A stretch of 37,142 nt of DNA from a virus, in the IMG/VR virus record IMGVR_UViG_3300045303_000121, positions 1-37,142 of that record; one strand, given 5' to 3'. Numbering within the stretch: position 1 is the stretch's first letter; the number at the start of each line of letters is the position of its first letter. The notes beneath the pieces were generated by a model. The model had not been told where the DNA came from. It ran no database searches and worked only from the letters and a program-made list of their open reading frames with translations. Positions 1 to 37,142 of the stretch are shown here, one piece after another. The translations under genes were made by a program, and so were the position numbers.

Positions 1-167
1 AAATAGTCCAAAAACTTCCCAAAACCCTGTTTGTTCTCGTTCAGGATTGAGCACAGATACGAGGGGGTGACCGATACTTCCCTGCATACTGAAGCGAGAG
101 AGCGATTCTCTACAGCTGTGCGGAGAAGATTGCGGACTTCGGGTTCGGTAAGGTATCTGGTGCTCAT
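1..167 (-). CDS. Small helix-turn-helix DNA-binding protein, 3' end cut by window edge
   Basis: This frame is open from an ATG at 167 to the window edge (55 complete codons, no stop reached). The start overlaps the tnpB stop as ATGA, so translation is probably coupled to tnpB. The protein has an N-terminal helix (LTEPEVRNLL), then a helix-turn-helix-like stretch (SLASVCREVSVTPSYLCSIL) and then NENKQGFGKFLDYF. This order matches small phage Cro-like proteins, where SPSYLSxxLNG is followed by GxKxLxxLG. It probably binds DNA and may regulate its own operon, which is inference. The remaining C-terminus lies outside the window. Confidence 0.75.
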   Translation of the reverse strand, partial: MSTRYLTEPEVRNLLRTAVENRSLASVCREVSVTPSYLCSILNENKQGFGKFLDY

Positions 168-1255
168 GCTGCCACCACTAATGGCGAAAGCTCGTTCCCG
201 CGCACGGAGGCTCGACACCTGAGCCCGACAGTGAGAATGTTTTTCGCGGCATTGATGTCGCGATCATGCTCGGCTTCACAGGCCGCGCACTTCCACTGCC
301 TTACAACGAGCATGTCCAGACCCGTAGGGCCAGTTAAGGCTCCACAGCTGCTGCATGATCGCGTTGTGAATTTCTCATTAAAGACCTCGAAGCTTCTGCC
401 AGCACTTAGACTTTTGTAATGCAGAAACTTTTTGAGTATGCCCCAACCGGAATCCATGACGCTCTTTGCCATCTTGGTCTTCACTAGCTTGTTGCTGCTC
501 ACATCGCCAACGTAAATCGACTGATACTGACTCACAATCCGTGTGCTGAATTTATGCAGCGCGTCCTTTCTCTGCCGTGCAATCATGCGATGTATTCGCT
601 TAGCCTGCTTTTTGTGTCCTCTACGTTGCGCCATAGCTAAACGCTCGGCATGTCGCTGCGTCCATCGGCCTGCATCAAGGGTGTCGCCATCATTGGTTGT
701 CGCGATGGTTTTCAAGCCAAGATCAATACCCACAGCCTCTAGTGGCGCAATAGACTGCTTCACTAAATACTCAACCGGCAGGCACAGCCACCAATCACCG
801 CAACTATCCTCCGAAAAGCAGCCCTGCCGCCACTTTACGTCAGCAAGCCTGTCAGACTCAAACACGCGGAAAGTCTTACCGGCAAAGCGCAGTGAGTTGC
901 CTTTTCTTTTTAGGTTAACCGCCTTAAATGGCACCCAGCCCAGTGATCTGCGTGCTCCATTGCTTACGCGCCAGCGTAGCTTTTGTTTCTTTGCAAGAAA
1001 TCGCTTCTGCGCGTAATGAACGCAAATAGACTGTATCGTGGCCGAACCGATCTTCTCGAAATACTGCGCAGAACCAGCTGTGAGCAAACAAAGATCAAAA
1101 CCACTCATCCACTTCTTGTCTCTGTCAGTTCGCGTGATTGCTAGCAAGTTGGTCTCGTTACAGTAATTGAATACTGTATTGACCTCAGCCGCAGCCTCTT
1201 TAAGCCACGAATAGGCTTCAGCTCGAACCTTTAATCGCAAAACACTCGTACTCAT
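164..1255 (-). CDS. tnpB: TnpB-family RNA-guided nuclease-like protein with relocated RuvC-II glutamate
   Basis: This 363-residue protein belongs to the TnpB/OrfB family of IS200/IS605-type elements, whose active members are RNA-guided DNA nucleases. The RuvC-I motif GIDLGLKT carries Asp178, and the zinc ribbon has Cys301/304 and Cys323/326. The RuvC-III motif DRDINAAKNI carries Asp333. At the usual RuvC-II position (a Glu before Asp-Leu) it reads YVGDVSS, so the Glu is absent. A Glu294 in FNEKFTT just before the zinc ribbon could take over, a rearrangement described in some TnpB groups. The ATG at 1255 is chosen because GGAG lies upstream; a TTG four codons earlier is also possible. No tnpA and no space for transposon ends are seen. 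The gene sits in an operon, 34 bases after one gene and overlapping the next. Confidence 0.88.
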   Translation of the reverse strand: MSTSVLRLKVRAEAYSWLKEAAAEVNTVFNYCNETNLLAITRTDRDKKWMSGFDLCLLTAGSAQYFEKIGSATIQSICVHYAQKRFLAKKQKLRWRVSNGARRSLGWVPFKAVNLKRKGNSLRFAGKTFRVFESDRLADVKWRQGCFSEDSCGDWWLCLPVEYLVKQSIAPLEAVGIDLGLKTIATTNDGDTLDAGRWTQRHAERLAMAQRRGHKKQAKRIHRMIARQRKDALHKFSTRIVSQYQSIYVGDVSSNKLVKTKMAKSVMDSGWGILKKFLHYKSLSAGRSFEVFNEKFTTRSCSSCGALTGPTGLDMLVVRQWKCAACEAEHDRDINAAKNILTVGLRCRASVRGNELSPLVVAA

Positions 1256-1289
1256 CGCTTTACACAAGCTCCGTTGACTCTAGTGGGAT

Positions 1290-1469
1290 TCATTTCTTGA
1301 CAACCTTCAGTTCTATTCTTTCAATGCGAAACGAGGTATCTATTGGATACCGCATTATCAGTTGCTGATCGGCACATGCCTTGGTTGGATAGATAAAGGC
1401 CAGAAGAATAGTGCCTTCACCGGTAACAATCCCCCAGGCTCGCAAAATCTTTGTGCGCTTATTCCACAT
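1290..1469 (-). CDS. Small phage protein of unknown function (59 aa)
   Basis: This 59-residue protein starts at an ATG (1469) that overlaps the end of the upstream 56-aa gene by 11 bases. It begins MWNKRTKILRAWGIV and continues with a short beta-rich stretch, consistent with a small one-domain protein. An in-frame TTG four codons earlier is less likely. It lies directly upstream of tnpB and is probably cotranscribed with it. I do not recognise a function. Confidence 0.6.
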   Translation of the reverse strand: MWNKRTKILRAWGIVTGEGTILLAFIYPTKACADQQLIMRYPIDTSFRIERIELKVVKK

Positions 1470-1629
1470 CGTCAATCTCAAAGATTCGAATCGTGTCGCC
1501 AGGAGACAATACCCAGCTCTCCATCGCGTCTTTTATCTGGTTTGACAGGTCTTCATCATCGGCAAAGTCTGGAATGATGGCAGAGGCTAACTCACCAGCG
1601 CCGCCATCTAGAACTACTTTAGTTTGCAT
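1459..1629 (-). CDS. Small acidic protein of unknown function (56 aa)
   Basis: The ORF begins with ATG at 1629 behind a purine-rich GGGAG site and encodes 56 residues. The protein is acidic, with clusters such as DFADDEDL and FEIDDVE, and contains SPGDTIRIFEID. Its end overlaps the start of the 59-aa gene, which suggests translational coupling. It is the first gene after a 92-base gap holding a likely promoter (1662-1690), so it probably leads the tnpB transcript. Its function is unknown. Confidence 0.6.
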   Translation of the reverse strand: MQTKVVLDGGAGELASAIIPDFADDEDLSNQIKDAMESWVLSPGDTIRIFEIDDVE

Positions 1630-1661
1630 CCCCGCCGCTCCCGTTTGTTTAACCTGTTGAG

Positions 1662-1690
1662 AGTGTAATGACGTTTACGGTAAATGTACA
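1662..1690 (-). promoter_or_regulatory. Predicted sigma70 promoter with operator-like dyad, upstream of the tnpB operon
   Basis: Read on the minus strand there is a -35-like TGTACA (1685-1690), a 17-base spacer and a -10-like TACACT (1662-1667); each box matches the consensus at 4 of 6 positions. The spacer holds an 11-base dyad, TTTAC-G-GTAAA (1674-1684). A dyad between the two boxes is a classic place for a repressor. It would drive the 56-aa, 59-aa, tnpB and HTH genes. Confidence 0.4.
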
Positions 1691-1721
1691 GGACTATTTA
1701 TTCCGCAGTGCGTCAATGTGA

Positions 1722-1976
1722 CTAATTCATCAGTTCGCGGCATGGAAGCTCAACCGAGCGCGGATCATCAGCGCGCCCGGCTGTAGTGACTGCAACCCTT
1801 AGCTTGCATTTGTCGCACGTCACAACGTAGTAGCCGCAGCGCTTCGCAGGATAAGGAAGTTTTGCAATGCATTTATGGGCCACGGATAAGTCAAGCTGAA
1901 TATCCTTACCGGCTGGATAATCTGGATCAGGCGCACACTTTGGCTCGCGTCCTAAGTCTTCCCATTCGACTTTCAT
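1722..1976 (-). CDS. Conserved phage hypothetical protein with Cys pairs (84 aa)
   Basis: This 84-residue protein has an N-terminal WEDLGREPKCAPDPDYPAG motif. Its central segment, AKRCGYYVVTCDKCKL, contains Cys residues that could form a zinc knuckle. The C-terminal AGRADDPRSVELPC recurs in small phage proteins I have met, but I know no function. Its start overlaps the stop of the upstream HAD gene by four bases, so both are probably translated together. A 92-base gap separates it from the next gene. Confidence 0.7.
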   Translation of the reverse strand: MKVEWEDLGREPKCAPDPDYPAGKDIQLDLSVAHKCIAKLPYPAKRCGYYVVTCDKCKLRVAVTTAGRADDPRSVELPCRELMN

Positions 1977-2389
1977 GGCACATCACCGCCTGAGATGGCT
2001 TTTAAGCGCATATCGTGCTTGTACGGCTTGAATGCATCGACCGACTTCATGGCGGGCCACACGCCATCAAAGCGCATTGCACGATCATCAATGGTTAGAA
2101 TTGCTGGCGGTTTGAATCGTGTAAAGCGTACATCGCAAAAGCTTGGCCCCATGCAATCCCATTGATTCCCAGCATGCTTCATCAACCAATTGCGCATGGC
2201 TCGAATGCCGCCAAAGTAGCGCGCCCTAGAGCTATGGATAACCACATCCCAGTCGGCGCTCAGAGCTTCGCTGATGAAGTCCAAAGCGCCAGGCATAGGC
2301 GGATCTGGGATATTCCTTGCGCCCTTCCAGCCGCTCACGTAGCTATGGATAACACCATCAAAGTCTAAACATAAAATTCGTTTGCTCAT
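1973..2389 (-). CDS. HAD-superfamily phosphatase-like protein
   Basis: The 138-residue protein opens with LDFDGVIH, the HAD motif I with nucleophile Asp9 and Asp11. Motif II is probably VIHSSRAR (Ser53/54), and motif III/IV is the TIDDRAMRFDG segment with Asp101 and Asp102. HAD enzymes of this size include small phosphatases and the 3'-phosphatase half of polynucleotide kinases. The substrate cannot be told from sequence. A nucleotide or DNA-end phosphatase role would suit a phage. It is coupled on both sides by ATGA overlaps. Confidence 0.72.
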   Translation of the reverse strand: MSKRILCLDFDGVIHSYVSGWKGARNIPDPPMPGALDFISEALSADWDVVIHSSRARYFGGIRAMRNWLMKHAGNQWDCMGPSFCDVRFTRFKPPAILTIDDRAMRFDGVWPAMKSVDAFKPYKHDMRLKAISGGDVP

Positions 2390-2541
2390 TTCCTCACCTT
2401 CCTCTTAGTCCACAAATACGTTTGCACCAAAGCGCGATAGTGAATCAATCCACGAGCGGTGCCCCATTTCTTCTTGCAATCGAGAATGTGACGGCGGTAT
2501 TGCGTCATCACTAACCTAGGATCGCCAGGATGCTCGATCAT
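2386..2541 (-). CDS. Small basic protein of unknown function (51 aa)
   Basis: This ORF starts at ATG 2541 and ends with a TGA that overlaps the HAD gene's ATG. It encodes a very basic 51-residue protein rich in Lys, Arg, Tyr and Trp (for example DCKKKWGTARG and TYLWTKRKVRK). The charge suggests nucleic-acid contact, which is inference. The overlaps on both sides support it as a real gene even though it is short. Confidence 0.55.
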   Translation of the reverse strand: MIEHPGDPRLVMTQYRRHILDCKKKWGTARGLIHYRALVQTYLWTKRKVRK

Positions 2542-2585
2542 GTGGATTCGCGTTCTTCGTGAGTGAGGAATTTAGATTCGTTCAT
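2538..2585 (-). CDS. Possible 15-residue coupling ORF
   Basis: A 15-codon ORF (MNESKFLTHEEREST) starts at ATG 2585, overlapping the stop of the 88-aa gene. It ends at a TGA overlapping the ATG of the 51-aa gene. Both junctions are ATGA. It may be a real micropeptide or only a device that carries ribosomes from one gene to the next. The perfect double overlap is its only support. Confidence 0.3.
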   Translation of the reverse strand: MNESKFLTHEEREST

Positions 2586-2848
2586 GACTTAGCTTTCCTC
2601 CCTTCATCAAATCCACGCATGAGCGAACTCGCAAACCAGCTAATCATCCATCCTTCATCGATCTGTTCGCCATTCTCGTCCTTGAAGCCGTGCTCATTCG
2701 CGACCTTGCAAAATGCCTTGGCCCAGTCGCGCGCATCAAAGGACGGCAGCGGCCAATCGGGCCGATCCTGTGGCAGAGTGTCCTTGTTAGCCAGCTCAAA
2801 CTCTAAATGGTCGCCATTGTGAATCATCATTTTTGTTTCCTCAGTCAT
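2582..2848 (-). CDS. Phage protein of unknown function (88 aa)
   Basis: This 88-residue, mostly alpha-helical and acidic protein contains WPLPSFDARDWAKAFCKVA near its middle and WMISWFASSLMRGFDEG near the end. It lies 7 bases after the stop of the 44-aa basic gene and overlaps the next ORF by four bases. I do not recognise a family. The Trp-rich C-terminal half could form a small hydrophobic core. Confidence 0.6.
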   Translation of the reverse strand: MTEETKMMIHNGDHLEFELANKDTLPQDRPDWPLPSFDARDWAKAFCKVANEHGFKDENGEQIDEGWMISWFASSLMRGFDEGRKAKS

Positions 2849-2855
2849 AGGTTTC

Positions 2856-2990
2856 TCATGTGCTCAGCTTTTTAGCCTCGCGTAGGCGCACAAGGTTTCG
2901 ATAGTATTCGGCATTGCCACGGCGCTTTGATTTGCCAGTGCCTGACTTTCCGCCGAGCTTACCGGCGCGGGCTTTGGTTTTGTTTTTCAT
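2856..2990 (-). CDS. Small Lys/Arg-rich phage protein (44 aa)
   Basis: The ORF begins at ATG 2990, overlapping the upstream gene's stop as ATGA, and encodes 44 residues. The N-terminus is Lys/Gly-rich (KNKTKARAGKLGGKSGTGKS) and is followed by a short helix. Such GGKSGTGKS-like basic miniproteins recur in phages, but here the pattern is probably not a P-loop because the fold would be far too small. It may be a nucleic-acid-binding tail or a small accessory factor. Confidence 0.6.
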   Translation of the reverse strand: MKNKTKARAGKLGGKSGTGKSKRRGNAEYYRNLVRLREAKKLST

Positions 2991-3199
2991 TGCGTGAATA
3001 GCATTTCAAGCAAATCAGCAGCCTTCTGATTTCGCTCTTTATGGTCTTTCATGCCACAATGGTCTGCCAGAAAGTTAGCGACGTTGCTCACATACACTTC
3101 GCACAACTCAGGGTCTTTTCCAAGATGGTAGGCCATCGCTATGCGAGCCTCGCGAACAGAAACATAGTTGCCGGTACTCATCGTCTTTTTCTCTGGCAT
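2987..3199 (-). CDS. Small helical protein of unknown function (70 aa)
   Basis: This 70-residue protein starts at ATG 3199; a second ATG at codon 7 is also possible. It is predicted to be helical, with EARIAMAYHLGKDPELCEVYVSNVANFL and a C-terminal AADLLEMLF helix. It sits three bases after the 81-aa gene and is coupled by ATGA to the 44-aa gene. No family is recognised. Confidence 0.6.
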   Translation of the reverse strand: MPEKKTMSTGNYVSVREARIAMAYHLGKDPELCEVYVSNVANFLADHCGMKDHKERNQKAADLLEMLFTQ

Positions 3200-3202
3200 A
3201 AC

Positions 3203-3448
3203 TCAATAAACAGAATACTTATCCATATCCCGATGGCCGTCGCCAAGGTATGGATTCTGCGCATCACAAATACGCAAGCGAGCCATTCCACCAGGGACCG
3301 AACATTTCACAGCCATGTCAGCCTTTACTCTGTCGTATTCGCGACCCGAGAAAGACGCATACATTCGGCGAGTGCGGATATCAATCTGGAAATCCCTACC
3401 AATGTTTTTCATCTTCATGGTGGCCGCTACTCCGGTATTTCTTGTCAT
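3203..3448 (-). CDS. Small protein of unknown function (81 aa)
   Basis: An 81-residue ORF starts at ATG 3448 behind a GGGAGCGGGAAC ribosome site. A second ATG at codon 11 could be the true start. The middle (DFQIDIRTRRMYASFSGREYDRVKADM) looks like a small beta-hairpin followed by a helix. A plus-strand ORF over the same DNA is longer but lacks a ribosome site and runs against every neighbour. The function is unknown. Confidence 0.55.
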   Translation of the reverse strand: MTRNTGVAATMKMKNIGRDFQIDIRTRRMYASFSGREYDRVKADMAVKCSVPGGMARLRICDAQNPYLGDGHRDMDKYSVY

Positions 3449-3484
3449 GTTCCCGCTCCCGTTTACCTACCCAATGGAGCTATC

Positions 3485-3637
3485 CTAATTGATCGCAAGC
3501 AGGAACGCAAGCACTATCGCAAGCATAATTTCAGGAGAGCCGTAGACCCCTTTCCCATCCGGTTCATACACGGTGGTACTAGGGTCCCCTCTGGAGGTCT
3601 TTCCAGCCCATCCCGTTAGGGGTAGGGTTCCATACAT
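3485..3637 (-). CDS. Small membrane-anchored protein (50 aa)
   Basis: This 50-residue ORF runs from ATG 3637 to TAG 3485. The first 36 residues are polar (TTVYEPDGKGVYGSPE). The last 14 form a hydrophobic helix, MLAIVLAFLLAIN, too short for a standard transmembrane segment but able to anchor in a membrane. No clear ribosome site precedes it. It is the first minus-strand gene after the non-coding gap. Confidence 0.45.
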   Translation of the reverse strand: MYGTLPLTGWAGKTSRGDPSTTVYEPDGKGVYGSPEIMLAIVLAFLLAIN

Positions 3638-3744
3638 GACCGGGGAACAATTGGGTCAGCTTTACCCGGAATAACTTTTTGTGAGCGACTGGTGAGTTTC
3701 TAACCGACATACTGCGTGGCTCTGACGAGCGAGTAGACAGTGTC

Positions 3745-3805
3745 GATTGACAGCAATGGGGAATTGCTAGAGAATCTATCCCGTCGTACGTTGCTGTCGA
3801 CAATC
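3745..3805. repeat. Imperfect inverted repeat around the small-RNA promoter
   Basis: GATTG-ACAGCAA (3745-3756) can pair with TTGCTGT-CGA-CAATC (3791-3805), giving 12 base pairs with a 3-base bulge. The arms lie on the -35 box and just after the expected start site. It may be an operator that lets a dimer close the promoter, or part of a folded RNA. Confidence 0.5.
3747..3775 (+). promoter_or_regulatory. Predicted sigma70 promoter for a small RNA
   Basis: A perfect -35 box TTGACA (3747-3752) is followed by a 17-base spacer and a -10-like GAGAAT (3770-3775, 4 of 6 matches). The start site would be near 3782. It faces right, against all surrounding genes, and a terminator follows within 80 bases. 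An imperfect inverted repeat (3745-3756 and 3791-3805) brackets it and could be an operator. Confidence 0.5.
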
Positions 3806-3860
3806 TAAATCAGTTTCCCGCTGTACGCAAGAGCCACCTTTGACCGGTGGCTTTTGTGTT
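3782..3860 (+). ncRNA. Predicted phage small RNA, about 80 nt
   Basis: The stretch between the plus-strand promoter at 3747-3775 and the intrinsic terminator at 3832-3857 has no plausible ORF and would give a transcript of about 75-80 bases. The whole gap 3638-3918 lacks a supported gene on either strand. The small RNA would be antisense to any minus-strand read-through of the accessory genes, or could act in trans on phage or host mRNA. No known RNA family is recognised. Its evidence is the promoter, terminator and strand isolation only. Confidence 0.45.
3832..3857 (+). terminator. Rho-independent terminator, plus strand
   Basis: AGCCACC (3832-3838) pairs with GGTGGCT (3846-3852) around a 7-base loop and is followed by TTTTGTGTTT. 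On the minus strand no T-run follows, so the signal acts on rightward transcripts. Confidence 0.65.
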
Positions 3861-3918
3861 TATGGTGCTCAACTATCCCTCCCCTCCCCCTGTGTCAATG
3901 GGGTAGAATGCTGTTGCT

Positions 3919-4122
3919 TTAAACTTTAATGCTGATGATACTTATGATGCTCGCAGTAGCAGTTCCCGAAAACTGGAGTAATCCTATCGTAGGGGCTGCT
4001 TTCTGCGAGCACTTATCCAGCCCACCGCCACTGCGGGAGGCGAAACGAAATCGGGTCGGGCTAAGCTGTCTATTGCAGCCTCTAAGCATCAACACGACCG
4101 CCGCATAATCGTAAGCGGACAT
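3919..4122 (-). CDS. Doubtful ORF (67 aa)
   Basis: A 67-residue ORF starts at ATG 4122, eight bases after the stop of the 102-aa gene. It fits the strand of its neighbours but has no convincing ribosome site, and its sequence (Ser/Arg-rich centre, SIISIISIKV tail) is unlike a folded domain. A plus-strand ORF of similar length also crosses this DNA. It is kept because otherwise 3638-4129 would be nearly empty on this strand. Confidence 0.3.
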   Translation of the reverse strand: MSAYDYAAVVLMLRGCNRQLSPTRFRFASRSGGGLDKCSQKAAPTIGLLQFSGTATASIISIISIKV

Positions 4123-4129
4123 TCCTGTT

Positions 4130-4438
4130 CTAATTCATTACTTCCCACTTCTTGAGTTTATCGGCAAGGAACTTTTCAAGTTTTCGACTTTCTTCTGCAA
4201 TACGCTTTGAATGAAAAACACCAACTACGCAATAAGCTGGCTCTTTGTCCATTAAGTCTTTTACCGACACAAGAAGATCGCCCAGATAAGTAACGTAAAT
4301 TCCAAGCTGCATGATGTCCAGCTTTCCTAAATCTTCCTCACTCATAAATAACGGCCTAGACATCACGGCCTTTCTAAATTCTTTACTCGGATTCCCCATT
4401 ACCGATTGAGCAATATCATCCCAGTATCTAAGTATCAT
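4130..4438 (-). CDS. Helical protein of unknown function (102 aa)
   Basis: This 102-residue protein is mostly alpha-helical, with LDIMQLGIYVTYLGDLLVSVKDLM in the middle and a charged helix RKLEKFLADKLKKW at the end. It reads like a small helical bundle. It lies between the 131-aa and 67-aa ORFs on the same strand. No family is recognised. Confidence 0.6.
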   Translation of the reverse strand: MILRYWDDIAQSVMGNPSKEFRKAVMSRPLFMSEEDLGKLDIMQLGIYVTYLGDLLVSVKDLMDKEPAYCVVGVFHSKRIAEESRKLEKFLADKLKKWEVMN

Positions 4439-4468
4439 TTCATTTACTCTAAATATTAAACCTAAAGG

Positions 4469-4864
4469 CTATAAGTGCGTTCGTGAATCATTCGCATAAA
4501 TACCGTGGTCCGGGAGAGAAAGCGTCAGCGTCTCGGTCTCTCCGCACCAACAGCAACGCCGTGTCACGATATGGCCACCCGTTGTATTGCTGTGCTCAGA
4601 ATGCAAGCAATGCCCAGTCTTTCGTGGGTTTCTTAAACAGTCTCCAATTATCTCGTTCATTTTGCTTTCCCCTTGTTTAGCATAAGCGCATCGGGCCCGA
4701 GCTATGTAACTACGCACAAGATCTTCCCATTCGTCGCCTGTCGTTTCTGCTAAACGCTTGAGGCGATACCAGGCAACGCCAGAACCTGGGCCGCCTTTCT
4801 CGGTCAGTTTATCCAACCAATCTACCATTGCGCACATGTCGGCGGTTTCTTGTTCGGTTAGCAT
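4469..4864 (-). CDS. Two-part protein with C-terminal Cys/His segment (131 aa)
   Basis: The ATG at 4864 overlaps the upstream TGA by one base (TGATG), which I prefer over a GTG one codon earlier. Residues 1-68 are helical (ADMCAMVDWLDKL, WEDLVRSYIARAR). The rest is Cys/His-rich (CLHSEH, RRCCWCGE), like a small zinc ribbon. An internal ATG at 4660 has its own strong ribosome site (AGGGG seven to eight bases upstream), so a separate 63-residue zinc-ribbon protein may also be made. Confidence 0.6.
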   Translation of the reverse strand: MLTEQETADMCAMVDWLDKLTEKGGPGSGVAWYRLKRLAETTGDEWEDLVRSYIARARCAYAKQGESKMNEIIGDCLRNPRKTGHCLHSEHSNTTGGHIVTRRCCWCGETETLTLSLPDHGIYANDSRTHL

Positions 4865-5091
4865 CACTTCCCACCCTTCGACTCGTTGATTATGTGCTGC
4901 GCTGGTTCTCCGAATATGCGACAGAGCGGATTATCCGGCTTCGCTAGTTCCTCTCGAATGATGGCGCGGATTAGAGATTCGATAGCGGTTGTCGTATCGA
5001 GATGACTCGCGCCATACTGTATTCCGCCTAGCTGTCGGCTAAGGTCGTCTTTCGCTTTCTCAACCTCGCTCCGATTGTCTTTGTCTACCAT
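4864..5091 (-). CDS. Small helical protein of unknown function (75 aa)
   Basis: This 75-residue protein is charged and helical, with EVEKAKDDLSRQLGG, then TTTAIESLIRAIIREELAKP, and a Lys/Gly-rich tail. It starts three bases after the stop of the 76-aa gene and its own stop overlaps the next start. The function is unknown. Confidence 0.6.
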   Translation of the reverse strand: MVDKDNRSEVEKAKDDLSRQLGGIQYGASHLDTTTAIESLIRAIIREELAKPDNPLCRIFGEPAQHIINESKGGK

Positions 5092-5094
5092 CGC

Positions 5095-5325
5095 TCATTC
5101 CTCTACGGATGAAAGGGCTTCGTTTGCAATGTCCATCGCTTGTGTGCCGTTTCGCAAATCAAATTCGCCTGCGCCTATCTTGTCCAACGCCTCACGATAC
5201 CGAGCGGCTAGGGCTTGGTAGTAGCTACGCTCAGCCTCTACAAATGCGGCCTGCGCAATTAATTTATCCCAACCGGATTTGTCTTTTTTGTATTCTTCCG
5301 GCTTAGGCTTCTTAAGTTTGTCCAT
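5095..5325 (-). CDS. Coiled-coil-like phage protein, paralogue A (76 aa)
   Basis: The gene starts at ATG 5325 behind a clear GGAG site. It opens with MDKLKKPKPEEYKK, then a long helix AAFVEAERSYYQALAARYREALDKI, then an acidic tail. The first part and the REALDKI segment match the 52-aa gene at 5889-6047, including at the DNA level. The two are therefore tandem relatives. No function is known. Confidence 0.65.
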   Translation of the reverse strand: MDKLKKPKPEEYKKDKSGWDKLIAQAAFVEAERSYYQALAARYREALDKIGAGEFDLRNGTQAMDIANEALSSVEE

Positions 5326-5356
5326 CGTGACTCCTAAAAACAGCTATCTAAAATGG

Positions 5357-5740
5357 CTATGGAACTTTTGTGTAAAGTCTTTCCAAATTCTGCGTTACCC
5401 TTAATGTATAGTTGCCGTCGGGCTGCTGAAAATGGCTCGTTTCAATCGGATGAATTGCAAGCACAGGATCGCCGTCTACATAGATGTATTCTATTTTATC
5501 GCTGAGGTAACTAACTCTATAACACCTACTGCGAACATCATCTAACGTCCAGCCAGGTATTAATTCATCAAGCGCAGACTTGAATGCCGTCTCCTGACGG
5601 CTCATAAGCTCTTTTATAGCCGGATCAATAAATTCTTGGATAGTTTTCACGTCTTCCCATCCCATAAAAACAGCTATCTCAAACAAAAGAACTCTGACTA
5701 ACTGCCTTTCTATCGGCCTTGGGCTAGCTTTAGCGCGCAC
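5357..5740 (-). CDS. Phage protein of unknown function (127 aa or longer)
   Basis: From GTG 5740 the ORF encodes 127 residues. The N-terminal half is helical (LVRVLLFEIAVFMGWEDV, IKELMSRQETAFKSALDELIPGW). The C-terminal half is beta-rich (CYRVSYLSDKIEYIYVDGDPVLAIH). The same frame stays open about 55 codons upstream without ATG, GTG or TTG. A CTG at 5767 sits seven bases after a strong GGAGG and may be the real start. Either the start is non-standard or the 5' end was damaged by recombination next to the duplicated gene. Confidence 0.6.
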   Translation of the reverse strand: MRAKASPRPIERQLVRVLLFEIAVFMGWEDVKTIQEFIDPAIKELMSRQETAFKSALDELIPGWTLDDVRSRCYRVSYLSDKIEYIYVDGDPVLAIHPIETSHFQQPDGNYTLRVTQNLERLYTKVP

Positions 5741-5888
5741 GAACTTACTCGTGTTACGCGCATACAGAGTATTTCCTCCGACCCGCTCTGTTAGCGGTTG
5801 CGTGTTCTTTATCCACGCCGAATTAGCCAGAGTCCTTTGGTTTGAGAATCGCGCGATGCTGTCGCCAACGGTGAAATGCGATAGACCG

Positions 5889-6047
5889 TTATAGAGTAAG
5901 TGCTGTGGCTATCTTCTCCAACGCCTCACGATAACGCTCCTTGCAGGCGCGTTCGTAATATTCCGAAGCGAGTATGTAGCTCGCATAGCACTCCACACTA
6001 GCGCTCGGAGAATAGTCTTCCGGATTCGGCTTCTTAAGTTTGTCCAT
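5889..6047 (-). CDS. Paralogue B of the 76-aa protein, shortened (52 aa)
   Basis: The ORF runs from ATG 6047 (GGAG nine bases upstream) to TAA 5889. It opens with MDKLKKPNPEDYSP and has RYREALEKI in the same place as paralogue A, then stops after IATALTL. Similarity ends there, so the acidic tail of A is missing. It is a truncated or recombined copy and may still be translated. Confidence 0.55.
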   Translation of the reverse strand: MDKLKKPNPEDYSPSASVECYASYILASEYYERACKERYREALEKIATALTL

Positions 6048-6053
6048 CGCTAG

Positions 6054-6293
6054 TCACTCCGAAAGTTTATGCGTCTCAATAGCTTTCTTTAACAAGTCTA
6101 GAACAATCTCATCCCTGGACGCTTGCTGACCAGCAGAGAACGCCCACCATAGTCGGTTGCGCAAATACTCTGATCCGCCAGTTACTGGATAGTCAGCACA
6201 CTGCTGGCCGCACTCTGTTCTTAGCCACTCATCGAATGCATTCATGTGATGATCCAAAATACTTTGTACTTCCCTCGCCCCGTCGTCTTCCAT
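6054..6293 (-). CDS. Small helical protein with Trp-rich core (79 aa)
   Basis: The 79-residue protein starts at ATG 6293 within the end of the overlapping wHTH-like gene. It has an N-terminal helix (VQSILDHHMNAFDEWLRTEC), then GGSEYLRNRLWWAFSAGQQASRDEIVLDLL. The pattern WWAFSAGQ..S is common among small phage proteins of unknown function. Its stop lies seven bases before the next ATG. Confidence 0.6.
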   Translation of the reverse strand: MEDDGAREVQSILDHHMNAFDEWLRTECGQQCADYPVTGGSEYLRNRLWWAFSAGQQASRDEIVLDLLKKAIETHKLSE

Positions 6294-6451
6294 CGACTCC
6301 CGAAGCGATGCGTTTTACTCTCCGCGCAGCGTTTCCAAGGGCACACAGAGCCGCTGACCCTTATCAGGTCATGGGTGGATGCCTCCCGGTGGGAGCGGAG
6401 GTAGGACACGATCCTAGAGAGCTGGGTGGCTTTCATGGCTTCACTCATCAT
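6242..6451 (-). CDS. Winged-helix-like DNA-binding protein (69 aa)
   Basis: The start at ATG 6451 (or the next codon) overlaps the end of the 67-aa gene, which argues against an upstream ATG 26 codons earlier. The protein reads LSRIVSYLRSHREASTHDLIRVSGSVCPWKRCAES, a typical helix-turn-helix layout, then a GRGKYKVFWI beta wing. This organisation matches small phage winged-helix proteins that choose between repeats of DNA sites. Its C-terminus overlaps the start of the next gene by 52 bases. Confidence 0.6.
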   Translation of the reverse strand: MMSEAMKATQLSRIVSYLRSHREASTHDLIRVSGSVCPWKRCAESKTHRFGSRWKTTGRGKYKVFWIIT

Positions 6452-6644
6452 TCGTGCAGTGGCATTCTTCTTTGCCAACAATATCGCCGCAGTGATGGCA
6501 GATACCTGCGCTGGCAAGAAAGAGAACATCTAAACGCTCTGCGCTATCTAACTGTCTGAGCCAATAACGCAACCATTCAGCATGCTGCGTTGCTTGATTG
6601 ACAGCCTCCGTGCGTAGCTGGAATTCAGTCTTTTGCGTTTTCAT
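6441..6644 (-). CDS. Small protein with C-terminal Cys/His zinc knuckle (67 aa)
   Basis: This 67-residue protein has a helix (AVNQATQHAEWLRYWLRQLD) and a C-terminal CHHCGDIVGKEECHC that could hold one zinc ion. Its ATG overlaps the stop of the upstream 58-aa gene as ATGA. No family beyond this pattern is recognised. Confidence 0.65.
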   Translation of the reverse strand: MKTQKTEFQLRTEAVNQATQHAEWLRYWLRQLDSAERLDVLFLASAGICHHCGDIVGKEECHCTNDE

Positions 6645-6817
6645 ATTGGCTCCCGGCTAAACAATCTCTTTAAGTAAACATTGCCCTTAATAAACTCATC
6701 GCTCACTGGCTTAGACTTCGCCATCTTTGCGCCTTTCTTTCTGGCCATTTTCTTACAGCAGGCTTCGCAGCGAAACTGGGTTGTAAGGAGCTGACGAGTG
6801 CAGGCGCAGCGGTTCAC
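6641..6817 (-). CDS. Small zinc-finger-like protein with GTG start (58 aa)
   Basis: The frame runs from GTG 6817, which has GGAG six bases upstream, to a TGA overlapping the next ATG. It encodes 58 residues, with Cys4, Cys6, Cys17, Cys20 and Cys21 (CAC, then CEACC) followed by a Lys-rich helix. This is probably a nucleic-acid-binding zinc ribbon. The start choice rests on the ribosome site; the frame is open a little further upstream but has no other start. Confidence 0.6.
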   Translation of the reverse strand: MNRCACTRQLLTTQFRCEACCKKMARKKGAKMAKSKPVSDEFIKGNVYLKRLFSREPI

Positions 6818-6834
6818 GAATAGCTCCGGTTGGA

Positions 6835-6903
6835 TTAGAGCCCAACGCCATACTGAATTTGCATGGCACGGACGGAGCTAATGAATGAATCGTATCTCCT
6901 CAT
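6835..6903 (-). CDS. Micro-ORF (22 aa) coupled to its neighbour
   Basis: An ORF of 22 codons (RRYDSFISSVRAMQIQYGVG) starts at ATG 6903, overlapping the stop of the 28-aa ORF as ATGA. It fits a chain of tiny coupled genes on this strand, but size makes it uncertain. Confidence 0.35.
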   Translation of the reverse strand: MRRYDSFISSVRAMQIQYGVGL

Positions 6904-6986
6904 GCCGCTTTTCTTTCCTGGTTGAGTAAGTACAAAAACTCAGCGTACAGCTTTTCGCGTTCGAGGCCGAAGGGCATTCGAATCAT
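6900..6986 (-). CDS. Micro-ORF (28 aa) inside the repressor's 3' end
   Basis: A 28-residue ORF from ATG 6986 overlaps the last 16 codons of the repressor in another frame. It contains MPFGLEREKLYAEFLYLLNQE, a plausible amphipathic helix. Its stop overlaps the next ATG as ATGA. Short products of this look follow repressors in other phages, but the evidence here is only the overlap. Confidence 0.4.
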   Translation of the reverse strand: MIRMPFGLEREKLYAEFLYLLNQERKAA

Positions 6987-7185
6987 GCGATTTAACAGTG
7001 CCGTTAGCTGCGCGCTCACTTTTTGCTAGCTCAATTAACTTAATACCTGCATCGAACCTGATAGAGACCTGTCCTGAGTTCTCAAGCCTTGAAACGGCTG
7101 ATTGCTCTACTCCGATTTGCTTGGCGATCCACATTTGTGACTTGCCTTGCAAACGGAGCTTCTTGAGGGCGTCTATTAGTGTCAT
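6940..7185 (-). CDS. Cro/CI-type transcriptional repressor
   Basis: Starting at ATG 7185, the protein has 81 residues. Residues about 12-37 form a classical helix-turn-helix (KSQMWIAKQIGVEQSAVSRLEN), followed by SGQVSIRFDAGIKLIELAKS. The long frame upstream starts only at TTG and would overlap the promoter, so I reject it. The gene lies back to back with the early operon, across a region holding dyads on its own and the opposite promoter. It therefore probably represses early genes and itself. No protease or dimerisation domain is present, so induction would not be by LexA-like cleavage. Confidence 0.8.
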   Translation of the reverse strand: MTLIDALKKLRLQGKSQMWIAKQIGVEQSAVSRLENSGQVSIRFDAGIKLIELAKSERAANGTVKSHDSNALRPRTRKAVR

Positions 7186-7200
7186 AGGCGATACCCTATG
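7183..7200. promoter_or_regulatory. Third dyad at the repressor start
   Basis: CATAGG-CGATAC-CCTATG is a perfect 6-base dyad that covers the repressor start codon and -10 region. Its arms face the opposite way from the other two operators, so it may be bound by another protein or in another manner. Confidence 0.5.
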
Positions 7201-7221
7201 CGAAAACAAATATGCTGTCAA
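7193..7221 (-). promoter_or_regulatory. Leftward promoter of the repressor
   Basis: On the minus strand a perfect TTGACA (7216-7221) is followed by a 17-base spacer and TAGGGT (7193-7198). The -10 box ends seven bases before the repressor ATG. Transcription would begin at or next to the A of ATG, giving a leaderless mRNA as for lambda cI from its maintenance promoter. Confidence 0.6.
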
Positions 7222-7226
7222 GCATA
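7211..7226. promoter_or_regulatory. Operator O1 (TATGC-N6-GCATA)
   Basis: TATGC (7211-7215), six bases, GCATA (7222-7226). The six spacer bases are exactly the -35 box of the repressor promoter, so binding here should switch off the repressor gene. Confidence 0.65.
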
Positions 7227-7234
7227 AATAGAGG

Positions 7235-7263
7235 TTGACACGCTATGCGATTAGGCATAGATT
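7235..7263 (+). promoter_or_regulatory. Rightward early promoter
   Basis: Perfect -35 TTGACA (7235-7240), 17-base spacer, -10 TAGATT (7258-7263). It feeds the early operon starting at 7306, where AGGAGA precedes the first ATG. Operator O2 covers its spacer and -10. Confidence 0.75.
7243..7260. promoter_or_regulatory. Operator O2 (CTATGC-N6-GCATAG)
   Basis: CTATGC, six bases, GCATAG: the same half-site and spacing as O1, with one more matching base in each arm. It overlaps the spacer and -10 of the rightward promoter, so repressor binding should block the early genes. Confidence 0.7.
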
Positions 7264-7305
7264 AGCCACATCGAGTCGATAGCCACACAGACCAGGAGAG
7301 CGAAG

Positions 7306-7599
7306 ATGAGCAACCAACTAACAGCCGCAGACATCAAGCCGCATCGTTGTTACGAAGCCAAGAAGCCGGCAGTTGCAAGCGATGGAGTCGTCCAGTTCGT
7401 CAATGACCGCCAAGTACTTTGGGTCAGCACTTTTCGCGACCAAGTTCAATACAACTCGCCCTCCGTCAAATTCGGCAGGCACTACCCAAAAGTAACTATG
7501 GAAAAGTTTCTGAAGTGGGCTGCAAGAGACGTTACGGAAATTATGCCAACGGGCGAGTGGCGTCTTTTTGCTAATCGTCGCGACACTACGGCCGCCTAA
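7306..7599 (+). CDS. First early protein, conserved phage hypothetical (97 aa)
   Basis: The 97-residue protein follows a strong AGGAGA site and is the first gene behind the rightward promoter. It has no helix-turn-helix, unlike a Cro repressor. Motifs ADIKPHRCYEAKKP, FVNDRQVLWVS and YPKVTMEKFLKWAARDVTE suggest a small beta-barrel plus helix. Similar proteins occur at the start of early operons in phages I have seen. Function is unknown. Confidence 0.7.
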   Translation: MSNQLTAADIKPHRCYEAKKPAVASDGVVQFVNDRQVLWVSTFRDQVQYNSPSVKFGRHYPKVTMEKFLKWAARDVTEIMPTGEWRLFANRRDTTAA

Positions 7600-7627
7600 C
7601 CTTTCACAGCACGGGAGCGAAACGAAA

Positions 7628-7909
7628 ATGAATTTAATGCACGAGATGATGAAGAAATCCAACAAAGAATTCGTCTCCGCACTGCGCGAGCAGATGCTTA
7701 AGCCTAATTCGGTTGAGCCTTCGGCGTTCGGCCTTAATTTGGTTGAAAGCGTTCTTAAGTCCAACGGATTGGATAAAGGGCTGTCGGTAACCATTCTCTG
7801 CGCCATTGTTCACCACTCTCTAAAGCATGTGAGCAAGGAAACCTTCGTCAAGGAAATGGAGCAGGCTATGGATGACTATTTCGAATACATGTTCAAGAAG
7901 GTTGGCTAG
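7628..7909 (+). CDS. Helical early protein (93 aa)
   Basis: The ATG at 7628 follows GGGAG within 10 bases and gives a 93-residue protein; an upstream ATG without a ribosome site is less likely. It is helical, with SALREQMLKPNSVEPSAFGLNLVESVL and a C-terminal EMEQAMDDYFEYMFKKV. No family is recognised. Confidence 0.65.
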   Translation: MNLMHEMMKKSNKEFVSALREQMLKPNSVEPSAFGLNLVESVLKSNGLDKGLSVTILCAIVHHSLKHVSKETFVKEMEQAMDDYFEYMFKKVG

Positions 7910-7911
7910 TC

Positions 7912-8232
7912 ATGTGGGTCGCTAAATCTCCAGTGCCATTCGACTTCTGCGGCTGTCCGCCGTGCCCGATCTGCTTTGACTTTATGGGCGGCGATTCGGC
8001 TCCGCGCGTGCCTGGTATGCAGAAGTTCATAAGCGATTTGATGGGCGGAAAGAAGCCCACGAAGACGCAGACCGAGGAACTTGAGAAGGCAGCGAGTGAA
8101 GACTTTGACGGCTTGGTCGTGGCTGTGCAGGATGAGGCAGAGGAATCGGAGCTAGGCGCAAGGATTTATGAGTCTGACGAAGGACGCCACGGCGTTTCCG
8201 GTCTCTTCAAACACTCGGAGAAATTCCCATGA
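7912..8232 (+). CDS. Early protein with N-terminal Cys motif (106 aa)
   Basis: The 106-residue protein starts two bases after the previous stop. Residues 13-21 (CGCPPCPIC) are a dense Cys motif that could bind zinc or iron. The rest is acidic (DEAEESELGARIYESDEG). It overlaps the start of the 63-aa membrane protein gene by four bases. Confidence 0.55.
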   Translation: MWVAKSPVPFDFCGCPPCPICFDFMGGDSAPRVPGMQKFISDLMGGKKPTKTQTEELEKAASEDFDGLVVAVQDEAEESELGARIYESDEGRHGVSGLFKHSEKFP

Positions 8233-8420
8233 GCGAAAAATCAAGTTCTAGCAGCGGCGGCATAGGTGTTTTTGGATTGCTCGGAGTTGCCTTCGTAGTG
8301 CTCAAGTTGGTTGGCATTATTAACTGGTCATGGTGGTTGGTAACGCTGCCATTTTGGGGTGGATTGGCGATTGCAGCCTTGATTGTCATTTTCTGGATCG
8401 TAGCGAAGGCAGCGTCATGA
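8229..8420 (+). CDS. Two-helix membrane protein, Fragile-X-F-like
   Basis: After a Ser/Gly-rich start (SEKSSSSSGGIGV) there are two hydrophobic segments, roughly residues 15-31 and 34-58, separated by NWSWW. This pattern matches the small phage proteins annotated as transmembrane Fragile-X-F. Their role is not established. It overlaps both neighbours by four bases, so the early operon delivers it to the inner membrane together with two more small membrane proteins. Confidence 0.65.
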   Translation: MSEKSSSSSGGIGVFGLLGVAFVVLKLVGIINWSWWLVTLPFWGGLAIAALIVIFWIVAKAAS

Positions 8421-8677
8421 GCACCCTATCACCTGAAGAAGAACAGCTAGAGCAAGTAGAGCGCGCCATCATCGCAAAGCAGACAGCGCCATTGCGGGCT
8501 GCACTGTTGTCGCCGGAGATGCAGAGAGATGCTGGGAAGCTGGCTATGTTTGACGAATTGGTTCGTGAGCTTGAGATAGCTTTCAATATTTTTGACACAC
8601 TGAATGCAGATTCTACTTGCACAGCCATGCGCCCGACTCTTGACCGGGCCATTGAATTACAGAAGGCACAGAAATGA
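8417..8677 (+). CDS. Helical early protein (86 aa)
   Basis: The ATG at 8417 overlaps the upstream TGA; a longer frame from 8330 is rejected because it overlaps the membrane protein. The protein is charged and helical (SPEEEQLEQVERAIIAKQ, KLAMFDELVRELEIAFNIFDTL). No family is recognised. Confidence 0.6.
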   Translation: MSTLSPEEEQLEQVERAIIAKQTAPLRAALLSPEMQRDAGKLAMFDELVRELEIAFNIFDTLNADSTCTAMRPTLDRAIELQKAQK

Positions 8678-8802
8678 GCATCTTCGGCCTCTGCCTAGTC
8701 TCCATCGGTCTCCTAATGTGCGTCGTTGGTTCAGCACTAGACATCGATAGCGCTCGGGCTAAGACGCTGGGCGATGTGCTGCGCAAGAGTGGTGCACCGT
8801 GA
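8674..8802 (+). CDS. Small single-pass membrane protein (42 aa)
   Basis: This 42-residue ORF starts within the preceding stop (ATGA). Residues 3-19 are hydrophobic (IFGLCLVSIGLLMCVVGSA) and form one membrane helix, followed by a charged tail. It ends in a GTGA overlap with the next ORF. Confidence 0.5.
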   Translation: MSIFGLCLVSIGLLMCVVGSALDIDSARAKTLGDVLRKSGAP

Positions 8803-8876
8803 CGCTCTTTCTGCTCGACGGGCTAAAGCTATTCATCCGTCAGTGGATACTGTGTCCGCACTGGAATTGCGTTTAA
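8799..8876 (+). CDS. Possible micro-ORF with GTG start (25 aa)
   Basis: A 25-codon ORF starts at a GTG overlapping the upstream stop as GTGA. It contains Cys, Trp and His residues near the end (LCPHWNC). Coupling is the only support. Confidence 0.3.
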   Translation: MTLFLLDGLKLFIRQWILCPHWNCV

Positions 8877-8923
8877 AGGACAGACGGGTCACATCGTTGT
8901 AGAACTTGCCGGAGAATTTGGAA

Positions 8924-9046
8924 GTGATAACAGACTATCAAAGACAAATGCGCGCTCGTGATCGTCGGAGATACATAGCTAGAGGTGCGTTTGCAGGGAC
9001 ATTGGCGCTTATAGTTTTTATTACTGTGCTTGCGTGGCTATCATGA
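8924..9046 (+). CDS. Small single-pass membrane protein, GTG start (40 aa)
   Basis: A GTG at 8924 lies nine bases after GGAG and opens a 40-residue ORF. The N-terminus is Arg-rich (QRQMRARDRRRYIARG) and is followed by a hydrophobic helix (FAGTLALIVFITVLAWL). A type II membrane anchor with a basic cytoplasmic face is likely. The stop overlaps the DUF551 start as ATGA. Confidence 0.55.
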   Translation: MITDYQRQMRARDRRRYIARGAFAGTLALIVFITVLAWLS

Positions 9047-9246
9047 GTTGGCGACCCATCGAGACTGCGCCGAAGGACAGAAACATTCTGCTTACCGATG
9101 GCACGAATAGCTCGGAAGGCGGATGGATTTCCGATACCGACCAGGGAGCTGACTACGAGGGGCAGTTTGGTGCTGCTTCTTGGTGGAGCACATCTGGCCT
9201 CAGCAAGCCCACGCATTGGATGCCGTTACCTGAGCCACCAAAATGA
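9043..9246 (+). CDS. DUF551-domain protein (67 aa)
   Basis: Starting at ATG 9043, the protein opens MSWRPIETAPKDRNILLTDG and ends with PTHWMPLPEPPK. This W.PI.TAPKD ... PTHWMPLP frame is diagnostic of DUF551, a small domain common in phage early regions. Its biochemical role is not known. It is coupled on both sides by ATGA overlaps. Confidence 0.85.
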   Translation: MSWRPIETAPKDRNILLTDGTNSSEGGWISDTDQGADYEGQFGAASWWSTSGLSKPTHWMPLPEPPK

Positions 9247-9392
9247 AATTCGATTACGGTAAATACAACCCCGCTCCCGCTAAGCGCAAGACAGGTAAGA
9301 GCGCGTTTCTACGCAAGCTCGAAAAAGCACAGCGCAAAGAGATCGAATCGCGGGCCACGGTCACGGAATTGAAACAGAGGAAGAAAGCATGA
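9243..9392 (+). CDS. Small basic protein (49 aa)
   Basis: The 49-residue ORF lies exactly between the DUF551 gene and the ERF gene, with ATGA overlaps at both ends. It is Lys/Arg-rich (APAKRKTGKSAF, LRKLEKAQRKE, TELKQRKKA). Placed before a recombinase, it may help bind DNA, but this is inference. Confidence 0.6.
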   Translation: MKFDYGKYNPAPAKRKTGKSAFLRKLEKAQRKEIESRATVTELKQRKKA

Positions 9393-10051
9393 GTGAGCAA
9401 AGTGAGTCGATTAACGAACTGGCGACGGCGCTAGCGAAAGCACAGGGTAAGATTACCGGCGCCTTGAAGGACTCGGCTAATCCGTTCTTTAAGTCAAAGT
9501 ACGCAGATCTTGCGGCCTGCTGGGATTCCTGCCGCCTGCCGCTCTCTGAGAACGGCCTTAGCGTTATCCAGGTGCCTGCGGCCGATGAACAAGGGGTAGT
9601 CCTTACGACGATCCTAGCCCACGCTAGCGGCCAATGGATCAAGAGCATGCTACGGATGGTTCCCAAGGATGGCAGCCCTCAATCCGTGGGGTCTGCGCTG
9701 ACTTACGCCCGTCGCTATGCCCTGGCAGCAATGGTGGGCTTGGCTCAGGTGGATGACGATGGCAATGCGGCCAGCGGCAAGGGAAACGACCCACGAGGCG
9801 AGATAAATGCCGAGCCTGCCGAGGTTAAGGCTTGGGTATCCAAAATCGCCGACATGAAATCAACAGACCTGGACGAGTTCGGCCATGCTGCGGCGGCATT
9901 TAAGATTCACGAAGAACTTAACCGCGATCAAGAGCTATACATTGCGGTGGCCGACGAGATTGCAAAGCAAGGGATATTCAGCAAGAAGAATTGGAAGGAC
10001 TTAATCAATCTACACAAGGCAAAGAACGGCGGGCCTGGCGCTAGAAATTAA
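9389..10051 (+). CDS. erf: ERF-family single-strand annealing protein
   Basis: This 220-residue protein carries the ERF signature: NPFFKSKYADLAACWDSC near residues 32-49, then GLSVIQVP, then TTILAHASGQWIKS. It continues with GSALTYARRYALAAMVGLAQ and a DDDGNA segment. ERF proteins anneal complementary single strands in phage recombination and genome circularisation. The C-terminal third is a variable helical region. The next genes (NinB-like and Ref-like) complete a recombination module. The start overlaps the small basic gene as ATGA. Confidence 0.9.
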   Translation: MSEQSESINELATALAKAQGKITGALKDSANPFFKSKYADLAACWDSCRLPLSENGLSVIQVPAADEQGVVLTTILAHASGQWIKSMLRMVPKDGSPQSVGSALTYARRYALAAMVGLAQVDDDGNAASGKGNDPRGEINAEPAEVKAWVSKIADMKSTDLDEFGHAAAAFKIHEELNRDQELYIAVADEIAKQGIFSKKNWKDLINLHKAKNGGPGARN

Positions 10052-10464
10052 TGGGAACAATCATCCTGCCCAGATGCGAAGAGACCCGCAACCTTGCCCG
10101 CGTAGTTGCGTTTCTCTCTGCGCTGCCTAAGCAAAAGGCATGGCGCATCCGCATCGACGAACTGAAAGGAGATCGGACGGATCATCAGAACAATGCACTC
10201 TTTGGTGTAGCCTATCCGCCGCTGTGCTCGCACTTGGAATGCACAGACGAGGAGCTGCATGAGATCGTATGCGAAGAATTCTTCGGCAAGAAAACCGTGT
10301 TAGGAAATACATTCCCGATTCGCACAACAACAAAGGGGCCAGATGGAAAGCGTGACGTTATTAGCTGGGATGTATTCAACGACTTTTACGCGAAGGTTCA
10401 ACAAATGGGCGCAGATTGTGGCGTGTGGATTCCTGACCCTGATAGACACAAGAGAACTAGATGA
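10051..10464 (+). CDS. NinB-like recombination protein
   Basis: The start overlaps the erf stop as TAATG. The 137-residue protein contains AWRIRIDELKGDRTDHQNNALFGVAY, which resembles the W.V.I....RS..QN..YW segment of NinB, a single-strand-binding recombination mediator. The rest includes EELHEIVCEEFFGKK and WDVFNDFYAKVQQMGADCGVWIPDPD, also a NinB-like ending. Position next to erf supports a recombination role. The match is by pattern only and an unrelated small DNA-binding protein is possible. Confidence 0.55.
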   Translation: MGTIILPRCEETRNLARVVAFLSALPKQKAWRIRIDELKGDRTDHQNNALFGVAYPPLCSHLECTDEELHEIVCEEFFGKKTVLGNTFPIRTTTKGPDGKRDVISWDVFNDFYAKVQQMGADCGVWIPDPDRHKRTR

Positions 10465-10601
10465 GCGGCATGCAATACAGAATAAAGAAAGGCTTCTGCC
10501 CATTTATGTGCGGTGGAGTACTTCGCACGTCATTTGTGAATGGCGGGGTTCGTGGCAAGACCTGCTATAAATGCGGTGTGTTGGTGTTGGTGGCGGCATG
10601 A
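10461..10601 (+). CDS. Small Cys-rich protein (46 aa)
   Basis: A 46-residue ORF coupled by ATGA overlaps to both neighbours. It has Cys13 and Cys17 (CPFMC) and Cys38 and Cys41 (CYKC), spaced to bind one zinc ion. It is likely a small zinc ribbon in the recombination module. Confidence 0.55.
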   Translation: MSGMQYRIKKGFCPFMCGGVLRTSFVNGGVRGKTCYKCGVLVLVAA

Positions 10602-10957
10602 AGCGCGGGAAGTCAACGGGGAAACCGACGAAGGCAGAAGCCTCGCGGATGGCAGAAATAAAAGCGATGACATGCATAGCTTGCGAGATAGGTAACGCGG
10701 TCTATCGCTTCAGTCAGGTAGAGGTTCACCATATTGTTGACAAGGGATACCGAAAGCACTCAGGCGGACATATGGCAACCCTACCACTTTGCAGTTTTCA
10801 CCACAGAGGCGAGCCGCCGTACAACTGGACGGTAAGTGAAGCGACAGAAATGTTCGGCCCGTCATTCGCGTTACAGAAGCGTAAGTTCGTCGCTAAGTAC
10901 GGCACCGAGCGTGAGCTTCTCGCCATCATCGACAAACGACTACAGAGAACATCATGA
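10598..10957 (+). CDS. Ref-like HNH nuclease (RecA-dependent family)
   Basis: From ATG 10598 the protein has 119 residues. It has a Cys26/Cys29 knuckle, the motif VEVHHIVDKGYRKHSGGH, then TLPLCSFHHRGEPP and a C-terminal ALQKRKFVAKYGTERELLAIID. This order of HH, LC..HHRG and F...YG.E.ELL matches the Ref (recombination enhancement function) nucleases first known from phage P1, which cut displacement loops made by RecA. Location after ERF and NinB-like genes fits. A longer upstream frame is rejected because of the ATGA overlap. Confidence 0.8.
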   Translation: MKRGKSTGKPTKAEASRMAEIKAMTCIACEIGNAVYRFSQVEVHHIVDKGYRKHSGGHMATLPLCSFHHRGEPPYNWTVSEATEMFGPSFALQKRKFVAKYGTERELLAIIDKRLQRTS

Positions 10958-11334
10958 GCGACCCCCGGCATTCAAAAATGACGAAAGAACTACCTATTGC
11001 GCATGGCAGCGCTGATTTCGAATGCGGCCAGTATGACCAAAAAGCTGTCTATGCCATCCTAGAATCCGAGCGCATTCTACGTCAGGAGATTGCGGCTGAG
11101 CTATCCGATGTCGCCAACCTTTACCGAGACGAGATTGCCAGGCGCATACGGGCGGAAGCGCGGGCAAATGAAGCGGAGAAAGACGCGGCGCGGTATCGGT
11201 TTTTGCGGCCGATAATCCAGGGGCAAGTTGGCAATTATCCTGACGGCTTCCAAGGTATTTGGGCAGAGCTTATGCCTGGCGAACTGGATTCGTTTATAGA
11301 CGCAGCCCTATCACAGGAGACCGTAAAGCCATGA
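10954..11334 (+). CDS. Coiled-coil-like early protein (126 aa)
   Basis: The 126-residue protein has a long charged helix, about residues 30-76 (ESERILRQEIAAELSDVANLYRDEIARRI, AEARANEAEKDAARYRFLR). The tail is shorter and mixed. This N-terminal coiled coil followed by YRFLRP resembles phage proteins of unknown role. ATGA overlaps join it to both neighbours. Confidence 0.6.
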   Translation: MSDPRHSKMTKELPIAHGSADFECGQYDQKAVYAILESERILRQEIAAELSDVANLYRDEIARRIRAEARANEAEKDAARYRFLRPIIQGQVGNYPDGFQGIWAELMPGELDSFIDAALSQETVKP

Positions 11335-11528
11335 CGAAAGATTTTCTAGCCATGCAAAAACTGATCGAACAGGCTGCGCCAATAATTGAGTCTATGCGGG
11401 ATGGCGTGGTCGCTGCTTTCACAGTAAACGGCGAAATTCCTGAATCGCATATTAAGGCAGAGATCAATGCATACAACCGCTGGCTAAAGATAGCCCGTTC
11501 ACTATCAAAGAAGGCCATAAAGCCATGA
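11331..11528 (+). CDS. Helical early protein (65 aa)
   Basis: From the ATG at 11331 (ATGA overlap), the 65-residue protein is helical: AMQKLIEQAAPIIESMRDGVV and IKAEINAYNRWLKIARSLSKK. A longer frame beginning at 11259 is rejected because it lies inside the previous gene. Function is unknown. Confidence 0.6.
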   Translation: MTKDFLAMQKLIEQAAPIIESMRDGVVAAFTVNGEIPESHIKAEINAYNRWLKIARSLSKKAIKP

Positions 11529-12016
11529 CCCTGACCAAAGCGCAATTCAACACCATCAAACAAAGTCCGCGACAGGCAACAGTTACCGATGTCGAGGATC
11601 TGTGCGATGAGATTGAGAGATTGAGAGCGATCGCACTTGAGGTGCGCCACGGCAATCGCAAAGTCACGATCTATCTTGACTCAATACTGCGCTCATGGGG
11701 AACGAACATAGACACAGAAATGAGCGACGAGCCGCGTTCATTTGCGGCCGATCAAGCTGCGTTTGATTGGCTTTTTGAGCCAGCCGCGACACCGGATGAG
11801 CCCAGTGACGTTACAGACGAATGCGTTCATGGTGTGCGCTTTGAAGATGAATGTATTGTCTGCAAACAGGCACATCGGCTTGGTACAACGAAGGAATCGG
11901 GTCTAGTGAAACATGACGATACCGATATTCACTGCGCACGGCATTGGCCGCTTAAATGTCCAGGCTGTCCAGAATGTGAGGGTATTACTGCAACGAAGGG
12001 AGATGTGCGGCCATGA
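11525..12016 (+). CDS. Early protein with C-terminal Cys/His motifs (163 aa)
   Basis: The N-terminal half is helical (VEDLCDEIERLRAIALEVRHGN, YLDSILRSW). The second half has C.HGVRFEDECIVC and HCARHWPLKCPGCPEC, so it may carry one or two zinc-binding sites. It overlaps both neighbours by four bases. No family is recognised. Confidence 0.6.
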   Translation: MTLTKAQFNTIKQSPRQATVTDVEDLCDEIERLRAIALEVRHGNRKVTIYLDSILRSWGTNIDTEMSDEPRSFAADQAAFDWLFEPAATPDEPSDVTDECVHGVRFEDECIVCKQAHRLGTTKESGLVKHDDTDIHCARHWPLKCPGCPECEGITATKGDVRP

Positions 12017-12474
12017 AACCAATCCCAGTGAGTCTGCCGCACGATTGTGAGTGCCGAATCTGCGGCCGAATCTGTTCGCCTATGTGGATAGGTGGAGACG
12101 ATCCTGCGCCAGAGGTCAAGCCGCCGATGAAAATGCTGTTCAACACCGAACAGCTTCGCGAACAAATCGAGAATGATCCCGATGTCGACGTCGAGGCCGG
12201 TCACATGCCGCGCACGGAAGAGATTCGCACGATGATCAAACAATCGAAATTCAAGGTAGGGGATCGGGTATTGCCGCTGAATTCTCTCTATAGACACTAT
12301 CCGGTTGCCACCGTTACGGAAATTACGGAGCGCGGATTCAAGTACCGACACGATGCGCCAATCAATCTTGGCGCGCGCATTGGTTGGTATCAAGAAGGCG
12401 AGGCGCTCGACGTCGATCACTGGGAATTGGCGGCCAGTACATTTGCGGAAACGTCACCTACTTCGGATTCTTAG
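12013..12474 (+). CDS. Early protein with zinc-ribbon start (153 aa)
   Basis: The N-terminus has HDCECRICGRIC, a probable zinc ribbon. A linker then leads to FKVGDRVLPLNSLYRHYPVATVTEITERGFKYRHD, which reads like a small SH3-type or KOW-like beta barrel. Its last 17 bases overlap the end of the convergent gene at 12458. Function is unknown. Confidence 0.55.
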   Translation: MKPIPVSLPHDCECRICGRICSPMWIGGDDPAPEVKPPMKMLFNTEQLREQIENDPDVDVEAGHMPRTEEIRTMIKQSKFKVGDRVLPLNSLYRHYPVATVTEITERGFKYRHDAPINLGARIGWYQEGEALDVDHWELAASTFAETSPTSDS

Positions 12475-12655
12475 CCCGCCGCTTACAATGCGCGCACAGT
12501 CGCTTCCCTTCTGTGTCAGTTAGCAAAAACATCCTATCTGTCTCTGAGGATGGGCAAAGCGTACGCATGCGAGTGTCCTGCTCCGGTATCCAGTAGTGCA
12601 GGATTTTGGTGTCGGAATGTTTGGCGTAGGCGATGAGGTAGTCTGACTTTTCCAT
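12458..12655 (-). CDS. Small Cys-containing protein on the opposite strand (65 aa)
   Basis: This gene runs against the early operon and overlaps its neighbour's end by 17 bases. The protein contains LHYWIPEQDTR and a C-terminal TDTEGKRLCAHCKRRAK. A HYW..., then LC..., then E.LCAHC order resembles small phage zinc-binding proteins. The sequence looks like true protein, unlike the antisense frames nearby. It needs its own promoter, which I could not identify with confidence. Confidence 0.6.
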   Translation of the reverse strand: MEKSDYLIAYAKHSDTKILHYWIPEQDTRMRTLCPSSETDRMFLLTDTEGKRLCAHCKRRAKNPK

Positions 12656-12671
12656 GATGGGAGAATACTAC

Positions 12672-12983
12672 ATGGCAGCATTAACAAAAATACAACTTTC
12701 GAGCGATGAGTTTACTGTGCGCCTTGCGGAGATAATGCAAGAATTCCGTTCAATCCCTTCGCCATGGGGATATAAAATATTTTCGCCGCCTAAGTTTAAA
12801 CAGAATCGCGAGGTGTCGGCGAAACGAGCGCGTACGCTTAGGCAGCGTGGCGAATATGTGCATTTCATTCGACGCACGGTAAATGGTAAGGCTAGATTTC
12901 TATGGGGTGGCCCGGTGCCTAATATTTTTGTATTTAGAAGCTGCAAAATGCAGGAGTGGGGCAATAATGAAATACAGAACTGA
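12672..12983 (+). CDS. Small basic protein of unknown function (103 aa)
   Basis: I choose the ATG at 12672, which lies after GGGAG, over ATGs at 12654 and 12657 that would overlap the start of the divergent gene. The protein has FTVRLAEIMQEFRSIPSPWGYKI, then an Arg-rich helix (VSAKRARTLRQRGEYVHFIRR) and a beta strand-like end. It may bind nucleic acid. It is followed by a 50-aa membrane protein gene. Confidence 0.6.
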   Translation: MAALTKIQLSSDEFTVRLAEIMQEFRSIPSPWGYKIFSPPKFKQNREVSAKRARTLRQRGEYVHFIRRTVNGKARFLWGGPVPNIFVFRSCKMQEWGNNEIQN

Positions 12984-13119
12984 ATTGAATCCGAACGTTT
13001 TTCTAGCTGGATGCACGCGTAACCCAGAGAGCCTCAGAGAGATTGCTAGATACGCAATCTACGGAATTGTTATGGCTGCTATTCTCGCTGGCTGCACTGA
13101 GGTATTACTTTTTATTTAG
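12967..13119 (+). CDS. Small membrane protein at the end of the early operon (50 aa)
   Basis: The ATG at 12967 gives 50 residues ending in a hydrophobic helix (YGIVMAAILAGCTEVLLFI). It is the last plus-strand gene, and its final 15 bases overlap the end of the convergent late gene. A longer frame starting at 12883 is rejected because it lies inside the previous gene. Confidence 0.5.
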   Translation: MKYRTELNPNVFLAGCTRNPESLREIARYAIYGIVMAAILAGCTEVLLFI

Positions 13120-14277
13120 CGTTAGGGTGCCTACGCGGGTGTTTGTGAGCGTATCTACGACAGCGTAAGACGTGGTAGCTGGCGGGACTGGTTGGGGCGC
13201 CTGGGCGGACCAGAGACGGCGTAGTAGGGTCATTTTGTCGGCTCTTACGGTCAGCGGGTTGCCTTCCATGATTGCACCAGAGTCGGGAGAATTTACATAG
13301 GCCCAAAAAAACGATGAGGTGATGCCCTTAGCTATGAGGTAATCGACCCACGCATCGGCCCACACCTTGTCTTGACCTGTATAGGTCGATCCCCACTCAC
13401 TTGGGCAGACCGCGAACTTTGGGGAGAGGAATCCAAACAACGTTTCCCAGTCAGCGGCAAGGTTCTTTGGAAAGGTTGGCGCGGAGAAAGACGCCTTATT
13501 CCATACGTGGGGCCCATATGTGTGCGCGCAAAAAACTAACTTATCCGCTCTAATGCTGAGCGGTGAGTAAGCCTGCGGCTGTAAATTCTCGCCCCAATTT
13601 TCCTCTACTGCTTTCTCGACGCCATCCCAGTTAGCGGTTATACCTTGGACAAATATTAACAGGTTGGGGTTGGCGCCTAAAATAGCGTTTGCGGCAGACT
13701 CAGCTAGCGGCTTCCATTGAGCATCGCCACCTGTGGTCCAGCGCACTCGATCATGCGGCTCGTTGAAAATATCAATAGCTATGAAGCGCGGTAAGTGTGC
13801 ATAGCGTTTTGCAACGAAGCATAAATCACGAACCCAATCTTCCGTAGTATACGGCTGGCCGTTCCACGTCTCGACCCACTTGCCTTTGCCGTATTCGTTG
13901 GGATCTGTTACGAACGGATGAAAGTATTGGTTAACGGCGCTGACGCTGTGAAAATCTAGCAGGATGTAAAGCCCTAAGCGATCTGCCTCAGCCATCCACA
14001 TATCTAGCATTTGCAGTGGCGACTTGCCGATTAGGTCGTCATTCAGCGGAATCATGAAGCTGTCTACGCCCTTCGCGGCGTAGAGCGTGTCAGGAACGAA
14101 TGGACAGCGAATGGCGTTAAAGCCCAGTGATTTTATGTGCGCTAGCTGTTCCTTCCAGCCCTGCACCCAAAGCATCATTGGCTTCAGTATTTTGTCATTG
14201 AATCCATAGTGATTTACCCCTCTAAGCTGTATAGGGGTGCCGTTTTCGAGTATCGAGCCGCCCTTCGTCGTGAACAT
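13105..14277 (-). CDS. GH5-family cellulase-like glycoside hydrolase
   Basis: This 390-residue protein has the GH5 pattern: LRGVNHYGF (residues 18-26), GFNAIRCPF (52-60), LYILLDFHS (103-111), then FIAIDIFNEPHD with acid/base Glu173. AHTYGPH (251-257) follows, then CPSEWGSTYT with nucleophile Glu294 and a late FFWAYVN. GH5 enzymes cut beta-1,4 glucans such as cellulose and related polymers. No signal peptide is seen, so it would be released at lysis or carried on the virion. It is the last gene of the late operon, one base after a small membrane-protein gene, and ends in a Thr-rich tail. A polysaccharide depolymerase role is inference. Confidence 0.85.
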   Translation of the reverse strand: MFTTKGGSILENGTPIQLRGVNHYGFNDKILKPMMLWVQGWKEQLAHIKSLGFNAIRCPFVPDTLYAAKGVDSFMIPLNDDLIGKSPLQMLDMWMAEADRLGLYILLDFHSVSAVNQYFHPFVTDPNEYGKGKWVETWNGQPYTTEDWVRDLCFVAKRYAHLPRFIAIDIFNEPHDRVRWTTGGDAQWKPLAESAANAILGANPNLLIFVQGITANWDGVEKAVEENWGENLQPQAYSPLSIRADKLVFCAHTYGPHVWNKASFSAPTFPKNLAADWETLFGFLSPKFAVCPSEWGSTYTGQDKVWADAWVDYLIAKGITSSFFWAYVNSPDSGAIMEGNPLTVRADKMTLLRRLWSAQAPQPVPPATTSYAVVDTLTNTRVGTLTLNKK

Positions 14278-14278
14278 C

Positions 14279-14425
14279 TTACTTCAGCGGCAATACCTGA
14301 AGGGCCACGATGATACAGAGCAAGATAACACTTACCCAGAGTGGACACTTGCCGATTGCCGACATGATCGCAGCGACAAACGCTCCGACTACCAAAAGCC
14401 ACATGACTGTAATTATACCGCTCAT
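14279..14425 (-). CDS. Small two-helix membrane protein, holin-like (48 aa)
   Basis: The ORF starts at ATG 14425 behind a perfect AGGAGG site. Two hydrophobic segments (about residues 3-22 and 29-45) flank AIGKCPLW. Size and position next to a lipoprotein fit a pinholin or a regulator of lysis, but the same look is seen in small membrane proteins of unknown role. It ends one base before the GH5 start. Confidence 0.6.
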   Translation of the reverse strand: MSGIITVMWLLVVGAFVAAIMSAIGKCPLWVSVILLCIIVALQVLPLK

Positions 14426-14481
14426 AGAACCTCCTAAGTTGTAGGTAGGCTATAGCACAGCCACTCCGTGGCGTCTGTCGG

Positions 14482-14913
14482 CTAAACGGCAGGGATTGCA
14501 GCGAGTATCTGTGCCAAGAACTGCCGCACCTTAACGAGCCCAGGTGTATCGAGTGCTTTCGGTCCTAGCTTAGCTTCGACCGCCACCGCAATCAGGTTCA
14601 GCAAGTCATGCGCGTCTGCCTTTTCAATCGGCGTCAAATTAAGCTTGTCGATTTCCTGGGATGCAACTTCGGCCAAGCCGGACAGGGTTGATTCAGAATT
14701 AACGACTGACTGTACTCGCGCCACGATTATGCGAATATGCGCGACTTTCTCGCTGGCCCGCGGATCGCCAGTGACGAAGTGGCGTACTGCGATATTGATC
14801 GAGGTAGTCAGAATCACCTCACCTTCAGGCGATAGCGTTTGCGTGCCGTTAGGATTGGTGACGCAGGCACTAAGGAGCGTGATGGCTAGCAGGATCGACA
14901 GTAGCTTTCTCAT
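14482..14913 (-). CDS. Lipoprotein, possible outer-membrane spanin subunit
   Basis: The N-terminus MRKLLSILLAITLLSAC is a lipoprotein signal with lipobox LSAC (Cys17). The mature 127-residue part has helical segments (ILTTSINIAVRHFVTGD, KVAHIRIIVARVQSVV, AHDLLNLIAVAVEAKL). It overlaps by four bases the gene for a membrane-anchored coiled-coil protein. That pair looks like a separated spanin system: inner-membrane anchor plus outer-membrane lipoprotein. The lipoprotein is longer than a typical Rz1, so the role is uncertain. Confidence 0.65.
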   Translation of the reverse strand: MRKLLSILLAITLLSACVTNPNGTQTLSPEGEVILTTSINIAVRHFVTGDPRASEKVAHIRIIVARVQSVVNSESTLSGLAEVASQEIDKLNLTPIEKADAHDLLNLIAVAVEAKLGPKALDTPGLVKVRQFLAQILAAIPAV

Positions 14914-15203
14914 CGATGATCTCCGGTGGTTTTAGTTTCTGCGCGACCTTCTTTCAGCCCGCGCTCATGACCTTCGGCTTCCCCTCGTTGCAGGTTGGCC
15001 GCAGCAAGACGCTCGCTCATTCCATTAGTGGCGACATGCAGTGCTTCAAGCTTTACGTCTTGCTTCTCAGTTGCAATGCGTTGCTGAAACAGCATTTCGT
15101 CCTGCTTGTCTTTTCGCCTATTCGACTTGTAACTATTGTAGAACTGGAGCGCGATGCTACCGAGAATGGTAATGAGCGTTCCCCATTGGGCTAGATCATT
15201 CAT
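14910..15203 (-). CDS. Membrane-anchored coiled-coil protein, possible inner-membrane spanin
   Basis: Residues 7-23 (WGTLITILGSIALQFYNSY) are a single N-terminal membrane helix. The rest is a charged coiled coil (RRKDKQDEMLFQQRIATEKQDVKLEALH, AAANLQRGEAEGHERGLKEGRAE). This matches inner-membrane spanins and holin-associated proteins. The gene overlaps the 48-aa gene upstream (15200) and the lipoprotein gene downstream (14913), both by four bases. Confidence 0.6.
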   Translation of the reverse strand: MNDLAQWGTLITILGSIALQFYNSYKSNRRKDKQDEMLFQQRIATEKQDVKLEALHVATNGMSERLAAANLQRGEAEGHERGLKEGRAETKTTGDHR

Positions 15204-15346
15204 AAGCTGCGCGTAACGAGTGGCACTGTAAAGAGCAAACCTACTTTAGTTTCCCAATGCAGATTTGTTTTCCAAAAGGCTACGCGCCCCATTGCGCCAG
15301 AGGAACTGGAATACACATCCGCGCATCGTGGGTGCTTATGAATCAC
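15200..15346 (-). CDS. Small protein with GTG start in the lysis region (48 aa)
   Basis: The GTG at 15346 overlaps the stop of the 73-aa gene as GTGA, and the TGA at 15200-15202 overlaps the next ATG as ATGA. It encodes 48 residues, polar at first (HKHPRCADVYSSSSGAMG), then WKTNLHWETKVGLLFTVPLV. The double coupling and the otherwise empty 140 bases support it. Function is unknown; a peripheral membrane or lysis accessory role is possible. Confidence 0.5.
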   Translation of the reverse strand: MIHKHPRCADVYSSSSGAMGRVAFWKTNLHWETKVGLLFTVPLVTRSL

Positions 15347-15564
15347 TTGACGCGATCGATAGACAGTCCAACCGCAAACGGCACGCCCAACTTCGCGAGT
15401 GCGTGCTTTATTTCAAGCAGCAAATCGTGATTAATACGCTGCTGACTGTCGATACGCTCGATGTGCTTAAGGATGTCCACCTCAACCGCAAGTTCCCCAC
15501 TATGCTTTACAGGCTCGCGGGGTTCCTCATGGTGCCGACCATGTGGCGTCTTTGGCTTGCTCAC
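15343..15564 (-). CDS. Small helical protein (73 aa)
   Basis: A 73-residue protein with a His/Pro-rich start (TPHGRHHEEPREPVKHSG) and a long helix (AVEVDILKHIERIDSQQRINHDLLLEIKHALAKLG). It overlaps both neighbours by four bases. The helix may form a coiled coil. No family is recognised. Confidence 0.6.
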   Translation of the reverse strand: MSKPKTPHGRHHEEPREPVKHSGELAVEVDILKHIERIDSQQRINHDLLLEIKHALAKLGVPFAVGLSIDRVK

Positions 15565-15881
15565 GGCGCGCGCGCAATGGTAAGGCCGGTAGCAACATTT
15601 GCCTGCGTGCCAGTGCCGCCGCCAAGCGTGGCCGTATCGAACGATATTGGACCCACTGGCGAGCCGATAATGCCCACAGGCGACATATTGCGAGCGGTCA
15701 TAGACCCAACGCCTTCAGCGAGCGCAAAGCTACCGGTAAATGTCGGGGTTTCGCTGCCTGTCAGTGATTGGCTAAACACTTGGCCGGTTGAATCGGTCAC
15801 ATCGACTTCGATGCGATCCAGCGTAACGCCTGGGTCAAGGGTAACTAAAGAGGTTTGTACAGTGACTAGGAAATTAGACAT
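15561..15881 (-). CDS. Ig-like virion or tail-associated protein (106 aa)
   Basis: The ATG at 15881 lies six bases after GGAG; a TTG four codons earlier is rejected. The protein is beta-rich and Thr/Gly-rich (LVTVQTSLVTLDPGVTLDRIEVDVTD, PTFTGSFALAEGVG). This resembles a single immunoglobulin-like domain of the kind found on phage virions. Its neighbours are lysis genes. Confidence 0.5.
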   Translation of the reverse strand: MSNFLVTVQTSLVTLDPGVTLDRIEVDVTDSTGQVFSQSLTGSETPTFTGSFALAEGVGSMTARNMSPVGIIGSPVGPISFDTATLGGGTGTQANVATGLTIARAP

Positions 15882-15896
15882 GAGATTCTCCAATGA

Positions 15897-16616
15897 TTAG
15901 CCCGGACACTTCGCCCAGACTACGGCAGGTTTCTGATTGCCGGAAAAGGTAACGACACGTTTGTCGATTCGGTAGTAGGTTACACCCTTTGTGCTAAAGG
16001 TCTGTGTCGCATCGCACTCAGTATCCGCTGGCGCTGATCCTGCAACGATGGCAACCACGTCCCCAGGTCCACCCGCTGCATTAAGAACCTGCCTATAGAC
16101 CACACTGTCTAAGACGGTTGTCTTGACAACATGGAATGCCCAAGAAGTAGTTGCAATACCGTTTACTATCCCGCAGCTTTGATACACAGTCGTGACGCTA
16201 TTGCGAGGTGGGGCCGGTGTACAAATGGCAATTACATCTGCTGCTGGAATAGGGGGGTTGGAGGTTGCAACCGGGGGCGAGTTTGGATCAGGTAAGTTGC
16301 GGCGCCGGGTTAGCGTCATGATGCAAAGCTTAAGGTCGGTCGCATTGTTAGAGCATGTTGCGACCAACGCATCAGGGGGTAGAAAGCCATACATAGATGA
16401 GGGCAACGGCTTGGCTACAAAATCATATGGGCCACTTCCCTGCGACTCAGGCCCAACCATCACAAGATCTGATGAGGCAACCGTCGCTTTAGGGATGCAT
16501 GGCGAGCATACGACAATGGTATCTGCATGGGATGGCAGCGTGAATGCTAAGAACACGACAAACGCGATCAGCATCGCAATGAATAGCCAGGGCTGGTGTT
16601 CGATGTCTTTTTTCAT
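15897..16616 (-). CDS. Exported Cys-rich protein (239 aa)
   Basis: The ATG at 16616 is chosen because it overlaps the endolysin stop as ATGA; an earlier start would run 32 codons into that gene. The N-terminus KKDIEHQPWLFIAMLIAFVVFLAFTLPSHA is a signal peptide with a likely cut after SHA. The mature part is beta-rich with many Cys (CSPCIP, ATCSN, KLCIM, ICTPAP, SCGIV, TECDAT, KCPG), suited to disulphides in the periplasm or on a surface. Function is unknown. Confidence 0.6.
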   Translation of the reverse strand: MKKDIEHQPWLFIAMLIAFVVFLAFTLPSHADTIVVCSPCIPKATVASSDLVMVGPESQGSGPYDFVAKPLPSSMYGFLPPDALVATCSNNATDLKLCIMTLTRRRNLPDPNSPPVATSNPPIPAADVIAICTPAPPRNSVTTVYQSCGIVNGIATTSWAFHVVKTTVLDSVVYRQVLNAAGGPGDVVAIVAGSAPADTECDATQTFSTKGVTYYRIDKRVVTFSGNQKPAVVWAKCPG

Positions 16617-16984
16617 GCGCGCCTTCCGTCTGGAGTAATACTGTAATGATTGTAATCTTTCTTCTGGAAGTCTCCACCCCAGCGATGGTCTTCTCCTAAA
16701 GCCTTCCACCATGCTCCAAGTTCAGTATGTCCGGTTCCATCCGTAATAAAAACGCCGTCCTTGAATAAATTCAAGTCAATTGCCAGTCGCTCAATATGCA
16801 AGCTCGTTACTGTACCGATACCTTGCGCCGCATTCCACTTTGCCTGCTCAGGCGTTCGCCATGCCTCGCCAAGTGTTACGGCATAACCTCTAGCATCGGC
16901 TTCTTGAATAAGCAATGCGACTCCAAGGGCAAATCGCGATTGCTTTTGTCTTTGTGTTTCAACCATCAGTGCAGCAGATTCCAT
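16613..16984 (-). CDS. M15-family peptidoglycan peptidase (endolysin)
   Basis: This 123-residue protein has AWRTPEQAKWNAAQGIGTVTSLHIERLAIDLNLF and GGDFQKKDYNHYSI. The S-L-H, A-I-D and N-H motifs give zinc ligands His63, Asp70 and His113 as in M15 (VanY-like) peptidases, which cut peptide bridges in cell-wall peptidoglycan. No signal peptide is present, so a holin would be needed. ATGs at codons 1 and 7 are both possible starts. Neighbouring membrane proteins are candidate holins. Confidence 0.85.
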   Translation of the reverse strand: MESAALMVETQRQKQSRFALGVALLIQEADARGYAVTLGEAWRTPEQAKWNAAQGIGTVTSLHIERLAIDLNLFKDGVFITDGTGHTELGAWWKALGEDHRWGGDFQKKDYNHYSITPDGRRA

Positions 16985-17160
16985 AGCAAAAGAAATAGCC
17001 TGAGCTTATCGGCCAAGCTGATGTGCACGACCGAACGATCCTGAATCGCGTGCAATTCGTTCTTAACCTCATCCGAGACGCTGTTGTTCAAATATACCTC
17101 AAGGTGCGTCTGCTGCGTGCCATCCTCGATAATTACTATTCCACCGGCTCCACCACTCAT
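16966..17160 (-). CDS. Small protein with C-terminal membrane-like segment (64 aa)
   Basis: Residues 1-45 are polar (TQQTHLEVYLNNSVSDEVKNELHAI) and the last 17 hydrophobic (ADKLRLFLLLWNLLH). A GGAG site precedes ATG 17160. It overlaps the endolysin start by 19 bases. It may be part of the lysis cassette, perhaps a tail-anchored protein. Confidence 0.5.
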   Translation of the reverse strand: MSGGAGGIVIIEDGTQQTHLEVYLNNSVSDEVKNELHAIQDRSVVHISLADKLRLFLLLWNLLH

Positions 17161-17163
17161 AAA

Positions 17164-17442
17164 TTACTCCTGTTTCTGTAGTTTCTTGGCAATTGCTTCA
17201 TCCGGTTTTTTAAGACCGGCACCTATAAACTTGGCGTCAAGTTCGAGCAAATAGTACTGGTACATCCTGGTTTCGCGCTCAAGCGTTCGATAGGAAAGGA
17301 TCAGAAATACATTCACGATGACGCTGACTCCTAGGGCGATTCCTATCCATACATCTTTGGGCATGCCAAAGAAATTGGCAGTCATCTGCGGGCTATTGTC
17401 TCCAATTCTACTTAGACTTGCTATGGGTTTAACTTCTGGCAC
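17164..17442 (-). CDS. Single-pass membrane protein, holin candidate (92 aa)
   Basis: A hydrophobic segment near residues 31-49 (DVWIGIALGVSVIVNVFLILSY) is followed by a charged, helical tail (RTLERETRMYQYYLLELDAKF). One membrane helix plus a cytoplasmic coiled tail fits a small holin or a spanin-like protein. It overlaps the upstream membrane protein by 22 bases and lies two genes before the endolysin. Confidence 0.55.
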   Translation of the reverse strand: MPEVKPIASLSRIGDNSPQMTANFFGMPKDVWIGIALGVSVIVNVFLILSYRTLERETRMYQYYLLELDAKFIGAGLKKPDEAIAKKLQKQE

Positions 17443-17780
17443 TTCGTTAGCTCCACTTTCAGAAATGCAACATCAGCAACTAATGCCGCTTGATTAGCGA
17501 CCATGCCAGACTGAGTCTCCGATACGGTCAATAACTTCACACCCAAAAAACACACCAGTGCAGTGATCATCCCAAGCGAGGAGACTAGCACTGCGACTTT
17601 ACTCTTAGTGCCGTTACTGCCAGCGGCATGCTTTTCGTTGTATGCCCCTAGCGCATTGATGAGCGCAACAAGATCGGCAGCATCTCCGTGATCGCCTTCA
17701 CGGGCTTTGGAAGCAATGTACTCAAGCATCGTTGCTTGAGCTTTACCCATCGCGGAGGGAACGCTTTCGCCGTTAGCCAT
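17421..17780 (-). CDS. Membrane protein in the lysis region (119 aa)
   Basis: The N-terminal half is helical (AQATMLEYIASKAREGDHGDAADLVALINALGAYNEKH). Residues 63-84 (KVAVLVSSLGMITALVCFLGVKLL) form one membrane helix, then a helical tail ends in KVELTKCQKLNP. It is the first gene after the tail fibres and could be a holin-type protein. Confidence 0.55.
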   Translation of the reverse strand: MANGESVPSAMGKAQATMLEYIASKAREGDHGDAADLVALINALGAYNEKHAAGSNGTKSKVAVLVSSLGMITALVCFLGVKLLTVSETQSGMVANQAALVADVAFLKVELTKCQKLNP

Positions 17781-17797
17781 AGAGCCTCATCATTTCG

Positions 17798-19408
17798 CTA
17801 GTTGTTTGCAAAGGTGAATGCGTCCATCTGCTTTGCGACGGCATAACGATTTGTAATCGTAATGACCCCGGCTGCTTGAGTAACCCAAAACTTAGACGAG
17901 CCGGCCCCAGGATCAGCGCCAACTACCGCAAATCCGCCGCCATCAAGTAGCCTGACCCCAGTCACAGAATCATTGATTAAAACCGCCGTGACACCATCGC
18001 TTGCATTTCTAAGCGTAAACATACCGGATGCGATAGCGGTCTTTAATACCAAAGTTCCACCGACCGCAACTGTGTTGATCGTATTGTTACTTTCGATAAA
18101 GCAATTACGAGTTGCGCTAAATGTGTTTGACACCTGAAACTTGGTGTAAGCGACCAGCGTGTCGGTTGCCACCTGTTCGCCGCAAATATCTTGGCCCTTG
18201 AGGATGACGCGGTTGGCTCGGTTGCTAATCGTATTACCGCCAGCAACGTTGTCATTGCCGATGATGGTGTTTTTAGTGGGTTCCGTGCCAATAACAACAC
18301 ACTGGTCCGCCGCACCGCCGGTTTCATCCGTAAACCCTATGATGGTATTCATAGTACTCGGATTTGTGTATACGGTCTTATTGCTTAAGCGAATACCGAC
18401 TAGGCCATTCGCAGATCCGCTATGGAAGAATATATTCGATAGACTGCTCTCACCTGCCCCGCGAAATTCAATGCAAGTTGTTCGGCAATTCCAAAATTGC
18501 AAATCAGAGCCGCTATGGGCATTCGCAACTTCAGCAAACAACAACCCAATATCCGCACTATGAACATGGACATTGTGAATGTTGCCAAAGTAATTGACGG
18601 CGGTCGGGCCAATGGTTGCTTGTCCTGATGGCACGAAGATACCAATATTTCCAGCTGCTGCCACACCCTCGATGTTGACGTTCCTAAGCTGCCACCATGT
18701 GGCGACTGAATTAGTCGTATTGTCCAAATGTCCGCATGCAACAACCCCACCCGCATGGTTCTTTTCAGTGGCAATCTGCCCGCCATCAAATGCCGATCGA
18801 GTCCCCTGCAAATAAACGACCGGCGTAACTGCTGAGGCTGCCGTTACACGAACGATCATCGCCTTTTGAGATAGCCTTAGCATCTTGCCAGGCGGTACGG
18901 TAATCATCGTATCGGTACGCCAATCTCCTGCTGGGAGCCAGACATCATTGGAGAGAGAAAGGGCGGTTGTGATCGCAGCCGTAACATCAAGAGATCTGGC
19001 AGCGCTTAAAACGTCGGTTATTTGCGCCGCCGACATATAGCGAAACGGCTCACCATAGTTGGTTGTGTCGTAGGCGTAGTTCGTCGGCGTCACGCCTGCG
19101 GCGATTTCGGCGGCGGTCTGTACCTTATCCGGCCCCACAGTGAGCGCGGTCGGATTCGTCAATGAGGTGAGCGTTACTGCATCTTGCAATCCAGTGGGAT
19201 TTGCAAGGTTCGTGATCTTATGCGCGTTCCAATCAATGTTTGCGCTTGGCTTTCCTTGTCCGTCACGAGTGATGCAGTTGCTTAATCCAGCAGCGAATCC
19301 GTTATGCTCCGTATCGAAACGTGAGGCAGTAATAGGAATACTATTCGCGGCGTCTTGGACCCACGAATATGATCTTATAAACTGGCCCGATCCATCAAAT
19401 CCAGACAT
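17798..19408 (-). CDS. Tail fibre/tailspike protein with beta-helix-like body
   Basis: This 536-residue protein shares with the next fibre an N-terminal block (RSYSWVQDAANSIPITASRFDTE, GFAAGLSNCI), which attaches fibres to the podovirus tail. Residues about 110-530 are Asn/Gly-rich repeats (NIGIFVPSGQATIG, NTIIGNDNVAGGNTISN) typical of right-handed beta-helix spikes. These bind and may cut surface polysaccharides. No catalytic residues can be named with certainty. It starts 15 bases after a clear GGAG site. Confidence 0.75.
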   Translation of the reverse strand: MSGFDGSGQFIRSYSWVQDAANSIPITASRFDTEHNGFAAGLSNCITRDGQGKPSANIDWNAHKITNLANPTGLQDAVTLTSLTNPTALTVGPDKVQTAAEIAAGVTPTNYAYDTTNYGEPFRYMSAAQITDVLSAARSLDVTAAITTALSLSNDVWLPAGDWRTDTMITVPPGKMLRLSQKAMIVRVTAASAVTPVVYLQGTRSAFDGGQIATEKNHAGGVVACGHLDNTTNSVATWWQLRNVNIEGVAAAGNIGIFVPSGQATIGPTAVNYFGNIHNVHVHSADIGLLFAEVANAHSGSDLQFWNCRTTCIEFRGAGESSLSNIFFHSGSANGLVGIRLSNKTVYTNPSTMNTIIGFTDETGGAADQCVVIGTEPTKNTIIGNDNVAGGNTISNRANRVILKGQDICGEQVATDTLVAYTKFQVSNTFSATRNCFIESNNTINTVAVGGTLVLKTAIASGMFTLRNASDGVTAVLINDSVTGVRLLDGGGFAVVGADPGAGSSKFWVTQAAGVITITNRYAVAKQMDAFTFANN

Positions 19409-19429
19409 GAAAATCTCCTAATACTGGAC

Positions 19430-19498
19430 TCATAAGTGGAGCAAGCTCAGGCTATGGAAACCTCTGTATTGCGCCGATAAGTTACCGTCGAATGCCAT
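19430..19498 (-). pseudogene. Relic of a tail-fibre start (22 codons)
   Basis: Two bases after the first fibre's stop, an ATG opens MAFDGNLSAQYRG and ends after 22 codons. MAF(N/D)G is how such fibre genes usually begin, so this looks like the beginning of a lost fibre or the old start of the second fibre, which now starts at 19408. It fills most of the 92-base gap here. Confidence 0.4.
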
Positions 19499-19500
19499 AA

Positions 19501-20136
19501 TTAACTCAGGTTATAGGAAAGTTGCCAACCAAGCGGAAGGCCCTTACTTCCAGAGGGCGTAAATAACGTGATTCCAGACCATGTATCGTTTTGGAAAACA
19601 ATCGTGCTGGCTCCCGCCGAAATAATCGCCGATACCTGAGCAACATCACTGCTGTCCACGATTGGACATGCAGCCCAGACAGCATGGACTGGGCGAAGGG
19701 CAGCCGGTAAATTAGTAAGCGTCAATCCTGCGGCATTGGATGTCCCAAGAATAGAGGCATTCGCCCATAAGAACGCCTGATTGGAAATGATTCGGTAGTT
19801 TACCGTTCCCGTGGTGGCCGATGCCATGTCCGTCAGGTTGGCGGTAAAACTTCCGGTGGTCGCTGCGATAGGCGCGTATCGAGCGTCGCCCGTCTGTAGG
19901 TTTAGCGCATCGGCAACGGAAACCGGATCAGCTAGGCCCGTAATCTTTTTGTTGTTGAACGGTATATCAGCGCTTATCGTGCTTTGACCATCGCGACAGA
20001 TGCAGTTTGACAGGCCAGTTGCGAAGCCATTGTCTTCAGTATCGAAGCGCGCTGCTAGAATAGGAATCGCATTAGCCGCATCCTGAGTCCAGTTGTAGGT
20101 GCGGATAAAATTTCCGACTCCATTAAATCCCGGCAT
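19501..20136 (-). CDS. Short tail fibre protein, related to the longer one
   Basis: The 211-residue protein opens MPGFNGVGNFIRTYNWTQDAANAIPI, then FDTEDNGFATGLSNCI, the same head-attachment block as the 536-aa fibre. The body shows ITGLADPVSVADALNLQTGDARYAP, which is common in phage fibres, followed by a beta-rich tip. The tip differs fully from the longer fibre. It follows the homing endonuclease insertion, and its ribosome site (AGGAG) comes from sequence at the insertion edge. Confidence 0.8.
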   Translation of the reverse strand: MPGFNGVGNFIRTYNWTQDAANAIPILAARFDTEDNGFATGLSNCICRDGQSTISADIPFNNKKITGLADPVSVADALNLQTGDARYAPIAATTGSFTANLTDMASATTGTVNYRIISNQAFLWANASILGTSNAAGLTLTNLPAALRPVHAVWAACPIVDSSDVAQVSAIISAGASTIVFQNDTWSGITLFTPSGSKGLPLGWQLSYNLS

Positions 20137-20176
20137 GATATACTCCTATAACTGGATTAAGTATATGCGGGGAAAT

Positions 20177-20812
20177 ATGCCAATTCGTAAAACCGTTACC
20201 GGTCTTGTTTTTGGGCGACTGACGATCCTTGATGAAGGCGGTGATTGCCCTCGCTACGTTAACTGCATGTGTAGTTGTGGATCGAAAAAACTTATCAGAC
20301 TGAACCATATTACTCACGGAAAAATAAGTTCTTGTGGCTGCATAAGAGCCGAGCTTTCGGCGGAACGCGCCGCCCACATGCGAGAAAGCCTTGATTTTCA
20401 CGGACTGTCTGGATCGAAGGCTTATGGGGTTTGGTGTGCAATGAAGCAGCGGTGCCTCAATAAAAATAACCGAGCTTTCAAAGATTATGGTGGGCGTGGC
20501 ATTACTATTTGCAAAGAATGGCTTAATTCTTTTGAATCCTTTTTTTCTGACATGGGAGAGCCGACCAATAATCTCACGCTTGATAGGATCGACAATAGTA
20601 AAGGCTATTCTAAAAATAATTGCGAGTGGCGCACACGAAAGCAACAGCAGCGCAATAGGCGCACTAACCGCTTGCTTAAATATAAAGGAGAAACAAAGAC
20701 GGTTGTTGAGTGGGCTGAAGCTATTGGTATGAAGCAAAAAACCTTCGCAAATAGAATTTGCAGCGGATGGACTATAGAACAAGCTATAGAAGTCCCTCTT
20801 CTTAAAAGGTAG
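20177..20812 (+). CDS. HNH/AP2-type homing endonuclease, inserted on the opposite strand
   Basis: From ATG 20177 the protein has 211 residues. A Cys-rich N-terminus (NCMCSCGSKKLIR, SSCGCI) is a zinc ribbon. The core YGVWCAMKQRCLNKNNRAF, then YGGRGITICKEWLNSFESF, then LTLDRIDNSKGYSKNNCEWRT, then RNRRTNR is the usual phage homing-endonuclease block. The end (TKTVVEWAEAIGMKQKTFANRI) is an HTH-like DNA-binding tail. Such genes insert site-specifically and move between phages. It runs against every neighbour and lies at a tail-fibre start. A longer frame from 20099 is rejected because it overlaps the fibre. Confidence 0.88.
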   Translation: MPIRKTVTGLVFGRLTILDEGGDCPRYVNCMCSCGSKKLIRLNHITHGKISSCGCIRAELSAERAAHMRESLDFHGLSGSKAYGVWCAMKQRCLNKNNRAFKDYGGRGITICKEWLNSFESFFSDMGEPTNNLTLDRIDNSKGYSKNNCEWRTRKQQQRNRRTNRLLKYKGETKTVVEWAEAIGMKQKTFANRICSGWTIEQAIEVPLLKR

Positions 20813-20833
20813 GCCCGCGCCGTTGAAAGCCAT
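20813..20833 (-). pseudogene. Seven-codon remnant of a tail-fibre start
   Basis: ATG at 20833 opens MAFNGAG, overlapping the upstream stop as TAATG and preceded by GGAG. The homing endonuclease's stop codon follows at once. MAFNGxG is the typical start of this fibre family, so this is the old beginning of the fibre gene, cut off by the insertion. Confidence 0.55.
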
Positions 20834-22578
20834 TATTGCGCTCCCTGCAAAATCTGCGCGAGGTTCTGCGCCAGCGGATTAACCGGCGGATTATAGGGCG
20901 CTAGATTCTTTTGCCATTGATAGCCACCGGCCGCGAAATTTCGACCAGGTTTTGTCAACGTCAATCCAGCATGCGCGAGCATGGCGGGAATACCAATCGG
21001 CGCAGAAGCGAAAGGCGCTGCGATGAAAGGTAATCGTGCACCTGTTTCTGGGCTTTTGGTGAAAGTCTCTGTCATTGCTTTTGCAGTATCGCGATGTAAT
21101 CCACCCCCGCGCGCATAGTCGCCTTCGCTGGTCGATCCCTTCACGGCCTGCGACAACATGAAAGGCGTCATCTCTTTATCGCCAGCTTTCGCTACCGCTT
21201 TTTCAATCACCTTAAACTTAGCGTATTGAGCGTCGATGCCTTTTAGCTCTTGCGTGGCCTGCTTCGGTAATTGAGATTCAAGCGCATTAGTAACCTGCTC
21301 TTCTGCCGCTTCGTAAAGCGCTCGCTTGCCCTGTGCTTCCTCGCCTTGATCTTTAATGCCGCGTATCCGCGTACGAATCTCACTGCGCACCCGCAATAAG
21401 TCACCGCTATCTTTCATGGGTCGGTTGAGTTGATTTGCGAGCCAGCTACTTGCCTGCGTGCGAGCAGAGGGCGACGCGTCAATCCCTCTGTTGGATAGAG
21501 CGCGAGACACGGCCGTCTGAAGCGGAACATTTGCGCCTTGATTGACAATCACCGGCTTACCGCCTTGAAGGACTAACGGATAGCCTTTCACAGTGTCGTA
21601 GGCTGGGCCAAAGGTGTCGTTGGCGCTATCCAGCACGGCGTTTAGGTCTTTTGAGGGCGTTATTTTTCCACCCGGTGCTACAGAGTCTTGAATCACGGAT
21701 TCTATCGCCTGTCGCTCCGCGTTCTTTCGCGCATTGGCATATGAAGTGCCGATGATCGGCATGGATTGCCATGCGCCTTCGATCTTGTCGAGTTTGCCGC
21801 CTGGGTTCATTTGACCGGGCGTGAGATCAACGCCTTTGTTGAGCAAGGTTTGTGCTGACTGTGTGGGGCTGACACCGCGAAGCGCAGAGGTTACGCCGCC
21901 AGGAGCAAGTCCACCGACAAAACTTCCCACCATTTGAGCAACAGGTCCGCCGCCAAATTCCTTGACAGTTTGGCCGCCCATCGCTCCACCCACAGTGGCA
22001 GCCGTTTGGCCCACAGGATTGGCGAGCGTGGCACCCAGACCGCTCACCACCGGATTAGCAGAACCACTGATTGCGCCACCCGCGCCCATGCCGGTTGCAG
22101 CGCCGGATAACGCACGCGTTAAGACGCTGGCGCGGTCTTCCCATTTGCCTTGATTGGCAATAAGTGGGTTGTCTAGTTGAGCCAGTGACTTCGAGAAGGG
22201 GAATTGCGCTGTTCCTGTTGCGAGCTTGGTTCCCGCAGCTAGCGGAGCATCGAGTAGCAGCGCAGGCAATCCCATTGCGCCTTGTGCGACATCACGGCCC
22301 ACGCGACCGGTTTGGCGAACGCCTTCACGGCCGACGCGGGTTAGCGAATCTTCCCAACCTGGGCGTTTTTTCGACTGTGCAAGCTCCGCTTCCATATCAC
22401 CGCGTGTTCGTCCGGTGACGGGATCGACCTCATTAGGATCGCGAGTCGCCATTGCTTCGCGCCCTGGACCTTGATCTGGCGTGCCAGCGATCAGTCGCAG
22501 CCCTTCCTCCGACAGCTTCGACATATCGCCCGCAGAGAGCGCGCGTAGGTCTTGTTCGTTGAGCTTACTTAAGTCCAC
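20833..22578 (-). CDS. Internal virion or DNA-ejection protein (581 aa)
   Basis: The N-terminus has short repeats (LSKLNEQDLRALSAGDMSKLSEEGLRLIAG). Residues about 95-230 are Gly/Ala-rich with hydrophobic stretches (GAATGMGAGGAISGSANPVVSGLGATLANP), then come helical regions. Podoviruses carry proteins of this kind in the capsid and insert them into the cell envelope when injecting DNA. The gene overlaps the next one by 14 bases. No enzyme domain is visible. Confidence 0.65.
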   Translation of the reverse strand: MDLSKLNEQDLRALSAGDMSKLSEEGLRLIAGTPDQGPGREAMATRDPNEVDPVTGRTRGDMEAELAQSKKRPGWEDSLTRVGREGVRQTGRVGRDVAQGAMGLPALLLDAPLAAGTKLATGTAQFPFSKSLAQLDNPLIANQGKWEDRASVLTRALSGAATGMGAGGAISGSANPVVSGLGATLANPVGQTAATVGGAMGGQTVKEFGGGPVAQMVGSFVGGLAPGGVTSALRGVSPTQSAQTLLNKGVDLTPGQMNPGGKLDKIEGAWQSMPIIGTSYANARKNAERQAIESVIQDSVAPGGKITPSKDLNAVLDSANDTFGPAYDTVKGYPLVLQGGKPVIVNQGANVPLQTAVSRALSNRGIDASPSARTQASSWLANQLNRPMKDSGDLLRVRSEIRTRIRGIKDQGEEAQGKRALYEAAEEQVTNALESQLPKQATQELKGIDAQYAKFKVIEKAVAKAGDKEMTPFMLSQAVKGSTSEGDYARGGGLHRDTAKAMTETFTKSPETGARLPFIAAPFASAPIGIPAMLAHAGLTLTKPGRNFAAGGYQWQKNLAPYNPPVNPLAQNLAQILQGAQ

Positions 22579-23893
22579 GGCGCTTTAGCTCGGCTAGTGC
22601 GGCGGAGGCAAGATCGGTCGGCGGTGATTCTTCCTGTCTGCGTCGATTAGGAATCACAGAAACAGCAGCGGCCTTACCGGAAATTCTCGCTTCGTTCTCC
22701 ACCGCCTTCAATGCAGCTTCGAGCGCTTGCGGGCTATCGGCCGTATCGAACATCTCGCGATTATGCTTACGCTTCTCCATGTCAGTGCCACCGCGTGCAG
22801 CGAGCATGTCGTACGCATTAGATAGCGTATTCATATATAACTTCAGTTCTTTCAAGTTCGGATCGCTCAATTGCGCATCTGTGTATTGACTCAATTTGTT
22901 CCATGGCACAAATGATCCGCGCGGAACCTTTGCCGATGCCTCGCGAACAAGCGGGGTGATTTGCTTTATTTCGTTTTCAGCATAAGCGATCTTGCCGCCA
23001 ATACCCGCTGCGACTTGCGTCTCTTTCTTCTCAACGCCAAAGTCAATTTGACCGCTCGCAACTTTCTCGGCAATCTGATCCTCATTGAGGTCAGGATTAC
23101 GCGCGCGAAGTCCCTTTAAGGTATTCGATATTTGCTCTTTTGAACGCAAGCCAGTGGGCAAGGAGACACCGCGCTCAGCAAATGCCGCAAGCAGGTTAGA
23201 ATCTCCGTCTGTAAATTTACTACTGGCTTGAGTAGGCGTCATGCCTTTCTGTTTTGGTTTTATCCCAGGTACATCCTCCCCTGTGTCATTCCACACCGGA
23301 ACCAGCTTATCGCCTACATCCTTCCATTCAACGCTGCGTTTCGTAGTCGCTGACATCCGCGCTTGAACTTCCTCATCAGTCAGCGGCTTCCCATCTGCAT
23401 CAGAGTAAGCGCCTGTCTGTGGATTGAAGCGCATGCCATGTGAGGTGCTTTGTAGGCTCGGCTGCTTGTTTGACTCCTTCGCTGTCGAAAGATATGTATC
23501 CACAATTTCCTTTGGCACGCCAGAGCGAATAGCTTGATCTGCTTGCGCCATTGCCGTGTTCATATCTACTTTTTCTGTCGGTGCTTTGCCGCCTAGCATC
23601 GATGCCAGTGCGGAGGCGCGCTGGTCTTGCTGCTTTTTGGCGTAATCTGCATAGCCTTGGTTTAGCTCTCCTTGTGCGCTCTTGGCTTTGTAGCCCATCA
23701 ATGCTTGCATGAGCGGCACAAGCGGAGAAGTTGGCGATGCGATTGCGCCTTGCTGCGGCATGTTCTGACTTAAGGCCGCTTGCTGCATCATCTGCACTAA
23801 AGCTTGCTTTTGCCCAAGACTGTATTGGTCTTGAGCTTGCGATGCATCCATCGGCGGAGTCTTCAGCAGCGAGAATGGATTGGCGGCCATCAT
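22565..23893 (-). CDS. Internal virion protein, helical (442 aa)
   Basis: This 442-residue protein is rich in Gln, Ala and Met near the start (DQYSLGQKQALVQMMQQAALSQNMPQ) and helical throughout, with charged repeats. It has no recognisable enzyme motif. By position among the S74-domain and ejection proteins it is probably carried inside the particle. Its start overlaps the S74 gene stop as ATGA, and it overlaps the next gene by 14 bases. Confidence 0.6.
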   Translation of the reverse strand: MMAANPFSLLKTPPMDASQAQDQYSLGQKQALVQMMQQAALSQNMPQQGAIASPTSPLVPLMQALMGYKAKSAQGELNQGYADYAKKQQDQRASALASMLGGKAPTEKVDMNTAMAQADQAIRSGVPKEIVDTYLSTAKESNKQPSLQSTSHGMRFNPQTGAYSDADGKPLTDEEVQARMSATTKRSVEWKDVGDKLVPVWNDTGEDVPGIKPKQKGMTPTQASSKFTDGDSNLLAAFAERGVSLPTGLRSKEQISNTLKGLRARNPDLNEDQIAEKVASGQIDFGVEKKETQVAAGIGGKIAYAENEIKQITPLVREASAKVPRGSFVPWNKLSQYTDAQLSDPNLKELKLYMNTLSNAYDMLAARGGTDMEKRKHNREMFDTADSPQALEAALKAVENEARISGKAAAVSVIPNRRRQEESPPTDLASAALAELKRRGLK

Positions 23894-24888
23894 CGCACCT
23901 TCGAGTAATCGACCATCTTAAAGCCGGAGGGATGATTCACCACAGCGCTTGGGATTTTCTTCTCAAGCTCTTGCGCCATCACACCGATGCGGGGTTCGGA
24001 CTCGCCCTTATAGTTATAAGCATGGACCGGAATTCCTTCAGGCGTCTCGCCAATAACGCCATAGTCATCCTTCAGTCGTTCATCGCTGAACATAAAATAC
24101 ATCGCCGCTAATTGCGCCGCTGTTCCCATCGTCTGATTACGGGAATTCACATCGGAATTGTAGTTACCGATCTGCGATTGATAGTTGTTGTTAATGGCTC
24201 CCGACACATCGGCGGGATTAGTACTGATAGGGGAGGCTTGGCTAAACTGAGGGACAGAGCCTTGACTCCCTGACATCAAGGAATTGTAGTAATTGAGCGG
24301 CTGATTCTGAAGCGCAATGCTCTGCTGAATGTTTTGACCCGTCTGCCCTGTAGCTCCTGAGATCGCATCTGTTCTAGCACCTTCATAGGCTTGATTTTTA
24401 GTCTCGCCAAACTGATCCATTGCATTCTTGTAAGCCTCGCTACCCGGCATCACGCCTTGTGCGGCAAGCTTTGCGTCGAGTCCTTTCCCTTCACGTGCGA
24501 ACTGCGGATCTAAGTACTGCGTATTCCGGCTATAAAGTGCATCCTGAGACTTTTGCTGCTGCTGGTCCCAATTGGTATTGATAGGCTGATAAGCGCCCCT
24601 TGCTTGATCCAAGGCATTCCCAGCGAAGCCACTTTGATTAAGTTGGTTGGTTGTGTTGCTGTTGTAAAGCGCCTGTTGCTCAGGAGAGAGAGTTGTATGG
24701 GACGAATAGACCGGCGCACCCGTGGTTGGGTCATTGCCTTCATTGTTGTAGGTTTGGCTCCCGGTCGGTCCGTAGGTGTTCATGCGATTGAGCGCCGCCA
24801 TGTAGGCTGCATTCGCTTGATTCGATTCCGTCTGTGCGCCTGCCGTCTGATACGGATCGGGTGCGGCGGGTGCTTTTGGTTTGCCCAT
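23890..24888 (-). CDS. Virion protein with C-terminal S74 intramolecular chaperone domain
   Basis: Residues 1-265 are Gln/Asn/Tyr-rich and low complexity (NAAYMAALNRMNTYGPTGSQTYNN). The last 65 residues form an S74 (endosialidase-type) chaperone: SDERLKDDYG, then GIPVHAYNYKG, then RIGVMAQELEKKIPSAVV. The SDxxxK dyad (Ser268 and Lys273) is the self-cleavage signature. Such domains fold trimers and are then released. The ATG at 24888 lies inside the end of the acetyltransferase frame, in a different reading frame. Confidence 0.75.
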   Translation of the reverse strand: MGKPKAPAAPDPYQTAGAQTESNQANAAYMAALNRMNTYGPTGSQTYNNEGNDPTTGAPVYSSHTTLSPEQQALYNSNTTNQLNQSGFAGNALDQARGAYQPINTNWDQQQQKSQDALYSRNTQYLDPQFAREGKGLDAKLAAQGVMPGSEAYKNAMDQFGETKNQAYEGARTDAISGATGQTGQNIQQSIALQNQPLNYYNSLMSGSQGSVPQFSQASPISTNPADVSGAINNNYQSQIGNYNSDVNSRNQTMGTAAQLAAMYFMFSDERLKDDYGVIGETPEGIPVHAYNYKGESEPRIGVMAQELEKKIPSAVVNHPSGFKMVDYSKVR

Positions 24889-25315
24889 GTCTTAGATACC
24901 TACATTCTCTGGAAAGCATTCCATAAACAATAACGTCCTCGCCGCCGGGAAGCATTTCACGCAACACCCCTTCCTGTTTGAATCCAAAATGCTCATCGAG
25001 TCGCCTCGCGGCCATATTGGTCGCAGGAACATATCCCGTTAGTCGGTCGAATCCAAGTTGAATGAACGGATACTCGAAACACGCATGTAGATACTCGCGT
25101 GTCATCCATCGCTTTCCTGGCACCGCTGCTATGTGTATCGCGCATCCAACCTCGTAAAAATCGTTGTAAATAACCGCGGCTAAAATCTGTGTCTCATCAA
25201 TCAGCCCTATCGCGGTGAACGGTCCCCAACTTTTGTTGATACACCGTCCCCAATTTATCTTTTCCATTGCCCAAGCACCAAGGATGTCTTGATGCTCTGT
25301 CGTCACCCATTTCAT
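24740..25315 (-). CDS. GNAT-type acetyltransferase with long overlapping C-terminus
   Basis: From ATG 25315 (overlapping the upstream stop as ATGA) the protein has 191 residues. LAAVIYNDFYEVGCAIHIA and GKRWMTREYLHACFEYPFIQLGFDRLTGYVPATNMAARRLDEHFGFKQEGVLREM are classic GNAT segments. They include the N..A......GF..EG pattern that builds the acetyl-CoA fold. After VIVYGMLSRECRYL, where such proteins usually end, the frame goes on about 50 codons over the next gene. The extra part is basic and Ser-rich and looks unnatural, so a stop was probably lost. Its substrate is unknown; modification of a virion or host protein is possible. Confidence 0.8.
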   Translation of the reverse strand: MKWVTTEHQDILGAWAMEKINWGRCINKSWGPFTAIGLIDETQILAAVIYNDFYEVGCAIHIAAVPGKRWMTREYLHACFEYPFIQLGFDRLTGYVPATNMAARRLDEHFGFKQEGVLREMLPGGEDVIVYGMLSRECRYLRHGQTKSTRRTRSVSDGRRTDGIESSECSLHGGAQSHEHLRTDREPNLQQ

Positions 25316-25716
25316 TTGCGTGGCTGACCCCCCATGAGTGCCTTGGCAATAATAGGCGCCCAATTGATGCCACCACTCTGCGCACCATTAGCTAACCCAT
25401 TGGTGGGGGTTCCAGGTGCAGGCATTGCAGCGGGGTTATAAACAGGCCCAGGAGGTTTGTTCATGTTGAATATAGATCCCGGCGCATTCGGGTCGGCCGG
25501 CGGCACGTAATTAGGGTCTTGATTCACCCCGGAGAACACATTGCGCCCACCTGTAAATGGACTTGCAATGGAGTTGCCCATTTGCTTTGAGCCTTTGAGC
25601 ACGTCTTCATAGAGACCTGTGACCCCGGTCATATGCCCCAACTTACTGATAGAGGGTTCTCCCAGTAACCCTGATTGATGGGTTAATTTATCCCAACCGT
25701 TTTTAACGAAGCCCAT
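25312..25716 (-). CDS. Small virion-region protein (134 aa)
   Basis: This 134-residue protein is Gly/Pro/Asn-rich (NYVPPADPNAPGSIFNMNKPPGPVYNPAAMPAPGTP) with a short helical start. It looks like a flexible structural protein. It overlaps its upstream neighbour by one base (TAATG) and the acetyltransferase by four. No function is known. Confidence 0.55.
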   Translation of the reverse strand: MGFVKNGWDKLTHQSGLLGEPSISKLGHMTGVTGLYEDVLKGSKQMGNSIASPFTGGRNVFSGVNQDPNYVPPADPNAPGSIFNMNKPPGPVYNPAAMPAPGTPTNGLANGAQSGGINWAPIIAKALMGGQPRK

Positions 25717-27491
25717 TAGACCGGCCCTCCCGGTTCATACATGTAGTTGGTGCAAAACCAAAAGAGCGTCAGCCCTTTAAGTTGCATGGAAAGCCGACCT
25801 GATACCCAGTTACCTTCTCCCGAGACGCCTTCCCAATCCTTGGAGAGATAATTCGCCCCACCCCAGCTTGTGACATCCCAGAGAGAGACATCCCATAGCG
25901 GCTGACTGCTAACACTGAGTAACGGAGATTGGTTTATCACATCTTCAAAATCTACGTTAAGCGTGATAATGGGCGTCACGATTTGCGCGGTGGCCTGAAA
26001 GATCGGCTGGGCCATCGCAAAGACTTTTTGCTGTCCGGGGCTGCCAAAACTCGTGAAGGCAGGCTTGCAGTCAATTGTGATCGGAATAGAGGAATCTGAA
26101 GTCCCCGTATCGGCTAGATAAACAATCCCACCATTGCCACCGAAGTAAAGAAAATCTCCCTGTACCTCAAAACAATTCGCATTCCACGACTTAAACCGCC
26201 ACCAAGAGTTTGCAACGGTATTCATGACCCATTGATGTGCGGTGGAGTTTTCAACCTCGGGGACATTCAGAAATAGTTTTGTACCGATCGGATAGACGAT
26301 GACTTGCCAGCCAAAGAATTCAACAAAGTCGCCAATATCCGAATTCACAGCCGTGCTGATTTTATCGGTTAAGTTCACGCCATTTTGGCTGCGATCCGTG
26401 GACATAAGCTTTGACATAGGAGCCAGACCGTCGGTCGTAATCATGACCACATCAGATCCATATTTAGCCCAACATCTACGCCCAATCGGACGGCCGGTAC
26501 GAAACACACCCACCAAGACCCAAGTAGCTGCGGATGATGGGTCATAGCCTTGGTAAATAGCAACTTCCCCCTCACTGGTCATGAAAGCGGCCCAGTCATT
26601 CATTCCCGCGGCGTTATCGACAGTCCAGGTCGCCATCTGCATGAGGGTGCCGCCGAACTTAAAAAGCTGCCCTAATGGTAATTTGGTAAGCGTGCCCTGA
26701 AACGCAGAGGGCCCGGAATACCAAGCATTCATGGTATTTTTTTCGATGTACCAGCAACGCTGTTGGTGGATCGTGATCGTAATGAGGTTAGTTGCAGTGA
26801 GTCCAGAACCTGCAATCGTGGTCGTAGACCATCCACCGACGGTTTCGACCGTGTAGGAGAATCCCGCCCCAGCCCCACCAAGGCTTGCGTTATTGACTCC
26901 CAAAACATTTCCGACAACGTAATTCGCCCCTACTGCGGTAATAACGACGCTTGTGACCGCACCACCGGCCACAACGAATGTTCCTTGTGCGCCCGTACCT
27001 GCACCGCCTGTTAAGGGAACATTGGTATAGGTGCCATTTACGTAAGCAGCGCCACCGACTAGCGTTACGAGCGAGGTGATAGACCCTTGTGTTCCACCAT
27101 CGTATCTCCGCGGTGCATCTGATCCATTCACAGCAATCAGGATATTGCCACCCCCCGCATTGAACATCTGATGTTGCCAGCGATTATTTGACGTTCCTGT
27201 GACAGTCGTTGCAACACCCGCGCCTTGGACAGTGATGTCGTAAAACTTGTTATTGGCAGCGGCAAAGAGTTTTCGCACCACAAAACCGTTATAGGCCATG
27301 ACGGTCTCAACGGCTGTGGTCATGCCGGTGCCCCAAGAGGCATTTCCGTTTCGGCTTTGAACGTAAGAGGTCGTACCAAACATGTTATCGCCGACAATGC
27401 AGTCCGTATCAGGCATAGCGGCCAGCGCATCGCGGGCATTTACCCCACCGGTCGGTGCGCCGATGGTTTTTATTTCCTGATTAAGGGACAT
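25716..27491 (-). CDS. Tail hub protein, propeller-like (591 aa)
   Basis: The 591-residue protein starts APTGGVNARDALAAMPDTDCIVGDNMFGTTSYVQSRNG, a layout shared with podovirus tail tube or plug proteins that begin near GG.N..D....MP...A....N.....G....R.G. Regular beta strands follow (ITIHQQRCWYIEKN, EGEVAIYQGYDPSSAATWVLVGVF). By order it lies just after the head-tail adaptor. A role as tail nozzle or DNA plug, like P22 gp10 or T7 gp12, is inferred by layout. It overlaps the adaptor by 11 bases. Confidence 0.65.
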   Translation of the reverse strand: MSLNQEIKTIGAPTGGVNARDALAAMPDTDCIVGDNMFGTTSYVQSRNGNASWGTGMTTAVETVMAYNGFVVRKLFAAANNKFYDITVQGAGVATTVTGTSNNRWQHQMFNAGGGNILIAVNGSDAPRRYDGGTQGSITSLVTLVGGAAYVNGTYTNVPLTGGAGTGAQGTFVVAGGAVTSVVITAVGANYVVGNVLGVNNASLGGAGAGFSYTVETVGGWSTTTIAGSGLTATNLITITIHQQRCWYIEKNTMNAWYSGPSAFQGTLTKLPLGQLFKFGGTLMQMATWTVDNAAGMNDWAAFMTSEGEVAIYQGYDPSSAATWVLVGVFRTGRPIGRRCWAKYGSDVVMITTDGLAPMSKLMSTDRSQNGVNLTDKISTAVNSDIGDFVEFFGWQVIVYPIGTKLFLNVPEVENSTAHQWVMNTVANSWWRFKSWNANCFEVQGDFLYFGGNGGIVYLADTGTSDSSIPITIDCKPAFTSFGSPGQQKVFAMAQPIFQATAQIVTPIITLNVDFEDVINQSPLLSVSSQPLWDVSLWDVTSWGGANYLSKDWEGVSGEGNWVSGRLSMQLKGLTLFWFCTNYMYEPGGPV

Positions 27492-28194
27492 TGTAGTTAC
27501 CGGCTCTTACCAAATAGCCAGGGAAGAAGTCAGTCCCACCACCACCCAAACTTAAGATTGGCTTACTGCCATCGCGGGCAATCGCATCATTGACGGCAAT
27601 CTCATACTTTTCCTGATCGCCTTCAAAGTCGAGCTTCTGTGCTTTTTTCCAACGCCAAATACCGCCCAGTGTTAGAAGCCGTTCATCAAGTTTCCCAATA
27701 TCGGTATCGACCGTCATTGCAGATCGACCGGTTACCCCGGTTGTATCCGTACACCAGTATTTGGTACACCACTCGAAATAAATCGAATCTCCCGCTACAG
27801 GAACGGGATAGATCAGAAATGTATTCCCCCGAATTCGATATTGCCCCCAAGGACTCTGAGCAAATTGCGCCTTGACGGTTTGCCACTGCGAGGCTGAGAG
27901 CGGACCGAATAATGGACGCTGTCTTGAGCGATTCCAGACGGTTTCATTCACCACGAAATTAAAATCAACACCTGCAATCGTGGTAATAAGTCCCTGAGAT
28001 TCAGTCGCAACGGTTGTGAAGGTTGATTCTTGCGTCAGTACTTGCCAATTGTGCCGTGCGGCAAGCTCCTGGCCTTCCTCGTTGATGAGTTCGACCATCT
28101 GAATTACTTTAGGATCTGCATTGCCTACGGCTTGGGTGATGGTTTGTTTCATCACCCGAAGCGCGAGGGACTTCGTTATCGTAAAGAGTGACAT
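27481..28194 (-). CDS. Head-tail adaptor, tail tubular protein A-like (237 aa)
   Basis: The protein opens with helices (MVELINEEGQELAARHNWQVLTQESTFTTVATES) and continues with WNRSRQRPLFGPLSASQWQ, GQYRIRGNTFLIYPVPVAGDSIYFEWCTKYW. This order, an N-terminal helical part then beta strands with P.p..G..I.FEY, is seen in podovirus head-to-tail connectors such as P22 gp4 and T7 gp11 families. It would sit under the portal. Its start lies one base after the 61-aa gene. Confidence 0.7.
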   Translation of the reverse strand: MSLFTITKSLALRVMKQTITQAVGNADPKVIQMVELINEEGQELAARHNWQVLTQESTFTTVATESQGLITTIAGVDFNFVVNETVWNRSRQRPLFGPLSASQWQTVKAQFAQSPWGQYRIRGNTFLIYPVPVAGDSIYFEWCTKYWCTDTTGVTGRSAMTVDTDIGKLDERLLTLGGIWRWKKAQKLDFEGDQEKYEIAVNDAIARDGSKPILSLGGGGTDFFPGYLVRAGNYNVP

Positions 28195-28195
28195 G

Positions 28196-28381
28196 CTAAG
28201 ATGCCGCTGCCTGCTTGCCTGCCGGTAGGGTTAGAGAGTCCCGCTGTTGGCCGCAGGAATGTAACGCAGGGGCGGCACCCCAAATGCCCAAGTTGTCTAA
28301 ATGAGTCCAAAGGGCTGTGACACGGCCAGCCACACTTAGCGGCAGTTCTAGAACTGCTAATTGCTTGGGCGCTTTACTCAA
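28196..28381 (-). CDS. Small structural-region protein (61 aa)
   Basis: A 61-residue ORF whose ATG overlaps the upstream stop by four bases. It has PKQLAVLELPLSVAGRVTALWTHLDNLG and an Ala-rich end. Function is unknown. Confidence 0.5.
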   Translation of the reverse strand: MSKAPKQLAVLELPLSVAGRVTALWTHLDNLGIWGAAPALHSCGQQRDSLTLPAGKQAAAS

Positions 28382-29004
28382 GCGGCCTCGCTATCTTCAC
28401 GTCGCGGACGACCGGGTCCACGCTTTTCAGGCAATTGGGCTTTGAGTTCAGCGACCAATACTAGCAATTGGTCGATCTGCGCTTGCTGTGCGTCTATCTT
28501 GGCGGTTTGCTCACCGATCAATCGCACATTGATACCCTTATCCTTGCCTTCAGCGAGCCATGCTCTGGCCTGGTCACGCAGTACACGCCCATCGAGCCCC
28601 AGCTGACCCAAGGCATTGTCAGGCAATGCCGCAAGGTCCTCGATAACCTGATAGCCCAGCGCGCGGACACGGGCATTCTGCTCGGGACTGATCGTAGCCC
28701 AGGTCAGAATCGGCGTTCCTTGCCGGGGTAGCTCATGTCCTTTCTTCCACTGCGCGTATTGTTCCTCAAAGTGTTCCACCCATTTGAGGTTGTAACTTCC
28801 TCGTGAGGCATCCGCACGCTTGCGGGGCAGCCATTCATCGGCAATAAATTCAGAACAGTCCTTACTACCATGGCCGGTGATTTCAATAAACGTCGCACGC
28901 AAAGGGACATGAACGCCACTTTCAACACTCGCCGCTTCATTCCGGCCGTAGTCCTTCGTGTAAAAACGAACAAACGGCATAACTTCAGTTTTAATACCAA
29001 TCAT
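28378..29004 (-). CDS. Virion-region protein with C-terminal AT-hook (208 aa)
   Basis: The first 130 residues form a mixed domain (FYTKDYGRNEAASVESGVHVPLRATFIEITGHG, EQYAQWKKGHELPRQG). A coiled coil follows (GEQTAKIDAQQAQIDQLLVLVAELKAQL). Residues about 193-204 (EKRGPGRPRRED) hold the AT-hook core GRP flanked by basic residues, a motif that binds the minor groove of AT-rich DNA. It lies between a terminator and the adaptor gene and starts behind a GGAG site. Confidence 0.65.
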   Translation of the reverse strand: MIGIKTEVMPFVRFYTKDYGRNEAASVESGVHVPLRATFIEITGHGSKDCSEFIADEWLPRKRADASRGSYNLKWVEHFEEQYAQWKKGHELPRQGTPILTWATISPEQNARVRALGYQVIEDLAALPDNALGQLGLDGRVLRDQARAWLAEGKDKGINVRLIGEQTAKIDAQQAQIDQLLVLVAELKAQLPEKRGPGRPRREDSEAA

Positions 29005-29020
29005 TTAGGGTTCTCCTAAG

Positions 29021-29046
29021 AAAAAAAGGGGCTGAGAACCAGCCCC
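29021..29046 (-). terminator. Rho-independent terminator after the decoration-like gene
   Basis: On the minus strand GGGGCTG, a 5-base loop and CAGCCCC form a perfect 7-base-pair stem followed by seven or more T. It lies just after the stop of the 239-aa gene. Confidence 0.85.
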
Positions 29047-29051
29047 AGGGA

Positions 29052-29771
29052 CTATGCGACGATTTGCATGCACGTTGGGCGATTAATGATTCCAGAACCG
29101 AAACCAGTGTAGGTGCCGGTCAGCGTTACTAATCCTGTTGCGGTGGAGTTACGTCCTGTGGCAGTGCCGATAGCTGTGCCGACATAGATACGCTTACCGT
29201 CTGGATCTAGCGCCGCTGCAACGGTTGCCGATGCATTAATGCCTGTCCCGGTAATGGTAATTCCTAAGAAAAACCCGTCATAGCCTTGCGGGAAATAGAG
29301 CACGTTAGAATTTGCATTGGTTTGTGCTGTTGCCGTCACTGTTCCGGTCGCGGCAATGCGGTTACGGATGCCGATGACCTGTTTGCCGGTTGCAGTAGCA
29401 CCCAAAATGCCCGCCGCTGCAATGGCCATAATGCCATCCGCTGCAACAGTCGCATTGGTCTTGTAAACCGCACGACCACATACCTGAATCCAGCCGTATT
29501 CACCTGATGGCAATGGGCTCATGGCAATGCCGAATGGGAAGCCCTGCGTGACCGCAGAAGGCAGCAAGGCTGCGTTAAATGATTCATCCCACATCACAGC
29601 AGAGCCTTTCAGAATTGCATCGGCTGACTTGACATAGAGGAACGTACCAGCACCCCAGTAATTGTCGAACCCGGTGATTTCCATTCCGAGGGGTTGACGC
29701 TGAGTTGTATCGGGATCGAACCAGTCATTAAAAGGCTGATTACCAACGGTCGGTGAAATTGCTACAAACAT
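29052..29771 (-). CDS. Capsid decoration-like protein (239 aa)
   Basis: The protein is beta-rich, Gly/Ala/Thr-rich (FDNYWGAGTFLYVKSADAILKGSAVMWDES, GTAIGTATGRNSTATG). The NYWGAGTF.Y.K......G..V pattern resembles head-stabilising proteins placed next to capsid genes. It lies downstream of the major capsid gene, between two hairpins. A surface decoration role is inferred. Confidence 0.55.
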   Translation of the reverse strand: MFVAISPTVGNQPFNDWFDPDTTQRQPLGMEITGFDNYWGAGTFLYVKSADAILKGSAVMWDESFNAALLPSAVTQGFPFGIAMSPLPSGEYGWIQVCGRAVYKTNATVAADGIMAIAAAGILGATATGKQVIGIRNRIAATGTVTATAQTNANSNVLYFPQGYDGFFLGITITGTGINASATVAAALDPDGKRIYVGTAIGTATGRNSTATGLVTLTGTYTGFGSGIINRPTCMQIVA

Positions 29772-29785
29772 GAGAAATACTCCTG

Positions 29786-29829
29786 AGAAAAATGGAGCCG
29801 GTGTTGAGTAGCGCTATCGCCCACCGGCT
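29786..29829 (-). terminator. Hairpin with T-run after the capsid gene
   Basis: AGCCGGTG and CACCGGCT (29822-29829 and 29796-29803 read on the minus strand) form an 8-base-pair stem with a long 18-base loop, followed by ATTTTTC. It lies between capsid and decoration genes and could be a weak terminator or attenuator that sets their ratio. Confidence 0.5.
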
Positions 29830-29848
29830 AAACACAATTGGGTAGTTG

Positions 29849-30850
29849 TTACGCCTTCAAGACTCCTTGAAGTGAGCGATTACTGACTAATAGATTGCCC
29901 ATCCATAAGCACGGGATCACCACAGCGTCCTGGTTAACCGATTGCAGCTCATCCATGATGGTCATGTTTGCATCACGATGAACGGCCAGTTCCAGGTAAT
30001 CCGTGTTAATGAAATACGCATGCGCCGCAGGGATGCCGCCCGATGAGTCAAAGAACACATCGGCGCTCTTGTATTTCAGGGTAATGAAACCGCCGGATGC
30101 ATCGAATGTCGAGGGCGAGTCCGCTGACTGCGTATAACGCTTTAGGCTCACTTGGCTGTTTTCGTAGAAGGTGTAGTAGTCATCGGACATCACGATCATG
30201 TCGGGCTGATCCATACCGCGCGTGAGCTTGATATAGAGCGGCAGCATGAGGCTTTCGATGGTCGTTGCACTTGGGGTAATGGCACCGCCACCCTGCAAAG
30301 GTGCAGCAGCTGATTGCACGATGTTCTGCCAGAAGCCGAAGGTTGAGCTATTGATCTGCCCCACCGTCCCGGTGCCTGCATCTGAGATCAGCGCTTGAAG
30401 GCCGTTGATTTGGTTTGAGGCAGTACCGTCCGAGTAAATATCGGTCGAGAGGCCGTTCTTGAAGGAGTTCATCGCATTACGAATCTTAGCCTTCGTAAAG
30501 TTGATAATACGGCTATCGCCCATGTTGGTGCGCAGCTCCAAACCTGAAGCGGCCACGTTAACAGCAACCTGTTTCCAGGCATATTCCGCAGAAGTCAGCA
30601 CATCGACTGCGGTGATGTTGAGTGGGTCATAGCCAGAATAACGCTGATATGTTGAGTTCGATGCGTATTCGAGCGGCTCTACGAGCGAGAGGCCGCCATC
30701 TTCAAAACGAATACGGCCCTTCGCAGCGAGTTTGCGATAGAGGGCATTGTGCTTGCTGACGTTATCGGCAACGTCGGTGGAATGTTTGCGATACGTGGTT
30801 GTTGCTAACTCGGACCACGTGGTAAAAATACTGGTAACGCCTGCGGGCAT
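29849..30850 (-). CDS. Major capsid protein
   Basis: The 333-residue protein has RFEDGGLSLVEPLEYASNSTYQRYSGYDPLNI and TSAEYAWKQVAVNVAASGLELRTN, then a long helix region (AKIRNAMNSFKNGLSTDIYSDG), followed by PDMIVMSDDYYTFYENSQVSLKRYTQ. The order of an N-arm, E-loop, spine helix and P-domain fits an HK97-fold capsid. Close placement after a scaffold-like gene and before adaptor genes agrees. It should assemble into the icosahedral head. Confidence 0.8.
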   Translation of the reverse strand: MPAGVTSIFTTWSELATTTYRKHSTDVADNVSKHNALYRKLAAKGRIRFEDGGLSLVEPLEYASNSTYQRYSGYDPLNITAVDVLTSAEYAWKQVAVNVAASGLELRTNMGDSRIINFTKAKIRNAMNSFKNGLSTDIYSDGTASNQINGLQALISDAGTGTVGQINSSTFGFWQNIVQSAAAPLQGGGAITPSATTIESLMLPLYIKLTRGMDQPDMIVMSDDYYTFYENSQVSLKRYTQSADSPSTFDASGGFITLKYKSADVFFDSSGGIPAAHAYFINTDYLELAVHRDANMTIMDELQSVNQDAVVIPCLWMGNLLVSNRSLQGVLKA

Positions 30851-30866
30851 GGGAGACTCCTAGTGT

Positions 30867-32003
30867 TCATGAAATTAAGCCCAGTTCGCGTGCTGTATTC
30901 GTGATGGTGTCCACCATGTCGCCCGGTTTAGCGGGGGACGGGGTGGATGCCCGTCGCGGTACATTCACGCTCGCGGCTCTCTTTGCATCTTGAACACGAG
31001 TCTGGTTTGCAGACCGTTGACGCTCTTCGAGTTCCGATTGCTGCCGTCCTTGGAGCGCCGCACGAGTGTCGGGGTTAGCCCAGACTGCGCGGTCATACGC
31101 TTGATCTAAAACTTGCGCTTGAGTCCATAACGGATTTGCCTGTTTGATCTGCGGAATCAATACGGACATTTCCTGCATTACATCATTCAAATAAGGCCGC
31201 AAGGGATTTCCCTGCGCATCGGCTTGTTTTAGCCACTGATCGGCCGTTGTTTCTAAATGCCTAAACTCAGCGGCTTGTCGCTGTTGTTCCTGCTGCTGCA
31301 TTTGCTGCAACAGAGAATCAACACGTGGATCTGAAAATTGTTGGGTTTGAGGTTCGCTCTGCCCGGACACTTGGCCTAAATCTATTCCAAATTGTTGAGC
31401 AATGCGAGTGATTTCTTGGAACTTCTGCTGAGGTGTGCCCATCTGCAAGAGGCCCGCACTTTGCATGAAGGCAGCAATACCGCGATCGGTCGAGCCATAT
31501 CCTTGTTCTAGCATCGCTCGATAAGGTTCTGTAACACGGCGAACTTCAGAGCCAAACTTCGCATCAGGCAAAAGCTGAGCTTGGCCGTTTTGGAAATCAG
31601 CTTCGCGTCGATGGATTTCAGCACGTACAGCAGGAGTTAGTTTGTCCCACTCTGCACGAATCTGAGGTTTCCAAGTCGAGGGCGCACGGTTAATATCGCG
31701 CTGGGGCTGCTGGTTGTCTTGCGGTGCCGGGTCTTTATTCTTTTCTCCTGGCAACGATTCCGCAGCCGGTGGCCCCTTTACCTCTGGCTCTTTTGGTTCT
31801 GTCGGCTTATCGGCCTTAACGAACTTGCCTGATTCATCTCGCGCGCGTGTGTCTTTCTGCTCTTGAGTTTCAACTGGTGTTTCAGCTTCAGGCGCTGATT
31901 CTGGTTCTTCCTTGTGTTTCTCTTTGATTGCGGCCCAATCCGCTGCCATTTCTTGATCAATGGTAAGGGGTTCTTCAGTCGGTGCGGCTTCAGTCAAAGG
32001 CAT
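30867..32003 (-). CDS. Scaffold-like protein (378 aa)
   Basis: This 378-residue protein has a very charged Glu/Lys/Pro-rich start (KEEPESAPEAETPVETQEQKD). Helical segments follow (STWKPQIRAEWDKLTPAVRAEIHRREADFQ, LQQMQQQEQQRQAAEFRHL) and the end is basic. It is elongated, helical and directly before the capsid gene, as scaffolding proteins are. It would guide capsid assembly and leave before DNA packaging. Confidence 0.75.
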   Translation of the reverse strand: MPLTEAAPTEEPLTIDQEMAADWAAIKEKHKEEPESAPEAETPVETQEQKDTRARDESGKFVKADKPTEPKEPEVKGPPAAESLPGEKNKDPAPQDNQQPQRDINRAPSTWKPQIRAEWDKLTPAVRAEIHRREADFQNGQAQLLPDAKFGSEVRRVTEPYRAMLEQGYGSTDRGIAAFMQSAGLLQMGTPQQKFQEITRIAQQFGIDLGQVSGQSEPQTQQFSDPRVDSLLQQMQQQEQQRQAAEFRHLETTADQWLKQADAQGNPLRPYLNDVMQEMSVLIPQIKQANPLWTQAQVLDQAYDRAVWANPDTRAALQGRQQSELEERQRSANQTRVQDAKRAASVNVPRRASTPSPAKPGDMVDTITNTARELGLIS

Positions 32004-32026
32004 GGGGTTCTCCCGTATGGTCCATA

Positions 32027-32353
32027 TTACTTAAACATCTTGCGAATACGTTCCGGCGAGTGCTGCCAAACATCGACCACAGCACGTTCTAGCTTCTTAT
32101 CCTCTTCGCGCGCCCTTGCCTCACGAAAGCTTGCGGCAATTTGTTCCTCGACCTTGCGTCCTTCATAGGGACGGGAGCCGGTGCGCTTTAAGTCTTCACG
32201 GCGTGCGCGCTTTCCCTCGATCCATTTACCCGTCACAGGGGATTCATAGCCGGGAAGATCGCCAAAGACAGCGGGGGCAAAAGGCTCTTTATGTTGAAGG
32301 CCAACTTCAACTAGGGCGTGAGCTTCTGGTGACCAAACGTATCGGCGTCTCAT
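32027..32353 (-). CDS. Conserved structural-region protein (108 aa)
   Basis: The protein starts MRRRYVWSPEAHALVEVGL, then PAVFGDLPGYESPVTGKWIEGKRARREDLKRTG, then a long charged helix. The PGY.SPVTG.WI.GR..RREDLKR segment recurs in podovirus proteins next to scaffold genes. Its exact role is not known. It overlaps the PASTA gene by four bases. Confidence 0.65.
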   Translation of the reverse strand: MRRRYVWSPEAHALVEVGLQHKEPFAPAVFGDLPGYESPVTGKWIEGKRARREDLKRTGSRPYEGRKVEEQIAASFREARAREEDKKLERAVVDVWQHSPERIRKMFK

Positions 32354-32922
32354 TGCAATCTCGAAAGATACTTAGCAATCAATTGGTTTTCGTAGTCAAT
32401 TACAGCAGCAATGACTTCCTCATCATCATCAGCTTTTGATAATAGATCATGCGCTAGCGTCTTGGCTATAGCGGGCGATGAAATCAGTTTTGGTTGCTCA
32501 ATCTCTGTAGCTATTTTCTGATCTAACTTTCGCTTTTTCTTATGCGCCTTTTTGTTTGTGAATTCGAACTTGGGAGACCACGCTTCACGATTAGCATTAC
32601 CGCCGCCACCACCGCCTGAATTCGAGCCACCTACGGCAGGCGCGGATCCAAGGGAAATCACAATATCAACATTTGATCCAGGAGCGACCTGGGCACCACC
32701 TATGGGGTTTTGGCTAATCACTAAGCCAATAGCAACCGCGCTATAGGCGCTTGTGACCCCTACCGTTAACCCGACGGCTTGAATGTCTGTGGTAGCTTGC
32801 GCTTGGGTCTCGCCTACAACATTCGGCACCGTAACAGCGGCAGTGGTTGCCCAAAATCCTGTCGCCCAAAAACTATCGGCCCAGAGATTATTCGCAAAGA
32901 CTGTTCGGCCAGTATCAGCCAC
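32350..32922 (-). CDS. PASTA-domain virion-region protein
   Basis: Residues about 31-93 (VPNVVGETQAQATTDIQAVGLTVGV, then VISQNPIGGAQVAPGSNVDIVISLG) are one PASTA domain. These beta-lactam/peptidoglycan-binding domains are known from cell-wall kinases and penicillin-binding proteins. A Gly-rich linker leads to a Lys-rich segment and a helix (AVIDYENQLIAKYLSRL). The N-terminus repeats short WAT/WAD motifs. In a phage, a wall-binding domain near the portal could help adsorption or entry. It overlaps the next gene by 8 bases. Confidence 0.7.
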   Translation of the reverse strand: MADTGRTVFANNLWADSFWATGFWATTAAVTVPNVVGETQAQATTDIQAVGLTVGVTSAYSAVAIGLVISQNPIGGAQVAPGSNVDIVISLGSAPAVGGSNSGGGGGGNANREAWSPKFEFTNKKAHKKKRKLDQKIATEIEQPKLISSPAIAKTLAHDLLSKADDDEEVIAAVIDYENQLIAKYLSRLQ

Positions 32923-34027
32923 CGTATCCCTGCCCGCCTGTGCCGGATGCGGTCAGGACTGTGGTACCAACGATTTTGATAGCGCTATCGACCTTACCTG
33001 CGGCAGTAAATGTCAATGAATCTGTCTTGGCCTTAATTGCGCCGACATCGGATGCTGTAAGGCCAGTGACGCTTCCTACAGCTCCGACAACACTTCCCAC
33101 TGTGCCCGTCACGTTACCGCCCACATTGCCCGTCACTGATGCCACCGCAGAAGCTGCAACCGCAGTCCCGATAGAGGTCTTCATTGTTGCCGTGAAATCA
33201 CCCGCCGTTGGGGCATTGGTGAGATTTGTCACAGTTGTAATCGTTCCGGCCGTGATGTTGGTCGCGCTTGCAATCGTTCCGGGGAAGGTCACGGCGCCCG
33301 CAGCGCTCGCTGTTTGTCCAGCAATCTGCGTGACATTCGCCGAGATAGTCCCGGCTGAACTTGAGGGGGGCGTGGCAAAAACCTGATAAACGATCGTGCC
33401 TGTAGGTGTGGTTGTCCAGGTATCGACCGTTGCGGTATCTGTACCGCCATTATAGGCAGTGATGACACGCGACTGTCCTGCCCCTGCGGTTGCGCTGACG
33501 ATATAGATCGTTGCGCCGATTAACTCACTCGATGCAAATGCAGCCGCGGCGCGCAAAACCAATGTCGTACCGGTGGCAGATTGTGCTGTGCCTTGATCGA
33601 CAATGCCAAGCTTAGAGAGGGGTCCGGCAGTGGTTGCGAAAGAAGCATCCGCAATACCGCCAGCAGCTATAGAGCCAATTGAGCCAGTAAGATTGCCGCT
33701 TGAATCGACCAAAAGCGTTGAGTAATTAGGCGGATCGGTAAAGACTGTCGAGGGTGCCCCTACTACAACGATATTGGCTGTTGTGGACTTCGCGGAGAAC
33801 AAAAGCGTATTGGCATTTGTCTCACCTTGCGTTAAATCGAATAGGTAATAGCCCTTTGCATTGGTTGCATCCATCTCAGTTGCTGTTGTGTCGCCAAGCA
33901 CCGTGACAGATCCATAGTCTTTTGAGACGTAGGCAGTTAGATTCGCAGCATCCCCCGTCTTGGGTAGATTTGTCGTGGCATCGAATGCAAAAACGATGAG
34001 CTTTTGTGAGGCTACATTCTTTTGCAT
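32915..34027 (-). CDS. Repeat-rich virion-surface protein (370 aa)
   Basis: The 370-residue protein has a mixed N-terminus (KLIVFAFDATTNLPKTGDAANLTAYV) and a long Ala/Thr/Val/Gly-rich region with short repeats such as GNVGGNVTGTVGSVVGAVGSV. Such repeats form beta-structured fibres or surface proteins on virions. No catalytic motif is seen. It starts directly after the stop of the next gene (TAA then ATG). Confidence 0.55.
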   Translation of the reverse strand: MQKNVASQKLIVFAFDATTNLPKTGDAANLTAYVSKDYGSVTVLGDTTATEMDATNAKGYYLFDLTQGETNANTLLFSAKSTTANIVVVGAPSTVFTDPPNYSTLLVDSSGNLTGSIGSIAAGGIADASFATTAGPLSKLGIVDQGTAQSATGTTLVLRAAAAFASSELIGATIYIVSATAGAGQSRVITAYNGGTDTATVDTWTTTPTGTIVYQVFATPPSSSAGTISANVTQIAGQTASAAGAVTFPGTIASATNITAGTITTVTNLTNAPTAGDFTATMKTSIGTAVAASAVASVTGNVGGNVTGTVGSVVGAVGSVTGLTASDVGAIKAKTDSLTFTAAGKVDSAIKIVGTTVLTASGTGGQGYGG

Positions 34028-34771
34028 TTACATTCCCGCTACTTGTCGATAGTAATTTGAGCCTAAAACACTTCCGCCGCCACCGCCAATTTCCTTCAAC
34101 ACAACCCCTACAGCGATAAATAGCTGAGCGCCTGAACTGGATGTAGTGGATTCAATCCTATCAGTCGTACCGCTGCTAACAATTCTAATCATACCCGTTC
34201 CGACGGTGCCTGAAGTACCATCAGTCTCTCGATAGACGCGAGTAAAGGCTGCATCCTCAGTCAAGTCCGTCACATTAACGCCAGTCGATAGTTCAACCAT
34301 GCCAAAAAATGCTGCATTAGCGGCGCTTGTCATGTCATCACTTATTTGTGTTGTGCTTGTGGCTCCCCCATTAGGATTTGTATTAGCGGTGGCCTCTGCC
34401 CTGGATGCATCGAATCCGGTGGTTGCGGTGAGTTCATCAGTCGCTAATACCCAATATGACCCTGATGATCCCGTAACCGTGAGCGTTAAACTTCCTGTGC
34501 CGGTAACAATCGCAGACCACACACCAACATTGTGCGGCGTATCGCCAGAATTTTGATCCTGGGCGTGCAATGCGAATGCGCCAAGCGTTGCGGTCCCGGC
34601 AGACTTCGCAACCGCTCCCGCTAAAAATACAGTGCTTCCAGGATCATATTTTCCGCAGGCGACAATAACGATATTTCCAGAAGTGACATTTCCAGGGTAA
34701 GCACGCGACACCGTTGCCGCGTTGTTATTAGTAACACCGCCACCCTGGCTCGCTACGCGTGTGATGCTCAT
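34028..34771 (-). CDS. Beta-rich virion-surface protein (247 aa)
   Basis: From ATG 34771, chosen for its ATGA overlap, the protein starts SITRVASQGGGVTNNNAATVS and is rich in Thr, Ser and Gly (GTGSLTLTVTGSSGSYWVLA). The pattern is a beta-sandwich surface protein. It ends with a Gly-rich tail (GGGGGSVLGSN). Function is unknown; adsorption is a guess. Confidence 0.5.
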   Translation of the reverse strand: MSITRVASQGGGVTNNNAATVSRAYPGNVTSGNIVIVACGKYDPGSTVFLAGAVAKSAGTATLGAFALHAQDQNSGDTPHNVGVWSAIVTGTGSLTLTVTGSSGSYWVLATDELTATTGFDASRAEATANTNPNGGATSTTQISDDMTSAANAAFFGMVELSTGVNVTDLTEDAAFTRVYRETDGTSGTVGTGMIRIVSSGTTDRIESTTSSSGAQLFIAVGVVLKEIGGGGGSVLGSNYYRQVAGM

Positions 34772-35490
34772 ACTTCGCGTGCAATGAATTGAGTGGCCCA
34801 AAACTCATTATTCGCCGCGCCCCCATCTCGATAAAAGCCAATTCCAGGATGGCGTCCAGGCGCAAAGGCATTTCCAGACGGATGCGTTAGGTTTCCAGTA
34901 TAGGTCACAACGTCCGTCCCGCTTCCGGTCCAATTCTTTGCAACATCGTTAATCCAGCATCGAAAGTCTAGGTTCGCTCCATTTTGAGTAACGCGAACAC
35001 GAAGCCTATCTCCATTTGCAGGGCTTGGTGGGGATGCAATTCGATCTATTTCCTCCATCTTGTAACGACCAAGAATCAGATAGTCACCGGCCTGATTCCA
35101 GTTCAATTCATAGCAATCTGTTTTAGTATCGCCATAAGTCGCTGTGAACTGAGGAACAATAGTGGCGTGTAAAATGCATTCAACTTCCTTATTAGGTCCA
35201 GAAGAATTTGCCTTTGCGACCGTAATCTCAACCTCTTGGTTTGTTGTGTAATTTTGAACTAGCCATGCTTGCGAATCATCATAAGGCGGCGGACTTCCGG
35301 TCTGTGTGCCGTGCACTTTTCCTGCCGCACTGACCTGCACTGGGGTACCAAAACTATCTGCGCCATTAATCCAGACACCGCCATCAGACATTGGGTTTTC
35401 AATGGCAGGAAACGTGGTTGTATAGGTATTTGCTGGCGCAGGAAATCCATAGCCATAGAGCCGGGCTCGACTGGCCACAATGCCAATCAT
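34768..35490 (-). CDS. Lectin-like (concanavalin A-fold-like) virion-surface protein (240 aa)
   Basis: This 240-residue protein has NQEVEITVAKANSSGPNKEVECILHA, then CYELNWNQAGDYLILGRYKMEEIDRI, then GDRLRVRVTQNGANLDFRCWIND and GIGFYRDGG. This resembles laminin G or concanavalin A-like sugar-binding sandwiches. It lies directly after the portal gene (TAATG overlap). It may decorate the particle and bind glycans. Confidence 0.5.
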   Translation of the reverse strand: MIGIVASRARLYGYGFPAPANTYTTTFPAIENPMSDGGVWINGADSFGTPVQVSAAGKVHGTQTGSPPPYDDSQAWLVQNYTTNQEVEITVAKANSSGPNKEVECILHATIVPQFTATYGDTKTDCYELNWNQAGDYLILGRYKMEEIDRIASPPSPANGDRLRVRVTQNGANLDFRCWINDVAKNWTGSGTDVVTYTGNLTHPSGNAFAPGRHPGIGFYRDGGAANNEFWATQFIAREV

Positions 35491-37142
35491 TAGTGAATCT
35501 CCACTATCTTTCCGCTATCGTCACGGACTACCTTACGCGGCTTGCTTAAGTGCTCTTTCAATTCCTTTAAGGCAGGACCGAGAGCGCCTTCGACTTGCTT
35601 GTAAGCAGCTGCGGTGGGGGCTTCAGTTTTTTCCTGCTCCTGCTTTCCTTTTTGGTCTTGTAGCTTCGTTTGTTGTTCACCCTGTATGGCAGCAATTTCT
35701 TTTTCATGTGCTTGGGCTTGTTCGGCTTGCTGAGCCGCTTGTTGTCCTTTCATTTCGGCAATCATCAAATTGGTTTGATTGGTTGCATCGGCAATGACAC
35801 GGGCATTTTCAAGCTTCATGGCTTCAATCTGCTGCTCGTGCTGCATCTTCAGTTGCTCAAGTTGCGCGGCATGCTCCTTTTCTGCCATATCGAGCTGGGC
35901 TTTAGTCTGTAGCTCAAGGCCATGACGCTGGGATTCTAACTGCTGCTTGGATTCCTCTGTCTGCATGATGGCTTGGTGCTCGATAACTGAGTTTTGTCCT
36001 TCAGCCTGCACTTTCATTTGTGCGATCTTCTCATCGCTCGCTGCCTTTATCTGCGCGACTTCAATCGAATGATCCGGCGGCGGGGTTGGAGGTTGTGGGG
36101 CTTTCATCTTATCGAACGCATCCTCTACCGCCATCCCTAAGCGAGCACGTCGTATCACAGCCATGACAATTTCTTTGGCAGCCTCAACCGGCAATGCTTG
36201 AGATTGAACAATCGGGGCTAAGGCCGTCATAGTCTCGCTAATGCCGCTTAAGGTTTCACGTAGGCCCGCCATATCGCTTTCAAGCGTTCCGGCAATGGTT
36301 GAGTCAGTCTCTATGTCAATGCGGTACTGACGCATTGATGGGGACTTAATAAGCTGGCCTATGTCCTCCCAGGTAGGAACTTTGAGCAAGGCAGGGTCGA
36401 TGGGTTGAGGAGGAGGCATACCGGGTTGAGGCGGCATCTGTGCTCGTTGTGCCTGCATCATGAGCATCTGCTTTTCTTGCGGCGTGGGGAACTTCAAATC
36501 CGTCATCTGAGCAAAGGTAGAAATGTCGAATCGATCGCACATCACTGCCGCGGCTAATCGGAGCATGTCACGCTCATAGCGTTGTACCTCGCGTTGCATA
36601 CGTTGCAAGCGTACTGATGCATAGGTGCTCTTAAGCTGTTGCGCACCATAGGTCTCGTTCGCATCTGTGACACCACGAATAATGTCCGAGATCCCCGTCA
36701 GTTCATCAATAATAATCTTTTGCTTCTCGCGGGCCTCATAGAGCGATTCGAGGATTTTGACGAGCTGATCGGTCGGCATCCAGGTAATGGCTTTCTCAAG
36801 ACCCCCCGCTGAGGCATAGGCTGCGGCATTTTGAATGGGCACTAATTGCCCGTCGCTCGCATCCATGACGCCGGATATTTCAGTGAGTTTGCCATCGTAT
36901 AAACCGCGTAGTTTGAGCTCATTGACGATCCGGTCAATGCGCGCGCTGATCTTATCGAGTTCATCCGCCTGTTCTGAATAACCACTGAAATGGGTTAGTG
37001 GGAGAGTGGACCCGGTATTCTCAATGATCTTTAAGGGCTCAGGGTTAGGCCAGAAGTCAGGGAATTTAAGCGGTGGATCGCCATTCGGATTGGCTTTTGG
37101 ATAAAGCAATGTCTCGCAGTCTTCTTGTGTGAAGAAAACCTT
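35490..37142 (-). CDS. Portal protein, 5' end cut by the window edge
   Basis: The frame is open to the window edge (550 visible codons), so the start is outside. Visible features are EKAITWMPTDQLVKILESLYEAREKQK, DELTGISDIIRGVTDANETYGAQQLKSTYASVRLQRMQREVQRYERDMLRLAAAV and RYERD-type helices. These are typical of the stem and wing of podovirus portals. The last third is a very long Gln/Glu/Lys-rich coiled coil (residues 330-520 of the visible part). The portal forms the DNA gate at one vertex and starts capsid assembly. Terminase would lie beyond the right edge. Confidence 0.8.
   Translation of the reverse strand, partial: KVFFTQEDCETLLYPKANPNGDPPLKFPDFWPNPEPLKIIENTGSTLPLTHFSGYSEQADELDKISARIDRIVNELKLRGLYDGKLTEISGVMDASDGQLVPIQNAAAYASAGGLEKAITWMPTDQLVKILESLYEAREKQKIIIDELTGISDIIRGVTDANETYGAQQLKSTYASVRLQRMQREVQRYERDMLRLAAAVMCDRFDISTFAQMTDLKFPTPQEKQMLMMQAQRAQMPPQPGMPPPQPIDPALLKVPTWEDIGQLIKSPSMRQYRIDIETDSTIAGTLESDMAGLRETLSGISETMTALAPIVQSQALPVEAAKEIVMAVIRRARLGMAVEDAFDKMKAPQPPTPPPDHSIEVAQIKAASDEKIAQMKVQAEGQNSVIEHQAIMQTEESKQQLESQRHGLELQTKAQLDMAEKEHAAQLEQLKMQHEQQIEAMKLENARVIADATNQTNLMIAEMKGQQAAQQAEQAQAHEKEIAAIQGEQQTKLQDQKGKQEQEKTEAPTAAAYKQVEGALGPALKELKEHLSKPRKVVRDDSGKIVEIH

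What the first reader, a model, noticed from the sequence alone, without database searches (positions are those of the whole stretch)
164..1255. TnpB-like protein with the RuvC-II glutamate missing and a candidate replacement 44 residues later
RuvC-I (Asp178), the four zinc Cys and RuvC-III (Asp333) are intact, but the RuvC-II position reads YVGDV instead of the usual E-D-L. Glu294, just before the zinc ribbon, is in a place where ordinary TnpBs carry Pro. A relocated Glu is known in part of the TnpB family, so the protein may still cut DNA. If not, it could be a DNA-binding repressor like the nuclease-dead TnpB relatives (TldR) that phages carry.
Basis: partly seen in the sequence, partly recalled or inferred. 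Interest (0 to 1): 0.75.

Follow-up and report, generated by a model that had tools for sequence, protein, structure and literature searches.

The report
Phage TnpB nuclease with relocated glutamate
A phage carries an RNA-guided DNA-cutting protein whose catalytic glutamate sits in a second position that is already described, so it is probably a working nuclease; the mildly new point is that this copy seems to have lost the transposon end it would need to move.

Summary
The 363-aa TnpB (164-1255, minus) has D178, G250 where ISDra2 has its RuvC-II Glu, E294 seven residues before the first zinc Cys, four Cys and D333. It is not a broken protein: of 127 aligned rows, 119 have G250 with E294, six have Glu250 with Arg/Lys at 294, two are a fragment and an apparently frameshifted copy. 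This is the published "E-alt" site (PMC10711439, passages seen); E294 aligns with a Glu of mimivirus Fanzor2 (PDB 9b0l). So it is a new member of the prokaryotic D-Phi-G/E-alt TnpBs, probably a competent nuclease and not a dead TldR-type repressor. Activity is inferred, and no pocket distance was measured.

Less expected: the window copy and its sister L264 show no transposon left end to a profile that finds it in many relatives (the profile also misses some), and their omega-RNA is about 50 nt shorter than in 20 others. One omega-RNA hairpin covaries in 23 of 23 rows. Rough dN/dS between the two is 0.14. An immobile, retained tnpB-omegaRNA cassette is a lead, not shown.

The parts
164..1255 (-). 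tnpB coding sequence, ATG start, 363 aa plus stop (a TTG four codons upstream, 1267, is also possible)
   Evidence: NF040570 guided_TnpB 183 bits against cut-off 100; Pfam PF07282 and PF01385 above their cut-offs
722..724 (-). codon of Asp178, RuvC-I, DLG (the D-Phi-G form)
   Evidence: D in 125 of 127 rows, gap in 2
506..508 (-). codon of Gly250 at the ordinary RuvC-II Glu position
   Evidence: aligned to the ISDra2 Glu; G in 120, E in 6, gap in 1 of 127 rows
374..376 (-). codon of Glu294, alternative RuvC-II Glu, directly after the strand 288-293 and before the zinc ribbon
   Evidence: E in 120, R in 5, K in 2 of 127 rows; strand position from the model; aligned to Glu467 of 9b0l
278..355 (-). 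zinc ribbon, Cys301/304/323/326
   Evidence: PF07282
257..259 (-). codon of Asp333, RuvC-III
   Evidence: aligned to the ISDra2 Asp; D in 122, E in 1, gap in 4 of 127 rows
209..225 (-). omega-RNA hairpin inside the tnpB 3' end (5 bp counted)
   Evidence: 115 of 115 cells paired in 23 rows, 48 double changes against 14.7 in shuffles, 0 of 500 shuffles reach it
191..199 (-). conserved omega-RNA core GGGAACGAG
   Evidence: alignments
159..186 (-). shortened omega-RNA 3' part: small hairpin and conserved end (G-G-x-G-G-C-x-G-C-ATGAGCACC), overlapping the tnpB stop (166-164)
139..158 (-). candidate guide: first 20 nt after the conserved scaffold end (boundary inferred from where relatives stop agreeing)
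3..167 (-). next phage ORF, starting on the ATG that overlaps the tnpB stop; 55 codons seen, cut by the contig end, no family match
1256..2755 (-). stretch upstream of tnpB searched with a profile of the relatives' left end: no match

Best explanation
The gene encodes a TnpB of the prokaryotic D-Phi-G/E-alt group of IS200/IS605-type elements. Its RuvC site is made of D178, E294 and D333: the RuvC-II Glu is supplied from the loop between the last RuvC strand and the zinc ribbon, not from the strand end (now Gly250). It most likely binds an omega-RNA folded from the last ~85 nt of its own coding strand, takes the adjoining phage sequence as guide, and cuts double-stranded DNA that carries a motif next to the guide match. 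Shown: residue pattern, its conservation, fold, RNA hairpin covariation. Inferred: metal binding by E294, cutting, guide boundary. Unknown: the motif next to the target.
For: G250+E294 in 119 of 127 rows and a clean swap with Glu250+Arg/Lys294 in 6; D251, the only acidic neighbour of the old site, is not conserved (D 78, N 46), so it is no substitute; E294 is as invariant as D178 and D333. The Glu250 rows are split from the others by a branch with SH-aLRT 100. AlphaFold2 model with mean pLDDT 90.8 places E294 right behind strand 288-293, where PMC11423790 (passages) places the Fanzor Glu; in SpuFz1 Glu541 coordinates Mg2+ with D383, N385, D606 (PMC10432273, passages). Best structural matches tie: mimivirus Fanzor2 9b0l Z 25.4 (rmsd 3.5, 336 aligned) and ISDra2 TnpB 8exa Z 25.3 (2.5, 304). 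Sequence alignment puts E294 on Glu467 of 9b0l in a shared NE..TT..CS.CG motif. Relatives at about 45% identity are mobile: 13 loci of one Sphaerotilus MAG and one of another share ends but not flanks; 9 of 196 loci have a divergent neighbouring ORF with a DHVHL motif typical of Y1 TnpA (motif search only). Rough dN/dS 0.14 to the sister.
Against: No cleavage data for this protein or any of the aligned relatives that I know of. Pocket geometry was not measured because model coordinates are not readable here. Thermodynamic folding of the omega-RNA is no better than shuffles (window z 0.50 and -0.32; L264 0.15; L267 0.11; L186 -1.63) and Rfam has no match. The dN/dS rests on dS 1.4, near saturation; other pairs were saturated. 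A first model from 5 sequences was poor.
Confidence: 0.8

Rival explanations
1. Nuclease-dead, RNA-guided DNA-binding repressor (TldR-like) of the phage.
For: It sits in a phage, no tnpA is seen next to it, and the left end is not detected. The ordinary RuvC-II Glu is absent.
Against: TldR is defined by an inactivated RuvC (PMC13418256, passages); here D178, E294 and D333 are all kept and E294 is invariant wherever position 250 is Gly, except in frameshifted L066. The sequence after the scaffold end differs between the window and its sister L264, whereas a repressor would be expected to keep its target (inference). No flagellin, CsrA or other regulated-gene partner was looked for beyond the listed ORFs.
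Confidence: 0.08
2. An ordinary, recently inserted IS1341-type passenger (tnpB only) with no role for the phage; missing left end and short omega-RNA are decay or divergence.
For: The family is mobile in bacteria and several copies in one MAG are intact or decayed. The profile misses L199 and L220, in which an end-like hairpin is visible by eye, so 'none' for the window can be a miss; an inverted repeat at 1335-1351 lies about where relatives have their left-end hairpin. Of 79 HAD loci only L106 has tnpB in the same place.
Against: Open frame, full triad, dN/dS about 0.14 to a sister that also lacks a detectable left end; the HAD, Cys-rich ORF and tnpB stand in the same order and orientation in both, which suggests residence since before they split.
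Confidence: 0.4
3. Retained phage cassette: an immobile but nuclease-competent TnpB used as an RNA-guided homing or exclusion nuclease, its guide being the start of the next phage gene.
For: All five short-RNA copies lack a detected left end, against 3 of 17 long-RNA copies (Fisher p 0.002, hand-made classes, not corrected for kinship); short RNA needs at least 3 changes on the tree. In 7 of 22 viral copies, against 0 of 9 genome copies by the same reading (longest 88 aa), the ATG overlapping the tnpB stop opens an ORF that is over 100 aa or runs off the contig.
Against: Few copies; L207 was put in the short class by eye although its ORF reads on; no relative of the next gene and no tnpB-free target site was found; no control for the ORF count.
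Confidence: 0.25

Closest known systems
Prokaryotic D-Phi-G/E-alt TnpB clade (defined in PMC10711439)
   Same: DLG in RuvC-I, Glu with exactly six residues before CxxC, zinc ribbon and RuvC-III Asp, no Glu at the ordinary position
   Different: Nothing in the protein; the left end is not detected and the omega-RNA is shorter than in 20 other compared copies
Fanzor2 (mimivirus L79, PDB 9b0l)
   Same: Fold (Z 25.4) and the NE..TT..CS.CG motif with the alternative Glu
   Different: Fanzors and pro-Fanzors have DPG in RuvC-I (PMC10711439); here DLG. About 16% identity, and a phage gene
ISDra2 TnpB (8exa, 8h1j, 8bf8)
   Same: Domain plan, fold (Z 25.3 and 25.1), both Asp, zinc Cys
   Different: Glu at the ordinary position and Pro where the window has Glu294
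TldR, phage-borne dead TnpB relatives (PMC13418256)
   Same: TnpB-derived, encoded by phages, RNA next to the gene
   Different: TldR has an inactivated RuvC; here the triad is complete

Membership tests
TnpB (RNA-guided endonuclease family) | whole-protein match to the curated family model | tested here: met
   NF040570 183 bits, cut-off 100; the narrower exception models NF038281 and NF038280 score below their cut-offs (132.1 of 425, 77.9 of 350)
D-Phi-G/E-alt TnpB | Asp-hydrophobic-Gly in RuvC-I | tested here: met
   D178-L179-G180
D-Phi-G/E-alt TnpB | Glu six residues before the zinc ribbon, none at the ordinary place | tested here: met
   pattern match at 294; Gly250
D-Phi-G/E-alt TnpB | groups apart from Glu250-type TnpBs on a tree | tested here: met
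   83-row quick tree, branch 100 by SH-aLRT; only 6 Glu250 rows, several with long branches, and the two trait columns were not removed
Fanzor or pro-Fanzor | DPG in RuvC-I | tested here: not met
   DLG
TldR | inactivated RuvC triad | tested here: not met
   D178, E294, D333 present; rests on E294 being the catalytic Glu
TldR | guide directs repression of a promoter | not testable with these tools
   needs an assay; the 22-mer after the scaffold has no exact match in viral contigs
IS200/IS605-type mobile element | left end upstream of tnpB | tested here: inconclusive
   no profile match in 1.5 kb upstream, but the profile misses at least L199 and L220, which look end-like by eye
IS200/IS605-type mobile element | right end with omega-RNA | tested here: met
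   conserved hairpin, core and scaffold end
RNA-guided nuclease by activity | cuts guided DNA | not testable with these tools
   no assay

The most novel reading that the evidence does not exclude
Phages have more than once stripped E-alt TnpB elements of their transposon left end and of the distal omega-RNA stem-loop, keeping a minimal tnpB-omegaRNA cassette joined by an ATGA overlap to the next phage gene, whose first codons then serve as the guide. The result would be an immobile, cutting-competent, self-templated homing or exclusion nuclease aimed at rival phages that carry that gene without the cassette.
Probability: 0.2. Interest if true: 0.65.

Novelty: new member of a known kind. Interest (0 to 1): 0.3.

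Why it matters
It shows that absence of the ordinary RuvC-II Glu is a poor sign of a dead TnpB: an annotator who scores only that position would call this whole clade inactive and inflate the count of TldR-like repressors. It also offers small phage-borne E-alt enzymes (about 363 aa, omega-RNA of well under 100 nt if the boundary is right) on which one can test whether the relocated Glu lowers collateral cutting, as PMC10711439 suggests for Fanzors. If the stripped-cassette reading holds, it would be a nuclease-competent counterpart to TldR domestication.

Tried and rejected
D251 as substitute catalytic residue: rejected, D in 78 and N in 46 of 127 rows. A sequencing or frameshift artefact: rejected, the frame is open and the pattern is shared by the clade. 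A shallow AlphaFold2 model from 5 sequences was useless (pLDDT 41.5). A regular-expression scan for left ends gave false hits near start codons (for example L009, L077, L272) and was replaced by a profile, trained on 12 copies; beyond the training copies and their duplicates it finds at least 12 more, and gives nothing for the window, L264, L189, L199, L204, L207, L208, L209, L211, L212, L015, L016 and L220, a score of only E 1.5 for L202, and L013 has too little upstream DNA. Search for the next gene's relatives and for the exact 22-mer guide in viral contigs found nothing, so no empty site could be shown. Rfam and tRNA searches found nothing. PADLOC gives Cas12f-type hits, expected for any TnpB; the repeat finder lists none in 1-1700, so no CRISPR array there. 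The phage collection has 359 records with a TnpB match, 4 covering 80% or more of the query, none above 60% identity. Rows dropped before counts: one search dropped 7 duplicate loci and loci not reaching residue 300 (78 kept plus window); one search started from 196 loci and dropped frames with stops, those not reaching residue 300 and duplicates (126 kept plus window); the covariation set left out L011 and L013 (insert), L008, L015 and L212. Papers: PMC10711439 passages and one section; PMC10432273, PMC11423790 and PMC13418256 passages only; the rest only as search listings. Altae-Tran 2023 and Wiegand 2024 are not held; what I say of TldR comes from PMC13418256 or recall.

Full report
What was checked. 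The ORF at 164-1255 (minus) encodes 363 aa and belongs to the TnpB family: NF040570 with 183 bits against a cut-off of 100, Pfam PF07282 and PF01385, PHROG 506. Alignment to ISDra2 TnpB puts Gly250 on its RuvC-II Glu and Glu294 on a Pro.

Is the missing Glu special to this protein? No. I collected relatives from viral contigs and species genomes (best 80 of 84) and aligned 126 distinct frames with the window. Position 250 and 294 vary together: Gly/Glu in 119 of 127 rows, Glu/Arg in 5, Glu/Lys in 1; the last two are L083 (a fragment with Glu294) and L066 (Gly250, then apparently out of frame). D178 is Asp in 125 and D333 in 122 rows, the rest being gaps except one Glu at 333. The acidic neighbour D251 is Asp in 78 and Asn in 46, so it cannot be the replacement. 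On an 83-row quick tree the Glu250 rows lie on one side of a branch with SH-aLRT 100; there are only six, some with long branches, and the two columns were left in.

What the position is. PMC10711439 (passages) defines E-alt as a Glu six residues before the zinc finger, in contrast to E-can about 50 residues upstream, and divides E-alt sequences into a DPG clade (Fanzors and cyanobacterial pro-Fanzors) and a D-Phi-G clade. The window fits its published pattern at 294 and has DLG. The AlphaFold2 model from 98 sequences has mean pLDDT 90.8 and pTM 0.79; Gly250 is in the strand 244-251 and Glu294 follows the strand 288-293. PMC11423790 (passages) puts the Fanzor Glu on the loop between the fifth strand and the TNB domain, and PMC10432273 (passages) shows SpuFz1 Glu541 among the Mg2+ ligands. 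The model's best structural matches are mimivirus Fanzor2 (9b0l, Z 25.4) and ISDra2 TnpB (8exa, 25.3; 8h1j, 25.1), which tie. In sequence, Glu294 aligns to Glu467 of 9b0l within a shared NE..TT..CS.CG. I could not read model coordinates, so no distance was measured.

Omega-RNA. The 3' end of the gene and the bases after it are conserved as RNA. A 5-bp hairpin (209-225) pairs in 115 of 115 cells over 23 rows with changes on both sides in all five pairs; sliding it by one to three columns drops pairing to 34-47%. It is followed by GGGAACGAG and ends in a conserved stretch around ATGAGCACC, after which relatives stop agreeing. The tnpB stop lies in that end, so almost all of the scaffold is inside the coding frame. 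Against this, the folding energies are no better than shuffled sequence for window, L264 and L267, and only z -1.63 for L186.

Mobility. At about 45% identity the family is mobile: 13 loci in one Sphaerotilus MAG and one in another share element ends with different flanks; 12 of the 14 show the left boundary and 13 the right one. Nine of 196 loci have, beside and divergent from tnpB, an ORF with a DHVHL motif typical of Y1 transposases (motif only, typical by recall). Near relatives share a left end with a hairpin. A profile of it from 12 copies finds at least 12 further copies down to 52% protein identity, but nothing in 1.5 kb upstream of the window gene or its sister L264. Results against: the profile also misses L199 and L220, in which a similar hairpin is visible by eye, and the window has an inverted repeat at 1335-1351 at about the right distance, so a diverged end is not excluded.

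Short RNA. From 50 nt before the core to the scaffold end, the window has 94 nt and L264 93 nt, against 135-153 nt in the 20 other copies measured. L204 and L208 are short as well (35-39 nt from core to stop), and L207 by eye. None of these five has a detected left end, against 3 of 17 long ones (Fisher p 0.002; hand-made classes, L202 counted as lacking, relatedness not corrected). The tree needs at least 3 changes for the short form. Window and L264 are sisters (SH-aLRT 99), share the order HAD - Cys-rich ORF - tnpB (78, 62 and 73% identity) and differ with dN/dS about 0.14, dS 1.4. Of 79 HAD loci only L106, which is the L264 contig, has tnpB in that place; L129 has a 60% copy some 6 kb away and L160 a distant one.

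Guide. The bases after the scaffold end (139-158) are the first codons of the next ORF, which begins on the ATG overlapping the tnpB stop and is cut by the contig end. The sister has unrelated bases there. In 7 of 22 viral copies that ATG opens an ORF over 100 aa or running off the contig; in 9 genome copies the longest is 88 aa. There is no chance control for this. No exact guide match and no relative of the next ORF were found in viral contigs.

Verdict. A new member of a known kind: a D-Phi-G/E-alt TnpB, probably a working RNA-guided nuclease. The dead-repressor reading is unlikely. The stripped, retained cassette is the interesting remainder and needs more sister genomes and an assay.

Noticed in passing
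window 1973-2389 and 1722-1976 (minus): A HAD-like protein followed by an 84-aa Cys-rich ORF; the Cys-rich ORF is also found in 6 of the 79 fetched HAD loci (L106, L113, L131, L134, L163, L174). Pfam match of the HAD protein is below its cut-off.
   Followed up: partly
window 13105-14277 (minus): Glycoside hydrolase family 5 (PF00150, E 2.1e-34) among the phage genes.
   Followed up: no
window 10589-10957 (plus): RecA-dependent nuclease of the Ref type (PF16786), next to an Erf-like annealing protein at 9389-10051.
   Followed up: no
window 20156-20812 (plus): A plus-strand ORF among minus-strand structural genes that looks to me like a free-standing homing endonuclease; no Pfam match.
   Followed up: partly
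MN737551.1 26652-27707 (fetched as L273 from NC_070846.1): The TnpB of Salmonella phage LPSTLL is annotated as a putative head morphogenesis protein in the GenBank record and as transposase in RefSeq.
   Followed up: no
L207, L204, L208 right ends: Three further viral copies with a shortened omega-RNA end and no detected left end, apart from window and L264 on the tree.
   Followed up: partly

Follow-up and report, generated by a model that had tools for sequence, protein, structure and literature searches.

The late operon and its last gene

The window, the whole stretch of DNA analysed, comprises the 37,142 bases of a virus record and belongs to a soil-type phage. Its late genes run leftward from a portal gene at the right end through the capsid gene (29849-30850), tail genes, two fibre-type genes, small membrane ORFs, an M15-type endolysin and small ORFs. 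The last gene of this operon codes for a GH5 glycanase, at the position that the first-pass annotation had assigned to it. The gene is located on the minus strand (14277..13105), starts with ATG and encodes 390 amino acids, with the catalytic domain beginning almost at the first residue. The plus strand across the same interval contains many stops. In shuffles of the gene (n = 500), the longest stop-free stretch was 280 codons and the mean 99 codons.

The two fibre-type genes (17798-19408 and 19501-20136, minus strand) match PHROG 13989 'virion structural protein' and are conserved in relatives of the virus. Both proteins have a common N-terminal adaptor of about 60 amino acids, which the GH5 protein lacks. 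An HNH endonuclease gene (20099-20812, plus strand; PHROG 374, 4.7e-65) lies on the opposite strand within the late operon. It overlaps the start of the second fibre gene (19501-20136) and has the appearance of a homing-type insertion.

Two small minus-strand ORFs (17164-17442 and 17421-17780) encode one transmembrane segment each according to hydropathy and are candidate holins; neither had a family match worth naming. The endolysin (16613..16984, minus strand) was identified by Pfam Peptidase_M15_4 (5.5e-07) and a PHROG endolysin family (3.2e-09). The GH5 gene is located 2.3 kb beyond it, with other genes in between. A 97-aa ORF (14910..15203, minus strand) combines a hydrophobic N-terminus with a charged, coiled-coil-like region. 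It may be a holin or a spanin, with a weak holin match (E 0.021), and has homologues in the virus relatives L099 and L102. The small lipoprotein-like ORF at 14482..14913 (minus strand; MRKLLSILLAITLLSAC...) is possibly an outer-membrane spanin, with a very weak Rz-like match (E 0.33). Directly before the GH5 gene, a 48-aa ORF (14425..14279, minus strand) with two predicted transmembrane segments and no family match has a perfect Shine-Dalgarno sequence (AGGAGG) in front of it. A single nucleotide separates its stop from the ATG of GH5, and that start codon lacks a good Shine-Dalgarno; GH5 translation is therefore probably coupled to this two-helix ORF. A scan for promoters and terminators gave hits no more numerous than in shuffles.

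Family and fold of the glycanase

Residues 11-327 match Pfam PF00150 Cellulase with 2.1e-34, well over the curated cut-off, and the protein matches PHROG 18474 'hydrolase' with 3.3e-33. An NCBIfam search gave no match. The AlphaFold model, based on 27 homologues, has a mean pLDDT of 86.8 and a pTM of 0.87. Among solved structures, the endoglucanase of Xanthomonas campestris (4tuf) is the top match in both sequence and fold, with a sequence E-value of 3.7e-65 and a TM-score of 0.93 by target length. Sequence and predicted fold thus agree on family GH5, and the ORF proposed by the first-pass annotation is real. Foldseek E-values of the model were about 5e-31 for E1, 4tuf, EGPh and CelE2 versus 5e-17 for other GH5 structures. 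The protein is most likely a retaining glycanase that belongs in one branch with the endoglucanases 4tuf and E1. We take this branch to be subfamily GH5_1, a placement to be read with the window clade's long stem and weak joining support in a tree of 40 sequences that holds less than the full set of GH5 subfamilies.

Hydropathy revealed no hydrophobic N-terminal segment, signal peptide or transmembrane segment in the protein, in agreement with the first-pass annotation. The C-terminal tail (about residues 358-390; 13108..13206, minus strand) consists of a short Pro-containing linker and a predicted beta-hairpin, with strands at 368-375 and 380-388 in the AlphaFold model. In the alignment, it has no counterpart in the close homologues L125 and L232.

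Active site and substrate groove

The catalytic glutamates named by the first-pass annotation, Glu173 and Glu294, align with Glu201 and Glu342 of the endocellulase of Pyrococcus horikoshii (2zum/3axx). The PDB holds the E201A and E342A mutants of that enzyme as cellotetraose complexes. Six further residues of the active-site type are conserved: Arg57, His110, Asn172, His252, Tyr254 and Trp325. The first-pass annotation had likewise noted the core GH5 motifs. All eight core catalytic residues are retained among the clade members, that is, the closest viral homologues at 54-58% identity.

The substrate groove differs. Across 24 other homologues, the phage tailspike relatives among them, the tryptophans at positions 23, 227, 263 and 341 show little or no variation; in the window clade they are lost. 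The window protein has W23H, W227N, W263S and W341P. Across the clade, Trp23 is replaced by His, Trp227 by Asn, Trp263 by Ser or Glu, Trp341 by Pro, Ala or Asn, Gly230 by Glu, His34 by Met or Gln and Glu211 by Gln. In the window copy alone, Gly293 next to the nucleophile is replaced by Ser, and the PNSGDTGG motif is also altered. The equivalents of Trp23 and Trp227 in E1 (Trp42 and Trp213) presumably line sugar-binding sites. The conserved aromatic groove residues expected of cellulase (beta-1,4-glucan) specificity are thus absent in the window protein and the whole clade.

Since the groove tryptophans are replaced, plain cellulose is uncertain as a substrate. The sequence comparison suggests that the substrate is perhaps a glycan related to, and not identical with, plain cellulose, or that the enzyme is less active. 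Of the earlier label 'cellulase-like', the family assignment stands and the substrate claim is weakened. The first-pass annotation had listed mutations in the active-site groove as evidence against its proposal; these occur in part, in residues bearing on substrate choice, and the catalytic residues are unaffected.

The changes at Trp23, Trp227, Trp263, Trp341, Gly230 and Glu211, together with the window-only Ser293 and the altered PNSGDTGG motif, can also be read as decay: the fold and the catalytic pair would be kept and the groove degraded, leaving a protein mainly for glycan binding or an enzyme of very poor activity. This is distinctly unlikely. The eight core catalytic residues are kept across diverged clade members, which argues for selection on activity.

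Relatives in viruses and cells

GH5 is rare in phages, as the first-pass annotation had stated. Homologues were present in 34 of 50,697 annotated phage records, the best at 24-32% identity. The six phage homologues examined in full have 619-926 amino acids, with a long N-terminal region preceding the GH5 domain, and are encoded among structural genes. In many further viral homologues, the GH5 domain is also located far from the N-terminus. A scan of viral contigs with the window GH5 as single protein found nothing; relatives surfaced only with alignments.

The closest relatives are encoded by four viral contigs of IMG/VR (L232, L125, L126 and L128) and are 54-58% identical. Full-length close copies have the clade-specific groove residues in common with the window. 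L232 encodes a stand-alone GH5 of 403 amino acids, 54% identical to that of the window. Its gene order is a two-helix ORF and another membrane ORF, GH5, one 94-aa ORF and an M15 endolysin, the latter 39% identical to the endolysin of the window. Of those late genes of the window that were searched against L232, only GH5 and the endolysin matched. The GH5 gene is thus close to an M15 endolysin gene and to small membrane ORFs in the window and flanked by such genes in L232, with weak holin and spanin matches. In L128, the GH5 gene follows a fibre gene and is cut by the contig end. In L125 and L126, GH5 has an N-terminal extension and is located among head and tail-terminator genes. The extension contains a DNTADANKP motif that is also present in the preceding gene, which has a weak virion-structural match. 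L232 and L128 carry short N-terminal tags with Pro-rich linkers; the tag of the window protein is at the C-terminus.

A maximum-likelihood tree of 40 sequences placed the window, L125, L126 and L232 in one clade (100/100) on a long stem. The tailspike clade is separate (98/80), and the join of the window clade to the rest is poorly supported. The search for cellular homologues comprised a genome scan, with matches listed, and 385 alphaproteobacteria searched whole. The best cellular homologues among the matches listed reached 36-38% identity, and a recent transfer of the gene from the host was rejected on this ground. On sequence comparison, the window and the four contigs appear to form a GH5 group seen so far in viruses only.

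Another stand-alone viral GH5 is encoded by L127 (1375-2661, plus strand). Its 428 amino acids include a long linker rich in Pro and a small tail at the C-terminus. Since it joins the tailspike clade (98/95), stand-alone enzymes may have originated repeatedly.

Comparison with known glycanases

GH5 genes are already known from phages, including phage cellulases, and from soil viral contigs. The gp095 of Erwinia phage vB_EamP-S6 degrades carboxymethylcellulose, and cellulose is the first receptor of this phage (PMC9544554). Cellulase activity was reported for S6 virions, and S6 requires cellulose (PMC9544554, PMC13220884). The proteins of this type (S6 gp095, PEp14 cel, SopranoGao endoglucanase and those of Fifi067, Hena1 and Skulduggery) resemble the window protein in a GH5 domain of the same branch, in the catalytic residues and in being encoded in the late or structural region of a phage. 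Identity is about 30%, and the clades differ. The S6-type proteins, at 619-926 amino acids, include the long N-terminal region and have retained the tryptophans of the groove, whereas the window protein has 390 amino acids and lacks such a region. Its domain starts at residues 3-11 of 390 and it falls outside the tailspike clade; the features of an S6-type tailspike are absent. The first-pass annotation mentioned neither the S6 precedent nor the 48-aa membrane ORF next to the GH5 gene.

The window enzyme could nevertheless be a virion-borne depolymerase. Attached to the particle, perhaps by the C-terminal hairpin, it would digest a polysaccharide coat at adsorption, as is thought for the S6 cellulase. 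The S6 precedent, the position of all six fully examined phage homologues as long fusions among structural genes and the structural setting of the clade members L125 and L126 point in this direction, and the hairpin could serve as an anchor. However, the window protein has neither an N-terminal virion domain nor the adaptor of the phage's own fibres. It ends the late operon past lysis-type genes, and the L232 copy is located within a lysis-type cluster. We regard attachment to the virion as the leading alternative, possible and somewhat unlikely.

The catalytic domain of the major endoglucanase of X. campestris (4tuf), Acidothermus E1 (1ece) and the Pyrococcus enzyme (2zum/3axx) share fold and catalytic residues with the window protein. 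These cellular enzymes are about 30-36% identical to it and contain the conserved groove tryptophans that the phage clade has exchanged for other residues.

Activity has been demonstrated for a GH5 endomannanase, an enzyme acting on mannans, that is encoded by a soil viral contig (Emerson et al. 2018, PMC6786970). Like the window gene, it is a GH5 gene on an environmental viral contig; its mannan activity sets it apart. This enzyme and the customary reading of glycoside hydrolases in soil viruses would favour an auxiliary metabolic gene, whose product would break down polymers from plants or soil and so nourish the infected host. Such a role is highly improbable for the window gene. The gene closes the late operon in a lysis-type region, its product lacks the signal peptide that a living host would need to make use of it, and there is no close cellular source (at most 38% identity among the matches listed).

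What appears new is the virus-only clade, its altered groove and its recurrence close to lysis-type genes in the window and L232, two viruses that otherwise differ.

Proposed role at lysis

The common picture of phage polysaccharide depolymerases is that of tailspikes opening the way in. For the window enzyme, the most likely role, with about an even chance, is a different one, a late enzyme released at lysis that loosens a beta-glucan-type coat. GH5 would be synthesised late in infection and belong to the exit programme of the phage, its translation probably depending on the preceding two-helix membrane ORF. Because the protein has no export signal, it would be expected to accumulate in the cytoplasm. 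Holin and endolysin would open the cell and set the enzyme free. It could then cut a beta-glucan-type polymer that surrounds the dying cell and adjacent cells, which would free trapped progeny and thin the matrix.

Any of the three roles suggested by the first-pass annotation (clearing of biofilms, freeing of virions, part of the particle) may apply. Release at lysis is favoured because the gene is near lysis genes, as the last late gene past the M15 endolysin and small membrane ORFs, with a parallel in L232. The usual tailspike form is disfavoured because the protein lacks the tail-fibre adaptor of the phage itself; it also lacks a signal peptide and the long N-terminal region of known phage GH5 proteins. 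Several observations argue against release at lysis. The extension of L125 and L126 and their structural-gene setting make virion attachment possible within the group, and the short terminal tags of the window and L232 proteins could be anchors. The holin and spanin matches are weak, and 2.3 kb with other genes separate GH5 from the endolysin. The groove changes make a beta-glucan substrate uncertain.

A narrower form of release at lysis is unlikely: the virus-only GH5 lineage would be an envelope-polysaccharide lysin that is encoded and translated together with the genes for lysis, leaves the cell at lysis and not before, and has its groove re-shaped for a host exopolysaccharide that differs from plain cellulose. 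Some phages would then have a dedicated step for breaking the sugar coat at exit, besides those for membrane, wall and outer membrane. A glycanase kept with lysis genes would place depolymerase chemistry on the way out. With its catalytic residues kept and its groove aromatics changed, the virus-only clade offers a concrete starting point in the search for a new glycan specificity and for asking whether matrix polysaccharides limit phage release.

Relatives of the virus

The capsid gene is common to 80 IMG/VR loci, mostly at 70-85% identity. Capsid relatives with up to 58% identity were present in 9 of 385 alphaproteobacterial genomes, the one bacterial class searched, and the capsid protein of a Bradyrhizobium phage is 44% identical to that of the window. 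A GH5 domain was detected in 2 of the 82 records with the capsid gene (80 loci and two phages, many of them fragments). L117 encodes an fn3-GH5 protein of 529 amino acids (3281-4870, plus strand), and L118 a protein of 799 amino acids that combines a weak DUF1349 match with GH5 (9554-11953, minus strand). Both differ from the window in architecture and site, so GH5 is an accessory gene at differing sites in this virus group. Both adjoin the portal gene, which marks a second place where this group carries glycanases as cargo. In the window, the interval between portal and capsid (32350-35490, minus strand) encodes a PASTA-domain protein (32350-32922, 3.4e-11), along with three larger ORFs that have no family assignment; in L118, this region contains its GH5 fusion.

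In three other relatives, the late genes end with related proteins of 204-219 amino acids that have a linker rich in Pro or Ser and a possible beta-rich domain (L099 14609-15223, L107 13677-14336 and L111 14567-15226). A reading as carbohydrate-binding modules was rejected: Pfam, PHROGs and a PDB profile search gave nothing convincing, and a single-sequence model had a pLDDT of 29.5.

Near the left end, the window encodes a TnpB/OrfB-type IS605 transposon protein (164-1267, minus strand) with a Cas12f1-like TNB domain (4.1e-19) and OrfB_IS605 (1.2e-14). Recombination genes on the early side (9389-10957, plus strand) code for an ERF-family protein (9389-10051, 7.2e-23) and a RecA-dependent nuclease (10571-10957, 2.1e-19). 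A block of about 87 amino acids, residues 133-219 of the window protein 25716-27491, is located in relatives in the homologue of the neighbouring protein 27481-28194 (L103 2127-2402, L104 11339-11614, L106 2446-2721, L108 13278-13553 and L118 2560-2820). The domain has changed places between neighbouring structural proteins.
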